A stretch of 64,000 bases of DNA, from positions 80,284,472 to 80,348,471 of the forward strand of contig CM055816.1 in NCBI GenBank assembly GCA_029582265.1, given 5' to 3'. The position numbers and the translations under genes are program-made. This DNA comes from Zoroaster sp. YZ-2022 (taxonomy: Eukaryota > Echinodermata > Asteroidea > Forcipulatida > Zoroasteridae). This document shows positions 1 to 64,000 of this stretch, one piece after another (position 1 is the stretch's first letter; every line of letters starts with the position of its first letter). Under the pieces are notes generated by a model. The model ran no database searches, was not told where the DNA came from, and saw nothing but the letters and a program-made list of their open reading frames with translations.

Positions 1-583
1 GGCAAGAATCAACTGCTTGAACCTCTTATAAATGATTAGTTCCCCTGTACCCGCATTATAAATAACCCCAAATTATGGTAGCCTCTCGCGCACAGCTAGC
101 TTAACAAGCGCCTTGTATGTGTACACTCACAGTTGCAAGCCAACTAGCCCCCTCCTCTATGGCTAAGCCCTCCTGGTTTGGATCTTCCTTGCTTAGTAGC
201 CTCCAAGCTACTACGAGTGCCTCCCCTAGAGCCTCAAAAAGGATCACCCTTTCCCGAGTTGATGGACCAGAAACTAATCCCTAGTTCCCCCATGGCATCC
301 CACCGTGGTCCCACTCTAGTGTCAAGACTACCCTGCAGTGGCAAACGCTCAATATGAGGTAACGCACACTTACTGTAGCCTCCTGTGTACTCTGGGGCAA
401 TCACTATAACACGTCCGTCCCGGACCAGATCCAAACGGCAACTGTTCGCTCTGATCGCACGCGCACACGGCAAGCACTGCGTACAGCACCAAATGCTGTA
501 CCGCCCTCCTTTGTTCACAAATGGTTAGCAACTGCGCCCGCTTGCGCTCGCCTTGCACAAGCCATAGCTCCATTTGCGCCACA
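1..583 (-). repeat. 3' LTR of Gypsy-1, partial
   Basis: This stretch matches 7653-8236 nearly base for base and ends, on the minus strand, at TGTGGC (base 583). The rest of this LTR lies before the window. Identity stops exactly after GCGCCACA on the plus strand, where the flanking sequences diverge. Confidence 0.93.
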
Positions 584-943
584 AAGCCTCCTTATTTGCC
601 TTGACCGTCCCGGTCAAAAAGCCAAATAACAAAATAATTAAGCAAATGATTTAATGACAAGCTATCTGAAGAGGTTCAAGGATACATCATGGCGCATCCA
701 CAAATTTAAATAAGCGCCTCCAAAATTTAAAACATCGAGTAGACAACACCTCAAGCACCTCAAAAACAGATGCCTCTTCTTTAATTTTAACAAAATGAGG
801 TGAAGTCTTTTTATGAAAACTTTAACAAACCTTTAGATAAATATAAACCTTTAAGAACTTACGATAAAAAATAGACTTTAAGAAACTTAAGATCACTATG
901 AACTTTTAAGAAAGGTAAACTTAACAAGTCTAAGCTAAGGACC

Positions 944-1845
944 CTAGATGCTGTTGCTCTTGAAGTCGTGGTCGAACTCGACATCGTAAACTCGGTGCTG
1001 CTTGATCTCTTCAATCTTCTGTCCGTTCTCGTTGTACCGGGTGGTCGTTGTATCCTCCACCACTTTCCTCACCTTCCCCCTCATGGTTGGCAGTTGAATA
1101 GGCTGGGCAGGCTTTATTTCCTGCGGTGACATCGGCTCCACCTCTGGGGAGGTTCCAGCCTCGGCTTCGCTGTCCCCCCTCGTGGCGTGCCTCCAGATCC
1201 ACCAACCACAGGTTTGGACACCCCCATGACTTCCTCAAACACCGACATCGGGGACGGGGACAAGGATTTTTCCACCGGCATCTGGACTGTAGCTGGAATA
1301 GAGAGATCCAATGGAGCACTAACCTCCGCCTAGCTCAATGAGGACACCGTCGCTGACGGGGTCTGGCGGCGTCCAACACCTCCCGTACCTACTAAGGGCA
1401 GTTCCCCTGCCTTCTTCTCCTGGGGAGGTCGGCTCCCATTATCGGCACTACCGCTTCCCGAACGAGAGCGATCACTCTTCTCCCGCTCAAGCATCTCTCT
1501 TGCCTCCTTCCAGGAACCACAGTCCCCTAGACCCTCCTTGACCAGCTTCAGTCGCATCGTCCTCGGCCTCGCCTCTCTTTCTGCCTCCGTTTCCAGCATT
1601 ATCTTGTCCACCTCCACCAGATTTCCTGGGTGTTCCTTGCCGTAGTGGCGCCTAAGGTTATCCTTCCTGTTGGACCGAAATGAGCACTGGCGACACCAGG
1701 CAAACAGAGCTTTATCTAGGTGTTCTGTCCGGAAATGGCGGGCTAAGCTGGTCCGCTGTTGGTAAGTGCGCTTACACTTCTCACACTTGTACTCTCGAGG
1801 TAGCTCCGGTCCGCCCATTTTCGTCTGTATACCAAAACGAAACAA
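944..1845 (-). pseudogene. Gypsy-1 ORF3: C2H2 zinc-finger protein, frameshifted
   Basis: An ORF from 1845 to 1330 encodes 171 aa with two C2H2 fingers near its N terminus: C-X2-C-X12-H-X4-H beginning CEKCKRTYQQ, and a second with the same spacing beginning CRQCSFRSNR. A basic and acidic linker follows. The protein-like signal continues in a second frame (about 1311-1114) and a third (1141-944, containing VEDTTTTRYNENGQ). Gypsy-2 has a VEDTTT motif at the equivalent place, so the three pieces are probably one gene with two frameshifts. It starts about 85 bp after the end of pol, where some Gypsy elements carry env. No signal peptide or membrane segment is visible, so it is not an envelope. A nucleic-acid-binding role in integration or RNA handling is inference. 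Confidence 0.7.
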
Positions 1846-1932
1846 AATAACGAAACATCCAATTAATTAAAGAAACAATTACTAATTTTACACTGAGGAC
1901 ACACAGACAACACCAATTATCCCTGCAGAGGT

Positions 1933-3372
1933 TTATCTGTAATGAGGGGGCAGTCGCCTCTGCCTCGGCGGATTCCTCCTCACACGCTCCTTATTTGTCG
2001 GAGTCCCCTGGCCAATATCCTCGTCAAGCCTCATGGCTTCTGTGTCCTTAGCCTGTGGTGGTCGCTGGTGCAATCCTTCATCCAATTTCTCTCTACTTTC
2101 AACTGGCGGGGGATCCATCAAACAGTCATTTGACACGTTTGGTTCAGGCTCCTCTGGCATCTCTGGTTCAGACTGGGCTTGTTGGTCCCGGTTATGCCGA
2201 CCAGGTGAAGGTGCCGGTTGTGGCGGCTCTGCCAGCCACGACTCCAACGGCTGTCCTTTAGTCTGTCCGAATGCACTACTTGCATTCGCCCCCTTGCTTT
2301 TGCCTGTATCCTAAACGTAACGTCCGAAAGTCTCTTGATTACTAGGTAGGGGCCTTTCCATCGGCTCACCAGTTTGGGTGATACCCCCTTCTTCTTAGAG
2401 GGGTCATACAACCAGACGAAGTTTCCCACCTTGTAACTCGCTTCCATCGCTCGCCTATCATAAGTGCGTTTTTGATGCCTCGCACTCAACTTGAGTTCCT
2501 GTCTGGCTCGGTCATGAGCCAATTGCATGCGATGCCTCAATTTCTCCCCATAATCAGTAATGGGCTCATCTCCCCTCGGAGGTGGCGTTTGCATCGTCAA
2601 GTCTATTGGCAACGCAACTTCCCGTCCGAGCATAAGCATATTCGGTGTCTCTCCTGTGGACTCCTGAGGAACTGACCTATAGGCGCTTGTCGCAAACGGC
2701 AACTGTTCGACCCAGTCCCTCTGGCCACGGCTCGTGTCCAGCATCATTGACACTGTGGTTATTAGGGTACGGTTAAATCTTTCGATTAATCCATCAGATT
2801 TGGGGTTGTATGCTACGGTTCGGGTTTTCCTTATACCAAGGACCTTGCACATTTCTGTAAAGATAGCAGACTCGAAATTCCGTCCTTGGTCTGAGTGCAA
2901 CTCCTGAGGTACCCCATACCGGCACACAAAATTCTCCAAAGCCATCCGGAAGGGCATAAGCCTCCATCCACTTGGAGAAATAGTCTCCAACGACAAGCAC
3001 CCATTTGTTACCCTCCGTTGTTTCTGGTAGTGGACCGACAAGATCGAGGGCCACCCTTTCCATTGGAGCCCCAACTTGATATTGCCGAAGAGGCGCCCGC
3101 CTCTTCCTGGGAGGCGACTTCCGCTTGGCACAAATATCACATTTACGACAGCAGGCTCTCACATCTGCTGCCATTCCACTCCAGTAAAACCTGGCCTTTA
3201 GCCTAGCTAGTGTACGACTTACACCAAAGTGACCTCCACTTTTTCCTCCATGTAATTCCTCTAGTGTCGCCTCACGGAACTCGCATGGTAGAATCACCTG
3301 CCAACTTATAGCATGGCCATCATTGGATTCCCAACGTCTACTCAGTACTGAGTGTCGCATCTCCAATTGGTC
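1933..3372 (-). pseudogene. Gypsy-1 integrase, 3' half of pol, frameshifted
   Basis: Integrase inserts the element's cDNA into chromosomal DNA. The HHCC zinc-binding domain (HGGKSGGHFG, then CRKCDICAK) and the first catalytic Asp (VALDLVGPLP) are read in one frame from 3366. The second Asp and the Glu (HSDQGRNFES, DGLIERFNRT) are read in another frame to 2118, followed by a GPY/F-type C-terminal module (VWLYDPSKKKG, WKGPYLV). The frame change at about 2944 coincides with loss of roughly eight codons compared with the Gypsy-2 integrase between the YALPD-like motif and the next helix. A Pro/Glu-rich tail ending in a basic patch occupies a third frame to 1933. The lesions make this copy non-functional as written. 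Confidence 0.88.
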
Positions 3373-5997
3373 CTACTGTGACCAGTAGACCTTAGCAGCT
3401 CCTGCCTTTGAGGACACCTCGTTCCAATCCGGGCGACAACCAGACTCTTCCTTTGCCTCTATCACCCAAGCCATCATCGGATCCCTCAGTTGGCCTTCTC
3501 GCAATTCTCCCATGCCAACGTGAGGCTCCAATTGGGTGTTTCTTGTTGTCAGGTTCTCAGATGCCTCAGTCCCCTTGTTCGGGAGGCATTTCTCAAGTCT
3601 ACTGTCAGTATTTGAACCCTCGCTTCTCACTTCATCAGTCAAGACGGGGTTCTGAGGTTCCTCGTTCGAAAGTCCGCACTGCTTGCATGGCTGGCGGGAG
3701 AGAGCGTCGGCATTTCCGTGTCTTTTCCCAGGGCGGTGAACAATCTCGTAGTAATACTCCCCTAAGACCTCCAACCAGCGAGCTACTTGGCCCTCAGGAT
3801 TTTTAAAAGTGACAAGCCAGCGGAGCGCTGCATGATCGGTACGAATTAGTATCTTCTGCCCATATAGGTACTGCTTAAAGTGTTTCAGGAACACAATGAT
3901 CGCCAGGAGCTCCCTCCTAGTAACGCAGTAATTCCTCTCAGCTCGATTGAGCGTCCGGCTGCCATATGCAATAACACGCTCTTGTCCCTCCTGTACTTGC
4001 GACACAACAGTCCCAATACAGACGCCGCTCGCATCCGTGTCCAATACGAATTGTCCCTCTGGCTTTGGGTAGGCCAGAATAGGTGCCTCCTGTAAGTGTC
4101 GTTTTAATGTCTCGAAAGCGTCCTGGCAGTCATCGCTCCAGATGAAAGGTCGCGCCTTCTCTGTCAGCCTGTTCAGTGGGCGGGCTATATCCGCGAACCC
4201 TCGTATGAACCTCCTATAGTAAGAGGCTAACCCTAGGAAGGTCCTCACACCCTTGACATCCGACGGGGTTTTCCATGATTTTACTGCCTCTACCTTTTCA
4301 GGGTCCGTGGATATCCCATTGGAGGAAACAACGTGTCCCAGGTACATTACTTCCCGCCTGAAGAGATGGCATTTCTTAGGTTTTAGTTTGAGGTTCGCAA
4401 CACGAAATCTCTGCAGAAGCTCTCGCAAACGACTGATCTCTTCCTGTACAGTCTTTCCATAAACAATGACATCGTCCAGGTACACCAGTAATGTCTCCCA
4501 CTGGAGCCCCGATACTACCCTCTCCATTAGTCTCTCAAATGTGGCGGGGGCATTGCACAGGCCGAAGGGCATAACCCCCCAGCTATACAATCCACCACGC
4601 ACAACAAAAGCAGACTTGCGTTTTGCGTCCTCATCTAGCTCTACCTGCCAGTAACCAGAGGCTAAATCTAGTAAAGAAAACCATCTGGCACCGGCAAGTG
4701 CATCCAACGTGTCATCGATCCTGGGCACCGGATAAGCGTCTTTCACAGTTTCCGCATTGAGCCTCCTGTAGTCGACGCAGAATCGTTGGGTTCCGTCTTT
4801 CTTCCGCACTAAAACCACATTCGATGCCCAGGGGCTATCCGACGGCTGAATGATGCCTCTCGCAAGTAAATCACTCACTTGCTTGTCAATCTCTTTCTGA
4901 TTACAGGCCGGCTGACGTCTCGGCCTCTCCCTAATAGGGTGGGCACTGCCTGTATCTATACAGTGTTTTACCAGGCCCGTCTTCCCAATATCATCATCTC
5001 CTTTGGAAAATACATCAGCATAATCGATAAGTAGCTGAGCAACGGTGGCATGATGACACGGCTCCAATTCCTCTGTCGCACGATTAAACAAATCCCGGAG
5101 GTGGGCCGGAACTTGAAGTTCCTTTGCAACGACTCCGAAAACTTGGTGTGACTCCTCGATATCCTCATCGTCCACAGGTGTTAAGTGACCCGCCGTTAAC
5201 CCATATCGCAGGACACATTTTTGCCTCCCAGGGTTAAGAACCCGCAAAGCAACTGTGCCCCCTTCCGTGTTAACTAGAGTCCTTGCCAAGATTAGTCCCT
5301 TCTTCGCTAGATCTCCACCGCCCCGTACTGGCTCTACAATTCCGGCACTGGAAACCTCCAATGGAGTGACCATTTTTCCGGGAACTATAGTCTCGTGTCC
5401 GGGTGGTATAGTTGTGGTCTGCGAGACAACAATCCTAGCGCATAACGATATTCCATACCGGCTTGTACATTTCAGATGTTCCCCATTGAGTACCATTTCG
5501 CGCCTCTTGAAGTCCAATTTACCTCCTGTTGGGAGCAAAAAGTCCATTCCAAGTATTCCCTGAACACTTACTTTGGCGAATACTACTCGAACGGGATAAG
5601 TTGTCCTCCCCACTTGCACTTCAACCTGTGCTACGACTAGAGTTTCCAGAGGCTTCCCGTCCGCCTGAAGTACACTCACACCCTGGTCCTCCAGCTTTGG
5701 TCTCCTCTCAGGCGGTATCATGTAGTAAACCTCGGTCGATATGATTGTGTCCGTAGTTCCAGTATCAACCAGCATCAGAATTTTTAATGATCGAACCTCT
5801 CCTTCAACAAATAATCCAGCCTTGGCCGACACTAGAGGTGCTAACACCCTCCTTGTTGTATCGGTCAACGGCGGGCCTAGTCCTTTTTGGTTATTTCTTG
5901 TTAACCCTTCTGTACAGCCAGCCCCTCCTTGGGTCCCAGGATGGGCTGTGACTCGTTTCCCTGTTCTCTTTTGCTCCTTTTTGTCGGGCACTCCCAT
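3373..5997 (-). CDS. Gypsy-1 pol: protease, reverse transcriptase, RNase H
   Basis: An 874-aa frame. The aspartic protease active site is LVDTG at residues 77-80. The reverse transcriptase shows FCVDYRRLN, a conserved LDLASGYWQ and the catalytic YLDD at 506-509. The Gypsy-type RNase H follows (LDTDASG, VTRRELLAI, RTDHAALRW). The frame opens inside the end of gag and is reached by a -1 frameshift (see 5955-5961), so the listed start is only the first Met in frame, not a proven initiation site. It stops at an in-frame TAG (3373-3375) exactly between RNase H and integrase. The integrase continues in the same frame after the stop, so the TAG looks like a point nonsense change rather than a natural end. 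Confidence 0.92.
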   Translation of the reverse strand: MGVPDKKEQKRTGKRVTAHPGTQGGAGCTEGLTRNNQKGLGPPLTDTTRRVLAPLVSAKAGLFVEGEVRSLKILMLVDTGTTDTIISTEVYYMIPPERRPKLEDQGVSVLQADGKPLETLVVAQVEVQVGRTTYPVRVVFAKVSVQGILGMDFLLPTGGKLDFKRREMVLNGEHLKCTSRYGISLCARIVVSQTTTIPPGHETIVPGKMVTPLEVSSAGIVEPVRGGGDLAKKGLILARTLVNTEGGTVALRVLNPGRQKCVLRYGLTAGHLTPVDDEDIEESHQVFGVVAKELQVPAHLRDLFNRATEELEPCHHATVAQLLIDYADVFSKGDDDIGKTGLVKHCIDTGSAHPIRERPRRQPACNQKEIDKQVSDLLARGIIQPSDSPWASNVVLVRKKDGTQRFCVDYRRLNAETVKDAYPVPRIDDTLDALAGARWFSLLDLASGYWQVELDEDAKRKSAFVVRGGLYSWGVMPFGLCNAPATFERLMERVVSGLQWETLLVYLDDVIVYGKTVQEEISRLRELLQRFRVANLKLKPKKCHLFRREVMYLGHVVSSNGISTDPEKVEAVKSWKTPSDVKGVRTFLGLASYYRRFIRGFADIARPLNRLTEKARPFIWSDDCQDAFETLKRHLQEAPILAYPKPEGQFVLDTDASGVCIGTVVSQVQEGQERVIAYGSRTLNRAERNYCVTRRELLAIIVFLKHFKQYLYGQKILIRTDHAALRWLVTFKNPEGQVARWLEVLGEYYYEIVHRPGKRHGNADALSRQPCKQCGLSNEEPQNPVLTDEVRSEGSNTDSRLEKCLPNKGTEASENLTTRNTQLEPHVGMGELREGQLRDPMMAWVIEAKEESGCRPDWNEVSSKAGAAKVYWSQ

Positions 5998-7330
5998 GCA
6001 AAATGCCCATGTCCTTTACAGCTAAAACAAATGTCGTCTGGCGCTGCCTGACGCTTTGGCCTCGGACGGTAAATTCTTGTATCATGTTTCCTCTGTGTCG
6101 GTGTAGCCTCGGGCTGTGACAGTGGCCCTCTGGAGGACACAGTGGCCCTCTGGAGGACAGCTGTTTGTCAACTAGGGCTTTCACCGTATCACGGACCTGC
6201 TCGTCCAAATCGTGCATCCTGCACTTTTTCCTTTGTATCTCCACAATTCCCGACCTCTGAGCCTCCATCCGTTCGAAATTTTCAGTTGACAAGGCTGCTC
6301 TTATTGCCTCCTCCAAAGTCGATGGGTTGGCTCTGAAGATTCCCTCTCGAATCGTCTGGCTAGCGATCGCGTCAGAAAAGTGGCCTCGCGCGAAGCGGTC
6401 TTTCCCTGTTTCTGTAAATTCGGGGTATGCCATTGCCGTCAGTTCGGTGATAGCCTGGCCTAGTTCCTGTATAGTCTCCTTTGGACCTTGTTGTCTAGTT
6501 CTCAACTCCATTAGGAAGTTCTCCGCCTTCTGTCCAGGCCCAAACCTCGCATTCAATAGGCCAAGCAACTCCTTATATGTCTGTCTTTTACCATCCTCCT
6601 TGTGCTTAAGAAGCACCTTTAGTGCTGGGCCCTGGAGGCTCGCCGCGAGGAATGCAGCCGCCTCCTCGTCTTTCCACTCGTTGGCAATTTTACAGGCTTC
6701 GAAGTGTTCCATGTAATCTTTCCAAGGCTCTTTCCTCTTGAATCGGTCCGGCATAATCCGGGGTCGGCCAACCCCACTAGGTAATTTGTCATCCACTGGT
6801 TCTTTTCTTTTTGGGGTTCCCTCCTGAGCACTTCCTTTTTGTAGAGAAGGCTCCTTTGCCAGACCTTCTGTATCCTCCACCATCACAGTGGATTTTGCCC
6901 GAGGCGTCCACGGTCTGTTTTTCTTCATTATTCCTATAGGAGGCGCCCAAAAGCCTCCCAATACACCCTTTTCCGGCGTTCCAAGAGACAAGTCAAGAGG
7001 CTCTAAACACACAGAGTCCATAGTGAGTTTACTTTTGGTTGAGTCTCCTTTTATTTGGTTTTGTTGTCCATCATCGGAGAGTAGCCTCCCTGACAGTCCT
7101 CCTGTATTCAGTTTAGCTATTTTCTCCTGTAGCCTCTCGATCTCCAATTCCTGTTCAACGACTTTGAGCCTAAGCTCAAGCTCTTTATTCTGCTGGAATG
7201 ATCGCTTTAGTTCGTCTTCCTTTCCCTGCATTTCCATTCGCAGGAAATGTACTTCTTCCTCATAGTCAGCAACATCATGACTTGAGGCCCTGGTCACCTC
7301 TTTTGTGTCCTTATCCATGGTTAAGGTCAA
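5891..7330 (-). pseudogene. Gypsy-1 gag, frameshifted by a 20-bp tandem duplication
   Basis: Gag forms the particle and binds the RNA. The frame from ATG at 7330 gives a coiled-coil N terminus (EEEVHFLRMEMQGKEDELKR), a charged middle and a retrotransposon capsid-like region (about residues 195-340, MPDRFKRKEPWKDYMEHFEA onward). The CX2CX4HX4C zinc knuckle (CFSCKGHGHFAWEC) is not in this frame; it is in the frame of 6140-5901. The switch falls at two adjacent copies of a 20-bp unit (6121-6140 and 6141-6160), and 20 is not a multiple of three. One extra copy therefore explains the break. The corrected frame ends at 5901, giving the usual gag-pol overlap. Confidence 0.88.
5955..5961 (-). promoter_or_regulatory. 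Candidate -1 frameshift slippery heptamer GGGAAAC
   Basis: On the minus strand the original gag frame reads CAG GGA AAC here. The heptamer G GGA AAC is thus in the X_XXY_YYZ phase needed for simultaneous -1 slippage. A slip leads exactly into the pol frame (GGG AAA CGA), and gag ends 54 nt further on. I did not fold the downstream sequence for a stimulator. Confidence 0.6.
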
Positions 7331-7385
7331 ATTGTCCCTGAATGTACGACGGAGTATTGGTCCAGTGTTAAGTCGAGTGCATCAG

Positions 7386-7402
7386 TCCCACCGCTGCCAC
7401 CA
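7386..7402 (-). promoter_or_regulatory. Primer binding site of Gypsy-1 (tRNA-Leu type)
   Basis: Two bases inside the 5' LTR edge the minus strand reads TGGTGGCAGCGGTGGGA. This complements a tRNA 3' end of the form TCCCACCGCTGCCA-CCA, which from memory is that of an animal tRNA-Leu such as the AAG isoacceptor. Reverse transcription would start here. Confidence 0.75.
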
Positions 7403-7404
7403 TT

Positions 7405-8236
7405 TGTGGCGGATTTACCAAATGCCACGGACTGATTACTCCCCGGTGGTCACCCCAAACAGTGTGGTATCCCTTCAAAGTGACCCAAGACCGTTGGTGC
7501 AGGCCCGTTTGGCGGAAATGTACCGCCTGATACACAGGACAAACAACTGTACCCTCTTTCTTCTTTACAACTAGGGGACAACAGGACAGACAATTGACAG
7601 GACAACTGTACGAGTTATGCAATAATTAATTTCGATGTGTACTGGTTTATTAGGCAAGAATCAACTGCTTGAACCTCTTATAAATGATTAGTTCCCCTGT
7701 ACCCGCATTATAAATAACCCCAAATTATGGTAGCCTCTCGCGCACAGCTAGCTTAACAAGCGCCTTGTATGTGTACCCTCACAGTTGCAAGCCAACTAGC
7801 CCCCTCCTCTATGGCTAAGCCCTCCTGGTTTGGATCTTCCTTGCTTAGTAGCCTCCAAGCTACTACGAGTGCCTCCCCTAGAGCCTCAAACAAGGATCAC
7901 CCTTTCCCGAGTTGATGGACCAGAAACTAATCCCTAGTTCCTCCTTGGCATCCCACCGTGGTCCCACTCTAGTGTCAAGACTACCCTGCAGTGGCAAACG
8001 CTCAATATGAGGTAACGCACACTTACTGTAGCCTCCTGTGTACTCTGGGGCAATCACTATAACACGTCCGTCCCGGACAAGATCCAAACGGCAACTGTTC
8101 GCTCTGATCACACGCGCACACGGCAAGCACTGCGTACAGCACCAAATGCTGTACCGCCCTCCTTTGTTCACAAATGGTTAGCAACTGCACCCGCTTGCGC
8201 TCGCCTTGCACAAGCCATAGCTACATTTGCGCCACA
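7405..8236 (-). repeat. 5' LTR of Gypsy-1 (832 bp)
   Basis: The minus-strand start TGTGGC is at 8236 and the end GCCACA at 7405, placed by identity with 1-583 and by the adjacent primer binding site. It supplies the promoter and polyadenylation signals of the element. The bases outside its edge are ATAC (8237-8240), a possible target duplication whose partner is out of view. Confidence 0.9.
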
Positions 8237-8259
8237 ATACGAATAGCGGGCTTGCTGAC

Positions 8260-11200
8260 GATTGAGAGGCAGGTAAACATGTATCAGAGTGACATTCAAA
8301 TTTTCGAATTTATTCTATAGAGTAGCTATACAGATCAGTGTTTATCAGCTTGTCCTGTAAATGTAGTGATGACACCTGTTTACTTGCCTTCAATCCTCAG
8401 TATAATTGCCCACTATTCCTATATACACTTCTGCATGGACCTGTAATAGTTTACATTCCTACTATTATATAGTGTTTGTCAGTTAGTCCTGAAAATGTAG
8501 GGATGAATCCTGTTTACTTGCCTTTAATCCTTGGTAATTCCCAGTGGCCCTTTACACAGCTGCAAAACATACTCATTTGTAAATATAGGTAGTATGCCTA
8601 CATGTCAGTGTTCAGGTTGTCCTATACTGTAGGTATTATGCCTATTTGTTTGTTAGCTTGTCCTGTAAATGTAGGGCCGATACCTCTTTACCTGTTGGTC
8701 CTGAAAATGTAGGCATGATGCATGTTAACTTGCTTCAATTCTTGGTAATTCCCACTGGCCCTTTTACACTTCGGTACAATATATGGTCCTGTAAATATAG
8801 GTAGCATGCTGACATATCAGCATTTGTCAGCTTGTCCTGTAAATGTAGGGAGGATACCTCTTTACTTGCCTGATCAATTCTTGGCAGTTCCCAGTGGCCC
8901 TTTACACTTCTGTACAACATATGGTCCTGTAAATATAGGTAACATACCTACCCATGTCACTGTTTGTCAGCACGTCCTGTAAATGTAGGGATGATAACTG
9001 CTTATCAATCCTCGGAATAAACTCACTGTCCTGTATACACTTCTGTGCAATACAGGGTTCTGTAGTCATCATTCCTACTATAGTGTTTGTCTATAGTGTT
9101 TACTTGTCTTCGATCCTTGGTATAATTCCCACTAGTTGTATATATACACTTTCAGTACATGGTCCTGTAAATAAAGGTAGCATTCCTACTATATTGTACG
9201 GAAGTGTATAGGGGGCAGTGGGAAGTAAATAGGCATTATGCCTACATTTTCAGGACCAACAGGTAAAGAGGTATCGGCCCTACATTTACAGGACAAGCTA
9301 ACAAACAAATAGGCATAATTAATACCTACAGCACAGGACAACCTGAACACTTTACAATAGTTTAAAGGACCAGTGGGAATTACCAAGGATTGAAGGCAAG
9401 TAAACGGGATTCATCCCTACATTTTCAAGACCAACTGACAAACACTATAGTAGGGATGCTAAGTAAATTTACATGACCATACAGAAGTGTATATACAAAT
9501 AGTGGGCATACTGGGGATTGAAGCAAACAAGCATTATCCCTACATTTACAACACAAGCTGGCAAATGCTGACCTGTTCTAGGCATGCTACCTACATTTAC
9601 AGGACCTTATGTTGTACAGAAATGTAAAGGGCCAGTGGGAACTACTAAGGATAGAAGGCAAGGAAACAGGTATCATCCCTACATTCAACAGGACAAGCTG
9701 ACAAACACTGACATGTAGGCTTGCTACCTATATTTACAGGACCATATGTTGTTCAGGAGTGTAAAAGGGCCAGTGGAAATTACCAAGGATTGAAGGCAAG
9801 TAAACAGGTATCATCCCTACATTTACAGGACAAGCTGATGACAAACACTGACCTAAAGGCATACTACCTACATTTATAGGATTGTACAGAAATGTAAAGG
9901 GACAGTGGGAACTACTAAGGGTTGAAGGCAAGGAAACAAGCACCATCCATAAATTTTCAGGACCAGCTGACAAACACTATAGTAGGGATGCTAAGTAAAT
10001 TTACATGACCATACAGAAGTGTATATACAAATAGTGGGCATTTCATACTGAGGATTGAAGTAAACAGGTATTATCCCTACATTTACAACACAAGCTGACA
10101 AACAATATTAGGAATGCTACCTACAGAATATTCCACAGAAGTGTATATAGGACAGTCAGCATTATACCGAGGATTTAAGGCAAGTAAACAGGTGCGCCAT
10201 CCCTGCATTTACATGACAAGCTGACAAACGCTGACATGAAGGCATGCAACATATATTTACATGAACATAATGATGTTTAAAGAAGTTTAAAGCACCACTG
10301 GGAATTACTAGAGATTGATCAGGCAAGTAAACGGGTATCATCCCTGCATTTTCTGGACAAGGTCACAAACACTGACACGTAGGCATGCTACCTATATTTA
10401 CATGAACATATGTTGTACAGAAGGTTTAAGTGCCACTGGGAATTACCAAGGATTGATCACGCAAAAACCATCCCTACATTTACAGGAAAAGCTGACAAAC
10501 ATTGGCATGTAGCCATGCTACCTACACTCACTGGCCATAAGTATTGCAACACACACCAAATTCAATTTGGAGAACTGTGTTACAATAATTTATTATTTAC
10601 ACTACTTAAGACTTCTTGAAAGTGCCTGTGTTTTGAAGTCAATGTTCTTTTTTACTGTTCTTGCTCGGAAATTATGTAATACACGATCGATGAAATCAGA
10701 TTAAATGATCATCTCACCTGTTACTATAAAGTGCTCAGTTTTGAGCATGTTGCAATACTTTTGGCCAGTGAGTGTATATTAACTGGACCATATCTTACAG
10801 AAGTGTAAAGGGTCAGTGAAAACTACCAAGGATTGAAGGCAAGTAAACAGGTATCATCCCTACATTTACAGGAAAATCTGACAAACACATAGGCATAATT
10901 AATACCTACAGTACAGGACAACCTGAACACTGACATGTAGGCATGCTACCTATATTTACAAAGAAGAATGTTTCACAGTAGTGTAAAGAACCAGTGTGAA
11001 TTATCAAGTATTGAAGGCAAGTAAACAGGATTCATCCCTACATTTTCAGGACCAGCTGACAAACACTATAGTAGGAATGCTACCTGCAGAAAAAAGTGTA
11101 CAGAGGACAGTGAGCATTATACCGAGGATACACCTCTGTATAACATGTGGCTGTGTACATAGGTAGCATGCCCACATGTCAGTTTGTCCTGTAAATGTGA

Positions 11201-11826
11201 GGATGACACCTGTATCATAGTGGCATTCAAATTTTCGAATTTATTATATGGAGTAGCCATACAGGTCAGCTGTCAGCTTGTCCTGTAAATATAGGGACGA
11301 CACCCGTTTACTTGCCTTCAATCATCAGTATATAATGGCCACTATTCCTATAATACACTTCTGTATGGTCCTGTAAATAGTTAGCAATTCTACTGGAGTG
11401 TTTGTCAGCTGGTCCTGAAAATGTAGAGATGATACCTGTTTACTTGCCTTCAATTCTTGGCAGTTCCCACTGGCCATTTAATACACTTAGTGATGACACC
11501 TGTTTACTTGCCTTCAATCATCAGTATAATGACCACCATTCCTATAATACATTTTTTGCATGTTCCTGTATATATAGTTAACATTCCTACTGGAGTGTTT
11601 GTCAGCTTGTCCTGTAAATGTAGTGATGACACCTGTTTATTGCCTTCAGTCATCTGTATAATGTCCACTATTCCTATAAACACTTCTGTATGGTCTTGTA
11701 ACTATAGTTAGTATTCCTACTGGAGTGTTTGCCAGCTGGTCCTGAAAATGTAGGGATGATACCTGTTTACTTGCCTAATCAATCCTTGGCAGTTCCCACT
11801 GGCTCTTTAATACACTTGTGTACAAC
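8260..11826. repeat. Degenerate satellite array, ~138-bp unit, mixed orientation
   Basis: The region is built from diverged copies of a unit of about 138 bp. Each unit has two related halves, one with TGTCCTGTAAATGTAGGGATGA and one with GGTCCTGTAAATATAGGTAGCAT, joined by TTCCCACTGGCCCTTTACAC-like text. Units run forward at 8330-9190, reverse at about 9200-11110 and forward again after that. None of the short ORFs is conserved between units, so I treat them all as chance. Function is unknown; it resembles a dispersed complex satellite more than a centromeric one because divergence is high. Confidence 0.85.
8450..9470. repeat. Large inverted repeat inside the satellite
   Basis: The segment at 8460-8720 (for example TTTGTTTGTTAGCTTGTCC and the rare GGGCCGATACCTC) returns as its reverse complement at about 9235-9460, including the rare variants. 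The two arms therefore come from one duplication-inversion rather than from independent units. Confidence 0.75.
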
Positions 11827-11830
11827 ATAT

Positions 11831-12074
11831 CGTCGTGTCAGTGCAAAAACGTCGTATGTTCACAATGCAATAAGGTCGTATGTACAGCGCGTCGTCAATC
11901 TGCATCAATTTACATACATTAAAAATTTTTTGTGCAACAACGTTGTATCTCAGCCATTGCTTTTGTACATTCATCCGGGAACTTGTTACATACGACCTTT
12001 TTGCACTGACACAAAATGGTTTTGTGCAAAAACGTCGTAACTCGGAGATACGACGTTTTTGCACTGACACGACG
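11831..12074. mobile_element. 244-bp MITE with 27-bp perfect terminal inverted repeats
   Basis: Both ends begin CGTCGTGTCAGTGCAAAAAC and continue identically to base 27 (CGTCGTAT). The element sits inside a satellite unit, so the empty site can be read from neighbours: CAACATATGG. The insertion duplicates ATAT (11827-11830 and 12075-12078). No coding capacity is visible. A 4-bp duplication rules out Tc1/mariner and hAT; the superfamily is not clear. Confidence 0.88.
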
Positions 12075-12118
12075 ATATGGTCCTGTAAATATAGGTAGCA
12101 TACCTACATGTCAGTGTT

Positions 12119-12540
12119 TTAAACACTCCCTAAGAGAAGAAGTATGAGGGATGTCCAAGTTCATATATTCTGAGCAGGTTGGAGAAAAATATGATCAGAT
12201 GGAACATCCACAACAGATAGAGGCATGTAAAGAGTTCCAGAAATTGGCATACGAAGCTAAAAAGGACCTCTGATGCTGTGAGGTACGAGATTTTAGAAAA
12301 CAACTGTATCTTTATGGGATGCAGACGGCTGTGTGGTAGAACGGTATGCTTTAAGCTGAGGTAGTTTAAGACTGTCCAGTGGATACGGCAACAGAGAAAA
12401 TTGCATTTTGCATTAGACAGCCCAGTAATTTGTCTACGATGCCTCAGAGATTGAATACCAAGTGCGTTGAATACCAAGATTCAGTGGAAGAGATGAGATG
12501 GCTTAATTTTAAGGCTAGCTAAAAATCCTTAGGTTTATTG
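12119..12540. repeat. Non-satellite insert, copy 1 (~0.42 kb)
   Basis: A block unrelated to the satellite unit, starting TTTTAAACACTCCCTAAGAG, interrupts a unit. A near-identical block lies at 14682-15113, so it was copied as part of a larger duplication. Translation gives only short frames with several stops. I do not recognise it. Confidence 0.7.
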
Positions 12541-14681
12541 TGGATTCAAATGGTCCTGTAAATATAGTTATCATGCCTACATGTCAGTGTTTGTCAGCTT
12601 CTCCTGTAAATGTTGGGAGAATACACTGACATATAGACATGCCACCTATATTTACAGGACCACATGCTGTACACAAGTGTAGGCCTAAAGGTTAAGTAGA
12701 CAAGTAAACAGGCATCATCTCTACATCTACAGGAAAAGCTGGCAAACACTGACCTGCAGGCATGCTACCTATATTTACAGGACCATCTTTTGTGCAGAAC
12801 TGTTGTACAGAACTGTGGGCCAGTTGGAACTGCCAAGGATTGATGGCAAGGAAACAAGCATTATCCCTACATTTTCAGGACCACCCGACATACAGTGTAT
12901 TAGGAATGCTACCTACAGAAACATGCATTGCACACAGAAGTGTATATAGGACAGTGAGCATTATATCGAGGATTAAAGGCAAGTAAACAGGTGTCATCCC
13001 GACATTTACAGGACAAGCTGACAAACACTGACATGTAGGCATGCTACCTATATTTACACAGCCACATGTTATATAGAAGTGTAAAGGGCCCATGGGAATT
13101 ACCAAGGATTGATCAGGCAAGTAGGTATCAGAATTTATTCTATGGAGTAGCTATATAGGTCAGTGTTTATCAGCTGGTCCTAAAAATGTAGGGATGACAC
13201 CTGTTTACTTCAATCATCAGTATATTGCCTACTATTACTATAATACACTTCTGTAAGGTCCTGTAAATATAGTTAGCATTCCTACTGGAGTGTTTATCAG
13301 CTGGTCCTGAAAATGTAGGGATGATACTTGTTTACTTGCCTTCAATCCTTGGTAATTCCCACTGGCCCTTTCACACTTCTGTATAACATATATGGTCCTG
13401 TAAATATAGGTAACATGCCTACATGTCAGTGTTTGTCAGCTCGTCTTGTAAATGTTGGGATGATACATTGACATGTAGGCATGCTACCTATATTTTCAGG
13501 ACCACATGTTGTACACAAGTGTAAAGGTTAAGTGGGAACTGCCAAGCATTGATCAGACAAGTAAACAGGCATCATCTCTACATCTACAGGAAAAGCTGGC
13601 AAACACTGACCTGTAGGCATGTTACCTATATTTACAGGACCATCTGTTGTGCAGAACTGTTGTACAGAACTGTGGGCCAGTTGGAACTGCCAAGGATTGA
13701 TCAGGCAGGTAAACAGGACTGATATCATCCCTATGTTTACTGGACAAGCTGGCAAACAGTGTAGAAATGCTACATATATTACAGGACGTTAAGAGCCAAT
13801 GCGAACTACCAAGGATTGATGGCAAGCAAGCATTATCCCTACATTTTCAGGACCACCCGAAAAACAGTGTATTAGGAATGCTACCTACAGAAACATGCAT
13901 TGCACACAGAAGTGTATATAGGACAGTGAGCATTATATCGAGGATTAAAGGCAAGTAAACAGGTGTCATCCCGACATTTACAGGACAAGCTGACAAACAC
14001 TGACATGTAGGCATGCTACCTATATTTACATAGCCACATGTTATATAGAAGTGTAAAGGGCCCGTGGGAATTACCAAGGATTGATTAGGCAAGTAGGTAT
14101 CAGAGTTTATTCTATGGAGTAGCTATATAGGTCAGTGTTTATCACCTGGTCCTGAAAATGTAGGGATGACACCTGTTTACTTGCCTTCAATCATCAGTAT
14201 AATGACCACTATTCTTATAATACATTTTTTGTATGGTCCTGTATATATAGTTAGTATTCCTACTGGAGTTTTTGTCAGCTTGTCCTGTAAATGTAGGGAT
14301 GACACCTGTTTACTTGCCTTCAATCATCAGTATAATGACCACTATTCCTATAATACATTTGTTGTATGTTCTTGTATATATATAGTTAACATTCCTACTG
14401 GAGTGTTTATTAGCTTGTCCTGTAAATGTAGGGATGACACCCGTTTGCTTGCCTTCAGTCATTTGTATAATGTCCACTATTCCTATATACACTTTTGTAT
14501 GGTCCTGTAAATATAGTTAGTATTCCTACTGGAGTGTTTGCCAGCTGGTCCTGAAAATGTAGGGATGATACCTATTTACTTGCCTGATCAATCCTTGGCA
14601 GTTCCCACTGACTCTTTAATACACTTCTGTATAACATAAATTATGGTCCTGTAAATATAGGTAGCATACACATGACAGTGT
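12541..14681. repeat. Satellite array with ~1-kb higher-order repeats
   Basis: Same satellite family as before. A distinctive run (AGGAATGCTACCTACAGAAA through ATCGAGGATTAAAGGC) recurs at about 12890, 13860 and 15930. These spacings are about 970 and 2070 bp, which shows duplication of multi-unit blocks. Confidence 0.78.
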
Positions 14682-15113
14682 TTTAAACACTTCCTAAAAG
14701 AAGAAGCATGAGGGATGCCCAAGTTCAAATATTCTGAGCAGGTTGGAGAAAAATATGATCAGATGGAACACCACAACAGAGGCATGTAAAGAGTTCCAGA
14801 GATTGGCATAAGAAGCGAAAAAGGACCTCTGATGCTGTGAGGTACGAGATTTTAGAAAACAACTGTATGTTTATGGGATGCAGACGGCTGTGTGGTAGAA
14901 CGGTATGCTTTAAGCTGAGGTAGTTTAAGACTGTCCAGTGGATACGGCAACAGAGAAAATTGCATTTTGCATTAGACTGTGAGCCCAGTAACTTGTCTAC
15001 GATGCCTCAGAGATTGAATACCAAGTGCGTTGAATACCAAGATTCAGTGGAAGAGATGAGATGGCTTAATTTTAAGGCTAGCTAAAAAAAATCCTTAGGT
15101 TTATTGTGGTTTC
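14682..15113. repeat. Non-satellite insert, copy 2
   Basis: Second copy of the block at 12119-12540, with scattered substitutions and small indels. The satellite downstream of both copies is also closely similar, so one duplication of at least 1.5 kb produced both. Confidence 0.7.
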
Positions 15114-16738
15114 AAATGGTCCTGTAAATATAGGTATCATGCCTACATGTCAGTGTTTGTCAGCTTCTCCTGTAAATGTTAGGAGAATACACTGACATAT
15201 AGACATGCCACCTATATTTAAAGGACCACATGTTGTACACAAGTGTAAAGGTTAAGTGGGAACTGCCAAGCATTGATCAGACAAGTAAACAGGCATCATC
15301 TCTACATCTACAGGAAAAGCTGGCAAACACTGACCTGCAGGCATGCTACCTATATTTACAGGACCATCTGTTGTGCAGAACTGTTGTGCAGAACTGTTGT
15401 ACAGAACTGTGGGCCAGTTGGAACTGCGAAGGATTGATGGTAAGGAAACAAGCGTTATCCCTACATTTTCAGGACCATCCGACAAAAAGCTGGTCCTGAA
15501 AATGTAGGGATGATACTTCTTTACTTGCCTTCAATCCTTGGCAATTCCCACTGGCCCTTTCACACTTCTGTATAACATATATGGTCCTGTAAATATAGGT
15601 AACATGCCTACATGTCAGTGTTTGTCAGCTCGTCTTGTAAATGTTGGGTTGATACATTGACATGTAGGCATGCTACCTATATTTTCAGGACCACATGTTG
15701 TACACAAGTGTAAAGGTTAAGTGGGAACTGCCAAGCATTGATCAGACAAGTAAACAGGCATCATCTCTACATCTACAGGAAAAGCTGGCAAACACTGACC
15801 TGTAGGCATGTTACCTATATTTACAGGACCATCTGTTGTGCAGAACTGTTGTACAGAACTGTGGGCCAGTTGGAACTGCCAAGGATTGATGGCAAGGAAA
15901 CAAGCATTATCCCTACATTTTCAGGACCACCCGACAAACAGTATATTAGGAATACTACCTACAGAAACATGCATTGCACACAGAAGTGTATATAGGACAA
16001 TGAGCATTATATCGAGGATTAAAGGCAAGTAAACAGGTGTCATCCCGACATTTACAGGACAAGCTGACAAACACTGACATGTAGGCATGCTACCTATATT
16101 TACATAGCCACATGTTATATAGAAGTGTAAAGGGCCCGTGGGAATTACCAAGGATTGATCGGGCAAGTAGGTATCAGAGTTTATTCTATGGAGTAGCTAT
16201 ATAGGTCAGTGTTTATCAGCTGGTCCTGAAAATATAGGGATGACACCTGTTTACTTGCCTTCATTCATTAGAAAAATGACCACTATTCCTATAATACATG
16301 TTTGTATGTTCTTCTATATATAGTTAACATTCCTACTGGAGTGTTTATCAGCTGGTCCTGAAAATATAGCGATGACACCCGTTTACTTGACTTCAATCAT
16401 CAGTATAATGCCTACTATTCCTATAATACACTTCTGTAAGGTCCTGTAAATATAGTTAGCATTCCTACTGGAGTGTTTGTCAGCTGGTCCTAAAAATGTA
16501 AGGATGATACCTGTTTACTTGCCTTCAATCCTTGGCAATTCCCACTGGCCCTTTAACACTTCTGTATAACATATATGGTCCTCTAAATATAGGTAGCATG
16601 CCTACAGGTCAATGCTTTTGTCAGCTTGTCCTGTAAATGTAGTGATGACACATGTTTAATTGTCTTCAATTCTCAGTATAATTGCCCACTATTCCTATAT
16701 ACACTTCTGCATGGTCTTGTAATAGTTAGCATTCTTAC
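15114..16738. repeat. Satellite array, continuation
   Basis: Diverged units of the same family in both orientations. The first 1.1 kb is a close relative of parts of 12541-14150. Confidence 0.78.
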
Positions 16739-16985
16739 TATTCGCACCGTGTATGCGCCATTGAGAGCACATGTTGTTAGATGACTGTGGACAAAAGGGC
16801 AGCGATAGTGCATTGCATTTGACATATTTTGCAGTTGATGTGCGTACGCGCGGAATACCTCCAGCGATCATTGGCTGGCAGAAGTACACACGCGTGTAAT
16901 ACTATAACATACGCACAAAAAGTGCACGCACAACGCTCACTTTAAATCAAAGTGGCTATTATCAAGAACACTGGATGCAAATTCA
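16739..16985. other. Short non-satellite spacer
   Basis: About 250 bp without the satellite motif and richer in CpG (GTGTATGCGCC, GTGCGTACGCGCGG). No ORF or RNA gene is evident; it may be a foreign insert in the array. Confidence 0.4.
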
Positions 16986-17131
16986 CCGCTAATGTGAACA
17001 TAGTGAATAGCGTTTGTCAGTTAGTCCTGAAAATGTAGGGATGAATCCTGTTTACTTGCCTTTAATCCTTGGTAATTCCCACTGGTCCTTTACACAGCTG
17101 CAAAACATACTCCTTTGTAAACATAGGTAAC
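16986..17131 (+). repeat. Satellite unit left of the SINE insertion
   Basis: Matches 8471-8600, including the variant CACAGCTGCAAAACATACTC. The continuation of the same ancestral unit is found after the SINE at 18187. Confidence 0.75.
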
Positions 17132-18186
<1,055 letters not shown>

Positions 18187-19010
18187 ATTGTCCTGTTAAT
18201 TTGTTTGTTAGCTTGTCCTGTAAATGTAGGGCCGATACCTCTTTACATTGTTGGTCCTGAAAATGTAGCCATGATGCATGTTAACTTGCTTCAATTCTTG
18301 GCAATTCCTACTGGCCCTTTTACACTTCTGTACAACATATTGTCCTGTAAATATAGGTAGCATGCCTACATGTAACTGTTTGCCAGCTTGTCCTGTAAAC
18401 GCAGGGATGATACCTATTTACTTGCCTGATCAATCTTTGGCAATTCCCCTGGCCCCTTACACTTCTGTACAATATATGGTCCTGTAAATATAGGTATCAT
18501 ATAGGTATAGTGTTTGTCAGCTGTTCCTGATAATGTTGGGATAATGCATGGATATGTTTACTTGCTTCAATCCTTGGTAGTTCCCACTGACCATTTACAC
18601 TTCTGTACAAGATATGGTCATGTAGGCAGCATGCCTACATATCAGTGTTGACAGCTTGTCCTGTAAATGTAGGATGATTCCTCAATTTAATTGCCTGATC
18701 AATCCTTTGTAATTCCCACTTGCCCTTTACATTTCTGTACACCATATGTTCCTGTAAATATGTAGGTAGCATGCCTACATGTCAGCTTGTCCTGTAAATG
18801 TAGGGATGATGCCTGTGTACTTGCCTTCAATCCTCGGCATCATTACCCACTATTCCTATATACACTTCTATGCATTACATGGTCCTGTAACACAGTTAGC
18901 AATCCTACTTTAGTGTTTGACAGCTTGTCCTGTAAATGGTGGTTATTTGCCTTCAATCATTGGTTATGCCCAATGAATGGCACTATATATTTCTATAAAC
19001 ATTTGTAAAT
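18187..19010 (+). repeat. Satellite units right of the SINE
   Basis: Continues the unit interrupted at 17131 (GTTTGTTAGCTTGTCCTG, GGGCCGATACCTCTTTACA), then several more forward units, ending near 19010. Confidence 0.75.
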
Positions 19011-21338
19011 ACTAAGCCCAGTACAGGCACACTCATATTTTTGAAACATTTTTTTGTTTTGGCACATTGTCATTAGTTTAAAATGTTTTGCAATAGTCCT
19101 ATGTAATTATAATTTTATTTTATCATCTTTTTTTAAAACATTCAAACAGGAGCAGGTACACCAATGGTTATGCAAAAACACCATTGTTGTTTGGGGAGAT
19201 CTGCAGAAAGTGACTCCATCAGAAAAAATTACAAGGATGAAAACAAGACCAAAATTCTGCTGTCAGAACATATCAAATAACAAACTTCAATAATAAACTT
19301 TATGTCATAAACTTCATCAAAATACAGGTTCATGCAGGTCCATGCTACTGGAGAGTTCATAATAATGTCTCTTTCACAGGCAATGAATATTGTGTACATA
19401 ATTTTCAAGTTATTCTATGAAAATTGTGTAGGGGAAATGGGGCATCTCCCACTTTTATCTATAAGCTTATTATCATTTCAAATAGCTTAGAAAAATGACC
19501 ACTAATTTTGATGGGATTTTCTACACTTATACAAAGTAACCTACATAATGATCTGGTTTTGAGATATTTTTCTGGAAATTTTTACACTTGTTTTAAAACC
19601 TTTGCAGATGCATAATGAGTTTCCCTTCATCATGCGATCAACATTACATGTTAAATGTATTTATTTTTTTACATCTATAAGTGCAACTAAAACTTTCTTT
19701 CTAAAATAAATGATATTCAAAGTGGGAGGGGTGCATTAGTCGATTTCAATTAAGTTTTGAGTGTTTGCTAGCAAGATGGCCTTTTAAGTCACAAGCAATA
19801 TACATTATATGGCATTATAATGTCTATGGGTTTAGCAGATTTTCCAAATTTGTTCCTGGTTTTAAATTCAAAATTTTTGAAATTTCTTTCATTGAAATAT
19901 GAGCTGAAAAACGTCAACATTTCGTTATTAATAAAAAAGTTACTAAATAACATTTTTATTATTTTCCCTGAAATTATAGGTTTATAGATATAATTTTTCA
20001 AATATAATTTTCATAACTATTGTTTAACAGCATTTTCATAAAATATTTTTGTTTTCCTTTTACTAAACTGTTTCTCATGAATTTTGTATTTTATTTAGAA
20101 CTGGACCTTGCCTTGTGAAGCTTTGGCCATAGAGCTGCTATAAGGACAGGAAAGTCCTGCTTATAGTATCAACAAATTTGCTGTACTTTCTATTGAGCAG
20201 CATGAATTTGGCATTGCCTAAACAAAACTGATTGAGTCCCATGAGAAATTACAAAAAGAAACCAAACTAAGGCTAAATTCTAATTTCCAAGAATAGATAG
20301 ACACTTTAATTCAAATTTTAGCACTTTGTAACTTTCAAACAATTAAAACAAATTTTCCCAAATCAGAGTATCAAAAGACATGGCATACAAAAAGTACTGT
20401 CAAATTATTTCACAGTAGTTCTCATTATTTCCCACGGTGAAAATTGAAAAAAATGTTGAAGCTGATCTGATACTGTAAATTTTCATGTACACAGGGAGCA
20501 AGTTTGATCTCATTCAGAATAATTACAATGGCCAAATACAATTTTTATGAAGTTTGGAGGACCATAATAATAACCAAACTGTTTTAACTACCATATTACA
20601 AAAGAGATCATTTTCTAAAAACTGTCGCAACTATCTAAAACATCCACAGGTTACTTTTATGGCACATTCATTGAAATCTACATGTAGAAGGGTAATATCA
20701 AAATGCCTTATAAAAAATGAATTGTGTAGGCCAAATGGGCACTGGCATTGTTTTCCAGCTAGTTTGATTCACACATAAATGTTATGAACTGCATCGTTCT
20801 CTCTCTGCTCAAGGATGGGATATGACATGGATAGTGATGTCTGTTCACCTTGCTCAATTAACTCTTGATGAAGAAGGCGGATTTGTATCAAAAGTGTCCA
20901 ACATGTCCACAAAGCATAGGCTGTGACCATGATATAACCAATCAGCATTGAGATTAGTAGCGTCCACAAAATTACATATTCTTCGTTCATGTCTGCCATT
21001 CAATTGGTGCAGTGCTTCCTTACAATCACAATACACCTACAGTGCAACATAAAAACAATTTTTAAAACTAATACAAATATGACAAATGCTGCAGGATACA
21101 TGTCAAACATCACAATGCCAAATCACATAGCATTTTCCAAACAATGGTGCTCAGTGATGCATGACCAGAGGAATGCAATCAAGATACCACTGGAAAGCAT
21201 TTTGCTCCTACTTTATGGTAAAACATGATTAATAGCCATAAAAAGCATATCTTTGTCAAAATTAACCCTTATTGTCAGAATTACCTTTTTTCTGGGACAC
21301 CCTGTATATATACATATATATATATTTTTTTTTTACAG
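19011..21338. other. AT-rich region, no confident gene
   Basis: Two weak candidates only. A possible last exon at about 19151-19292 follows a good acceptor (TTCAAACAG) and encodes about 47 aa before TAA, with AATAAA just downstream. A 76-aa frame at 20999-20769 on the minus strand holds one long hydrophobic stretch (VILWTLLISMLIGYIMVTAY) preceded by acidic residues. Neither matches a family that I know. The rest is noncoding as far as I can see. Confidence 0.4.
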
Positions 21339-21511
21339 TGCAGTGTGTTGGTGAAATTAATTCACTGATCCACAATGCCATGGACAATCAACTTTGCCAG
21401 AACACACATTGTGCGGAAGAGGTTTTTGCAGCTTGTGTTTCATGCCAAGTTCTTCTCTGCTTCAAACATTTTGTTGAAGATGACCCATGCCCACAACATA
21501 ATGATTATGCA
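21339..21511 (+). pseudogene. DUF7869-type transposase gene, cysteine-rich exon A
   Basis: After a TTTTTTTTACAG acceptor comes an open stretch coding a Cys/His cluster (CQNTHCAEEVFAACVSCQ, then CFKH and CPQH), closed by a GCA|GTGAGT donor in phase 0. The pattern looks like a small zinc-binding module. The next exon that fits in phase is at 41102, beyond the nested transposons. Joining them to the transposase-like gene at 41.7-43.4 kb is inference from order, strand and phase. It is listed as a pseudogene because the downstream part is broken. Confidence 0.5.
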
Positions 21512-21525
21512 GTGAGTAATAGTAT

Positions 21526-21834
21526 TGTAGCGAACGGCCTATGGGTACTTTTCTCCTATTCGTTGCAACCGTCAACAAAAGGAAACATGAGACTGGATTT
21601 ACAGAAGGAAACCTGCTTTATTTACAACTTCGGTCCTTACTGTCTGAAACTTTCAACATAACTGTTCAAAAAAACAAATAAATCGCTTGGGTCGCAGCCA
21701 GCATTTTTCCCGCTGGCGCGAAGTGAACAAAGAACAGTCTATATATAGTCCCTGGTCGTTTCCGGTCCAATCTCCGGAGCAAATAGTTCTCACACCGGCG
21801 GTTGCAACCGGCGGTTTCCAAAGTGTCCATTACG
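21526..21834 (-). repeat. 3' LTR of Gypsy-2 (309 bp)
   Basis: Intact LTR and reference for the uninterrupted sequence AGTCTATATATAGTCC into which EnSpm-1 inserted in the sister LTR. Its outer base differs (CGTAATGG against TGTAATGG), either a substitution or a sign that the true end is one base further in. It includes two ACCGGCGGTT words. Confidence 0.93.
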
Positions 21835-21910
21835 TCACCCCCTCCTTAGATTGAGCCTATTCTCCTGGATAGGCACTCAAAGCGAAAACAGAAAAACAAC
21901 ACATTTTTTT

Positions 21911-22492
21911 TTAGTTGTCCTCAGTGGGAAGACCCCCTCTGTTCCATGTTCGCCACAACACGTCACCGGGTTCCCTCACACCAGTAGACTCCGTCTGCCG
22001 AACGGTGCGAACTCCAGTGGTGGTATCCTCCACCGTCTCAGTCATGGCCGTAACAAACTCTTCCCGCATGAGGACAGCATCTGTTTGTGCACCATTCTCC
22101 GCGCTGTTGACTTTCAAGAACTCCGTCGGGGTAGGGCACTCCACGAGCCCCGCAGTTTGGATGGTCCTGGCTGAGTACCACCGCTCGTTCATATAAATTC
22201 TCGCAGCCGAACCCCCTTCACCCTGTGATACAATCCTCCTGACGCTACTCACGTCAGCAGCGGAAGCGGTGGTCGCCTCCGCGGTACAAGTGGTCGGGGT
22301 AGCCGTCGGATGACACGTGTTCTCCGCATGGGACAATTGTTCATGTCGTGTAAGATAGTCCGACCGTTTGTACTGACGATCACACAATTTACATCGGTAA
22401 ATCTTTCCTTCATGGGTTGCCTTCTCATGTCGTCTCCTCGTATAGGACGACCCATACTTGCGGCCACAGACCCTGTGGCAGCTTTCAAGTTG
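21911..22492 (-). pseudogene. Gypsy-2 C2H2 zinc-finger region (ORF3 or pol extension)
   Basis: On the minus strand, downstream of integrase, a frame open from 22492 to 21911 encodes two C2H2 fingers. The first starts CHRVCGRKYG (C-X3-C-X12-H-X4-H) and the second CKLCDRQYKR (C-X2-C-X12-H-X4-H). A 130-aa tail contains ETVEDTTTG, matching the VEDTTT of Gypsy-1 ORF3. No Met precedes the first finger in this frame. The pol frame runs into the region without a stop and carries a possible partial finger of its own (FRHLNEHARYC, about 22530) just before the change. Either a frameshift separated a pol-finger fusion or pol and ORF3 overlap. A nucleic-acid-binding role is inferred. Confidence 0.65.
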
Positions 22493-22799
22493 TCATCCAT
22501 GTTGGGAGAGTTGCAATAACGTGCGTGTTCGTTCAAATGGCGAAAATCTGAGGTAGTGTTACATGCAAGCCCGCCCTCTGCCGGCCATCTATCATGCGGT
22601 CCGTTCTCACTAGAAGCAAAAACTTGTTGCAAATACCGCTGTGGCTTTCTCACAGCCCTGCCACGACGTGTGCACGGTATACCGACGGATGGGTCTCCTG
22701 CATTCGCGGACAAGGTGCGGTCGATACCGACGGTAGTGCTGCTTGTCCCAGCTAGATGGTTGCCTACTGCCGCGTCGGGATCTCCTACACCAGCAGTGG

Positions 22800-23060
22800 G
22801 ACCATCCATACCTGTGGTTTGGATGGGCCCCGGTTGAGTTGGACTATCTGTACCGACGGTGAGGTTGCCCATACCGGCGGTAGGACTGCCTATACCGGGG
22901 GTGGGGCTGCCTATACCAGAGGTGGGGCTGCCCATACCAGCGGTTGGGCTGCCCAAACCGGCGGTGGGGCTACCTACACCAGAGGTAGGGCTGCCCATAC
23001 CGGCAGTTGGGCTGCCCAAACCGGCGGTGGGGCTACCTATACCAGATGTAGGGCTGCCAA
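22800..23060 (-). repeat. 21-bp minisatellite encoding the integrase tail repeats
   Basis: About a dozen copies of a 21-bp unit centred on ACCGGCGGT on the plus strand. On the coding strand they give heptads of the GSPTAGM/GSPTSGI kind. The same motif recurs at 24530-24660 and 26960-27180 in the same element, in a different reading frame. Confidence 0.8.
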
Positions 23061-26000
23061 TAACGATGTTGGGGCTCTGTGTTGTGCTGGTTGCGTCTTT
23101 CTGTGTATTTACAGTTGCCTGCTGAAGCCCACGAAACCCACAATCTTCGCTGGATCTTCCATAACAAAGTTTCTGTCTGTCGGCATGTATAACTTGGGGA
23201 GTAGATCGGGGGGTCTTCTGAATTTTGTACAAAACATCCGACAGTTTTTCGACCACCACGAAAGGTCCACACCAGCTCCTGGTTAGTTTGGGGCATTTCC
23301 CTTTCTTTCTTATATTGTACTGGAGCCAAACCACTGATCCCTTGTCGTACAGCCGTCTCTCAACGTTTCTGTCATAGTGCCTTTTCTGTGCCCTCATCAT
23401 CGTGCTGGTGTTTTCCCTGGCAATCTCATGAGCAGTCGCTAGTTTATCTTGAAGATTCTGTGCGTATGCAGTGGTGGCTGTAGGCACATTTACCGGGATC
23501 GGCTCGACGAGCAGATCCACTGGCATGCGAACTTCCCGGCCCAACATCATGGCGTTTGGTGTCTCCTTTGTGGTTTCGTGTTCCGACGATCTATATGCCA
23601 TTGCCAACAGGGCCAAATGTTCATCCCAATCGGTTTGAGACTTGTCCACCCATACCCGTAGCATGGCTTCAATGGTTCTGTTGAAACGTTCAATCATCCC
23701 GTCGGATCTAGGGTGGTAGGGCGAAGTCCGTGTTTTCTTTATTCCAAGTAGGTAACACATCTCCCCAAAGACGGCTGATTCGAATTCCCTCCCTTGATCG
23801 GAATGAAGTTCAAAGGGGACGCCAAATCTTGCCACGAATTCTTCTACGAGTTTAGTGGCCACAGTAGAGGCTTTATGATCAGGAATCGCATAGCACTCTG
23901 TCCACCGGGTGAAGTAATCACCAACCACCATCACAAATTTGTTTCCACGGTTCGTGACCGGAAGAGGCCGCATTATATCAACAGTGATCCTTTCCATTGC
24001 TGCTCCAACCTGGTAATGAACCATCTTTGCCCTCTTGGCTCTCGCTGGGGGCTTGCATCTCTGGCACTCCTGGCAGTTCTGCACCCACCGGCGTGCCGAC
24101 GTGCGCATTGATGGCCAGTAAAAGTTGCTTCGGCACAACTTTGAGAACGTTTTGGCTACACCCAGATGGCCGGCAGTTTTCTGATCATGGAAGTGTTTCA
24201 TAACAGTTGACCGTAGGTCACGAGGCGTTAACACTCTCAGTCGGGCCTGATCAGTCGGTCTAGTCGGTTCCCAGCGGATATACAAGATCCCATGTTCAAT
24301 CACCAACTGTCCATAACGGGCCCACCAGAATTTCACCTCCGAACTTTTACTTGACACTTCTTCCCACAGTGATCTTTGCTGTTGTTCTGCCCATTTTAAC
24401 ACCTCTCTTAAATCGTTGTCCTCCCGTTGGCAGCGTGCAATATTGTCACAGTTCAGATCACGTTCCAGGTTGGGAGTCGATTCCCGTACCGGACGCACAA
24501 GCAACTGTAATGCAGGCACTTCAACCGGCAATGCAGCATGTACCGGCGGCGTGGCTTCCTGAACCGGCGGTGAAGCTGGCTGTACCGGCGGTGAGTCTGT
24601 CTGTACCGGCGATGAGGCTGCCTGTACCGTCGGCATGCCACCACGAAGGCGTTCAATTTCGAGTTCGGTACCCTTAGGTATCTCTTCTCCATCTCCGTGT
24701 TCACAGCTCGAAAAACACTTCCTTGACAAGGCATCGGCATTGCCATGTAGGTTTCCAGGACGATGTTCGATTGCGAAAGTGTAAATGCTGAGTTTTTGTA
24801 GCCACCTGGCCAACTGTCCCTGAGGGTCCTTCACGCCATATAGCCATTTCAATGGTCTATGATCGGTCCTGACACGGAAATGTGCCTCATACAGATAGTG
24901 ATGATATTTCTTAATGAAGAACACCACGGCCAACAGCTCGCGTCTTGTGACACAATAGTTTCTTTCTTGCCTTGTCAGTGACCTGCTGCCATATGATATC
25001 ACTCGCTCCTTGCCTTCCTGCATCTGTGACAACACGGCACCGACTGCGAATCCACTGGCGTCCGTGTCAAGGACAAATTGCTCAGATGGGTCTGGGTATG
25101 CCAATATTGGGGCGGAAGTCAAACAGTACTTCAACCGCTCAAATGCCTCCTGACACTCCTCTGTCCATTTAAACTGTCGTCCCTTCTCGGTTAGACGGCG
25201 TAGTGGCCTTGCAATTGCGGCAAATCCCTTGACAAACCGTCGGTAGTAGGACACCAGTCCTAGGAAGCTTCGGACATCCGTGACGGTCATCGGCTGAGCC
25301 CATTCCTGTACTGCACGGACCTTCTCTGGGTCGGTTGTGACTCCCACTGGCGAAACTACATGGCCCAAAAACTCCACCTCCCGTTGAAAGAACTTGCATT
25401 TCTTGGCCTTTAGCTTGAGGTTAGCTTCACGTAGTCTCTGCAGCACTAGACACAGTCTTTGCATGTGCTCCTCAAAGGTCTTTCCAAAGACGATAACGTC
25501 GTCGAGATACAATACTGCTACCTGCCACTAACCCAGCCAGCACTCGCTCCATTAGACGTTCGAAGGTCGACGGCGCATTGCAAAGGCCAAACGGCATGGT
25601 CACGAATTGGTACAGTCCACCTCTTCCCGTGCAAAATGCCGTTTTGGGCCGGTCCTCAGCAGCGACCTTGACCTGCCAGTAGCCGGAGGCCAGGTCAAGG
25701 GTGGAAAGAACTGTGATCCTGCCAGAGAGTCCAGGTTATCCTCTATGTGGGAAGAGGATGTGCATCTTTCGTGGTAACCTCGTTGAGCTTCCGGTAGTCG
25801 ATACACACCCTCACAGTTCCGTCTTTCTTTCTAACCAGCACGATCGGTGAACACCATGGACTATCAGAAGGTTCAATTACTCCCTGAGAAAGCATCTTAT
25901 CCACCTCCATGTCGGCCACCTCTCGCTGACTCAAGGGCACCCTCCTTGGTCTTTGCCGAATGGGAGGCGCATTCCCAGTTGCAATATGGTGTTCCGTGAG

Positions 26001-27231
26001 ATTAGTTCTACCAATATCCCCATCACCAGTTGAAAACACGTCACCAAAACTTCGCAGCAGTGCCGCCAGTCTCTCTTTCTCTGAGGTTGACAGGTGTTCG
26101 CAACTGGACTCGAACAACGATGCCAAATGTCCTGGGACCTCAGCCAGCAAATCGCTTGCCAAGTTATCATTCATCTGCCGACGGTCTGCCAAAACTGCAC
26201 CACTGTCCACAGGCTCAAGGAATGCAGCGTCAGTGCCCTTCCTCAGCATCTTTGCTTCTGAAGACAAATTCAAGAGTCTCACAGGGACTTGGCGGTCCCG
26301 TGTGTCAACAAGGGCGCTTGCAATCAACACATCACAGTCCATGCCCAGGGCTCCTCTGTTCTGCAGCATTCCCCAGACTGGCACGATTCCGGAGCACTCT
26401 TCCACCACCTTACACTTAAGCATGACCTCCGATAATGGCGGAATCATAACATCTTCATCCAACCGAACACGACAGATCACTGGCTCTTCTGGGTATGACA
26501 ACAGGGGAACCTTGTATCTACCAACCGTAAGGCAATCGTCTTGCCACACTAGTTGGCACTTGTGTTCTCGCAAAAAGTCTAATCCGAGTATAGTATCATC
26601 GCTAATATCAGCAACCCACATCATGTGATCTATTTCTCCACCACGAATTTTTAATCTCATTTTTGCTTGACCAACGACATGAAGTTCACTGTCATCTGCC
26701 TGACGAAACTTGCGAACTGCAGATGAGAGCACTGGTCTCAGCTGTGGCGTCACCTTTCAAACAGACGAGATGAAACGAAACTCTCCGTCGCACCAGTATC
26801 TATCAAGAAACATACATCCATATTCATCAGTCGTCCTCGGACATACAATCCTGTCCCCACTGAAGACGCTGACCGTATGCCTGTACCACGTTTCCCATAT
26901 TCCACACTGGGTGAACTTTCGTGCAATTCCTGGGTAGTGTCTGGCAGCAGATAGGCTGCCTGTACTGGTAGCGAGGCTACCCATACCGGCGGTTGGACTG
27001 CCTGCACCGATGGTGAGGCTACACATACCGGCGGTTGGACTGCCTGCACCGACGGTGAGGCTACCCACACCGGCGGTTGGACTGCCTGCACCGGCGGTGA
27101 GGCTGTACATACCGACGGTTGGACTACCTGGGCCAGCGGTGAGGCTACCCATACCGGCGGTTGGACTGTCGCCACCGGCGGTGGTGTAGGTTTGACTTTG
27201 AGCCTCTCGTTATCACCAGCTGACCTTTGGC

Positions 27232-28441
27232 TCACAAGCCCAGCTGTTCCTTGTTTAACGCCGTTGGTTTGGCTGCTGGGGCTGGGCACTCCGCTCGAAA
27301 ATGCTGCAGACTTCCACAATTCCAGCATCCTGGTTTCCAGTCTTTGGATGTCTTTTCAGATCTCAGTTGACGCTGTTGGGCGTCCATCAATTTATGTAGC
27401 ATCTCAACGAGATCAGAGTTCGTAGTGGGGCACCCACTGTCCTTGGTAGCTTCAGGTATCAATACGCGTGATTGGCCCACTTTCTCTGCCTTGTACCATG
27501 CCTCCGCTTCTGCCACGATTTCCACCGCCTCATCCAAGGATGTGGGCTTCCCTTGAAACAAAGCTCGTTTCAGTTCGTAGTCGTCAAGTGCGTTTTTGAA
27601 CTGTTCAATTGCAAAATCCTCCTGAAAGGTCAAGCCACAGTCTGGGTAAGCTCGGCGAACCAACTTCCTTATTGCCAATCCGAGCTCGGCCACAGTCTCT
27701 CCTATGCGTCTCTTCCGTGAAGTCAGCTCTGCACGATGGCGTGTACGTTGTCTTTCTGTCCCGAAACGACGATCTAGTGCTTTCACCAACTCCTTGAAGT
27801 TGGACTGTGACTCCTTGGGCAAAGAACAAGCCACTTCAAGCGCCTGCCCTTTTAGTGCCACCAGTAAGTAGTCAGCCATCTGTTGGTCGCTCCATTCATT
27901 AATTTGTCCCACTTTCTCAAAGTGGACAATATAATCCTCGATGCAGAAGGAACCATCAAACTCTCGAGCCTTCACCCGCGGGGTCAGCTTGGTGTTTGCC
28001 ACACTCACAGGACGGCGGGCCACACGGACAACAGGGCTACCGCCTTCGGCGGTTTCCGCGTGTTCCTCCGTGGCCTCTGCGTCCACGGAGCGGGGCTCAC
28101 AACCAGCGCTTACCACGGGGAGAAAGGACGGGGATTTATGGTACTCGCTGCACGACTCGCTGCACACCACCCTCCACTGTGCTCTTAAGTCGTCTTCAAC
28201 CCGCCGACGCCTCGAATGTTTACCACTGGCACCCGGCACCCGGCACCGATCCTCTTGTCTCCTGGGACATATTCCTGGGAGGGGTCGGTGTCACCAAATC
28301 ATCCCGTCGCCGTATGGTTTTGTTTCCTCTGCGTCGGGACACACTCGTTCTGTCCTCCAGCGACCGCTGCATCCGTTCAATGCTCATAGAGATGTCGCTG
28401 ATTTCTTCCTCGAGACTCCTCGATGCTCTGTAACTTGCCAT
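27232..28441 (-). pseudogene. Gypsy-2 gag, frameshifted near codon 80
   Basis: The start ATG is at 28441 (MASYRASRSLEEEISDIS), giving a coiled-coil-like N terminus. The main frame 28239-27232 holds a retrotransposon gag core (VKAREFDGSFCIEDYIVHFE through LTFQEDFAIEQF) and one CX2CX4HX4C zinc knuckle (CWNCGSLQHFRAEC). The frames meet at a run of three 7-bp GGTGCCG-like units (about 28222-28243). Gain or loss of one 7-bp unit would cause the shift. Gag packages element RNA. The stop TGA at 27232 lies 18 nt after a slippery heptamer. Confidence 0.85.
27253..27259 (-). promoter_or_regulatory. Candidate -1 frameshift slippery heptamer GTTAAAC
   Basis: The gag frame reads GCG TTA AAC here, placing G TTA AAC in the correct phase. 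A -1 slip leads into the frame that continues to the protease (GTT AAA CAA). GTTAAAC is a known functional heptamer in other systems. It occupies the equivalent gag-pol position to GGGAAAC in Gypsy-1. Confidence 0.55.
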
Positions 28442-28476
28442 TTCCTTTTTTTTTAAATACCAGTCCAGAAGTCCGA

Positions 28477-28488
28477 GCGCTGCCACCA
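28477..28488 (-). promoter_or_regulatory. Primer binding site of Gypsy-2
   Basis: The minus strand reads TGGTGGCAGCGC two bases inside the 5' LTR. The first 11 bases equal the Gypsy-1 site, so the same tRNA-Leu-type primer is likely, with a shorter match. Confidence 0.55.
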
Positions 28489-28490
28489 TT

Positions 28491-28708
28491 TGTAGCGAAC
28501 GGCCTATGGGTACCTTTCTCCTATTCGTTGCAACCGCCAACAAAAGGAAACATGAGACTGGATTTACAGAAGGAAACCTGCTTTATTTACAACTTCGGTC
28601 CTTACTGTCTGAAACTTTCAACATAACTGTTCAAAAAAACAAATAAATCGCTTGGGTCGCAGCCAGCATTTTTCCCGCTGGCGCGAAGTGAACAAAGAAC
28701 AGTCTATA
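28491..28708 (-). repeat. 5' LTR of Gypsy-2, inner part
   Basis: The first 218 bp of the LTR copy next to gag, identical to 21526-21743 except for two bases, cut off at the EnSpm-1 insertion. The last two bases (TA) belong to the target duplication. Confidence 0.93.
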
Positions 28709-29290
28709 CACTCTCAGAACGTTGGTTAAAAATGTTAACCAACTTGGATACAATTTTAACCAACCTCGTATTACCAGGTGAACAGCCCAACAGTTGGGCA
28801 AACTGCTAACCAACCAGGGTTGGTTAGCTTTTAACAAGTGGTTGGTCAAAAAGTTTAACCAATTACTGGTTAACTGCACTTTACCCAACCTAGTTGTGTC
28901 ATAAAAGTTGGGTATTATTTGGCAAAGGGTTGGGCAAAGTTTAGCAATTAGTTGGTTATATACAAATGGTTGGGCAATTCATTTCCACTACATGTCATTT
29001 AAATCTTAACCATCTGTTGGTTGAATTGTTTTATTTTACCCAATAACTAGTAATCATTTAACCAACTAATGATTAATTCAGGGTCATACAAGTTGGGCAT
29101 TATAATTGGGCAAGAGTTGGGCAAAGTTTAACCATTAGTTGGTTATATAACAATGGTTGGGCAAATCGTTTCCTCTAACCATTTTTTAAATCTTAACCAC
29201 ACGTTAGTTAAATTTTGTTTTAATACCCAATAAATAGTAAACATTTAACCAACTAATGGTTAATTCAGGATCTCAACATGATTGAATTGG
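28709..29290. repeat. EnSpm-1 left subterminal repeats
   Basis: Roughly 20 short motifs of the types GTTGGTTA, GTTGGGCAA and their complements TTAACCAA and TTGCCCAAC, in both orientations, within 580 bp of the left end. CACTA elements carry such arrays as binding sites for their accessory protein. Confidence 0.75.
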
Positions 29291-30842
29291 AAATGGGTAA
29301 ACACGTTTTTAATAAACACACTTAACTATTGTAATTCTAGCAACGTTATTTTATTTTTAACTCCGAAACAACCTGTAACCAACTCCAAACATAAAGCATT
29401 AAGCTCACAAATCTCACAGTTGATGATAGCCTGTATTTAAATGCTTTTGCTATTACAATACATGTATGCCAAAATCCCTTTTTTCCCCAGTTGCACATTT
29501 GGTGGCAGAGGTTAATTGAAAACCGAGAATCTGACTAAATAATTGTCTTTCCTCTCATTGCTTTTGCTGAGTAGCGTTTCAAAGTATTTTTTTCTAATTA
29601 CGCAACACTGACAAATAGTTAAGAAATAAACTATTGCAATTACTGATAATAAAACCAGCCACAGATTCCTTACATGTGAATCCGAAAAACATTAATGTGG
29701 CAAATTGCACTTTGCATAAACAGATAGATCATATGGATCCCAATTAGGCAAATTAAAATTAGTCCTTTCAATTAAGTTACTTATGGACTTGTTCGACTGG
29801 TGGCACTCAAAACGTAGCAGTCAAAGGTCACATAATAATTATATAATAACTGCTGAAGTCAACAAGGGGCCCCAACTTGACCTAAGTGTCCAAAAGAACA
29901 CAAGTAAATAAATAAATTAATAATACAATTACAATTTATTATCGCCATAGTCTTCGATAGTGTTATTTAGAATTACGTTAGATTTAATAGATATATTTTC
30001 ACTATCATTACTATCACCCATTAGTTCAATCTATTAGGATTGGAATTATTAGCAGTACTACAATTATGATGCCGATGCAATTATCATAGTCTATTTTATT
30101 GTGCCTTCATTGGCATTACAGTAAAATAAAGGCCTCATTTCAGTGCTTTGTCAGCCGTTCCTATGAATGAACTTATGTAAGATACATATAAACCTGAGGT
30201 GATGATCACATCTACCTTTCGAACAGTAGGTCACAGGGTTAATACTTGTTTCTCAGGCCACATTGTACTACTAATCAAGTGACACAAATGAGGCCATAAA
30301 ATATTCAAACATGTTATGTTTTGGATCATCAGTATTTAGCTATTTCTCAAAACACAAAAACTAACATTTTATTTAACTTTGCTTTTAAGCAAGCCAGAGA
30401 GTGGGTAGGCCTCAGTCCTGTGCGACTTGAATCAAGTTTTAATTTACATGTAGTAACAATGGCTGAGAAGTTGGGAACCTTTTTGTTCTCTCTCTCTTTT
30501 AATTTTGAACCTTAAAAAAATTTATAATTTAAAAGCAAGTGACTTGTGACTCAGACTCAGACTTGACCTTTGTGTCTTGGACTCGACATTCATGTCTTGG
30601 ACTCGACCCAAATGACTTGGACTCGACATTGAGGACTCTGACTCTATGATTGAGAACTCGAGTACAGACTGGTAGGCCTATGCCTAAATTGTTTGTTCTC
30701 TAGCTTTCTGTTTTTTCTGATAATCAGAAGCAACTTGCACAACTTGAACATTCTACTTCAACATTGTAGAAATGCAACTAAATGAAAGCGGAAAATTCTT
30801 ACAAATGCTGAAAACTGCAGGTCTGATGTTCTTTCCATTGAA

Positions 30843-33800
30843 TCAATTAAGAGATTTAATGTAGCTCCTAAACTGCCTAATTGAGGCTGCAGTAGTTTCT
30901 GTGCCAGTTACCTGTGGAGGCAATTCATACACATCCTCCAAAAAATGCCACACAGCAAATGAGAGTGGCTGGTAACCCAAATCTAATACATACGTTAGCT
31001 TAAACGTGTAATCTACGGCCTTTGTTAATGTCTCCATTTCAGTAGCTGCTCTCTCCAGGATGACAAAGACTTGGCTTGGTCGAAGTCTGCTACCTCCAAT
31101 CATTAGAATGAATGGTTGTGGTCTTGCACTTCTGTCAATGCTGTTTAGAAACAAATTGAGATTGGTCCCTTCCTGCATTTTGAAACAACACAGAAACAAG
31201 CATTGGGATGAGATATAGCCTAGACAAAGGTTTCAGACTTCAAACCTGACCAAATTTACTGCAATGTTTCCTACAAAAAACTACAATACAGCTCCACAGT
31301 ACCGTCCTTATGAGGTTGATGAGGGACTGCTATTGTTGGCCATTGAGAACCAAAATTTGTTCCTGTAATTCTGTACATTATTACTGCTCAGCAAACTACA
31401 TGTTAAAACATAAATGACTTGCCGCCCATAGCAACAAAACTGGTAAGGGTGCAGAAGTTGTTCCCTTTATGTTGAAACTGTCAGACCAAGTTATATTTGC
31501 TAGTGCTACAATAAAAATCTCCCATTTTGTCTGGTTTTATTATTTTTTCTTCTTCAAACTGTTGAGCACTACATAATTATGTGATCTCCACGATGATGTC
31601 AGATGGATGACATTTTAACTGCATAAGGAGATAGAATCTTCATTAAATTAAAAACAAGCAAAAGAAACGTGTTTCTGATGCAGCCCAGTTCTGTTAAAAA
31701 ATACTTTTTGCAGACAGAAGTTGACCATATTTATGCTATTGGATGTCCATCCTGCAGCAAAAACACAGTTACCAACGCTCTTCTTTGATGTTTAAGTCGA
31801 ACAGTGACCCCAGTTCCGACTTAAAATAAATATATGTCTGCAATCACTATTTAACTATAAGTAGTTTTAAATCAGAGACATTGGATGGATTGTCAGGTGA
31901 CATACAGGACAAAATTGTTCACTTTGTGTCGAATTGCCCAATGTCATTATGTGTGTAATCAAATGTAATTATATAAGGTCACTACTGTACAACAAAAACA
32001 AACACAAATCAAACAACAAAACTTGAAATCTGAAACATACACAAACACACACTAACCGGCTGGAAATCCATGAATGCTGACAAGCTGTCTTGGATGTTGC
32101 ATTTCCCTCTCATGCCTTTGGCTCGCCCCCGAAAAATGAAAGGAAGGACATTGAAGGCAAGGTTCCTCTCTTCCTCTGTAGATGTCAAAGTACATGTACA
32201 TAACAATTACTTTGATTTTGGTGCGAATTGTTTGGGGAAAATATCTTAATCCTGAAAAAGGGCAGTATGCTGCCCAAAACATCGACTTAACCAACAGTTC
32301 ATTTCAGAATCACACTTACTTCTTAAAAATACAAACAGCCACACGATATTACCTTGGATAAAATCTCCACTTGAAGAATAGTTATATTTTATTAGCTCTC
32401 TCCCCAACACACACTCAAAACAGTTACTGACTACTACCTAATTACCTTCTGAAAGTGATGAAATATCAATAGATGCAGCATTCATCAAATGTTTTTTCCA
32501 CGAAGGATCCACTTGATCTGCATAGTGAAGCACAGAACTTGCCAATGCTGGCCACTTCGCAAAAAGTAGATCAGATTTAGAGGATATAGTGCATCTGAAA
32601 TCCTGTTCAACCTGCAATCATTAGACATAAAATTTACTTAAATTGTTGTTTTATATCAGGGCCTACACTTTTGCGAACCACTCAATGTGTGCCCATCAGC
32701 TCTCTATAAATTGTAAACATGCCACATCCTCAGTTCTGTTTTAACAAGAATGATTTTTAACATCTATAGAGTTAAAATTTCATGTTTATTTATGTGCGTA
32801 TATGTATATGGTATACACCCATTTCCATACAAGTTACAATTGGGAGCAGCATTTAAAAAAATTTAAAAAAACGGAAAAAGAAAAAAAAAATGTTCCCAAG
32901 GATCCCCAGTTGAGGGATTGCTGGAAAAAGCATCAAACATGTTTTTTTTGTTTTTTTTGTTGCTGCTGTTGTTGTTTTGTTTTTTTGTTTTTTTTGGGGG
33001 GTGGTTTTTAAAGTATATAAACACACATTATTTTTCATGTTTACTGTTTTGTAAGCAAAAGACATTTTTTATCTTCCAAACACTCAAAGCTAGTAGGTAG
33101 CCAGGTTAGCTACTCACAGACTTTAATTTGAATCTTGGAATCTTGTAATCTTGTATGATCATGAAGTCAGAAAAGAGGAAACACATTCTTTTTGCCAGTA
33201 ATATCAAAAGTATAGAAAAGCATCTCACGTTTCCAATGTCAATAAGACGTGGATACCTCTCTAGGATTTTAGCAATGGATCTACGGTCATCATCTTCCTT
33301 CTGTCTTATCCACTTGTGACGAGACCAAGCTGTGTCCATCATGTATTGTGTGCATTTTTTCTCTGGTACTCTGTTGTGTTTCATCCATTCCACCCTTTCG
33401 TTATCCTCTTCATCTGGTAGCAACACTAAAAGCCAAAGTATTATGTATGAGGATACTGACTGATTTATTCCCTAACAAACAGAGTCAATTTTAACATATC
33501 AATTAACACTGGAAAAATTATTGAAAGCATGAAAAACATTGTTTCAATCAACATCAGAGAGACAAATGAATATTTTACAGCATGCCAACGTACATAAACA
33601 TTCATTTAATTCCAAAGTGACAACTATTCTTTCAGTCCAGTTAAAAGTCTTTGCACCTAAGGTGGACCCAGAAAAATGATCTGGGCAGGTCCACCAATGT
33701 GGTCAACAGTGACAACCACACGTGAGTGTGTGTGTTGGGCGATGTACCTTGTACATGAAAGAAGTCTCCAATAAACAGGAGTATAATCTTTATTTAAGGT

Positions 33801-36800
33801 TGCCATCTTAAAAAATAGATTTCCTCTCTCTCTTTTAAGAGTTAATAATAGCCTTTTTGTAATTGGCCTTGTTTTTCACAGAAAGTTTGAACTGTTACGA
33901 CTATGTAGTATCTCTTGAACAACATATTGGCAATGGGTACCTTGATTTTGCTGTAGAGGTTGTGGCTGTTCATCTTTTTGGGGAGCTTTCTTGATTTCTG
34001 TATTGTCGTGAATCAAATTTTTCCTGATATACCGCAGGCGATCCTCGAGGTAACCACTTGCAGGTCTCCCCTTCTTCCCTTTAATGTACCACAGTTCCTG
34101 TCACAAAAAAGAAACAGGTTGGTTACTCCTTATGAAAGTGAAATGGAACATTTAAACTGAAGTTGGAAATCATGTATAAAAAGTGGGAGGTGGTTGCAGA
34201 AAGTCCAAAACAAGAGCAAATTTACAGTTTTGACAGTTTTTCCTTTTATCAAGTGTGTAAGATTTGATAACGAGGCTTTTTTCTTTTAATAAAGAAGGCT
34301 ATTAGAGATGATGTTTGCACTATTAAGTAGGGGTTTAGACATCACCAGAAGTAAGCAGTGGGTTTGAGTCTACCGATACTTGGTGAAAGTGCAAAATGCT
34401 ATTAATTCTGTCTTGATAAAATCCTATCAAGTAACTATCAAACATCCCATAATTGTCTGTCCATTCTCACGGTTTGCTAAAGATGTCCATGCACATTATT
34501 CAATATTTCAGGAACTTTATACACAGACTGTGACACAATTTACTGGATAGAAAACATAACTGAAAATCATTAAAAATTAATGCTAGCTGCCCACTCATCA
34601 AGTTCAGTTAATTTCATTAAAAAACTCACATATCCAGTCTCTCCTTTGGGGTCCTTGAGGAAATCAAATATCTCCACAAGACTCAATGCCAGGGTCTCTT
34701 TGGTTTGAGATGATGGGCTGTAAGAAAAATAGGTAAAAAGAGTTACAATACACTATATATTTTTATGTGGCCTGTGATGAAGTGCCTATTTCGTTTACAC
34801 TTTACTGATATAAACATGAAGTTATTCAAAACATTGTTTGCTTGTATAAGGGAATGAACAAGTATAACATTCTTACTTTTTCCCGTAAGTGTCCATCAAA
34901 TGGCCGACTAGTGCATTCTTGATGACTTTTGTGTCTGCCCTTGATGCAAATTTATTCTTTTCAATGTTGTCAATAGTTGCTTGCCCTTTCGGGACTGCAG
35001 ACACTATGGCTCTTATATCCTGCAGTAAAATAAACAAAAATGGGAAGTACATGTAATTCAGTGTTGTAGACAGGCTCATCACAAATACCAATTAAGTCAA
35101 AAACTGTTTTTACCAATTGTATCCAAAGTGATTAGCAAATGTCATGTTTTTATTCATAGTGCACATATCTCACAGCAAATAAAATTTACTTTTACAAATT
35201 ATAACAATATTAAGTACATTCCTCTCTACTCTGTAGCAATTTATTTTTCTATAACTTTCCACTATGTTTCACCATGGAGCTATAAAAAATGATTCCATGA
35301 TTTGACATAATATAACAAAAATATGTATGTATTCAGAGGTCAAAGAAACAATTCAATATTTGATTTAATATTTGATTTGAAAAAATGCAAACATCACTGA
35401 CACTGCAGCTATGAAATAAACTCTAGTAAGCCAATTATAGCAGTAGCGGACTTACAAACTGTACTCTTTGTTTTTTCGGTGGAGGTTCAAGGGATGACAC
35501 AGGCTGCATATCTGGTGGTTCACCGCGTGAAGGGCTGGCGTATCCTGACATCATACTCTCAAAGATCTGCAGTGCAAAATATGTTGATCATCTTAAATTG
35601 TCTGTTTATATTTACAAGCAACATTACATCAAAACTCTAATGCAAACATTATGACTATCTTCCCATTTCCAGATAGTTTTCTTTAAAAGTTAGACAGCCT
35701 GACGTTTCGATCCTAGCAGCACCTGCTGTCAGGCCCTCCAACTTTAAAGATTTGTATAAATCATTTCAGGCAAATCCATTCAGTAAGCAGTTATTACTTC
35801 TCAGTTTTGTGTAATGTAACACACTATTCCAAAATGTGTTTAGTGATATAATACAAAACAGGACCTATACAGGGTAAGTGTTACAACTTGTTGCAATGAG
35901 CTCACAAATTCATGATGGTGTCTTTATTACATTTTTCAACATGCATTACTGACATGGAGTATTGTCCTAAGCAAGTTGAAAACGGGTAGATATGTAGAAA
36001 TTAGTGTCTTGGGGGGAGTAGCTTTGCACTGCATGGACAGGCTTATAATCTCCCAGGCTTTCTGGTGTTTTCACTGTAATTTCCAAGGTGTCTGGAGCCT
36101 TCACAGCATAAGCATGGTAGTGATCATTGAAACTAAGAGTAATCCATGGATTCACTAAGAAATACATCTTGTCATTCAGCAGTACGATTTGTTGCACCTC
36201 TCCAAAATCGGGTAAGTTCTCACCCCAAGACAAAAGGAGGATTGTGTTAGGCTTTATCTGGTAGCCATTTACTACCACTACGCTTGCTAAAGTTATATCA
36301 GAGTCTAAATTACACCCCAGACTGGCACAAACAGTTTCAGCATTTTCCAAGCTAGTGACGGGGACCACTTCTTGGCTGGCTATTTCAATGCCTCTTGTTT
36401 CAACACTCTCCTTTAGAAGAAAATCATAGCTTTGTCCAAGCTGGTGCCTCTTTACCACTGTCTTCGCTATATTTATGTAATTGTAGCATGTTTTTGCCAC
36501 ATGTTTTAGAGCTTTATGCTTGGCCTCAAATCGCATAGCAGAATAGGGAGGCAGTGGTCCAACTAGCCGAATAATGCGTGGGTAATGAATTAAGTGATGC
36601 TGCTTAGGTATTAATGGGATAGCTGGAAACAACTGCTTAAACAGTCTGTGATGATCAGTAATTTTTCCTTTGAGCATGTAAGTTGCAGCACAAGTTATAC
36701 TTGGTGCTAGAAGCAACTTGTGTATGCTCAGTAGCTCCAGCAGCAAAGCCCAGTGATCTGAATCTTCACTCACTTTGTCACCAATGATTAATGGTAAGTA

Positions 36801-39800
36801 GTTGAAGAGACACTGCATCTGGGAAGCCTTTTGTCCACTGCTCCCTTTTGGATTCGCTAGTGAATTTGGTGTAATTACACTTGGGCGATTCTTTGCATCT
36901 ACAAATCCATAGCTGAATGCTGCGATTCTGCCATTCAGTTCAACCAGGCTAAAACAGTTCTGCTCAATCAGTGCACTGATGATGAGCTTCACTTCCATGG
37001 GGACGACTCCTTCAAGAAGATCATGCATCAAGTCAGGAGCAAAGTTGAACACAACATGGTAATAACTCAGCTCATTCAGGGTGCTGTAATGGGATACACC
37101 TGTCTTGGACAAATCTTTAATTTCAATGTCTTGGGCATAATTTTCCTCATCTCTTAGTGAGGTTGTATTTTCCTCCAATTGCTCTTGACATTTTTCTCTA
37201 TGCTCTTTGCAGTGTCTACAGGGATAGTTTGCAGTAAACCCTCTTGCATAGCCCAACATTCCATGCACTCCGAGATTGTCACCAACTACTTGAAAAGGTT
37301 TGGGTCGCACAAGTCCTCTGAATTCAGGGGTGTCAAGGGAAATTCCATCATCATATACCTTCTGAAAGTCTTGCACAATTACCTTTTGAACACTGTCGAT
37401 GCCATATTTTGTAACAAGCTGTGATTTGACTAACGCCACCAGTAGTATGTTGCTCAAACGGCTTTGGAACTTTCTTGGCATGCACAATAATGACATGTAA
37501 AATGCACACAACTTGTGAACACCCTTACGAGACCCTAAAGGGTTTGCTGGCTCCCAATCGTCACTATACATGTACAACAGAATAGGAAGAACAACACATC
37601 CCGCCTCCTGAAACATCTCTTTAAAAAACCTGCCATCTTGATACGACTTTAACACCCCTGTTTCAGCATCCTCATTTCGTTGATATTCTAATACAGCTCT
37701 CATCATCCCAGGCAACTGGAGATACAATTTTAACACATCTTGAATAGGAACATACATAAATGATTCATTTTTTTCAACATGTTCCATTCGGCCAGTAGTC
37801 TTATTCAAAGAAGCATTATATGTAGAACCCAGAAATCTTTCCTCTGGCATAACAATAACACCAAGTTCCTTAGCATACTTCAATTGGTTGTAGTCAGATT
37901 TGAGACTGGCAAAACTGTCTTTCAAAAGGTCGCATTCAGTAATAGCAGTTTCAAAATTCTTTTGAGTTAAAAACCCGTTCTCAAAGTCGTTCTTCATGAA
38001 GACCAATTTAGACTTCATGTGATCAACTGTTGTATCCATCAATTCCTCCACATGTTCAGTGATAGTTTTGATTGTTGATATTGGAATACCGGTGGTTCTC
38101 TTCAGACTTGCAATAAACAAGGCTGCTTCATGTTTTAAGTCTGTTTTAATTTCCTCAGTAAATATTCTGTATTGGTCACCATCACCATCACCATCTTCAT
38201 CGATTCCGACTTCTTGATTATCAACAACTGCATCATTCATGCCATTGTGAAAATCAGCTGCGACATGCTGTTTCAGTTGTCTATGTAAATGATCGTTCAT
38301 GATGTGTCTTTTATATGTTTTGCAGTGGGAAAACTGTCGCTGGCAACCAGTCTCATGGCAAATGATGTGAGTCGAGGTGCTTGAATTAATGTTATGAATG
38401 TACTTTATGTGACTGAAAAAATGGCCAACTGAACCAGTGATTGGCTTCAGACATTTAAAGCATGTAAAACTCACTTCTTCTGGTCCACTTGGGTTGTGGA
38501 TAGCATCTTTCCAGTTGCTGTATTCACTTTTAAATTTCAAGCGTTGACCAATTTTAGGAATGAGTTCCTTCAAGGTAGCATCGTCTAATAGATGAAATGC
38601 CTCATCATCAACTTCATTTTCTGCAAAGGCAAAACAAGTAGAATTAATCACTTAAGATGTAGAATATACCTGTACCAATTGTGTCTTTTCATTGAAAGTT
38701 ATAATTGGTGGGGTGGGGCCTTTTTAACCAATTATTATTATTGTTGTTATTAGTATTTTATTTTATTTTATTTTATTAGTATTTTATTTTAAACCAAAGG
38801 CATCTGCAGCTCTAAAACAAAACCCCTGCCATGCCCTGATTTCCTTCATAATCTGAAACACCTGACCCTTCATAACTTAATTTTTAACATGAACATATGC
38901 AACTTATCTTTGTACAGGGGTCCAAGTATCATCCTGCATACATCAGTGAATTTTTTATTTAATTTTATTTTATTGGAGTGGGTGGGAGGGAAGGGTTCTA
39001 TGCACCACAATTTTATTTATTTATTTTGTTGATGCACTATACCTTGTATTTGTATGGGACTGCATATAAAAAAAATGATATATTCTCAAAAAGAGTTTTA
39101 TTCGTATATTATAGAAAACAAAATAGGCCTACGTAAATGTATTTTGTATGATGATAACAATAACAAGTTATCAAAAACAAAGAGTGCTCTCAAAGATTTA
39201 GTCCATATGAATTGTTGATTTAGAACAGGCATGACAATCAAATTTGTAAAGATACTCTGTACCAAGTACATGTAACGTTACAGGCACTGTACATATACAA
39301 TGTAGTAATGTACAGGACTACACTGCCAGAGATGGACTCCTGCACACAACACGACGGAGTCCAGCCTACTTTCCTTACATTACATTTCAGGGTGCATTTA
39401 CAATACAATTTTTTTCATAATTTTACATGATGGAGGAAGCAGAAAATATCCATATTGTCCTTATGTCAAGATTTCGTAGAATCCTGGTTTAGACATGTTA
39501 AAATTAAATGTGTCCGTAGCCTAGTTTACATACATGCTCAGCAAAAATACATCAACAACTTCCTGTTTTCGTTGTGTGTTTTTGTGTGTGTGTGACTTTG
39601 CTTTCTTGACATATTTTTCCGACACTGTATGCGACACGCGCGCGCATCACACACGCCGCTCACGTACACAGATGGTCGTATACAATGTACATTCACCAGT
39701 TTACGTGTGTTGTGTGCGTGATGCGCGCGTGTGTCGCTTGCGCGCTCTTGATCTTACGAAGCTTGTACGTACGTGCGAGCGCATCCACCACGCATGCCGC

Positions 39801-40296
39801 ACATGTACATGTCGTACGCAGTGTCGGAAAAAGAAGTCAACAAAAAGTCATAACGTAAACAGGAAAATGTCAAATTATTTGTTGAATTAATACCACATAG
39901 CCAAGGCCTACACTGTCATTTCACATTTCTAAAATCTAGCGATCTGCGAAAAAAATAAAAACAATCTCTTGTAAAAGCCTCGCATTCCATGATGTTAATA
40001 AGCTGCTGGACTCTGTCGCGTTATAGGCCTAACTTATAAAATTATCTTGTAGGCCTAACTGTTATATTTGTATTGTAATTCTTGCATGCAACGGAGGACA
40101 TCACTACACTGGGAATTAGTATTTCTTGCTGCAAACAAATCATCTCCGGGCAACTAGCAACCACCCCCAGTCAAACACATTATTTTATACAACAGAGAAT
40201 ACATTTACAGAAAATACATCTTGTGTTTTTACCTTCAAATATCTCTGTGAGGTTTTCCAACCCCCACTCTTTCAGTTTTGCTGTCACGTCCGCCAT
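30843..40296 (-). CDS. EnSpm-1 accessory protein, SAM-domain (SAMD3-like), 10 exons
   Basis: Inferred exons on the minus strand: 40296-40233, 38620-38475, 35566-35456, 35019-34877, 34717-34630, 34097-33941, 33425-33229, 32611-32446, 32175-32057 and 31172-30843 (stop TGA-type end at 30843). The lengths sum to 1521 nt (506 aa). All introns are GT-AG and all phases agree. The first 70 codons give a SAM domain shared with the transposase (WGLENLTEIFE, then LKELIPKIGQRLKF). The middle has a basic patch (PPPKKQRVQF) and charged helices. The C terminus (QPFILMIGGSRLRPSQVFVI) resembles a family found in many fish proteins annotated as sterile alpha motif domain-containing protein 3-like. By analogy with plant TnpA it may bind the subterminal repeats; that role is inference. 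Exon 2 uses the internal donor at 38474. Confidence 0.75.
32252..32280 (+). ncRNA. Degenerate hammerhead-like motif in EnSpm-1 intron
   Basis: CTGAAAA, a GGGCAG/CTGCCC hairpin and AAAACATCGA imitate the hammerhead layout CUGANGA - stem II - GAAA, but the core bases are altered. It is probably a relic of a Penelope- or retrozyme-type sequence. Confidence 0.3.
35697..35733 (-). ncRNA. Hairpin with GAAACGTC, ribozyme-like relic
   Basis: The minus strand reads CCTGACAGCAGG, TGCTGC, then GATCGAAACGTCAGGC. CCTGAC/GTCAGG can pair, and an outer pair (AACTTTAAAG with CTTTAAAAGTT, 35681-35751) encloses it. It ends in the GAAAC typical of hammerheads but lacks a proper CUGANGA. It lies between the transposase stop and exon 3 of the accessory gene. 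Confidence 0.3.
35923..35928 (-). terminator. Polyadenylation signal AATAAA of the transposase
   Basis: AATAAA on the minus strand about 40 nt after the transposase stop codon. Use of this site would give the unspliced, transposase-type 3' end; read-through is needed to reach the accessory exons. Confidence 0.55.
35967..40296 (-). CDS. EnSpm-1 transposase (tnp2-like) with SAM and zinc fingers, 2 exons
   Basis: Exon 1 is 40296-40233 (ATG in the context AATAATGG) and exon 2 is 38620-35967; the 1612-bp intron is GT-AG with a GCCTTTGCAG acceptor. The spliced frame is 2718 nt (905 aa) without a break. A SAM domain spans about residues 5-60. Two Cys/His fingers follow (CFKCLKPITG and CHETGCQRQF), then an acidic run. 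The catalytic region shows the CACTA-type signature YSDDWEPANPLGSRKG (about 373-388), VVGDNLGVHG (466-475), a CRHC...C cluster and PDLMHDLLEGVV (550-561), and later MRFEAKHK. These are marks of the tnp2/EnSpm DDE transposases. It cuts and joins element ends in the nucleus. The SAM domain may mediate pairing with the accessory protein, which shares it. Confidence 0.88.
38469..38474 (-). promoter_or_regulatory. Internal splice donor GTGAGT that ends the SAM exon
   Basis: Within the transposase ORF, after codons for PSGPEE, the strand reads GAA GAA|GTGAGT in phase 0. This is a near-consensus donor placed directly after the SAM domain. Exon 3 of the accessory gene at 35566 also begins in phase 0. 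Retention of this site gives transposase; use of it gives the accessory protein. Confidence 0.65.
39558..39868. mobile_element. MITE-like foldback inside EnSpm-1 intron 1
   Basis: The left arm (TTCCTGTTTTCGTTGTG, TGACTTT, TTGAC, TTTTTCCGACACTG) returns inverted on the right side (CAGTGTCGGAAAAAG ... CATAACGTAAACAGGAAA). A GT-rich run in the left arm breaks the symmetry. The core is CpG-rich. The target duplication is not clear. It lies in the intron, so it does not disturb the coding exons. Confidence 0.55.
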
Positions 40297-40384
40297 TATT
40301 TCTCGTTGGAAAAGTGGAACTTCTGCTGCTGCTAAGCGCGGCAAAAAATGCACCAATGAAAACTCGTTCAGGCTAGCACGTGAC

Positions 40385-40669
40385 CTTCGTTGGGCAAAGT
40401 TATTTTAACCAATCAGCTGCCCAACAACGGCAAAGGAAGGTGTTGTGCAAGATGAATTGGTTAAAATAGTGTACATTTTAACCAATGTTTGGTAGTTCTG
40501 TTTTGTATATCACCCAACCTTTATTTTACCCAGCCTGCAAGCACAGTTTACTTTAACCAATCAATTATTTAAAATTTGTTTACCAAATTAATGAAATCTA
40601 ACCAACATGAGGCGATTTTTAACCAATTAAATGTTAATCAGTGGAATATTAACCAGTGTTTTGAGAGTG
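40385..40669. repeat. EnSpm-1 right subterminal repeats
   Basis: Clustered TTAACCAA/TTGGTTAA, CCCAAC and GTTGGGC motifs in both orientations over the last 285 bp, matching those at the left end. They lie 5' of the shared start codon, so they may also act in the promoter. Confidence 0.75.
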
Positions 40670-40671
40670 TA

Positions 40672-40762
40672 TATAGTCCCTGGTCGTTTCCGGTCCAATC
40701 TCCGGAGCAAATAGTTCTCACACCGGCGGTTGCAACCGGCGGTTTCCAAAGTGTCCATTACA
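40672..40762 (-). repeat. 5' LTR of Gypsy-2, outer part
   Basis: The remaining 91 bp of the split LTR, identical to the end of the other LTR across the compared bases, followed by the GTAT target duplication. Beyond it, 40767-41101 holds only intron-like AT-rich sequence. Confidence 0.93.
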
Positions 40763-41101
40763 GTATGTTTAATGGGGAAATATGGGAAAGTGTGTTAACG
40801 TGTTGCTCTTAGCACCCTGAAACTGTTACATTTTGCCTTTAAAGATGGCTTGTTGTTGAATAATTTATCAACTTTTTCACATTACACATGACCTTGCAGT
40901 GTAATCCGTCAGACTCTTGCTGGTTTTAAAGCACTTTTGCAAAGTGTACTGTGTTTTCAATTGTCAGGGACCTCGTAGAAAAACAAGGGTTTCTTAAATG
41001 TTTAGCCAGTTTATTTCTGTGGCACAGTCACCAAAATCTATCAACATCAATTTTGTGTAGTGTATATTTGTTAAAGTAGTTTCACCATTTTCATTTTACA
41101 G

Positions 41102-41290
41102 TTGGAGCTCTGGTCCTTCCCTGAGAGTGAACAGGATGACGCCTCATCTATTCCATCCAATCCTTCCGGTAGCACAATCTCAAGTGGTGATTCCCAACCC
41201 TCGACAGAATCTACATGTAGCCTGATTGACGAACAAGAAATGACTGTGGAAACGCCGCCTCCTTCCATGGGATATGGATCAAATAACGAG
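41102..41290 (+). pseudogene. DUF7869-type transposase gene, Ser-rich exon B
   Basis: A TTTTACAG acceptor is followed by 63 codons in phase 0 (LELWSFPESEQDD, then a Ser/Pro/Thr-rich linker) up to GAG|GTACAA, a weak donor. The phase matches exon A at 21511. The phase to the next part (41705) does not fit directly, so an exon is missing or the real donor is elsewhere. Confidence 0.45.
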
Positions 41291-41350
41291 GTACAAAATG
41301 TTAGATCCTAATTATGTTGCACATAGGTAAACTGGTTAGTATATTAATTA

Positions 41351-41460
41351 TCACACGCGCGCTCGTGGAATACGGAAAAAATATAGCGCTTCTGCATCCC
41401 ATAGTGGATATGGGACGCAGACGCGCTATATATTTCCGTATTCCACGAGCGCGCGTGTGA
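41351..41460. mobile_element. 110-bp near-perfect palindromic MITE, TA-flanked
   Basis: The two arms (TCACACGCGCGCTCGTGGAA and onward, through TACGGAAA and ATATAGCGC) are almost perfect inverted copies around a short centre. TA lies on both sides, as expected for Tc1/mariner-type insertion. No ORF. It sits in the intron between exon B and the main coding part. Confidence 0.75.
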
Positions 41461-41704
41461 TAACAAATTTATCTTCCAGCCTCATTACTTTCAACCTCAT
41501 TATAAAGAAACAAACGACGCACGAAGTTTAAAATTGTTGAGCGTTATTTCATGACGAGCAGCACGCGGAAAGTTTAGAACGTTATTTTGCACTGTCCATA
41601 TACGGAGCGTACCTATGTATGCATTCAATGTATTTCGCGACATAACTAGGGAAATACATGCACCCCAAAACTGTCAGTACATGTGGATGTGAGTTGAAAC
41701 CCAG

Positions 41705-43389
41705 AGAAATGGAAACAAAACATCCGGAAGCAGAAGAGAAATTCTGGTGAGTCGTATACATCTGGTAATGGGAAGGAGCGCCCTGCAAGACAGATTGGCC
41801 GATCTTGTCCAGATACATGCAAGCTTAAATGCTCACTGAACATACCTGTCGATCAAAGGGAAAAGATTTTTGAGCTTTTCTATAACACTGCCTCGTATGA
41901 ACGACAACGAGATTTCATTCTTCAAAATGTTAAGGCGGCACCAAATGTCAAGAAAGCACAAGCAAAGCGGGTTAACCGTGTTTATCATTTGCCAGTTGAA
42001 GACAAGAAGGTGCAGGTAAGTCAACTATTTTTTCTCAACACATTGAGCATTGGGGAGAAGATGGTTACGTACACCTTAAGAAAGAAGAAAGGTGTTGTCT
42101 TCTGCAAGCCAGATAAAAGAGGCAAACATAATCCAGTACATAAAGCCAAGGAGGTAGATTTGGATGCAATTCGGGCTCATATAAAAAAGTTTCCAGTAAT
42201 GCCTTCCCACTACTGCAGAGCTACCACAAAACGGAAGTACTTGTCTCCAAATTTAAGTGTGGCAAAGATGTATGACCTGTATGTGGAGGAATGTTTGAAA
42301 CCACTGTCCCTGAAGCAATATCGCCATGTGTTCAATACAGAATTTAACTTGGGTTTTCATGTTCCAAAGAAGGATGAGTGCAAAAATTGCACCTGCTATA
42401 CCAACGCATCTTCTGAACTTAAAAAGAAACTAGAAACAGAACATCAAAAACATCTTTAAAAAAACAAGGAAATCGCAAGAAAAGAAAAGGATCAAGACAA
42501 GAGCAAGGCAGCAATAGATCCGGCATTCAGATCGTTCACATTTGACCTCCAACAGGTTTTGTCAACCCCTTCCTCGAATACGTCCGTGTTGTTCTACAAA
42601 CGGAAACTTTCATCCTACAACTTTACGGTCTATAACCAACAAAGTGGAGAAGGTACGTGCTTCATGTGGAGCGAGGTCAATGGACGCTGAGGTTCCTGTG
42701 AAATAGGAACATGCCTCATGAAGTACCTGCAGCAACAGCCGGAAACCGTGAAGCATGTCACACTTTCTCTGATAGTTGTGGCGGGCAAAATCGCAATCAA
42801 TTCGTTGCAGCAGGATTATTGTACATGGTCAGAACATCATCAATTTCTGTGATAGAACAAAAATTCCTAGAAAGCGGCCACACACAAATGGAAGTCGATT
42901 CAATGCACAGTTGTATTGAACAAGCCAAAAAGAAAACCACTGTTTTCCACCCAGACCAATGGTCTACTGTTGCTTCATTGGCAAGAAGGAAAAGGTTGTG
43001 CAGATGAGGTACAATGAGTTCTATGACCTCAAGAAGCTTTCTGGACATTTACTGCATAATGTCAAGAAGGATATATAAATGGTGAAACAGTCCACTGGAT
43101 GAAGATCAAGAACTTGAAGTTTGAGAAGGATGCACCTCATCTGATCAAATACAGGTACGGATTTGATGAAGAATTCCAAGTGCTTCGTGTGAGTGCCTCA
43201 GGAAGACGCAAAGGGCGTGAAGTGAACCTGGAAAGCCGATACAGTGCTCAAATCAAGATCTCCGCTGCAAAAAGGGCCGATCTCATCAACCTCTGTGATA
43301 CACATGTTATCCCTGAAGCTTCCAAGACAACTGATTGTGACGGCAACAGTGATGATGACAATGGTCAAATGCATATCCCTGAAGATTAA
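41705..43389 (+). pseudogene. DUF7869-family transposase-like gene, main part, broken
   Basis: From a CCCAG acceptor the frame encodes a basic segment (KWKQNIRKQKRNSGESY), a Cys pair (CPDTCKLKC), REKIFELFYNTASYERQRDF and a long conserved stretch with KGVVFCKPDKRGKH and FHVPKKDECKNC. A DDE-like core follows (FSDSCGGQNRNQF, then ESGHTQMEVDSMHSCIE) and a basic C-terminal part (RVSASGRRKGREVNLE). I recognise the pattern from abundant invertebrate proteins carrying the DUF7869 domain, which look transposon-derived. It is broken by a stop at 42457-42459, a stop after EVNGR (about 42690), a one-base loss before FSDSC, and a further frameshift near 43007-43099. The exact superfamily is uncertain. Confidence 0.7.
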
Positions 43390-45084
43390 ATTACAGGAGT
43401 ACAGTATAGGTTTTGGTGTTTTTTGGAACAGAATGAACACAGAATGGATTTACTTCGCGTATCATTTGCTAGTTAAAGGATCACTGAAAACGACTGTCAA
43501 TAGTCTTAATAAACATATTTTTGTATAATTGAACAAGAATTTTTTTTTCTCATAATTATAGTTTGTTTTGTAAATTTTTACGATTTTTCTGCCATTTCAA
43601 AAGCCCCCAACTTTACTCGCTCGAAAAACCCAATTGAATGATGACGTCAGGTAAAGAACAGATTCCTATCATGCATCAACTGTCTGCATTATATCCAAGT
43701 GAACAGTGCATTCATGTCCAGTCCATTCTTCATTTCGGATGCGCTTATGAAAGCCTTCATTCTTTATGTGACGTCATAGCTACAGTTCTTATTTTGGGGC
43801 GGAGTAAGCGGCGCGGACATTCACTTTGGAAAAGCTTCAAATTATCAAAACCTCGCTAAATATCAATGTGTTAATCATTTATCACCATTCATATTTCCAT
43901 GTTTTACCATCTCCATGGCTGTTAAATCTCTTTTGTGGTGATCCTTTTAAAGAGCAGCAGCTGGTCATCTGGCAGGAGTAGCTTTATCTTCATTGTTCTT
44001 CACAAAATAACCAACAAAAAGAACATGTGGTCAATAAAAAAGATATAAATTTCAACAATAATAATATAAATCGTTTATTTAAAATCGACCATCGCAGCCA
44101 ACAACTAAATTGCGGCCAGATTACATAAAAACTATCATACAAAGAAAAAATCTTTAAAAAGAGATTAAACCAGAACAATGAGTGTAAATAATAAACAAAC
44201 ACAGTCAGTTGTAAACAACAAAAAGCATTATAAAAAGTTAATATTAGCAAGAAAACTGCATTAACTAAAACACAAAAACATCATAAACCATTTCTTTTGA
44301 CGTTTGACATTTTGACATTAATTTTTTTTTTTAAGTTATTTAAAAAGGGCGAGGTAAAAAAGCGAAGTAAAAAGGGCAACTGCTGGTAAGTGTCCTCTTA
44401 TGATCACAAAAATTAATATTTACAATACATGAACATAATAGTGTAAAATAAAAATCACAAAGAATTAGCATTTAAATTAATGAGAGAAATCATATAGGGA
44501 ACTGGACTGTCTCTGAATCTGTTCGTTTTGCATTTGAGTTGAGTTATTTGATTTGCGTTGCGGAGGGCACGTTGGTTCGTTTTGGGAGGTGGGATAAGGT
44601 GAGGCATGTGTTGTTTTGTAACAATGGTTAGAATAAGAATTTACCCATTTAATAGACCCATTATAACACTAGATTTTGTTTCTTCAATTTATGTTAAAAC
44701 ATACACATGGGCACAAAATAGGAAGAAAATGTTCTAATGCACGCGAGACTTAAATATTCTAAATATTCGTGTTATGCAATGTCCCTTCAGGGCCACCATT
44801 AATTATATGTATTCGATTGTATGAATTTTGAGAAATGAAGTGTTTGATACACATGTATTTGATTGTGTAAATAAATTTCATTTAAAAAAAAGATTGCATA
44901 AAATAAATTGATATTGATGAAAAAGGCATTATTGTAGTATTCCAATATTCGTTTCCTTATCACCCCCCCCCCCCCCCCCCACACACACACACTTGACGTG
45001 TGAAACTTAGCGGCCAGATGTGTTTAGGCTGGGGATTGACTTTATAAGCATGTCTACCCCGGCGGGAACAAAGTTAACTATTTA
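43390..45084. other. Intergenic, no gene seen
   Basis: AT-rich spacer. Two TGACGTCA/TGACGTCAT-type CRE words (about 43640 and 43768) and a GGGGCGG box (about 43796) sit within 170 bp, which could be a small promoter or the end of a dead element. A poly-C tract (44946-44980) abuts a CA run. Nothing else is identifiable. Confidence 0.4.
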
Positions 45085-45241
45085 ATTGTAAAATTAAACT
45101 GAGCAAGGTACTTAACCATAATTGCTTCGTCCTTCGGATGGGACGTAAAGCCGTAGGTCCCGTGTGTTGTGTAATGCACGTAAAAAAAAAATGCGCCTTG
45201 AGCACCACTTAGTTGGTGGATACGTGCGCTATAAGTCCACA

Positions 45242-45275
<34 letters not shown>
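45085..45275 (+). mobile_element. 5'-truncated SINE of the tRNA-Leu-like family
   Basis: Starts within the body (GAGCAAGGTACTTAACCATA), continues through GGTCCCGTGTGTTGTGTAAT and GATACGTGCGCTATAAGTCC, and ends in about eleven ATT repeats. It matches the minus strand of 17701-18186 and defines the normal short tail of the family. Confidence 0.75.
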
Positions 45276-45277
<2 letters not shown>

Positions 45278-45759
45278 TGGGTCCAAGTCTTCCTTTCAAT
45301 TAAAAAAGCAAGACTGAAAGTGAATTATGCGTCCTTAACGCCTTACATTTTTATACCGGACATGGAAAATGGTTACTGGTAAAAGGACGTAAGATGCTTA
45401 TGCCCTCTGAGGGGACGTACTAGTGTGAAAAATTGTTCCCGGAAGAAGGGCGTAAGCGCGCTACGACCTTTTGTCATGCATTGCACGGACGTTTTTATTA
45501 CTGGTAAAAGGGTGTAAGCATAAACATGCTTACAACTAAGCAATAAAACAACATTTTGCCGTGAAATTAACACAAAGTTGTAAATTTAAGCATATATCCA
45601 CGCTGTCCAAATCTCAACTTCATACGGGTTAAAATGTGAGAGTTGTGGCATTCGAATACTAAACTTGATTTTTCTCAAATAAAGAAAAATAGCGTTTGTG
45701 TGTCCTTACGTCCTTTTACCGGGCACACGACGAAATGATGATATGCTTACAAATCAAGG

Positions 45760-46540
45760 AATTCTGCCTAAAATTGTCTGGACATTATTTTTTTTATCAG
45801 AATGTAATACGTTTTAGGTAAACAACTTGAAATCCAACCAAATGCAAGAATTCTGTCCGAAAATGTGGGGATATTCGTCTGGTCATTACGGGTTTTTGAT
45901 GCAATATATGTTGGAAAACAACTTGATACGCTTGCAAATGCAGGAATTCTGTCTGAAAATGTGGGGAAATATGTCTGGACATTATAGGTTTTTGATTCAG
46001 TGCATCATCTAAGTGCAACATTCTGTCTGAAAATGTGGGGATATTCGTCTGGTCATTATGGGGTTTTAATGTTTTGGGTTAAACAACTGAACATGCTTTA
46101 CAAATGGAGGAATTCTGTCTGAAAATGTGTGGATATTTGTCTGGTCTTTGTGGGTTTTTGATGCAATATATTTTGGTTAAACATCTTAACATGCTTATAC
46201 ATGGAGGAATTCTGTCTGAAAATACGGGGAAATATGTCTGGACATTATAGGTTTTTGATTCAGTGCATCATCTAAGTGCAAAATTCTGTCTGAAAATGTG
46301 GGGATATCTGTCTGGTCATTATGGGTTTTTTAATGTGTTGGGTAAACAACTTAACATGCTTTACAAATGAAGGAATTCTGTCTGAAAATACGGGGAAATA
46401 TGTCTGGACATTATAGGTTTTTGATGCAATGCAATTAGGTAAAGAACTTGATACACATTCAAATGCAAAATTCTGTCTAAAAATGTGGGGATATTTTTCT
46501 AGACGTTAATTATGGCTTTTCAGTGCAATATACATTTTGG
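45760..46540 (+). repeat. Tandem array, 75/92/96-bp units in ~263-bp higher-order repeat
   Basis: The phrase ATTCTGTCTGAAAATGTGGGG occurs at about 45848, 45943, 46018, 46110, 46206, 46282, 46374 and 46466. Spacings of 95, 75, 92, 96, 76, 92 and 92 bp show a three-unit period of about 263 bp. Each unit also has TCTGG-CATTATGGGTTTTTGATGCA. Frames through it are chance. Confidence 0.8.
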
Positions 46541-49051
46541 GATTGTGTACCGGAACTGAGGGATGTTTTTTTGTGGACCTTTTGTGATGCATTGTGGTTC
46601 CAAGATAGGCCTTCAATTTTTATTCTTACATGTAGATCACGTGCCGGTTTGTATTTGGTCCCAGTTTGGAAATTTACACGTCATATATTTTTGTTCTCTT
46701 CTAGATTTGGTTGGCTTACCTATTACAATATAGTGACTTACGCTTTTTCCTTAATACTGTTACAGAATATCTTGCTTTATTTATATTTTTTGGTCTTTAA
46801 ACATTTTTTAAAAGTTTCCATGACATTCCATGAGGGCATGTCTACTGGTAGGGGGCTGAACGGTAAAATAAAAAGAAGGGGATGGGATAAAGAATCGGAT
46901 TCAACTTAATATTCTGATCTTAAGGAAAACATTATATAGCACTTTAATGACTAACTAAGGTAAAACTTTGCATAAGCTTTCGTAGAAACAACTACTTCAT
47001 CAGATACAACATGTAATGTCCATGTACCTGTGGGTCGTTGTACCTGCAGTACATGTACTGGAGTGAGCACAATGTACAATACCATGGTATAAGATTGTGC
47101 AGTTTCATTGGTTCAGAGCTTTTCACATGACGATTTCAGAAGTTCATGCACATGTAACACCATTGAATGGACTCTGTGGGGTACATCACTCATGTACGTA
47201 TAGCCCAGGTATATCATCGTGGTAGATCACCAGGTACATCGTCCTCATTGTCCTTTTCTGCTGCTTAATATACATGTAGGCCTAACATAGTTAACATTTA
47301 CCCTCGAGGTACATGTAGGTGATGCATGGGTGATGTACCATGGGGCATGCACTTGTCAATGAGACCACGTGCATGTCAGAGCCCAATGTTTCCATGTAAG
47401 CTTCATGAACAAAAGACTGTTACTTTTCAGAATGTATGTATTTGTTTTCGAGTTGAAACTGACCCTCTGAGAAAATTTTTTTCACTTCTATTCACAGATG
47501 ATGAGTGACTAGTTCATGTATATCAGCTTAGTTGGGGGGACCATCATCATTTTGTGTTTGATATATCTGGTAAAGAAGCTTAAAACATTGGAGTACACAT
47601 CACAAATCCATGGATACAGGCTAATTCAAATGTACAGACTTCTCTGCAGAACACACGGGGCTATCGTTTGTGCTGATCTGCAGCCTAGCTGCGACGATCA
47701 GCACCCAACATCAGAACAGCTTGAATACTGGGAAGAAGAAACAGTGTATTCTTTTCCGGAGTCACCATCTGGGCAGTGTCCAAGTATTGTAATTGTTTAA
47801 ATTGGGGAGCCCCCATCAACCTTGGTGAATCTTCCTTGGTAAGTAAACATATTTTTCTGCAGTTTAACTGGAAAGGCTATGCAAGATTTGGTACATTGTG
47901 TGCAATTATTTATTTTGTTTACAAGGCTGACATACCTGTAATGCCTAAAGACTGAAAGTGGCTGAACAAAGTTTTATCCTTCCCTAGACCTTCACTATTC
48001 AGTGCTTCTCACTACAAAAACACATGGTTGCTTAGTTTCAGACATTTCTACATGTGTGATAATGCACATAATAAGCTTACTTGTACTGTCCAATCAAAAT
48101 CTGTTCCATCCCTCCTTTACCACTCCCTGAATTATGCCTTGTTACTCAAAATGATGCAAGACCCAAACAGATTACACAAGTATTATTCAAGGGAAATGTA
48201 TCCCACATTTTTTCCTATTGCGCATTACAGGTTCACCATGAAACGGAGAAGAAAAAATGATCTACCTGTGTCAAATAGTGACCCTCCATTTAAAGGTATG
48301 TTCTCAAGGTTTGTGCATATACTTGGTGGTTTTACAAGCAACAGTGTAATGGCTACTTTCACCCAACATGTATGTTGGTGCAGATTTGGTATTGGTATAC
48401 ATGTATGTTAATGGCGTACACCAAAAATACCCAATCTTTTCTGATGGTGTAGTTTTGGGTGCCTCTGCTTAAAAAAAAGCACCTTGTGGTGCGCTTTTGG
48501 TGCGTTCAAACAAATTTAAATTAACACCAAATCTGCCCCCCTGGTACTTTTGTGGTGTACATGTGTAGCATGGTGGTGCACTTTTGATGTAGCATACTTG
48601 TAAATGTACACCGTCACTAAAACTGCACCAAATCTGTAATATTGGTGCTGTTGTGGTTTGTAGTTTGGTAGATTGTACTTACATCAAAACTGTTCTGATG
48701 TACAGGACAGCACCAATGATGCAATGTACCCTTTCACCACGTTTATACATCTACATGTAAATACCTTCATGTAGCAAAACGTGAATATTTTTTTGCTACT
48801 ACAAGTAAGTGCCATGCTGGATGCAAAGCTAAAAGCAAGATTTTTTAATTTATTTTTTGCCCTATTGAAACATGTTCGAAAAGAATTTAAAATTTTAAAA
48901 AGGACCAGAATAGAAAAGGCAAGAGAAAACAAATTTCAAAAGTAAGAATTTAAAAAGATTTACATGTCCCTCCAAAAAGAAAAACAATTATCCATATGTA
49001 CCCACTTTCAATCAGAATCCAGTGTGTCAATATTAACTTGATTTTAAATCC
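46541..49051. other. Intergenic with weak exon candidates and a GGTGCA-rich stretch
   Basis: Possible exons are 47681-47800 (after CTGATCTGCAG, ending VIV and TAA; acidic) and about 48230-48295 (after GCGCATTACAG, basic MKRRRKND, donor AAAG|GTATG). Neither is recognised. Bases 48410-48680 hold repeated GGTGCACTTTTG and CACCAAATCTG words in both orientations, like a transposon subterminal region. The rest shows nothing. Confidence 0.35.
46978..47003 (-). ncRNA. Hammerhead-like motif
   Basis: The minus strand reads CTGATGA, A, GTAG, TTGTTT, CTAC, GAAA. The conserved CUGAUGA and GAAA flank a 4-bp stem II. One extra base follows the first core strand, as in the motif at 59970. Penelope elements are known to carry hammerheads near their ends; no other Penelope sequence is recognisable here. 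Confidence 0.4.
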
Positions 49052-49055
49052 TTAA

Positions 49056-50036
49056 AGGCACCTGGCACTGGTATTTTGTCCAAATGTAGCTTTTGTCATA
49101 AATATATACATTTTTATGAGTGGAATGTGAATAAACAAGTAACTAAGGTTACAGAAATAGTGGTTTTATTGTATTTACGACTTTAGAATAGGCCCCCCCT
49201 TTACATTGACACATGGTGGCGCTGTTCGTGACGTCATTCGAGGCGGGGATATTTTCACGATATAGGTGCAGCAATGCCGCTAGTGCTACGAAAACGGTAC
49301 CTACACTGACTAGTAAAAGTAGTATAACGTTACATGTACATAGTATGTATAAAGAGAACACAACATGCACTTCAAAGTTCAAACTTACCCGGATTTTTTC
49401 ACGTTTGGCAAATGCTCCTGTAGGTTTGTCACGTCTTTCAGGTTGCTTCTTAGATTTCCCACTAACTGGGAATATGGTTGGGATGGCGTCATGTTTCAGA
49501 ATTACTTTTTTTGTCATGTCAAATGTGTGGTACATCCCGGATTCGAAACACGACGGCTCGAAGTGGTCACTGCATAGCGCTGAAAACGACGTCGGACCGG
49601 ACCACTTTGCCCTCGTTATCCTGACTTTCGCTGCCCATAACCGCCTATATTTGGGATCAGCTGGAAACAGATGCAGGCTGACCCCATCTTTAGTTGTTTT
49701 GTTGCATCCAGCAGCAATACACCTGGTCGGCATTGCTGGGAAAATGCCGGAAAAATTCCTTTTTTTTATAACAAACCAAACGACACGGGTCACTACTTGC
49801 ACGTGTGTAAACACAGGCAATTCTCGAGGGCGTCGAGGGGGGTCGATGTTCCATCAGCGGCGAATCCTTCCTCGAATGACGTCACAAAAAGGGATGGGCG
49901 GAGTCACCCTCCAAACAACTTCATATTTTTTTTAAACATATAAATCCTGACAAATAATCACTCAAACAATTTGTTTATTGTTAATACACATATACTTTAT
50001 TGTTTAAATCAATAAAAAACCTATTTCCAGGTGCCT
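49056..50036 (-). mobile_element. 981-bp TTAA-flanked element carrying a THAP exon (Kolobok-like)
   Basis: The ends are AGGCACCTGG inverted repeats directly flanked by TTAA (49052-49055 and 50037-50040). A second inverted pair, GTGACGTCATTCGAGG, lies further in (about 49228-49243 and 49878-49893). TTAA targets, AGG-type ends and a THAP zinc finger together fit the Kolobok superfamily. Only the first exon of a transposase is present, so this would be a deletion derivative moved by a complete relative. piggyBac also uses TTAA, but its ends begin differently and it lacks THAP. Confidence 0.7.
49389..49733 (-). CDS. THAP-domain exon
   Basis: Starting at ATG (MPTRC), 115 codons encode a full C2CH THAP finger: C5, C10, C54 and H57, with HLFP at 21-24, W33 and a DAIPTIFP motif (82-89) corresponding to the AVPTIF box. 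The exon ends CGG|GTAAGT, so the protein continued after splicing, but no second exon is found inside the element. THAP fingers bind DNA in transposases such as P and Kolobok and in host factors. The frame upstream of this Met lacks support. Two TGACGTCA words and a GGGCGG box upstream could drive it. Confidence 0.75.
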
Positions 50037-50040
50037 TTAA

Positions 50041-52159
50041 AGGCAAAATGCCAACAACATGCAAAATAATTGTGAACAGTTAAACTATGCTTGAATGATT
50101 GTAAAACAGCAAGCTGGTAATAAAGAACAGATAAGCAAGAAATAGACAGTTAAGAATAAATACTTATATCATGATCACTTCTGTATGCCTTTGATCATTT
50201 ACAACAGCTGGAGATATTGCTTGTGTGAAGTTCCAGACTGTTTGGTGGCCGGCAGTTGTAGAAGCAACTACAACCACACAGATCCAATGCGGATTTTACA
50301 ATGAAGACACAGTGTAAGCAGTTTTTTGAAGTTGTTCTGTTTATAATTGCAGAGTATATGATGTGTATGAATAATAAAATCTACATTTCCTTTTATCACC
50401 TTTAGGATAAAAGGTCTTATGCTCAGCGTAAACTTACATTGTTCTATCCCATGCTGGGGCTTTCCTCTCCGATTGCGTGTCATTGCACTTTATGCAAAAT
50501 GCTTGGCATCAGTTTTGTTGTATTGCGCCCTCACTTGTGAGAAGTGTTTCATCACTTGTCTTTTATTATTGGCCCCTGGTATTTGGCTGTATGCCAAAAC
50601 AATCGGCTGACCTTGGGCTATTTGTTTACTGGTTGTTAGGCAGGTACGTGCTGGTATGCAAATTATTTACAGGCTTAACCAATTAATTTGCTCATCTAAG
50701 CGTCATTAAAGTTTAGGTTAGGCGGGCTTAATGAATTTAACTTCCACTTTGTCACAGTCACTGGATTAATGAAGATGCTAGAAAATGTTCCCACCGCCAT
50801 CCCACAGGCTCCTCTTTTTAGGTTGGTAAGGTTGGTTAATGCCTTTTGATCCTACAATGTATAATGGCATTTCTTGTAGGGTTCAGACAGCCATTGACCC
50901 CATTTTGGTGAGTTGTGATTAATCTGTAATAATTACAGTATTCATCTCATTAAATTTGTTTCGTGTGGGTATGGTTGCCATAGCGCTCGCAAGTTTCATG
51001 AGGATATGATTCCGACTGAATGTTCCATCGGTGGAAGCGCAACTGTATCTTTTGATTATGTTATTAAACATGCTTTTGTCATTTTATTATAATTATATAC
51101 AGACATGGAGGTAAAGTTAACCTGGTGTAGGCCTACACAAGAATGTTTGGTTTTTAGCTGGCATATCCAGCAATTTGTAGGGTCTGGTGTACCCGCTTTT
51201 TTGGGTCTGGTGTACCCGCTTTTTGGGTCTGGTGTACCCGCCGTTTTGTGCTTAGTGACCGGTTTGCCCAAACAAATGGTATCTGGCACAAAATAAAAAC
51301 AGTTGTTTTGACTGGCATGAATTCATTCAACCTGCGTCTTTCTTTGTTTTATTGGAGTCTGAGTATAAGACTTGAATGTACATGAGAGTGTCTAGCTTCC
51401 CTGGTTTTTGAGTGCACGGTTTCATCAGGTCAGGTTGTGGTTGATTACTCATACTATGCGCACAAACTATTACTGAAATTTATAGGGACACTACTTGGTG
51501 TGATTAACTGTGTGTAATCTTGAAAATAATTATTCACAGAATCATTGTATCAAGATCAAGTATCAAGAGGTTTGGAAGTGATAATTATTTGATTAGAAAG
51601 GGTGAAGGTATGCAAAGTTGCACTAATTGTTAAGTATCCCATGTTGTGATCCAAGGCCAATAAGCAAATACAGTGAAGACCTTTCAGAGAAAAAATGAAT
51701 AAAACCACACTGAAAGAGTAGAATAAAATGACACAAAAACACTAAGAACATTTACAACCTTGGATACTTAATAATCAGAGTTTTGGACGTTTTTCCCAGT
51801 TGTTTAGTTTTCTGCAATACATCTGACAATTTGTGTACTTTTTTAATCGCTCTGTAATCGCTGAGCTGTAACATTAATTTCATCATTTCCAAACTGTTTA
51901 TTTGAGTACAGAGCTGTACACACATACTTTGCTTTTTGTACACACACTAATATACTTAGCTTTTGAAGTCATTTTTAAACACTAACGTTGTTTTAATGCA
52001 TGCTTTGTTTGTATCAATAATTTTTGTTAACTTTGGTTTTAGGTTTGGTTTGCTTATCATTTTTGTCTTTGTTTTTTCATGATCACCTTTTAAGCACACT
52101 TTATATTGATGATTTTGTTGGATAACTTTTGAAGGTTTGCATGGTGAGGTGACAATAAG
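50041..52159. other. Intergenic, no gene seen
   Basis: AT-rich spacer. The only structure I see is a three-copy, roughly 22-bp tandem repeat GGGTCTGGTGTACCCGC at 51179-51246. Confidence 0.4.
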
Positions 52160-52975
52160 ATGGATGTTTGCGGTAACACCATGTGGAAAACTAGGGGGTC
52201 CTCGGGTATAGACGACCCACTGGACTGTTTACTAAGGATCGGGCGCCAGATACTACTGATGGAGAAACCGATGTCTTGTGGTACTGTCTTGTGTTTGTAG
52301 ATCTCGATGGCCTCTTGTATTCGGCGTGGGTGCCAGTGTTCGATGCTGGTGATAAGTTCAGCCTGCTGTCAGTTGATGACGTGGTCTTCACTATTGAAGA
52401 TTTGTCGAATTCGCCTCGTCTGCCGTGGGCTTTGTGTTCATTGAGCCTGGTAGTGAGGTCTCTACCAGTCTCTCCGATGTACACTTTGCCGCATTGTACA
52501 CTTTGCCGCAGCAGGCTGAACTCATCACCAGCATCGTACACTGGCACCCACGCCGAATACAATAGGTCATCGAGATCTACAAACATAAGACAGTACCACA
52601 AGACATCGGTTTCTCCATCAGCGATATCTGGCACCCGATCCTTAGTAAACAGTACAGTGGGTTGTCTATACCCGAGGACCCCCAGTTTAGGTCCTTCTAG
52701 TCTAGTTCCCCCTCGAGCTTGCCTATGGGTCTCCTGTATGCCTGGCAATCCTTCCCACTGACCTCCAATCCCACACAGACACACCTGAGTGAACAGCCAC
52801 AGTACCACACTCAAGCTTGGTATCCTGAGTTCCTGACATCACGCATTGGCGCACACTGGAAACATCCTGTTCTCCACGGATCATCGCACTACTCTCCGTC
52901 TTAGGATCCTTCAGTGAACTTTGCAACTATGTTTTTGTCTCTGGATAAGTCTTATTGAGAAGAAGAAGAAGAACT
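52160..52975. mobile_element. Penelope-like fragments in head-to-head inverted repeat
   Basis: Bases 52193-52367 and 52510-52685 are inverted copies. Both encode the end of a Penelope GIY-YIG endonuclease (WHPRRIQEAIEIYKHKTVPQ on the minus strand of the left arm). Between them the minus strand retains CGKVYIGETGRDL and EHKAHGRRGEF, the GIY-YIG core. The right arm has an in-frame TAG. The left arm ends in TCCACATGGTGTTACCGC, close to the end of the copy at 58.7-60.1 kb. The arrangement suggests tandem or twin insertion followed by rearrangement. Confidence 0.75.
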
Positions 52976-55111
52976 AGATATTTGAGGTTTGTTAAAAACA
53001 AACTCAGGGTGTTCGAGTGTGCATCATATGTGATGATGTCATCACCTAAAGTTGTTAAAAAACAAGATTTACTTCTGGAGATATGAGTTTTCATAATATA
53101 CATGTATAATTAAAATAACATATAATGTGCTATACTGAATACATTAACTTCTGGTATCATGGAAACACCCATACACAACAGTTGTCGTGGGCTAGTTCAC
53201 TAGTTGCCATGGGTAGCACTTCTGCGGTTCCACAGGTTTTTTCTCATCTCTCATTTGCTCGGCCAGATTTTTAAAATAGCTACATGTTCACCATGTGATA
53301 CCTTCTCATTCTCAAGAAATAGCAAGACAGAATCTATGCATGAGGTGATACATTTCCTAATGTTGCATAACATAGAATTACTTTTTGTGTCAGACAAAGT
53401 TTAGGTTCTCTTCACATTTACTGTTCAATTGTACACAACATACAAAAAACACAAATATCAATAAGTCAGTTACAATCTATATTTTATAGGTATACAGTTC
53501 TGTACATTCGAGCATAATTACTTTTGTGACATGTGTGCCCCCCCCCCCCATATAAGTAAATAAAATAAAATACAACACTCATACTCTGAACAATATACAC
53601 CTTTTCCCAATAATTATGTAAAATAATGGAGTACCTCTTAGCCCTTTGTTTATGGGAAATTTTGTCTGGTTCTAGCCTTGATAATAAGGCTGTTTAAAAG
53701 TGTGTCTTGCATCCTCCATCATGACACTTTTAAACTTACAAACTTAGTTCATAACTAATTATTCATACTGACATAACCGTATTACCTTTCATATTTGGTG
53801 GTGTTTGACTTTTTTTTATTACATTTCATTTATGTTGATGAAAATTTGCATGTGATGAGATATGTTATGCCAATAAAGGTAAATAAACGTACATATATTT
53901 ACAACGTTGGAGAGTGCATATAATTTTGTTGAATTTCTATTCATGGTTAAAATGTCAATTTTTTTTCTCTAATTGCTTGTTGACCGAACCTCCTGTTACT
54001 ATTGAGTCAACTGTTAGAAGTAACCTTTGATTCATCAAGAAAGTTTTGTTATTTGTTGGTGTTTTACACATTTTAGTATGTGTAAGTGGCGGGCTCAAGC
54101 GCGGGCTCAAAAGTAGGTTGACTGAAAATTAAGTCTAGCGCACGCGCCATCTTGCAAATCGCATTCCAAGCAAGTCTTCGTCAGACTGTGTCAATCTTCT
54201 GATTGTGGCTAGTTATTGCCCCTTAAAGTTTTCATGGGCCAAATAGAGTCCCAGTAGCCATTCAGTAACCAGGGTTGAATGCTGGAAGTATTATCTGCTG
54301 GTCTAAGGCGTGAACGGTGATATTGTGTTCTATAATACTATAGTGATTTTTATTATAGCATGTCATGTCGCTTGCATAATGCCGTAGGTCCTACAAAGGC
54401 GCGTTAAGGACTGCAGACGATTTGATAGAGGATAATATTGGGAATGTCGAAATCAGCGTTCAGTAGTATTGCAGAAATGCATTAAGTAGAATACAAACCT
54501 TTATTTTCTGATCTAAGGTGACTATACCTGGTGTGGAATTATGCTCTCTTCAGCTTTATGTACTGTATTTGTTTACATTAAGTCTCCAGGGAGTTCAGCT
54601 ACAAAACTTACTGTGTTAACTTTCCAGTTCCCTATTGTTTTGGTGTATGCAATGCTAGCTGCATGTTTGAAATTTAATGTAGTTCCTTGATTATTTTATT
54701 TATAGAATAGGATCATACTTCATTGTCATTTACCAAGATGGTAATTTATTTTTGTAATCTATCTCTTTTCAGTTTTCACGGTGATTGAGGTGATTATCTA
54801 ATTGAATAAACCTTAACATCAGTCAGTTGCGTCCGTCATCAGTTTTTATAGACCAGCCCCCTTCGAGTGCTAAGTGCGCTACAGTATGAAAGTCTCAAAC
54901 AATACACTCGTTTTTCAGGAACTGTCACATACACAGCACTCTTGCAACTTTCTTTGAATAGTCTAGAAGCCCAAACTTTAGTGAAAATATACATGTATAA
55001 ATCAAATACCATTTCATAGACGCTTTAAATAAAAACAAAAATGAGTCGGCCAAAAAATACTGCATATAAAGTACCCCGCCTGTAAAATGCTAGCACATAA
55101 TTTCACACAAA
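52976..55111. other. Intergenic, no gene seen
   Basis: AT-rich DNA with a poly-C run (53542-53553) and CpG-containing text near 54090-54160 (GGCGGGCTCAAGCGCGGGCTC). No frame, RNA gene or element end recognised. Confidence 0.4.
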
Positions 55112-58100
55112 CTAGTCACTTTCAAATTTGTTCGGCAACCGGACAACAAAAACTCTTTGACCAACAGTCATTTTAACAGCCTTTCTGTCGATGTCATTCT
55201 CTCTGAAAGCCCTGACCTCATAAGGACACACCTCAACCTCTTTGATGTACAGTTTCTGTCGTCTCACAGACTCTGACAACGGTCTCAAAAGCCTACTAAT
55301 GACAAAGGTGTCACACACAATCACAACATTCATCATGATCACAATTAACCTTCATTGAAATACACTTCAGTATATCCCAGAACACACCATTGGAAGACAT
55401 GAAAGTAGTATTTGAAGATTTTGACTTGCTCGTATACTCCAAGGTGTGATACATTGTATTATTTACAATGAAACACTTATGCTGCTGCACAAGTACTGTC
55501 TCCAAAGCCATTACTTCACCTAAGCAAGCTTCAACGGCAATTTGTTCAACAGGTTTCAACTTCTTGTACACTGGTTCTCCACACACAACAAAATTAGGTG
55601 TTATATGATGATGACTCTTTGGCCGCTTCACACCAGATGTCAGATGTGAGTACATATGACATACAGATGGTGATGCATTACGTAACCTCTTGTTGGCTTC
55701 TTTAGGAAAACTGCTGCAAAACGAAATGGTTGTATATCTGTTCAGGTGCATGTTGGGTGCCTTTGAGAAACTTTAACAACACACCATTCTGGTCCTCAAA
55801 AGTAAACCCTGATATTGCCCATGCCAGAGGGGACCCCAATTTCTTACAGACTGAGGTAAATGCATCAGTTGGTGAATGTTGAAGGATAAATGTTCGTGAC
55901 CATACAAGCCTTCCATCTGCTGCACAAACTTTGTAAGCTGCCCTTCAGCCCTGTCTATATCTATGTGACTAACTTTGTCCTGTAAGAGAGAATGCATTGC
56001 AGCGACTAGTAAATCCCAGTGCCTCTTGTACAGAGTGGGTAAAACACCGTCAATAATAACTGAAGAATAAAATAGTAGAAATGCCCGCCATTCGTTTGCT
56101 TTGAAATATTTCCTAGTCTTCAGAGAACGTGGACGTCTTGTGATTTCAATTGGAGGAAAGATTCCCAACAAGCATCTGTCGAGCCTTTCGACACTCCTCC
56201 CAATATACCATGATGCTTGATGATAGGACGAGTCAAACCACAAAGTTGTCAGCTGTCTACATATTCCCAGATGAACTGCATGCATGTAGTCTGGTGCAAA
56301 GCCAATGATTATGTTGAAGTGAGGGAGAAGCATCAATATGGAGGGGCCTTTGACACCAAACACTCTTATCCCGTCATTTAATGCTTCCAAAGCATGTCTG
56401 CGATGGTCCACCTTGTTACGTTGTCTATGCTCCTCATACCGGTAGACCCGAACATGCTCATGAACCTTTTATACTGTAACTCCTGGGTTATAACACCAAT
56501 CACATCCTGAAGATCCGTTGAATTGAACACAATTACGTATCATTGGTCGACAGATTGTGTCTGCAATACAAACAGCAACAATGACTCTGGAACGTTTCAC
56601 CCAATTTCCACTTTTCCATGTCATTCCCTGAGCTTCAAGTTGTTTCATCTCTTCAACGAACGGCTTCAGATAGGTGTCTGTTCTTGGTTTCAGAGGACCA
56701 AACCACAATGTCGTCAATAACCTGTGTTGCTTCCTCAAGTTTGGAGGCAATTCATTGATGAGACAGTGGACAGGCCAAATGGAGTATCCACTGGATTTGA
56801 ACACACAAGCACCATCACAATTCCATATTAAGCTTAAATCATCAACCATCAACCCTGCTTCTTCACACATCTCTTTGTACTTTTCTCTACCCATTATGTC
56901 TTCAAGAGGTTCTTCATCTTTAAAGATGGTTCTATTGCAAAGGCTTGCCCCAAGACCATCTTCAAGTTTTTGCTTCAATTGATCTGCTATGGGAAACACT
57001 AAAGAGAAATTACCGCTTTTCACATTGGGTAAACAAAACTCGCCACAATCTGGACAAGCTGTACCAGCACAATTCTGTAGCTCTCCGATATAGGCCAAAG
57101 AAAGCTTACAATAAAAATGGATTTGAACTTGCTTTTTGTAATCGGGGAAAGTTTTGAAAAACTTGTACTTTTTTGCAGGGACACTATTACCGTACATTGT
57201 GTTTTTAAAGCAGATCCAACACATCTTGCACAGCATCTTTTGACAGATGATGCCGTATGCAATATGCCAAAAGCAAGAGCAAACTTTGAGCCTTTGTTAC
57301 ATCTGAGCCAGGCACGAGTGGTTCATCTCCATCTTCCAATTCATACTGATCATCGAGTTCATCTTGAATGGCAAAACCATCTTCATCATCAGAGATCTGT
57401 TTACAAAAAGAAGCACGTAAATCAGTTGAATGAAATCAAAATAATTGGGTATGTTAAACAAAAACAGGCCCTTCATTCATTTTCTCCATGAAAATGACTG
57501 CAGAGAAATAAAAGTTTTACTAACCATAACCCTCTTGAATCCTCCAAATTAAATTGGGGAATTTTGTTGACTTTGAAGATTTGAAGGGCATTTAAAAATT
57601 CAACTTTTTAATTGTGGATGATGGAAAAAGTTGGAAAAAGGTATAAAGGCAATGTGGTGGGGCAGATCACCTGAAACTGCCCGTGTAAATGTACTTACAA
57701 TTGAATTGTGGATGGACCCCTGATCATCGTCATCATCATCTCCACTATCCTCATCATCATTTCCATTATTGTCATCATCATCCCCACTATCGTCATCACA
57801 GTCCCCACTATCGCCATCATCATCACCGTCGCCATCATCACCATCATCATACTTGTCATCATCACTGTCATCAGCATCAACACAGTTCTCATATACCTGA
57901 ACATAATTTGAAAAGAGTTCAACATGCAAACAAGGCCATTTACCAGATGATACATTAAAAAATCCTGTGTTCATATAAGAGAAACAGAAAGGAAGCAAAA
58001 ACACTTACAACTGAGTTTGGTATGGATCCGTCATTATCATCATCGTTAATGTCATTGTCATCATCAATATTCTCATGATCATCATCATCATCTTGAGATA

Positions 58101-58500
58101 CCTGAAAAAAACAGAAGTCAGTATATCAGTTAATCATTTAATGCATATGTACATGTATGTAAATAAATCATCATCTATAAACCTATAATCGATAAAAAGG
58201 CATATGTAATTTCACAACAATCTTTCAAGATTGATGTGCTCTTGTTGAATAAGGGTTCGTTAACCCTTACCAGCGGTCCCCTGGAGAAATGTTAATTAAA
58301 AATACATGTTAGGTACAATTGTAGTGTGAGCTTAACTATGTTGTTTGGAAGATAGTTTTAACACTTACTGTTACAGTGTCACATTGCTGTTCCTCAGGGT
58401 TTAAGCTTTGGCAAAATCTTTTTAGTACTGCTTGTAATGGCCTCGACGCACTCCTCTTTGCTGCTGCTGATTCCCACTAATTCCAGCTGCCATTGCACTA
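55112..58500 (-). pseudogene. EnSpm-2 transposase (tnp2-like), multi-exon, broken
   Basis: Minus-strand exon candidates run from about 58500: a short exon ending CQSLNPEEQQCDTVT|GTAAGT, two very acidic exons (about 58101-58011 and 57898-57700) both ending in a SIxNS-V|GTAAGT pattern, and a long exon from about 57400. The long exon contains YKFFKTFPDYKKQVQ, Cys pairs (CPDCGEFC, CDWCYNPG), WNCDGACVFKSSGYSIWPVH, LTTLWFGPLKPRTDTYLKPF, APDYMHAVHLGICRQL and FNIHQLMHLPQSVRNWG. These features are those of EnSpm/tnp2 transposases of a different lineage from EnSpm-1. The frame is broken near 57200, by a TAA at 56467-56469, and near 55800 and 55700. Element ends were not found. Confidence 0.72.
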
Positions 58501-58734
58501 TTTGCTTGAGCTACAGATTCATAAGGAAAATAATATTTTTGTAGAATCCAGTCACAGAAGTAAATATATTATGGGGGCTAATTTACACAATGATTTTCAA
58601 GTTGTATTATATATAATTATATAAATTTCACTGTAGCGTACAAGACGTGTAAATGTAAACGATACTTTAAATCAAAAAATTACTTTAAAGGCCTGATCAT
58701 ACACGTAGGTGAAAAATAAAAACAATTAAAAAAA

Positions 58735-59191
58735 CTCTTCCCTCAACACCGCCGACCTCCAACCGAAGCTGTGGCTCCGATACGTGGATGACACCTTTGT
58801 GATTTGGCCACATGGCAGAGACACACTCCAGGATTTTCTACAATATCTCAACCAGCAACACCCGAGCATCAAGTTCATCATGGAAACAGAAGAAGACGGC
58901 AAGATCGCGTTCCTTGATGTTGGCATTTCCAGAAACCCAGACGGCTCCCTACACCACAACGTCTACAGAAAGCCCACGCACACAGATCGGTACCTGAACC
59001 AGCGCTCCTTCCATCACCCAAGCATCAAGTCATCGGTCAACCGTACCCTCGTACAACGCGCCTACAACATTTGTGACAAGGACAGCCTTCCCAAGGAACT
59101 ACAGCACACCGAACCACCCTCAAACGCAACGGTTACAACCCCAGCAAGATCAGCACAGCGAAGCCGGTTCCAAACCCCGAAAGCAAGGTAA
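58735..59191 (+). pseudogene. Penelope reverse transcriptase, C-terminal part
   Basis: The frame reads YVDDTFVIWPHGRDTLQDFL, FLDVGISRNPDGSLHHNVYR and KPTHTDRYLNQRS, which are the last RT motifs and thumb of Penelope-type reverse transcriptases, related to telomerase. The palm and fingers upstream are missing. A frameshift just after ELQH (about 59105) separates this frame from the following linker and endonuclease. Confidence 0.82.
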
Positions 59192-59766
59192 GTAATCTAA
59201 CCCTCTCTGCTTGTCTCCCCTATCTAGGTTCGACGTCTCACAAACTACAGCGCATCCTCCGACGAGCAGGCATCGATGTGTTCCACTCAGCCCCCAGCAA
59301 ACTCCAAGGACTTCTACACACTCACAAGGACAAACCGGACCCAAACAACAGAGCGGGAGTCTACCGGATCCCCTGTGAGTGCGGTAAGGTGTACATCGGT
59401 GAAACAGGGCGCAACCTCCCCATCAGATTGATGGAACACCGAGCACACGGCCGCAGAGGAGATTTCGAGAAGTCCGCCATCGTCAAGCACTCACACATCA
59501 AGGACCACCAAATCGACTGGCAGGCAGCCCAACTCATCACACCCATCGACACATGGCACCCCAGACGCATCAGAGAGGCCATCGAGATCGTCAAACACGA
59601 CACTGTGCCACAGGACATCGGCTTCTACATCAGCGACATTTGGCGACCACTACTACGGACTGAAGGATCTTCTATATCCGAAGTCCATAACCCACCCCAG
59701 ACTGAGGGATCTCCTATATCCTACGTCCATAACCCACCCCAGACTGAGGGATCTCCTATATCCTAA
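59105..59766 (+). pseudogene. Penelope GIY-YIG endonuclease with 14-aa C-terminal repeats
   Basis: Continuous with the RT except for one frameshift. A linker (HKLQRILRRAGIDVFHSAPS) leads to the GIY-YIG nuclease: GVYRIPCECGKVYIGETGR, then LMEHRAHGRRGDFEKSAIVK and DWQAAQLI. It nicks target DNA for reverse transcription. The tail has two and a half copies of a 14-aa unit (TEGSPISYVHNPPQ), from a 42-bp tandem repeat at about 59658-59766. A GTAAGT...TCTAG pair (59188-59228) looks like an intron but also reads through as protein, so I do not call it. Confidence 0.82.
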
Positions 59767-59969
59767 GTCAACCACCCTCCATCCCCCTGTGCTTGTCAAC
59801 AACTGATTCAGTTCAGTGAGCACACACTCCTCTCCCGCAACCCCTAGGATCCTAGTCTCAACAGTTCCCGCCTGCGCGCCTCAACGAACTAATCCTCCAG
59901 CATCCATTCAGGGGATGATCCTCCAGCAGTCTACTTAAGCAGCAGCATTTTCCAGAGTCCGGCATTCTC

Positions 59970-60000
59970 CTGAGGACGATCAGAGCATACTGATCGAAAC
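59970..60000 (+). ncRNA. Hammerhead-like motif at the Penelope 3' end
   Basis: CTGAGGA, C, GATCAG, AGCATA, CTGATC, GAAAC, followed by GTCGAG. The CUGANGA and GAAA cores flank a perfect 6-bp stem II. Hammerhead ribozymes have been reported in Penelope-like elements, and the position in the 3' region fits. One additional base after the first core strand may reduce activity. Confidence 0.55.
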
Positions 60001-60072
60001 GTCGAGTTGTACCTCCAGTTCTTTTCAGAACTAATTACTACTCAATTGAGATTCCACATGGTGTCACCGCAA

Positions 60073-62340
60073 TTAGTCTTACTTAAAAAAAACTAGTACA
60101 ACAATTGTTAAATAATGAATATTTATTTATTGATTTTTTTTTTCCATCATTAGGTGTTTTTCCAAGTTCCAGTCTACAAATAAAATAAACTTGTAATCTA
60201 TGTATTTGCTGAAGTGAGAAGGGGAGTGGTTAGCTAATTACATGCTGCAATTGCTGTTAGTGTTATTTCTACGATCTGGAATCAAAATGAAAGTTCTAAA
60301 AAAAAAAGGGTAATTTTGCTTTGTGGACAAGTGGTAGTTGTTTTTAAACTGCATTCTTTCCCTCAAAATATCTGTAAATATCGTTTCAAACCTAACTTGA
60401 TTACATTTGTAGTATTCCTTCATTTGATATAACCTCTATGAGTCTATCATATTTAGCAGCCTAGCAGGTAATTTTGTGGTGTTTGTCTTTCTTGAAGAGA
60501 ACAGTGGAGGTTCTGTACGACATCCTTAAAAATTTTTGACATTGGTCATATTAATAACAGTTAGAATTAACGTTAGAGATAAATCTGACTTTTTTTAATT
60601 TTATTATTTTTTATTATTACTTAGGGATCGAATAACAGTACTTACCCAGTCATGGGCAGTAAAGACCACATCATCACAATGAATTTCTAACTCAATTTGC
60701 ATGATTTGACAATTAGTGAATTACTCAAATCCAGACTCAATATTAGGCCTCCCCAATAACTGTTAGTGTTATGAACTTATGTAGGCCTATTAATTTATTA
60801 CAATTGATAAAGTCAAGACGTCTTATTATATTCACAAAACATTACGTGGAACCCATCTCCAAGCTTTTAAACAAATGAATCAAATGTTTTGTTTGTTTAA
60901 AAAAACATGTTTTGTACTCGCCAATTAGAGGGCATCCAATGTCCTTGTACACCACCCATGTGGACATGTACATGTATGTACTGACTACTGTACATATTCG
61001 ATCATAATCAACGATCGACGTCGACGCGACGACCACACACACCACATGTACATGTATCTGGCACACGTATGTAAATATATACATGAAGTAAGCACACTTC
61101 AGAACAGGTCAAAGGTCAACGTGCAGTGTTTGGCGACGGCCAAGCAGCAGACGACTTTGCGTTTGGCGCGCAAACGCTTTTTGTGTTACAGACGCCGCGG
61201 TACCAGTCAGCGTGCCACGATCGATCAACTTGCGCCTGCGCAAATTACGTCATCAAATATGAAACAATGTTCATTCTTGTTGATTCGAGCTTCATAAAAT
61301 TACCCCCAAATTAAAAAAAATATATATGTTTATATAATCTTCAAGAATTAAGCTGTTTCAAAGTCTGACAGCACACTTTGGTCTTTTGAGAGTTTTTTTG
61401 TGTGGACTTTTGGGGCTCGCTGCACGATCTTCCGATGACGTCTAGTACCTTGAACCGCGCATAGTTCATGCAGCAGCGCCAGGGATCGTCTACCAATGTA
61501 CCAGTCTAGCGTCCCCAGTCTATTCTATTATCGATTTCTGCTGTTATTTTCTGTCGTCACTTTGTCGTCTGAAGCTAGCTGGCCAGCGAAAGGGTGTTTT
61601 TATTATTTGCGTGATACTGTGTAACTATTCTGCATTCCTTTTCCTAGTATAGTACGACAGAAGTACGGCACTTAGCCATGGAAGATAGTCAATTTAGTTT
61701 GAAATAGAATTTATTACCGAAAACCCACCGTCTGTAGATGTAGCCTAGGTGAAGTGTCGTGGTTGGATCAATGCCACATGATTCAAGAGGATGAAGTAAT
61801 TTGTAATTGGCCAGAAAAGGGGAGTAGAGGCATTCGATGTGCTGCCCGAATTATAAGCAGTCCAGTCATAATATATTATTTAATAAATGTTGATCAGTGT
61901 CATGTCAATTTCGAATTTGACGATTGAAGAAAACAATTGATTTAACAGTTATGTTAAATGGTAACGGTATCCTTTTTAGTGTTACTTACTGTTACACTGT
62001 CATTGTGCAACAAACTATTTATGACGACTAGCCTATATGTAGGCCTATCCTATAGGCCCTATAACATAACTAAGTATAACCAGTGCTGACTGATACTTGA
62101 TAGGACTAACGTTAATGTTAATCAGTTTAACAAATTTGACAGGTTTATTTTTTTAAACGTAAAATTGAAATATGGAGTAAATCGACAATTTAATAGTTTA
62201 TTAACAAGTTAGCCTACATGTTATTCATTACTGATTTGGTTTTACATAATTAAGTTAACGTTAATTAACATTTACGGAAGCCGGATAGTGCCAAGGGAAA
62301 TATTTTTCATGAGTGCGTGAATATATTTTGTGTACTTAAT
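60073..62340. other. Intergenic, with a CpG-rich promoter-like stretch
   Basis: Mostly AT-rich. Bases 61120-61260 are CpG-rich and contain the dyad TGCGCCTGCGCA (61231-61242), close to an NRF1 site, and TTACGTCA (61245-61252), close to a CRE/ATF site. Such a pair is typical of housekeeping promoters in animals. No transcribed gene can be attached with confidence; the integrase-like gene at 63.1 kb on the plus strand is one candidate. Confidence 0.35.
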
Positions 62341-62705
62341 TATCTGGCGGCCGCCACATAATTATCTGGCGGCCGCCACTTATTATCTGGCGGCCGCCAC
62401 TTATTATCTGGCGGCCGCCACATAATTATCTGGCGGCCGCCACTTATTATCTGGCGGCCGCCACTTATTATATGGCGGCCGCCACATAGTTATCTGGCGG
62501 CCGCCACATAATTATCTGGCGGCCGCCACATAATTATCTGGCGGCCGCCACTTATTATCTGGCGGCCGCCACATAATTATCTGGCGGCTGCCACTTATTA
62601 TCTGGCGGCCGCCACATAATTATCTGGCGGCCGTCACTTATTATCTGGCGGCCGCCACTTAATTATCTGGCGGCCGCCACTTAATTATCTGGCGGCCGCC
62701 ACTTA
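62341..62705. repeat. 17-copy minisatellite built on TGGCGGCCGCCA
   Basis: A 12-bp perfect palindrome, TGGCGGCCGCCA, recurs 17 times every 21-22 bp, separated by CATAATTATC or CTTATTATC. Fifteen copies keep an intact GCGGCCGC (NotI) site; two have single changes (GGCTGCC, GGCCGTC). The alternation of GC palindrome and AT spacer is sharply unlike the surrounding DNA. It begins 770 bp before the integrase-like coding frame. Confidence 0.97.
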
Positions 62706-63100
62706 TTTTATGCATTGTTTTGAAATGTAGCATGTCATCGGTGTCAACGCTCATAACCAGTTAAAATCAACAGGTAAGCCTCAACTGTCGGCTTTTATCT
62801 TTGTAATTATTGAATGTTCCAAACTACAATTGCTTCCGGCCGTATGAACACACTATGACAAAACGTTAGATTGTAGTGGTTTCACAATCGTACGTTACGA
62901 AACATGTAAATTGTAATTTGAATTAAATAATTGTTTGTCCCACTTGCCTCATTAGGTCACATAACTCTTTGCTTAGGTATGTGGTATTTTTTAGTTAGGA
63001 GCATGCTTACTTTTGATTTGGTTATAATTAGATGTTCGTTTTTTTGTATTTTTTAATTGTTTTATTTTTGTATTTATTATTATTTTTTTTTGCCTTTCAG

Positions 63101-63914
63101 ATCAGCAATGGATCATAAAGATATTATATCCATGTATTTCTACTTGGGATTCAGTTACAAGGAAATTTTGTGCGCACTCGCTATAAACCATCGAATCTTC
63201 ATTAGTCTTAGGACTTTGAAAAGACGCTTGCATGGCCAACGTCTGTTTCGTCGCAAATATCTTACAGACATTCTAGATGTTGCTTCCTACATCTTGGAAC
63301 AGATGAGGGAAAGTGGAAATATGCATGGATACAGATGGATGCATTTGAAATGTCTGCAAGCGGGTAAGGTCGTCCAAAGAGATACAGTTTATGCCATAAT
63401 GAAGATTCTAGATACTGAAGGAGTATGACTCAGGATGAGAGGAAGGCTTAGAAGACGAGAATACTTTGCAAGAGGACCCAACTATCTGTGGCACTTGGAC
63501 TCCTACGACAAATTAAAATCATATGGGTTACGAATCAATGGTTGCATTGATGGCTTTTCATGTCATTTGATGTGGTTAAACGTATATCGCACCAGCAGTG
63601 ATCCCAGAGTAATCGCTGGATATTACATCGAGACAGTGGACGAAATGAAGGGGTGTGCACATTTGGTCAGAGGAGACATGGGAACTGAGAACGGACGTGT
63701 GGCTGCAATGCAAAATTTCTTGTCGGAGCGAGAGAGCTTTCTGTATGGGAAAAGTACTCATAATCAACGGATTGAGGCTTTCTGGTGTATGTTGCGTAAA
63801 GAATGTACGCAATTTTGGATGGACACCCTGAGTTCAGTAAAAGATGCCGGCGATTTCAATGGAGACCCCCTAGACGAAGGACTGATGCAGTTTTGTTTTA
63901 TGAGGTTGGTCCAG
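63101..63914 (+). pseudogene. DDE integrase-like gene, one in-frame stop; continues past window
   Basis: A TGCCTTTCAG acceptor precedes the ATG at 63108. The N terminus (ISMYFYLGFSYKEIL, then LRTLKRRLHG) looks like a helix-turn-helix. The core matches a family of animal proteins annotated with an integrase core domain: RGPNYLWHLDSYDKLKSYG gives the first Asp, VRGDMGTENGRV the second, and HNQRIEAFWCML the Glu. A TGA at 63426-63428 interrupts an otherwise continuous frame between the two halves. The exon ends RLVQ|GTGAGT at 63914, so more exons should follow beyond the window. If the TGA is a polymorphism or error, the gene is intact here. Host domestication or a live transposon are both possible. 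Confidence 0.72.
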
Positions 63915-64000
63915 GTGAGTACCATGCTCCAGTTTGGGGTCGCGGACTAATGGAGATAATAAAAACAAAAAATACTACTTTCTTAAGGGGTACACCGCTA

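Follow-up and report, generated by a model that had tools for sequence, protein, structure and literature searches.

Can one transcription unit of an animal EnSpm-type transposon make two proteins by using or ignoring a splice donor that lies inside its transposase reading frame? This question is raised by a locus of Zoroaster sp. YZ-2022 (contig CM055816.1), for which the original prediction had proposed that a SAM domain leads either a transposase or, after splicing, a series of downstream accessory exons. We refer to the whole 64,000-nucleotide stretch that was analyzed as the window. The features of the element within it are listed here in the direction of transcription, after the element as a whole.

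28709 to 40669, minus strand: whole element, 11,961 bp, delimited by its pair of terminal inverted repeats (TIRs), with the left terminus matched exactly in other copies
40649 to 40673, unstranded: right TIR with flanking TATA, at the 5' end of the unit (inverted-repeat search)
40370 to 40669, unstranded: 5' subterminal region upstream of exon 1, with the same TTGGTTAA / TTGCCCAA repeats as the 3' region (motif counts)
40233 to 40296, minus strand: exon 1, with the ATG and first half of the SAM domain and a phase-1 donor (rebuilt ORF; counterparts in L009, L020, and L024)
38475 to 38620, minus strand: short form of exon 2, the remainder of the SAM domain, ending in GPEE (rebuilt ORF and SAM similarity; counterparts at 26 of 30 loci including the window)
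38469 to 38474, minus strand: inner donor GTGAGT, phase 0 (rebuilt ORF; counterparts in other copies)
35967 to 38620, minus strand: long form of exon 2, with the second half of the SAM domain, a C2H2 finger, and the transposase to its stop (rebuilt ORF; protein relatives)
35456 to 35566, minus strand: accessory exon 3 (rebuilt ORF; candidate counterparts)
34877 to 35019, minus strand: accessory exon 4 (rebuilt ORF; C7 counterpart)
34630 to 34717, minus strand: accessory exon 5 (rebuilt ORF; C7 counterpart)
33941 to 34097, minus strand: accessory exon 6, containing GKKGRPASGYLEDRLRYIR (rebuilt ORF; C7 counterpart)
33229 to 33425, minus strand: accessory exon 7 (rebuilt ORF; C7 counterpart)
32446 to 32611, minus strand: accessory exon 8 (rebuilt ORF; C7 counterpart)
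32057 to 32175, minus strand: accessory exon 9 (rebuilt ORF; C7 counterpart)
30843 to 31172, minus strand: accessory exon 10 with stop (rebuilt ORF; C7 counterpart)
28709 to 29408, unstranded: 3' subterminal region with abundant TTGGTTAA / TTGCCCAA repeats (motif counts)
28705 to 28729, unstranded: left TIR with flanking TATA (TATA followed by CACTCTCAGAACGTTGGTTAA), at the 3' end of the unit (inverted-repeat search)

Rebuilding the reading frames from the sequence recovered the ten predicted exons at their predicted places on the minus strand (40296–30843), with nine introns that are all GT-AG and joined in matching phases. With the inner donor at 38474 in use, the product has 506 aa; with the donor skipped, a 905-aa SAM-transposase ending at 35967 results, again as predicted. 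The explanation that we consider likely is an animal CACTA/EnSpm-like element that has a single main transcription unit and works like En/Spm and SmTRC1: the transposase is nested, and the choice made at donor 38474 yields either a SAM-accessory protein or a SAM-transposase. Which of the two proteins is made probably depends on this one splice site. The transposase would occupy the 5' portion of the second intron of the SAM-accessory gene, and use of the donor would remove it and give the 506-aa protein. Where the donor is left unused, exon 2 would continue to the transposase stop. In the window's family, where the two frames are fused, this would give the 905-aa protein, with no other start codon ahead of the zinc finger. 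Most relatives keep the frames apart, which would make the long exon dicistronic there or call for another transcription start for the transposase.

The N-terminal part of both predicted products can be assigned to the SAM domains by its match to known members. Residues 3–49 match the SAM domain of ANKS6 in the PDB (phmmer E 4.2e-5), and the ANKS3 SAM domain in the PDB is also similar (phmmer E 0.0051). Against the Pfam SAM_1 model, residues 1–53 scored 15.3 bits (E 0.027), which is below the cutoff of 23, and SAM_1 was found at E ≤ 0.01 in 2 of 10 accessory entries and 1 of 19 transposase entries. The name SAMD3 was absent among the protein matches, most of which are unnamed.

A search of the 1.0-Gb genome gave at least 59 transposase matches, a number that includes fragments of the same copy (50 of 647 candidates scored), and 30 loci, including the window's own (L003), were compared with 1.5-kb flanks. 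A SAM exon lay 5' of the transposase on the same strand at 26 of these 30 loci, the window's included. It was not found ahead of the transposase within the 1.5-kb flanks of L005, L026, L027, and L032; in L027 the stretch just ahead of the finger is that of L006 and is in frame. The first phase-0 GT after the SAM domain was GTRAGN in 16 of the 26 copies and GTGAAA in three. By eye, L006 has a GTAAAT candidate further on, and GTAC-type sites were seen in four copies (L008, L025, and the frameshifted L017 and L030). No usable donor was present after the SAM exon in L011 and L016 (2 of 26). Sorted by eye, the 26 copies form about 15 groups of like copies, ten with GTRAGN, two with GTGAAA or GTAAAT, two with GTAC-type sites, and one with none. 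Exon 1 with its phase-1 donor was recovered in three copies from two unfused groups, clearly in L009 and more weakly in L020 and L024.

A SAM domain common to both proteins had been predicted, and as a general rule this did not hold, being confined to fused lineages. The finger could be read in 29 copies, the window's among them. In 23 of these the transposase has its own ATG beside the finger and no SAM domain in frame, the start of the finger being damaged in L011 and L016; four have a SAM frame running into the transposase (L003, L004, L006, and L027), and two have neither. Met1 alone precedes the finger cysteines C75 and C78 in the window, the next Met being residue 129. Since the window's family has no Met between exon 1 and the finger, its complete transposase depends on exon 1. 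The window's GTGAGT doubles as the codons Val-Ser, at the place where relatives have the transposase start. In the tree, all tips scored as fused form one clade (support 0.998); this scoring relied on continuous frames for L003, L004, L006, and P0006–P0009 and on gene models for P0011 and P0020, the P0011 model skipping the finger. Three other gene models with SAM ahead of the transposase (P0014, P0018, and P0025) lie outside this clade and were left unscored. Also outside it is P0029, a public protein of 850 aa (about 29% identity) with an in-frame SAM-transposase, its SAM domain recognized by eye, which is perhaps a second fusion. The fusion is probably derived, and it may have arisen more than once.

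The only near-identical copy found, C9 (L002, L004, and L033), is truncated at both ends; its exon 7 contains a stop, and its transposase is interrupted by gaps. Compared with window positions 33940–32771, it diverges by 2.7–3.7% in introns 6 and 7 and by 0–0.9% elsewhere, a pattern that would fit an exchange of segments between copies.

The alternative that survives best, which we nevertheless regard as unlikely, is a pair of nested genes with no splice switch: SAM would belong to the accessory gene only, the transposase would be expressed from its own intronic promoter, and the in-frame ORF of the window would be incidental read-through. This would fit the ATG beside the finger in 23 of 29 copies, where the first in-frame ATG has a purine at −3 in 22 of 23, and the early stop that the SAM frame meets past the donor in many copies. 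However, that ATG is missing from the window's family (L003 and L004), and in L006, another fused copy, a single in-frame ATG lies within the SAM exon. Fused open frames also recur in relatives (P0005 and P0007–P0009, with a SAM tail in P0006), a pattern to be expected of a fusion that is in use. Moreover, the gap from donor to ATG is a few tens of nucleotides or fewer in several families, which leaves too little room for a separate promoter there; one further upstream would be possible.

Proteins of other species bear on the predicted junction. The search gave 43 transposase matches, most of them unnamed, the named ones including Holothuria, Amphiura, Asterias, and the hake Merluccius. An intron-free public sea-cucumber contig of 2773 bases carries a 503-aa ORF (P0001) in which the end of the SAM domain is joined to accessory sequence. 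Its first 92 aa are identical to the start of the H. leucospilota model P0011, and its next 153 aa are placed in P0011 after 609 aa that are mostly transposase. Given the lack of introns, P0001 is most simply read as a cDNA in which the SAM donor was spliced onto the accessory exons. In A. japonicus, P0048 and P0049 (named isoforms X3 and X2, names that may be model-driven) pass from SAM to accessory sequence directly after GWKKE and GWREE. Separately, P0051 of Asterias rubens (isoform X1) has the first half of SAM followed directly by late accessory sequence, which suggests further splice forms.

These proteins also make it very unlikely that the main product is a single protein of three parts, SAM, transposase, and accessory region. 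The Holothuria models P0014 and P0018 (1370 and 1325 aa) do join all three, as P0011 does in part, but they are gene models in which the transposase runs on into accessory sequence. Against them stand P0001, P0048, and P0049, which are SAM-accessory proteins without transposase, and the window's transposase, which ends at a stop. In the window an AATAAA follows that stop by 38 nt. Across copies, such a signal just behind the transposase stop is not a general feature: AATAAA occurs within 200 nt of it in 5 of 27 copies vs. 30 of 252 background windows, and AATAAA or ATTAAA in 7 of 27 vs. 57 of 252. The maize tnpD message carries the TNPD and TNPA frames in tandem (PMC1636069), and by analogy the same may hold in the window's element.

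The accessory exons were found well beyond this copy. Searches with window and echinoderm queries (E ≤ 0.01) placed accessory matches downstream of the transposase on the same strand at 16 of 30 loci within the 1.5-kb flanks, and no match lay upstream or antisense in those 30 loci. All five loci read further (L033–L037) have accessory exons, L033 being the near-identical C9 copy and L035 (C6) keeping only part. The original prediction had proposed looking for the same exon order in other copies, and it was borne out in the C7 relative (about 54% transposase identity), where exons 2–10 could be traced with borders set by hand at GT-AG sites. They form an open chain of 546 codons, 41% identical to the window over 553 columns, with phases 0, 0, 2, 0, 1, 0, 1, and 0, the same as the window's eight. 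Exon 1 of C7 was not found within the flank examined, and its transposase match contains two stops. A first accessory exon with a phase-0 open frame and a GTAAGT donor was present at all four loci tried, window included, with one to four candidates per locus. That the downstream exons are a captured or neighboring host gene, or chance open segments outside the element, is also very unlikely, for although accessory-like proteins without transposase are annotated in a sea urchin and a starfish (P0002 and P0050), the exons lie inside the TIRs and recur behind transposases at many sites with phases kept at 41% identity, and this recurrence and the C7 phases largely contradict it.

As for the inner donor of the preferred two-product explanation, its sequence taken alone does not stand out: among the 143 GTs in the ORF, two match the donor consensus more closely and three equally well, and a second GTGAGT occurs at 36773. 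The inner donor stands above chance because exon order, phases, and open frame are conserved in the C7 relative, and because proteins of other species have junctions at the homologous place, as judged by eye.

The boundaries of the element were set by two TIRs of 25 nt each (28705–28729 and 40649–40673), 88% complementary. The 21-nt left end, CACTCTCAGAACGTTGGTTAA, was found exactly at five other sites in the genome with three further kinds of flank (L046 and L044 being one site); no other copy showed the right end. Short motifs are concentrated near both ends: 11 of the 13 sites of TTGGTTAA in the element fall within the terminal 700 + 300 bp (binomial P 9e-11), as do seven of the eight sites of TTGCCCAA. 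The 5' cluster lies directly upstream of exon 1, and the 5' subterminal region may serve as the promoter. In C7 the 3' terminus, about 1.5 kb past exon 10, likewise has the GTTGGTTAA motif. The accessory protein could be a TnpA-like partner that binds GTTGGTTAA-type subterminal repeats; a structure search with its predicted fold gave no informative match.

We call the element CACTA-like rather than CACTA proper because its ends begin CACTC, its flank match is not 3 bp, and its protein gave no match to Transposase_21 (PF02992) at E ≤ 1. The window terminus reads CACTCTC and the C7-type terminus CACTGTT, so that CACT is kept and the CACTA terminus is not. In the window flanks (CTATA/CACT..AGTG/TATATAG, the single copy with both ends), TA or TATA agrees and a 3-bp target duplication does not. 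Transposase_21 was detected in 5 of 19 relatives scanned (best E 4.2e-6) and DUF4218 in 3 of 19 (best E 0.0044). The echinoderm and fish transposases P0005–P0030 belong to the same family; like the window's, they start with a C2H2 finger, several have SAM ahead, and accessory sequence follows the transposase in the Holothuria models and, by eye, in the hake model P0030. Unlike the window's, many begin at their own Met by the finger with no SAM domain in frame.

In maize En/Spm, the accessory gene houses the transposase ORFs in an intron, and TnpA binds repeats located toward the two ends. Both parts of this tnpA/tnpD design were found in the window: a transposase ORF in an intron of the accessory gene on the same strand, and short motifs repeated in both subterminal regions. 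The window's element differs in having a SAM domain, CACTCTC termini, and a flank match of TA or TATA rather than 3 bp; we know of no SAM domain in TnpA or TnpD. The single maize unit is alternatively spliced into four transcripts (PMC1636069). The claim that a maize-like design operates in an animal element was upheld as regards one unit, a nested transposase, an in-phase donor shared by many families, and a sea-cucumber contig that joins SAM to accessory sequence with no intron, and failed as regards a generally shared SAM domain. Nor was the idea new for animals, since SmTRC1 of Schistosoma mansoni, also a CACTA relative, was described in 2006 with several spliced transcripts, the shorter apparently more abundant, an explicit TnpA/TnpD parallel, and a 2-bp target duplication in 7 of 14 copies (PMC1636069). 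In contrast to the window's element, its PrA and PrB are reported to be without detectable relatives and its ends begin CCC, and the sections of that description covered here mention no SAM domain (PMC1636069). The open PubMed Central literature yielded no paper linking EnSpm/CACTA transposons with SAM or SAMD3 (Repbase and Dfam lay outside this search). Within the reach of our searches, what is new is a partner protein that carries SAM, its repeated occurrence in many families, and a fusion by which a donor becomes codons.

A broader proposal, which is possible but falls short of likely, is that these elements represent a widespread, previously undescribed CACTA-like lineage of animals (echinoderms and probably fish). 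Its members would encode a SAM-bearing, TnpA-like DNA-binding protein with the transposase nested in intron 2 of its gene, and a donor at the end of the SAM exon, conserved across families, would set the ratio of the products. In some lineages the frames would be fused, so that both products share SAM and could co-assemble by SAM-SAM contact. If this is true, dose control and transpososome assembly would be coupled in one exon. The analysis suggests that nesting of the transposase in an intron of a partner gene, as in maize, has persisted in a large group of animal elements rather than being an isolated oddity, and it names a partner protein with a recognizable domain. It also provides a gradation from unfused frames to a SAM-transposase fusion in which the same few bases act as codons and as splice donor, and the balance of CACTA-like transposase and accessory protein could be tested in animals from existing RNA data.

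Other mobile sequences occur in the window. A second CACTA-type relic lies at 55773–57236 on the minus strand; neither of its two ORFs has a SAM match, and 56469–57236 matches Transposase_21 (E 4.7e-8). By ORF content, judged by eye, two gypsy-like retroelements are present at 2118–7330 and 22249–28239, both on the minus strand, the second ending near the 3' TIR of the element. A long simple repeat at 17069–17716 gives poly-Ile ORFs on both strands, and an integrase-like ORF, recognized by eye, lies near the window end at 63435–63950 on the plus strand.
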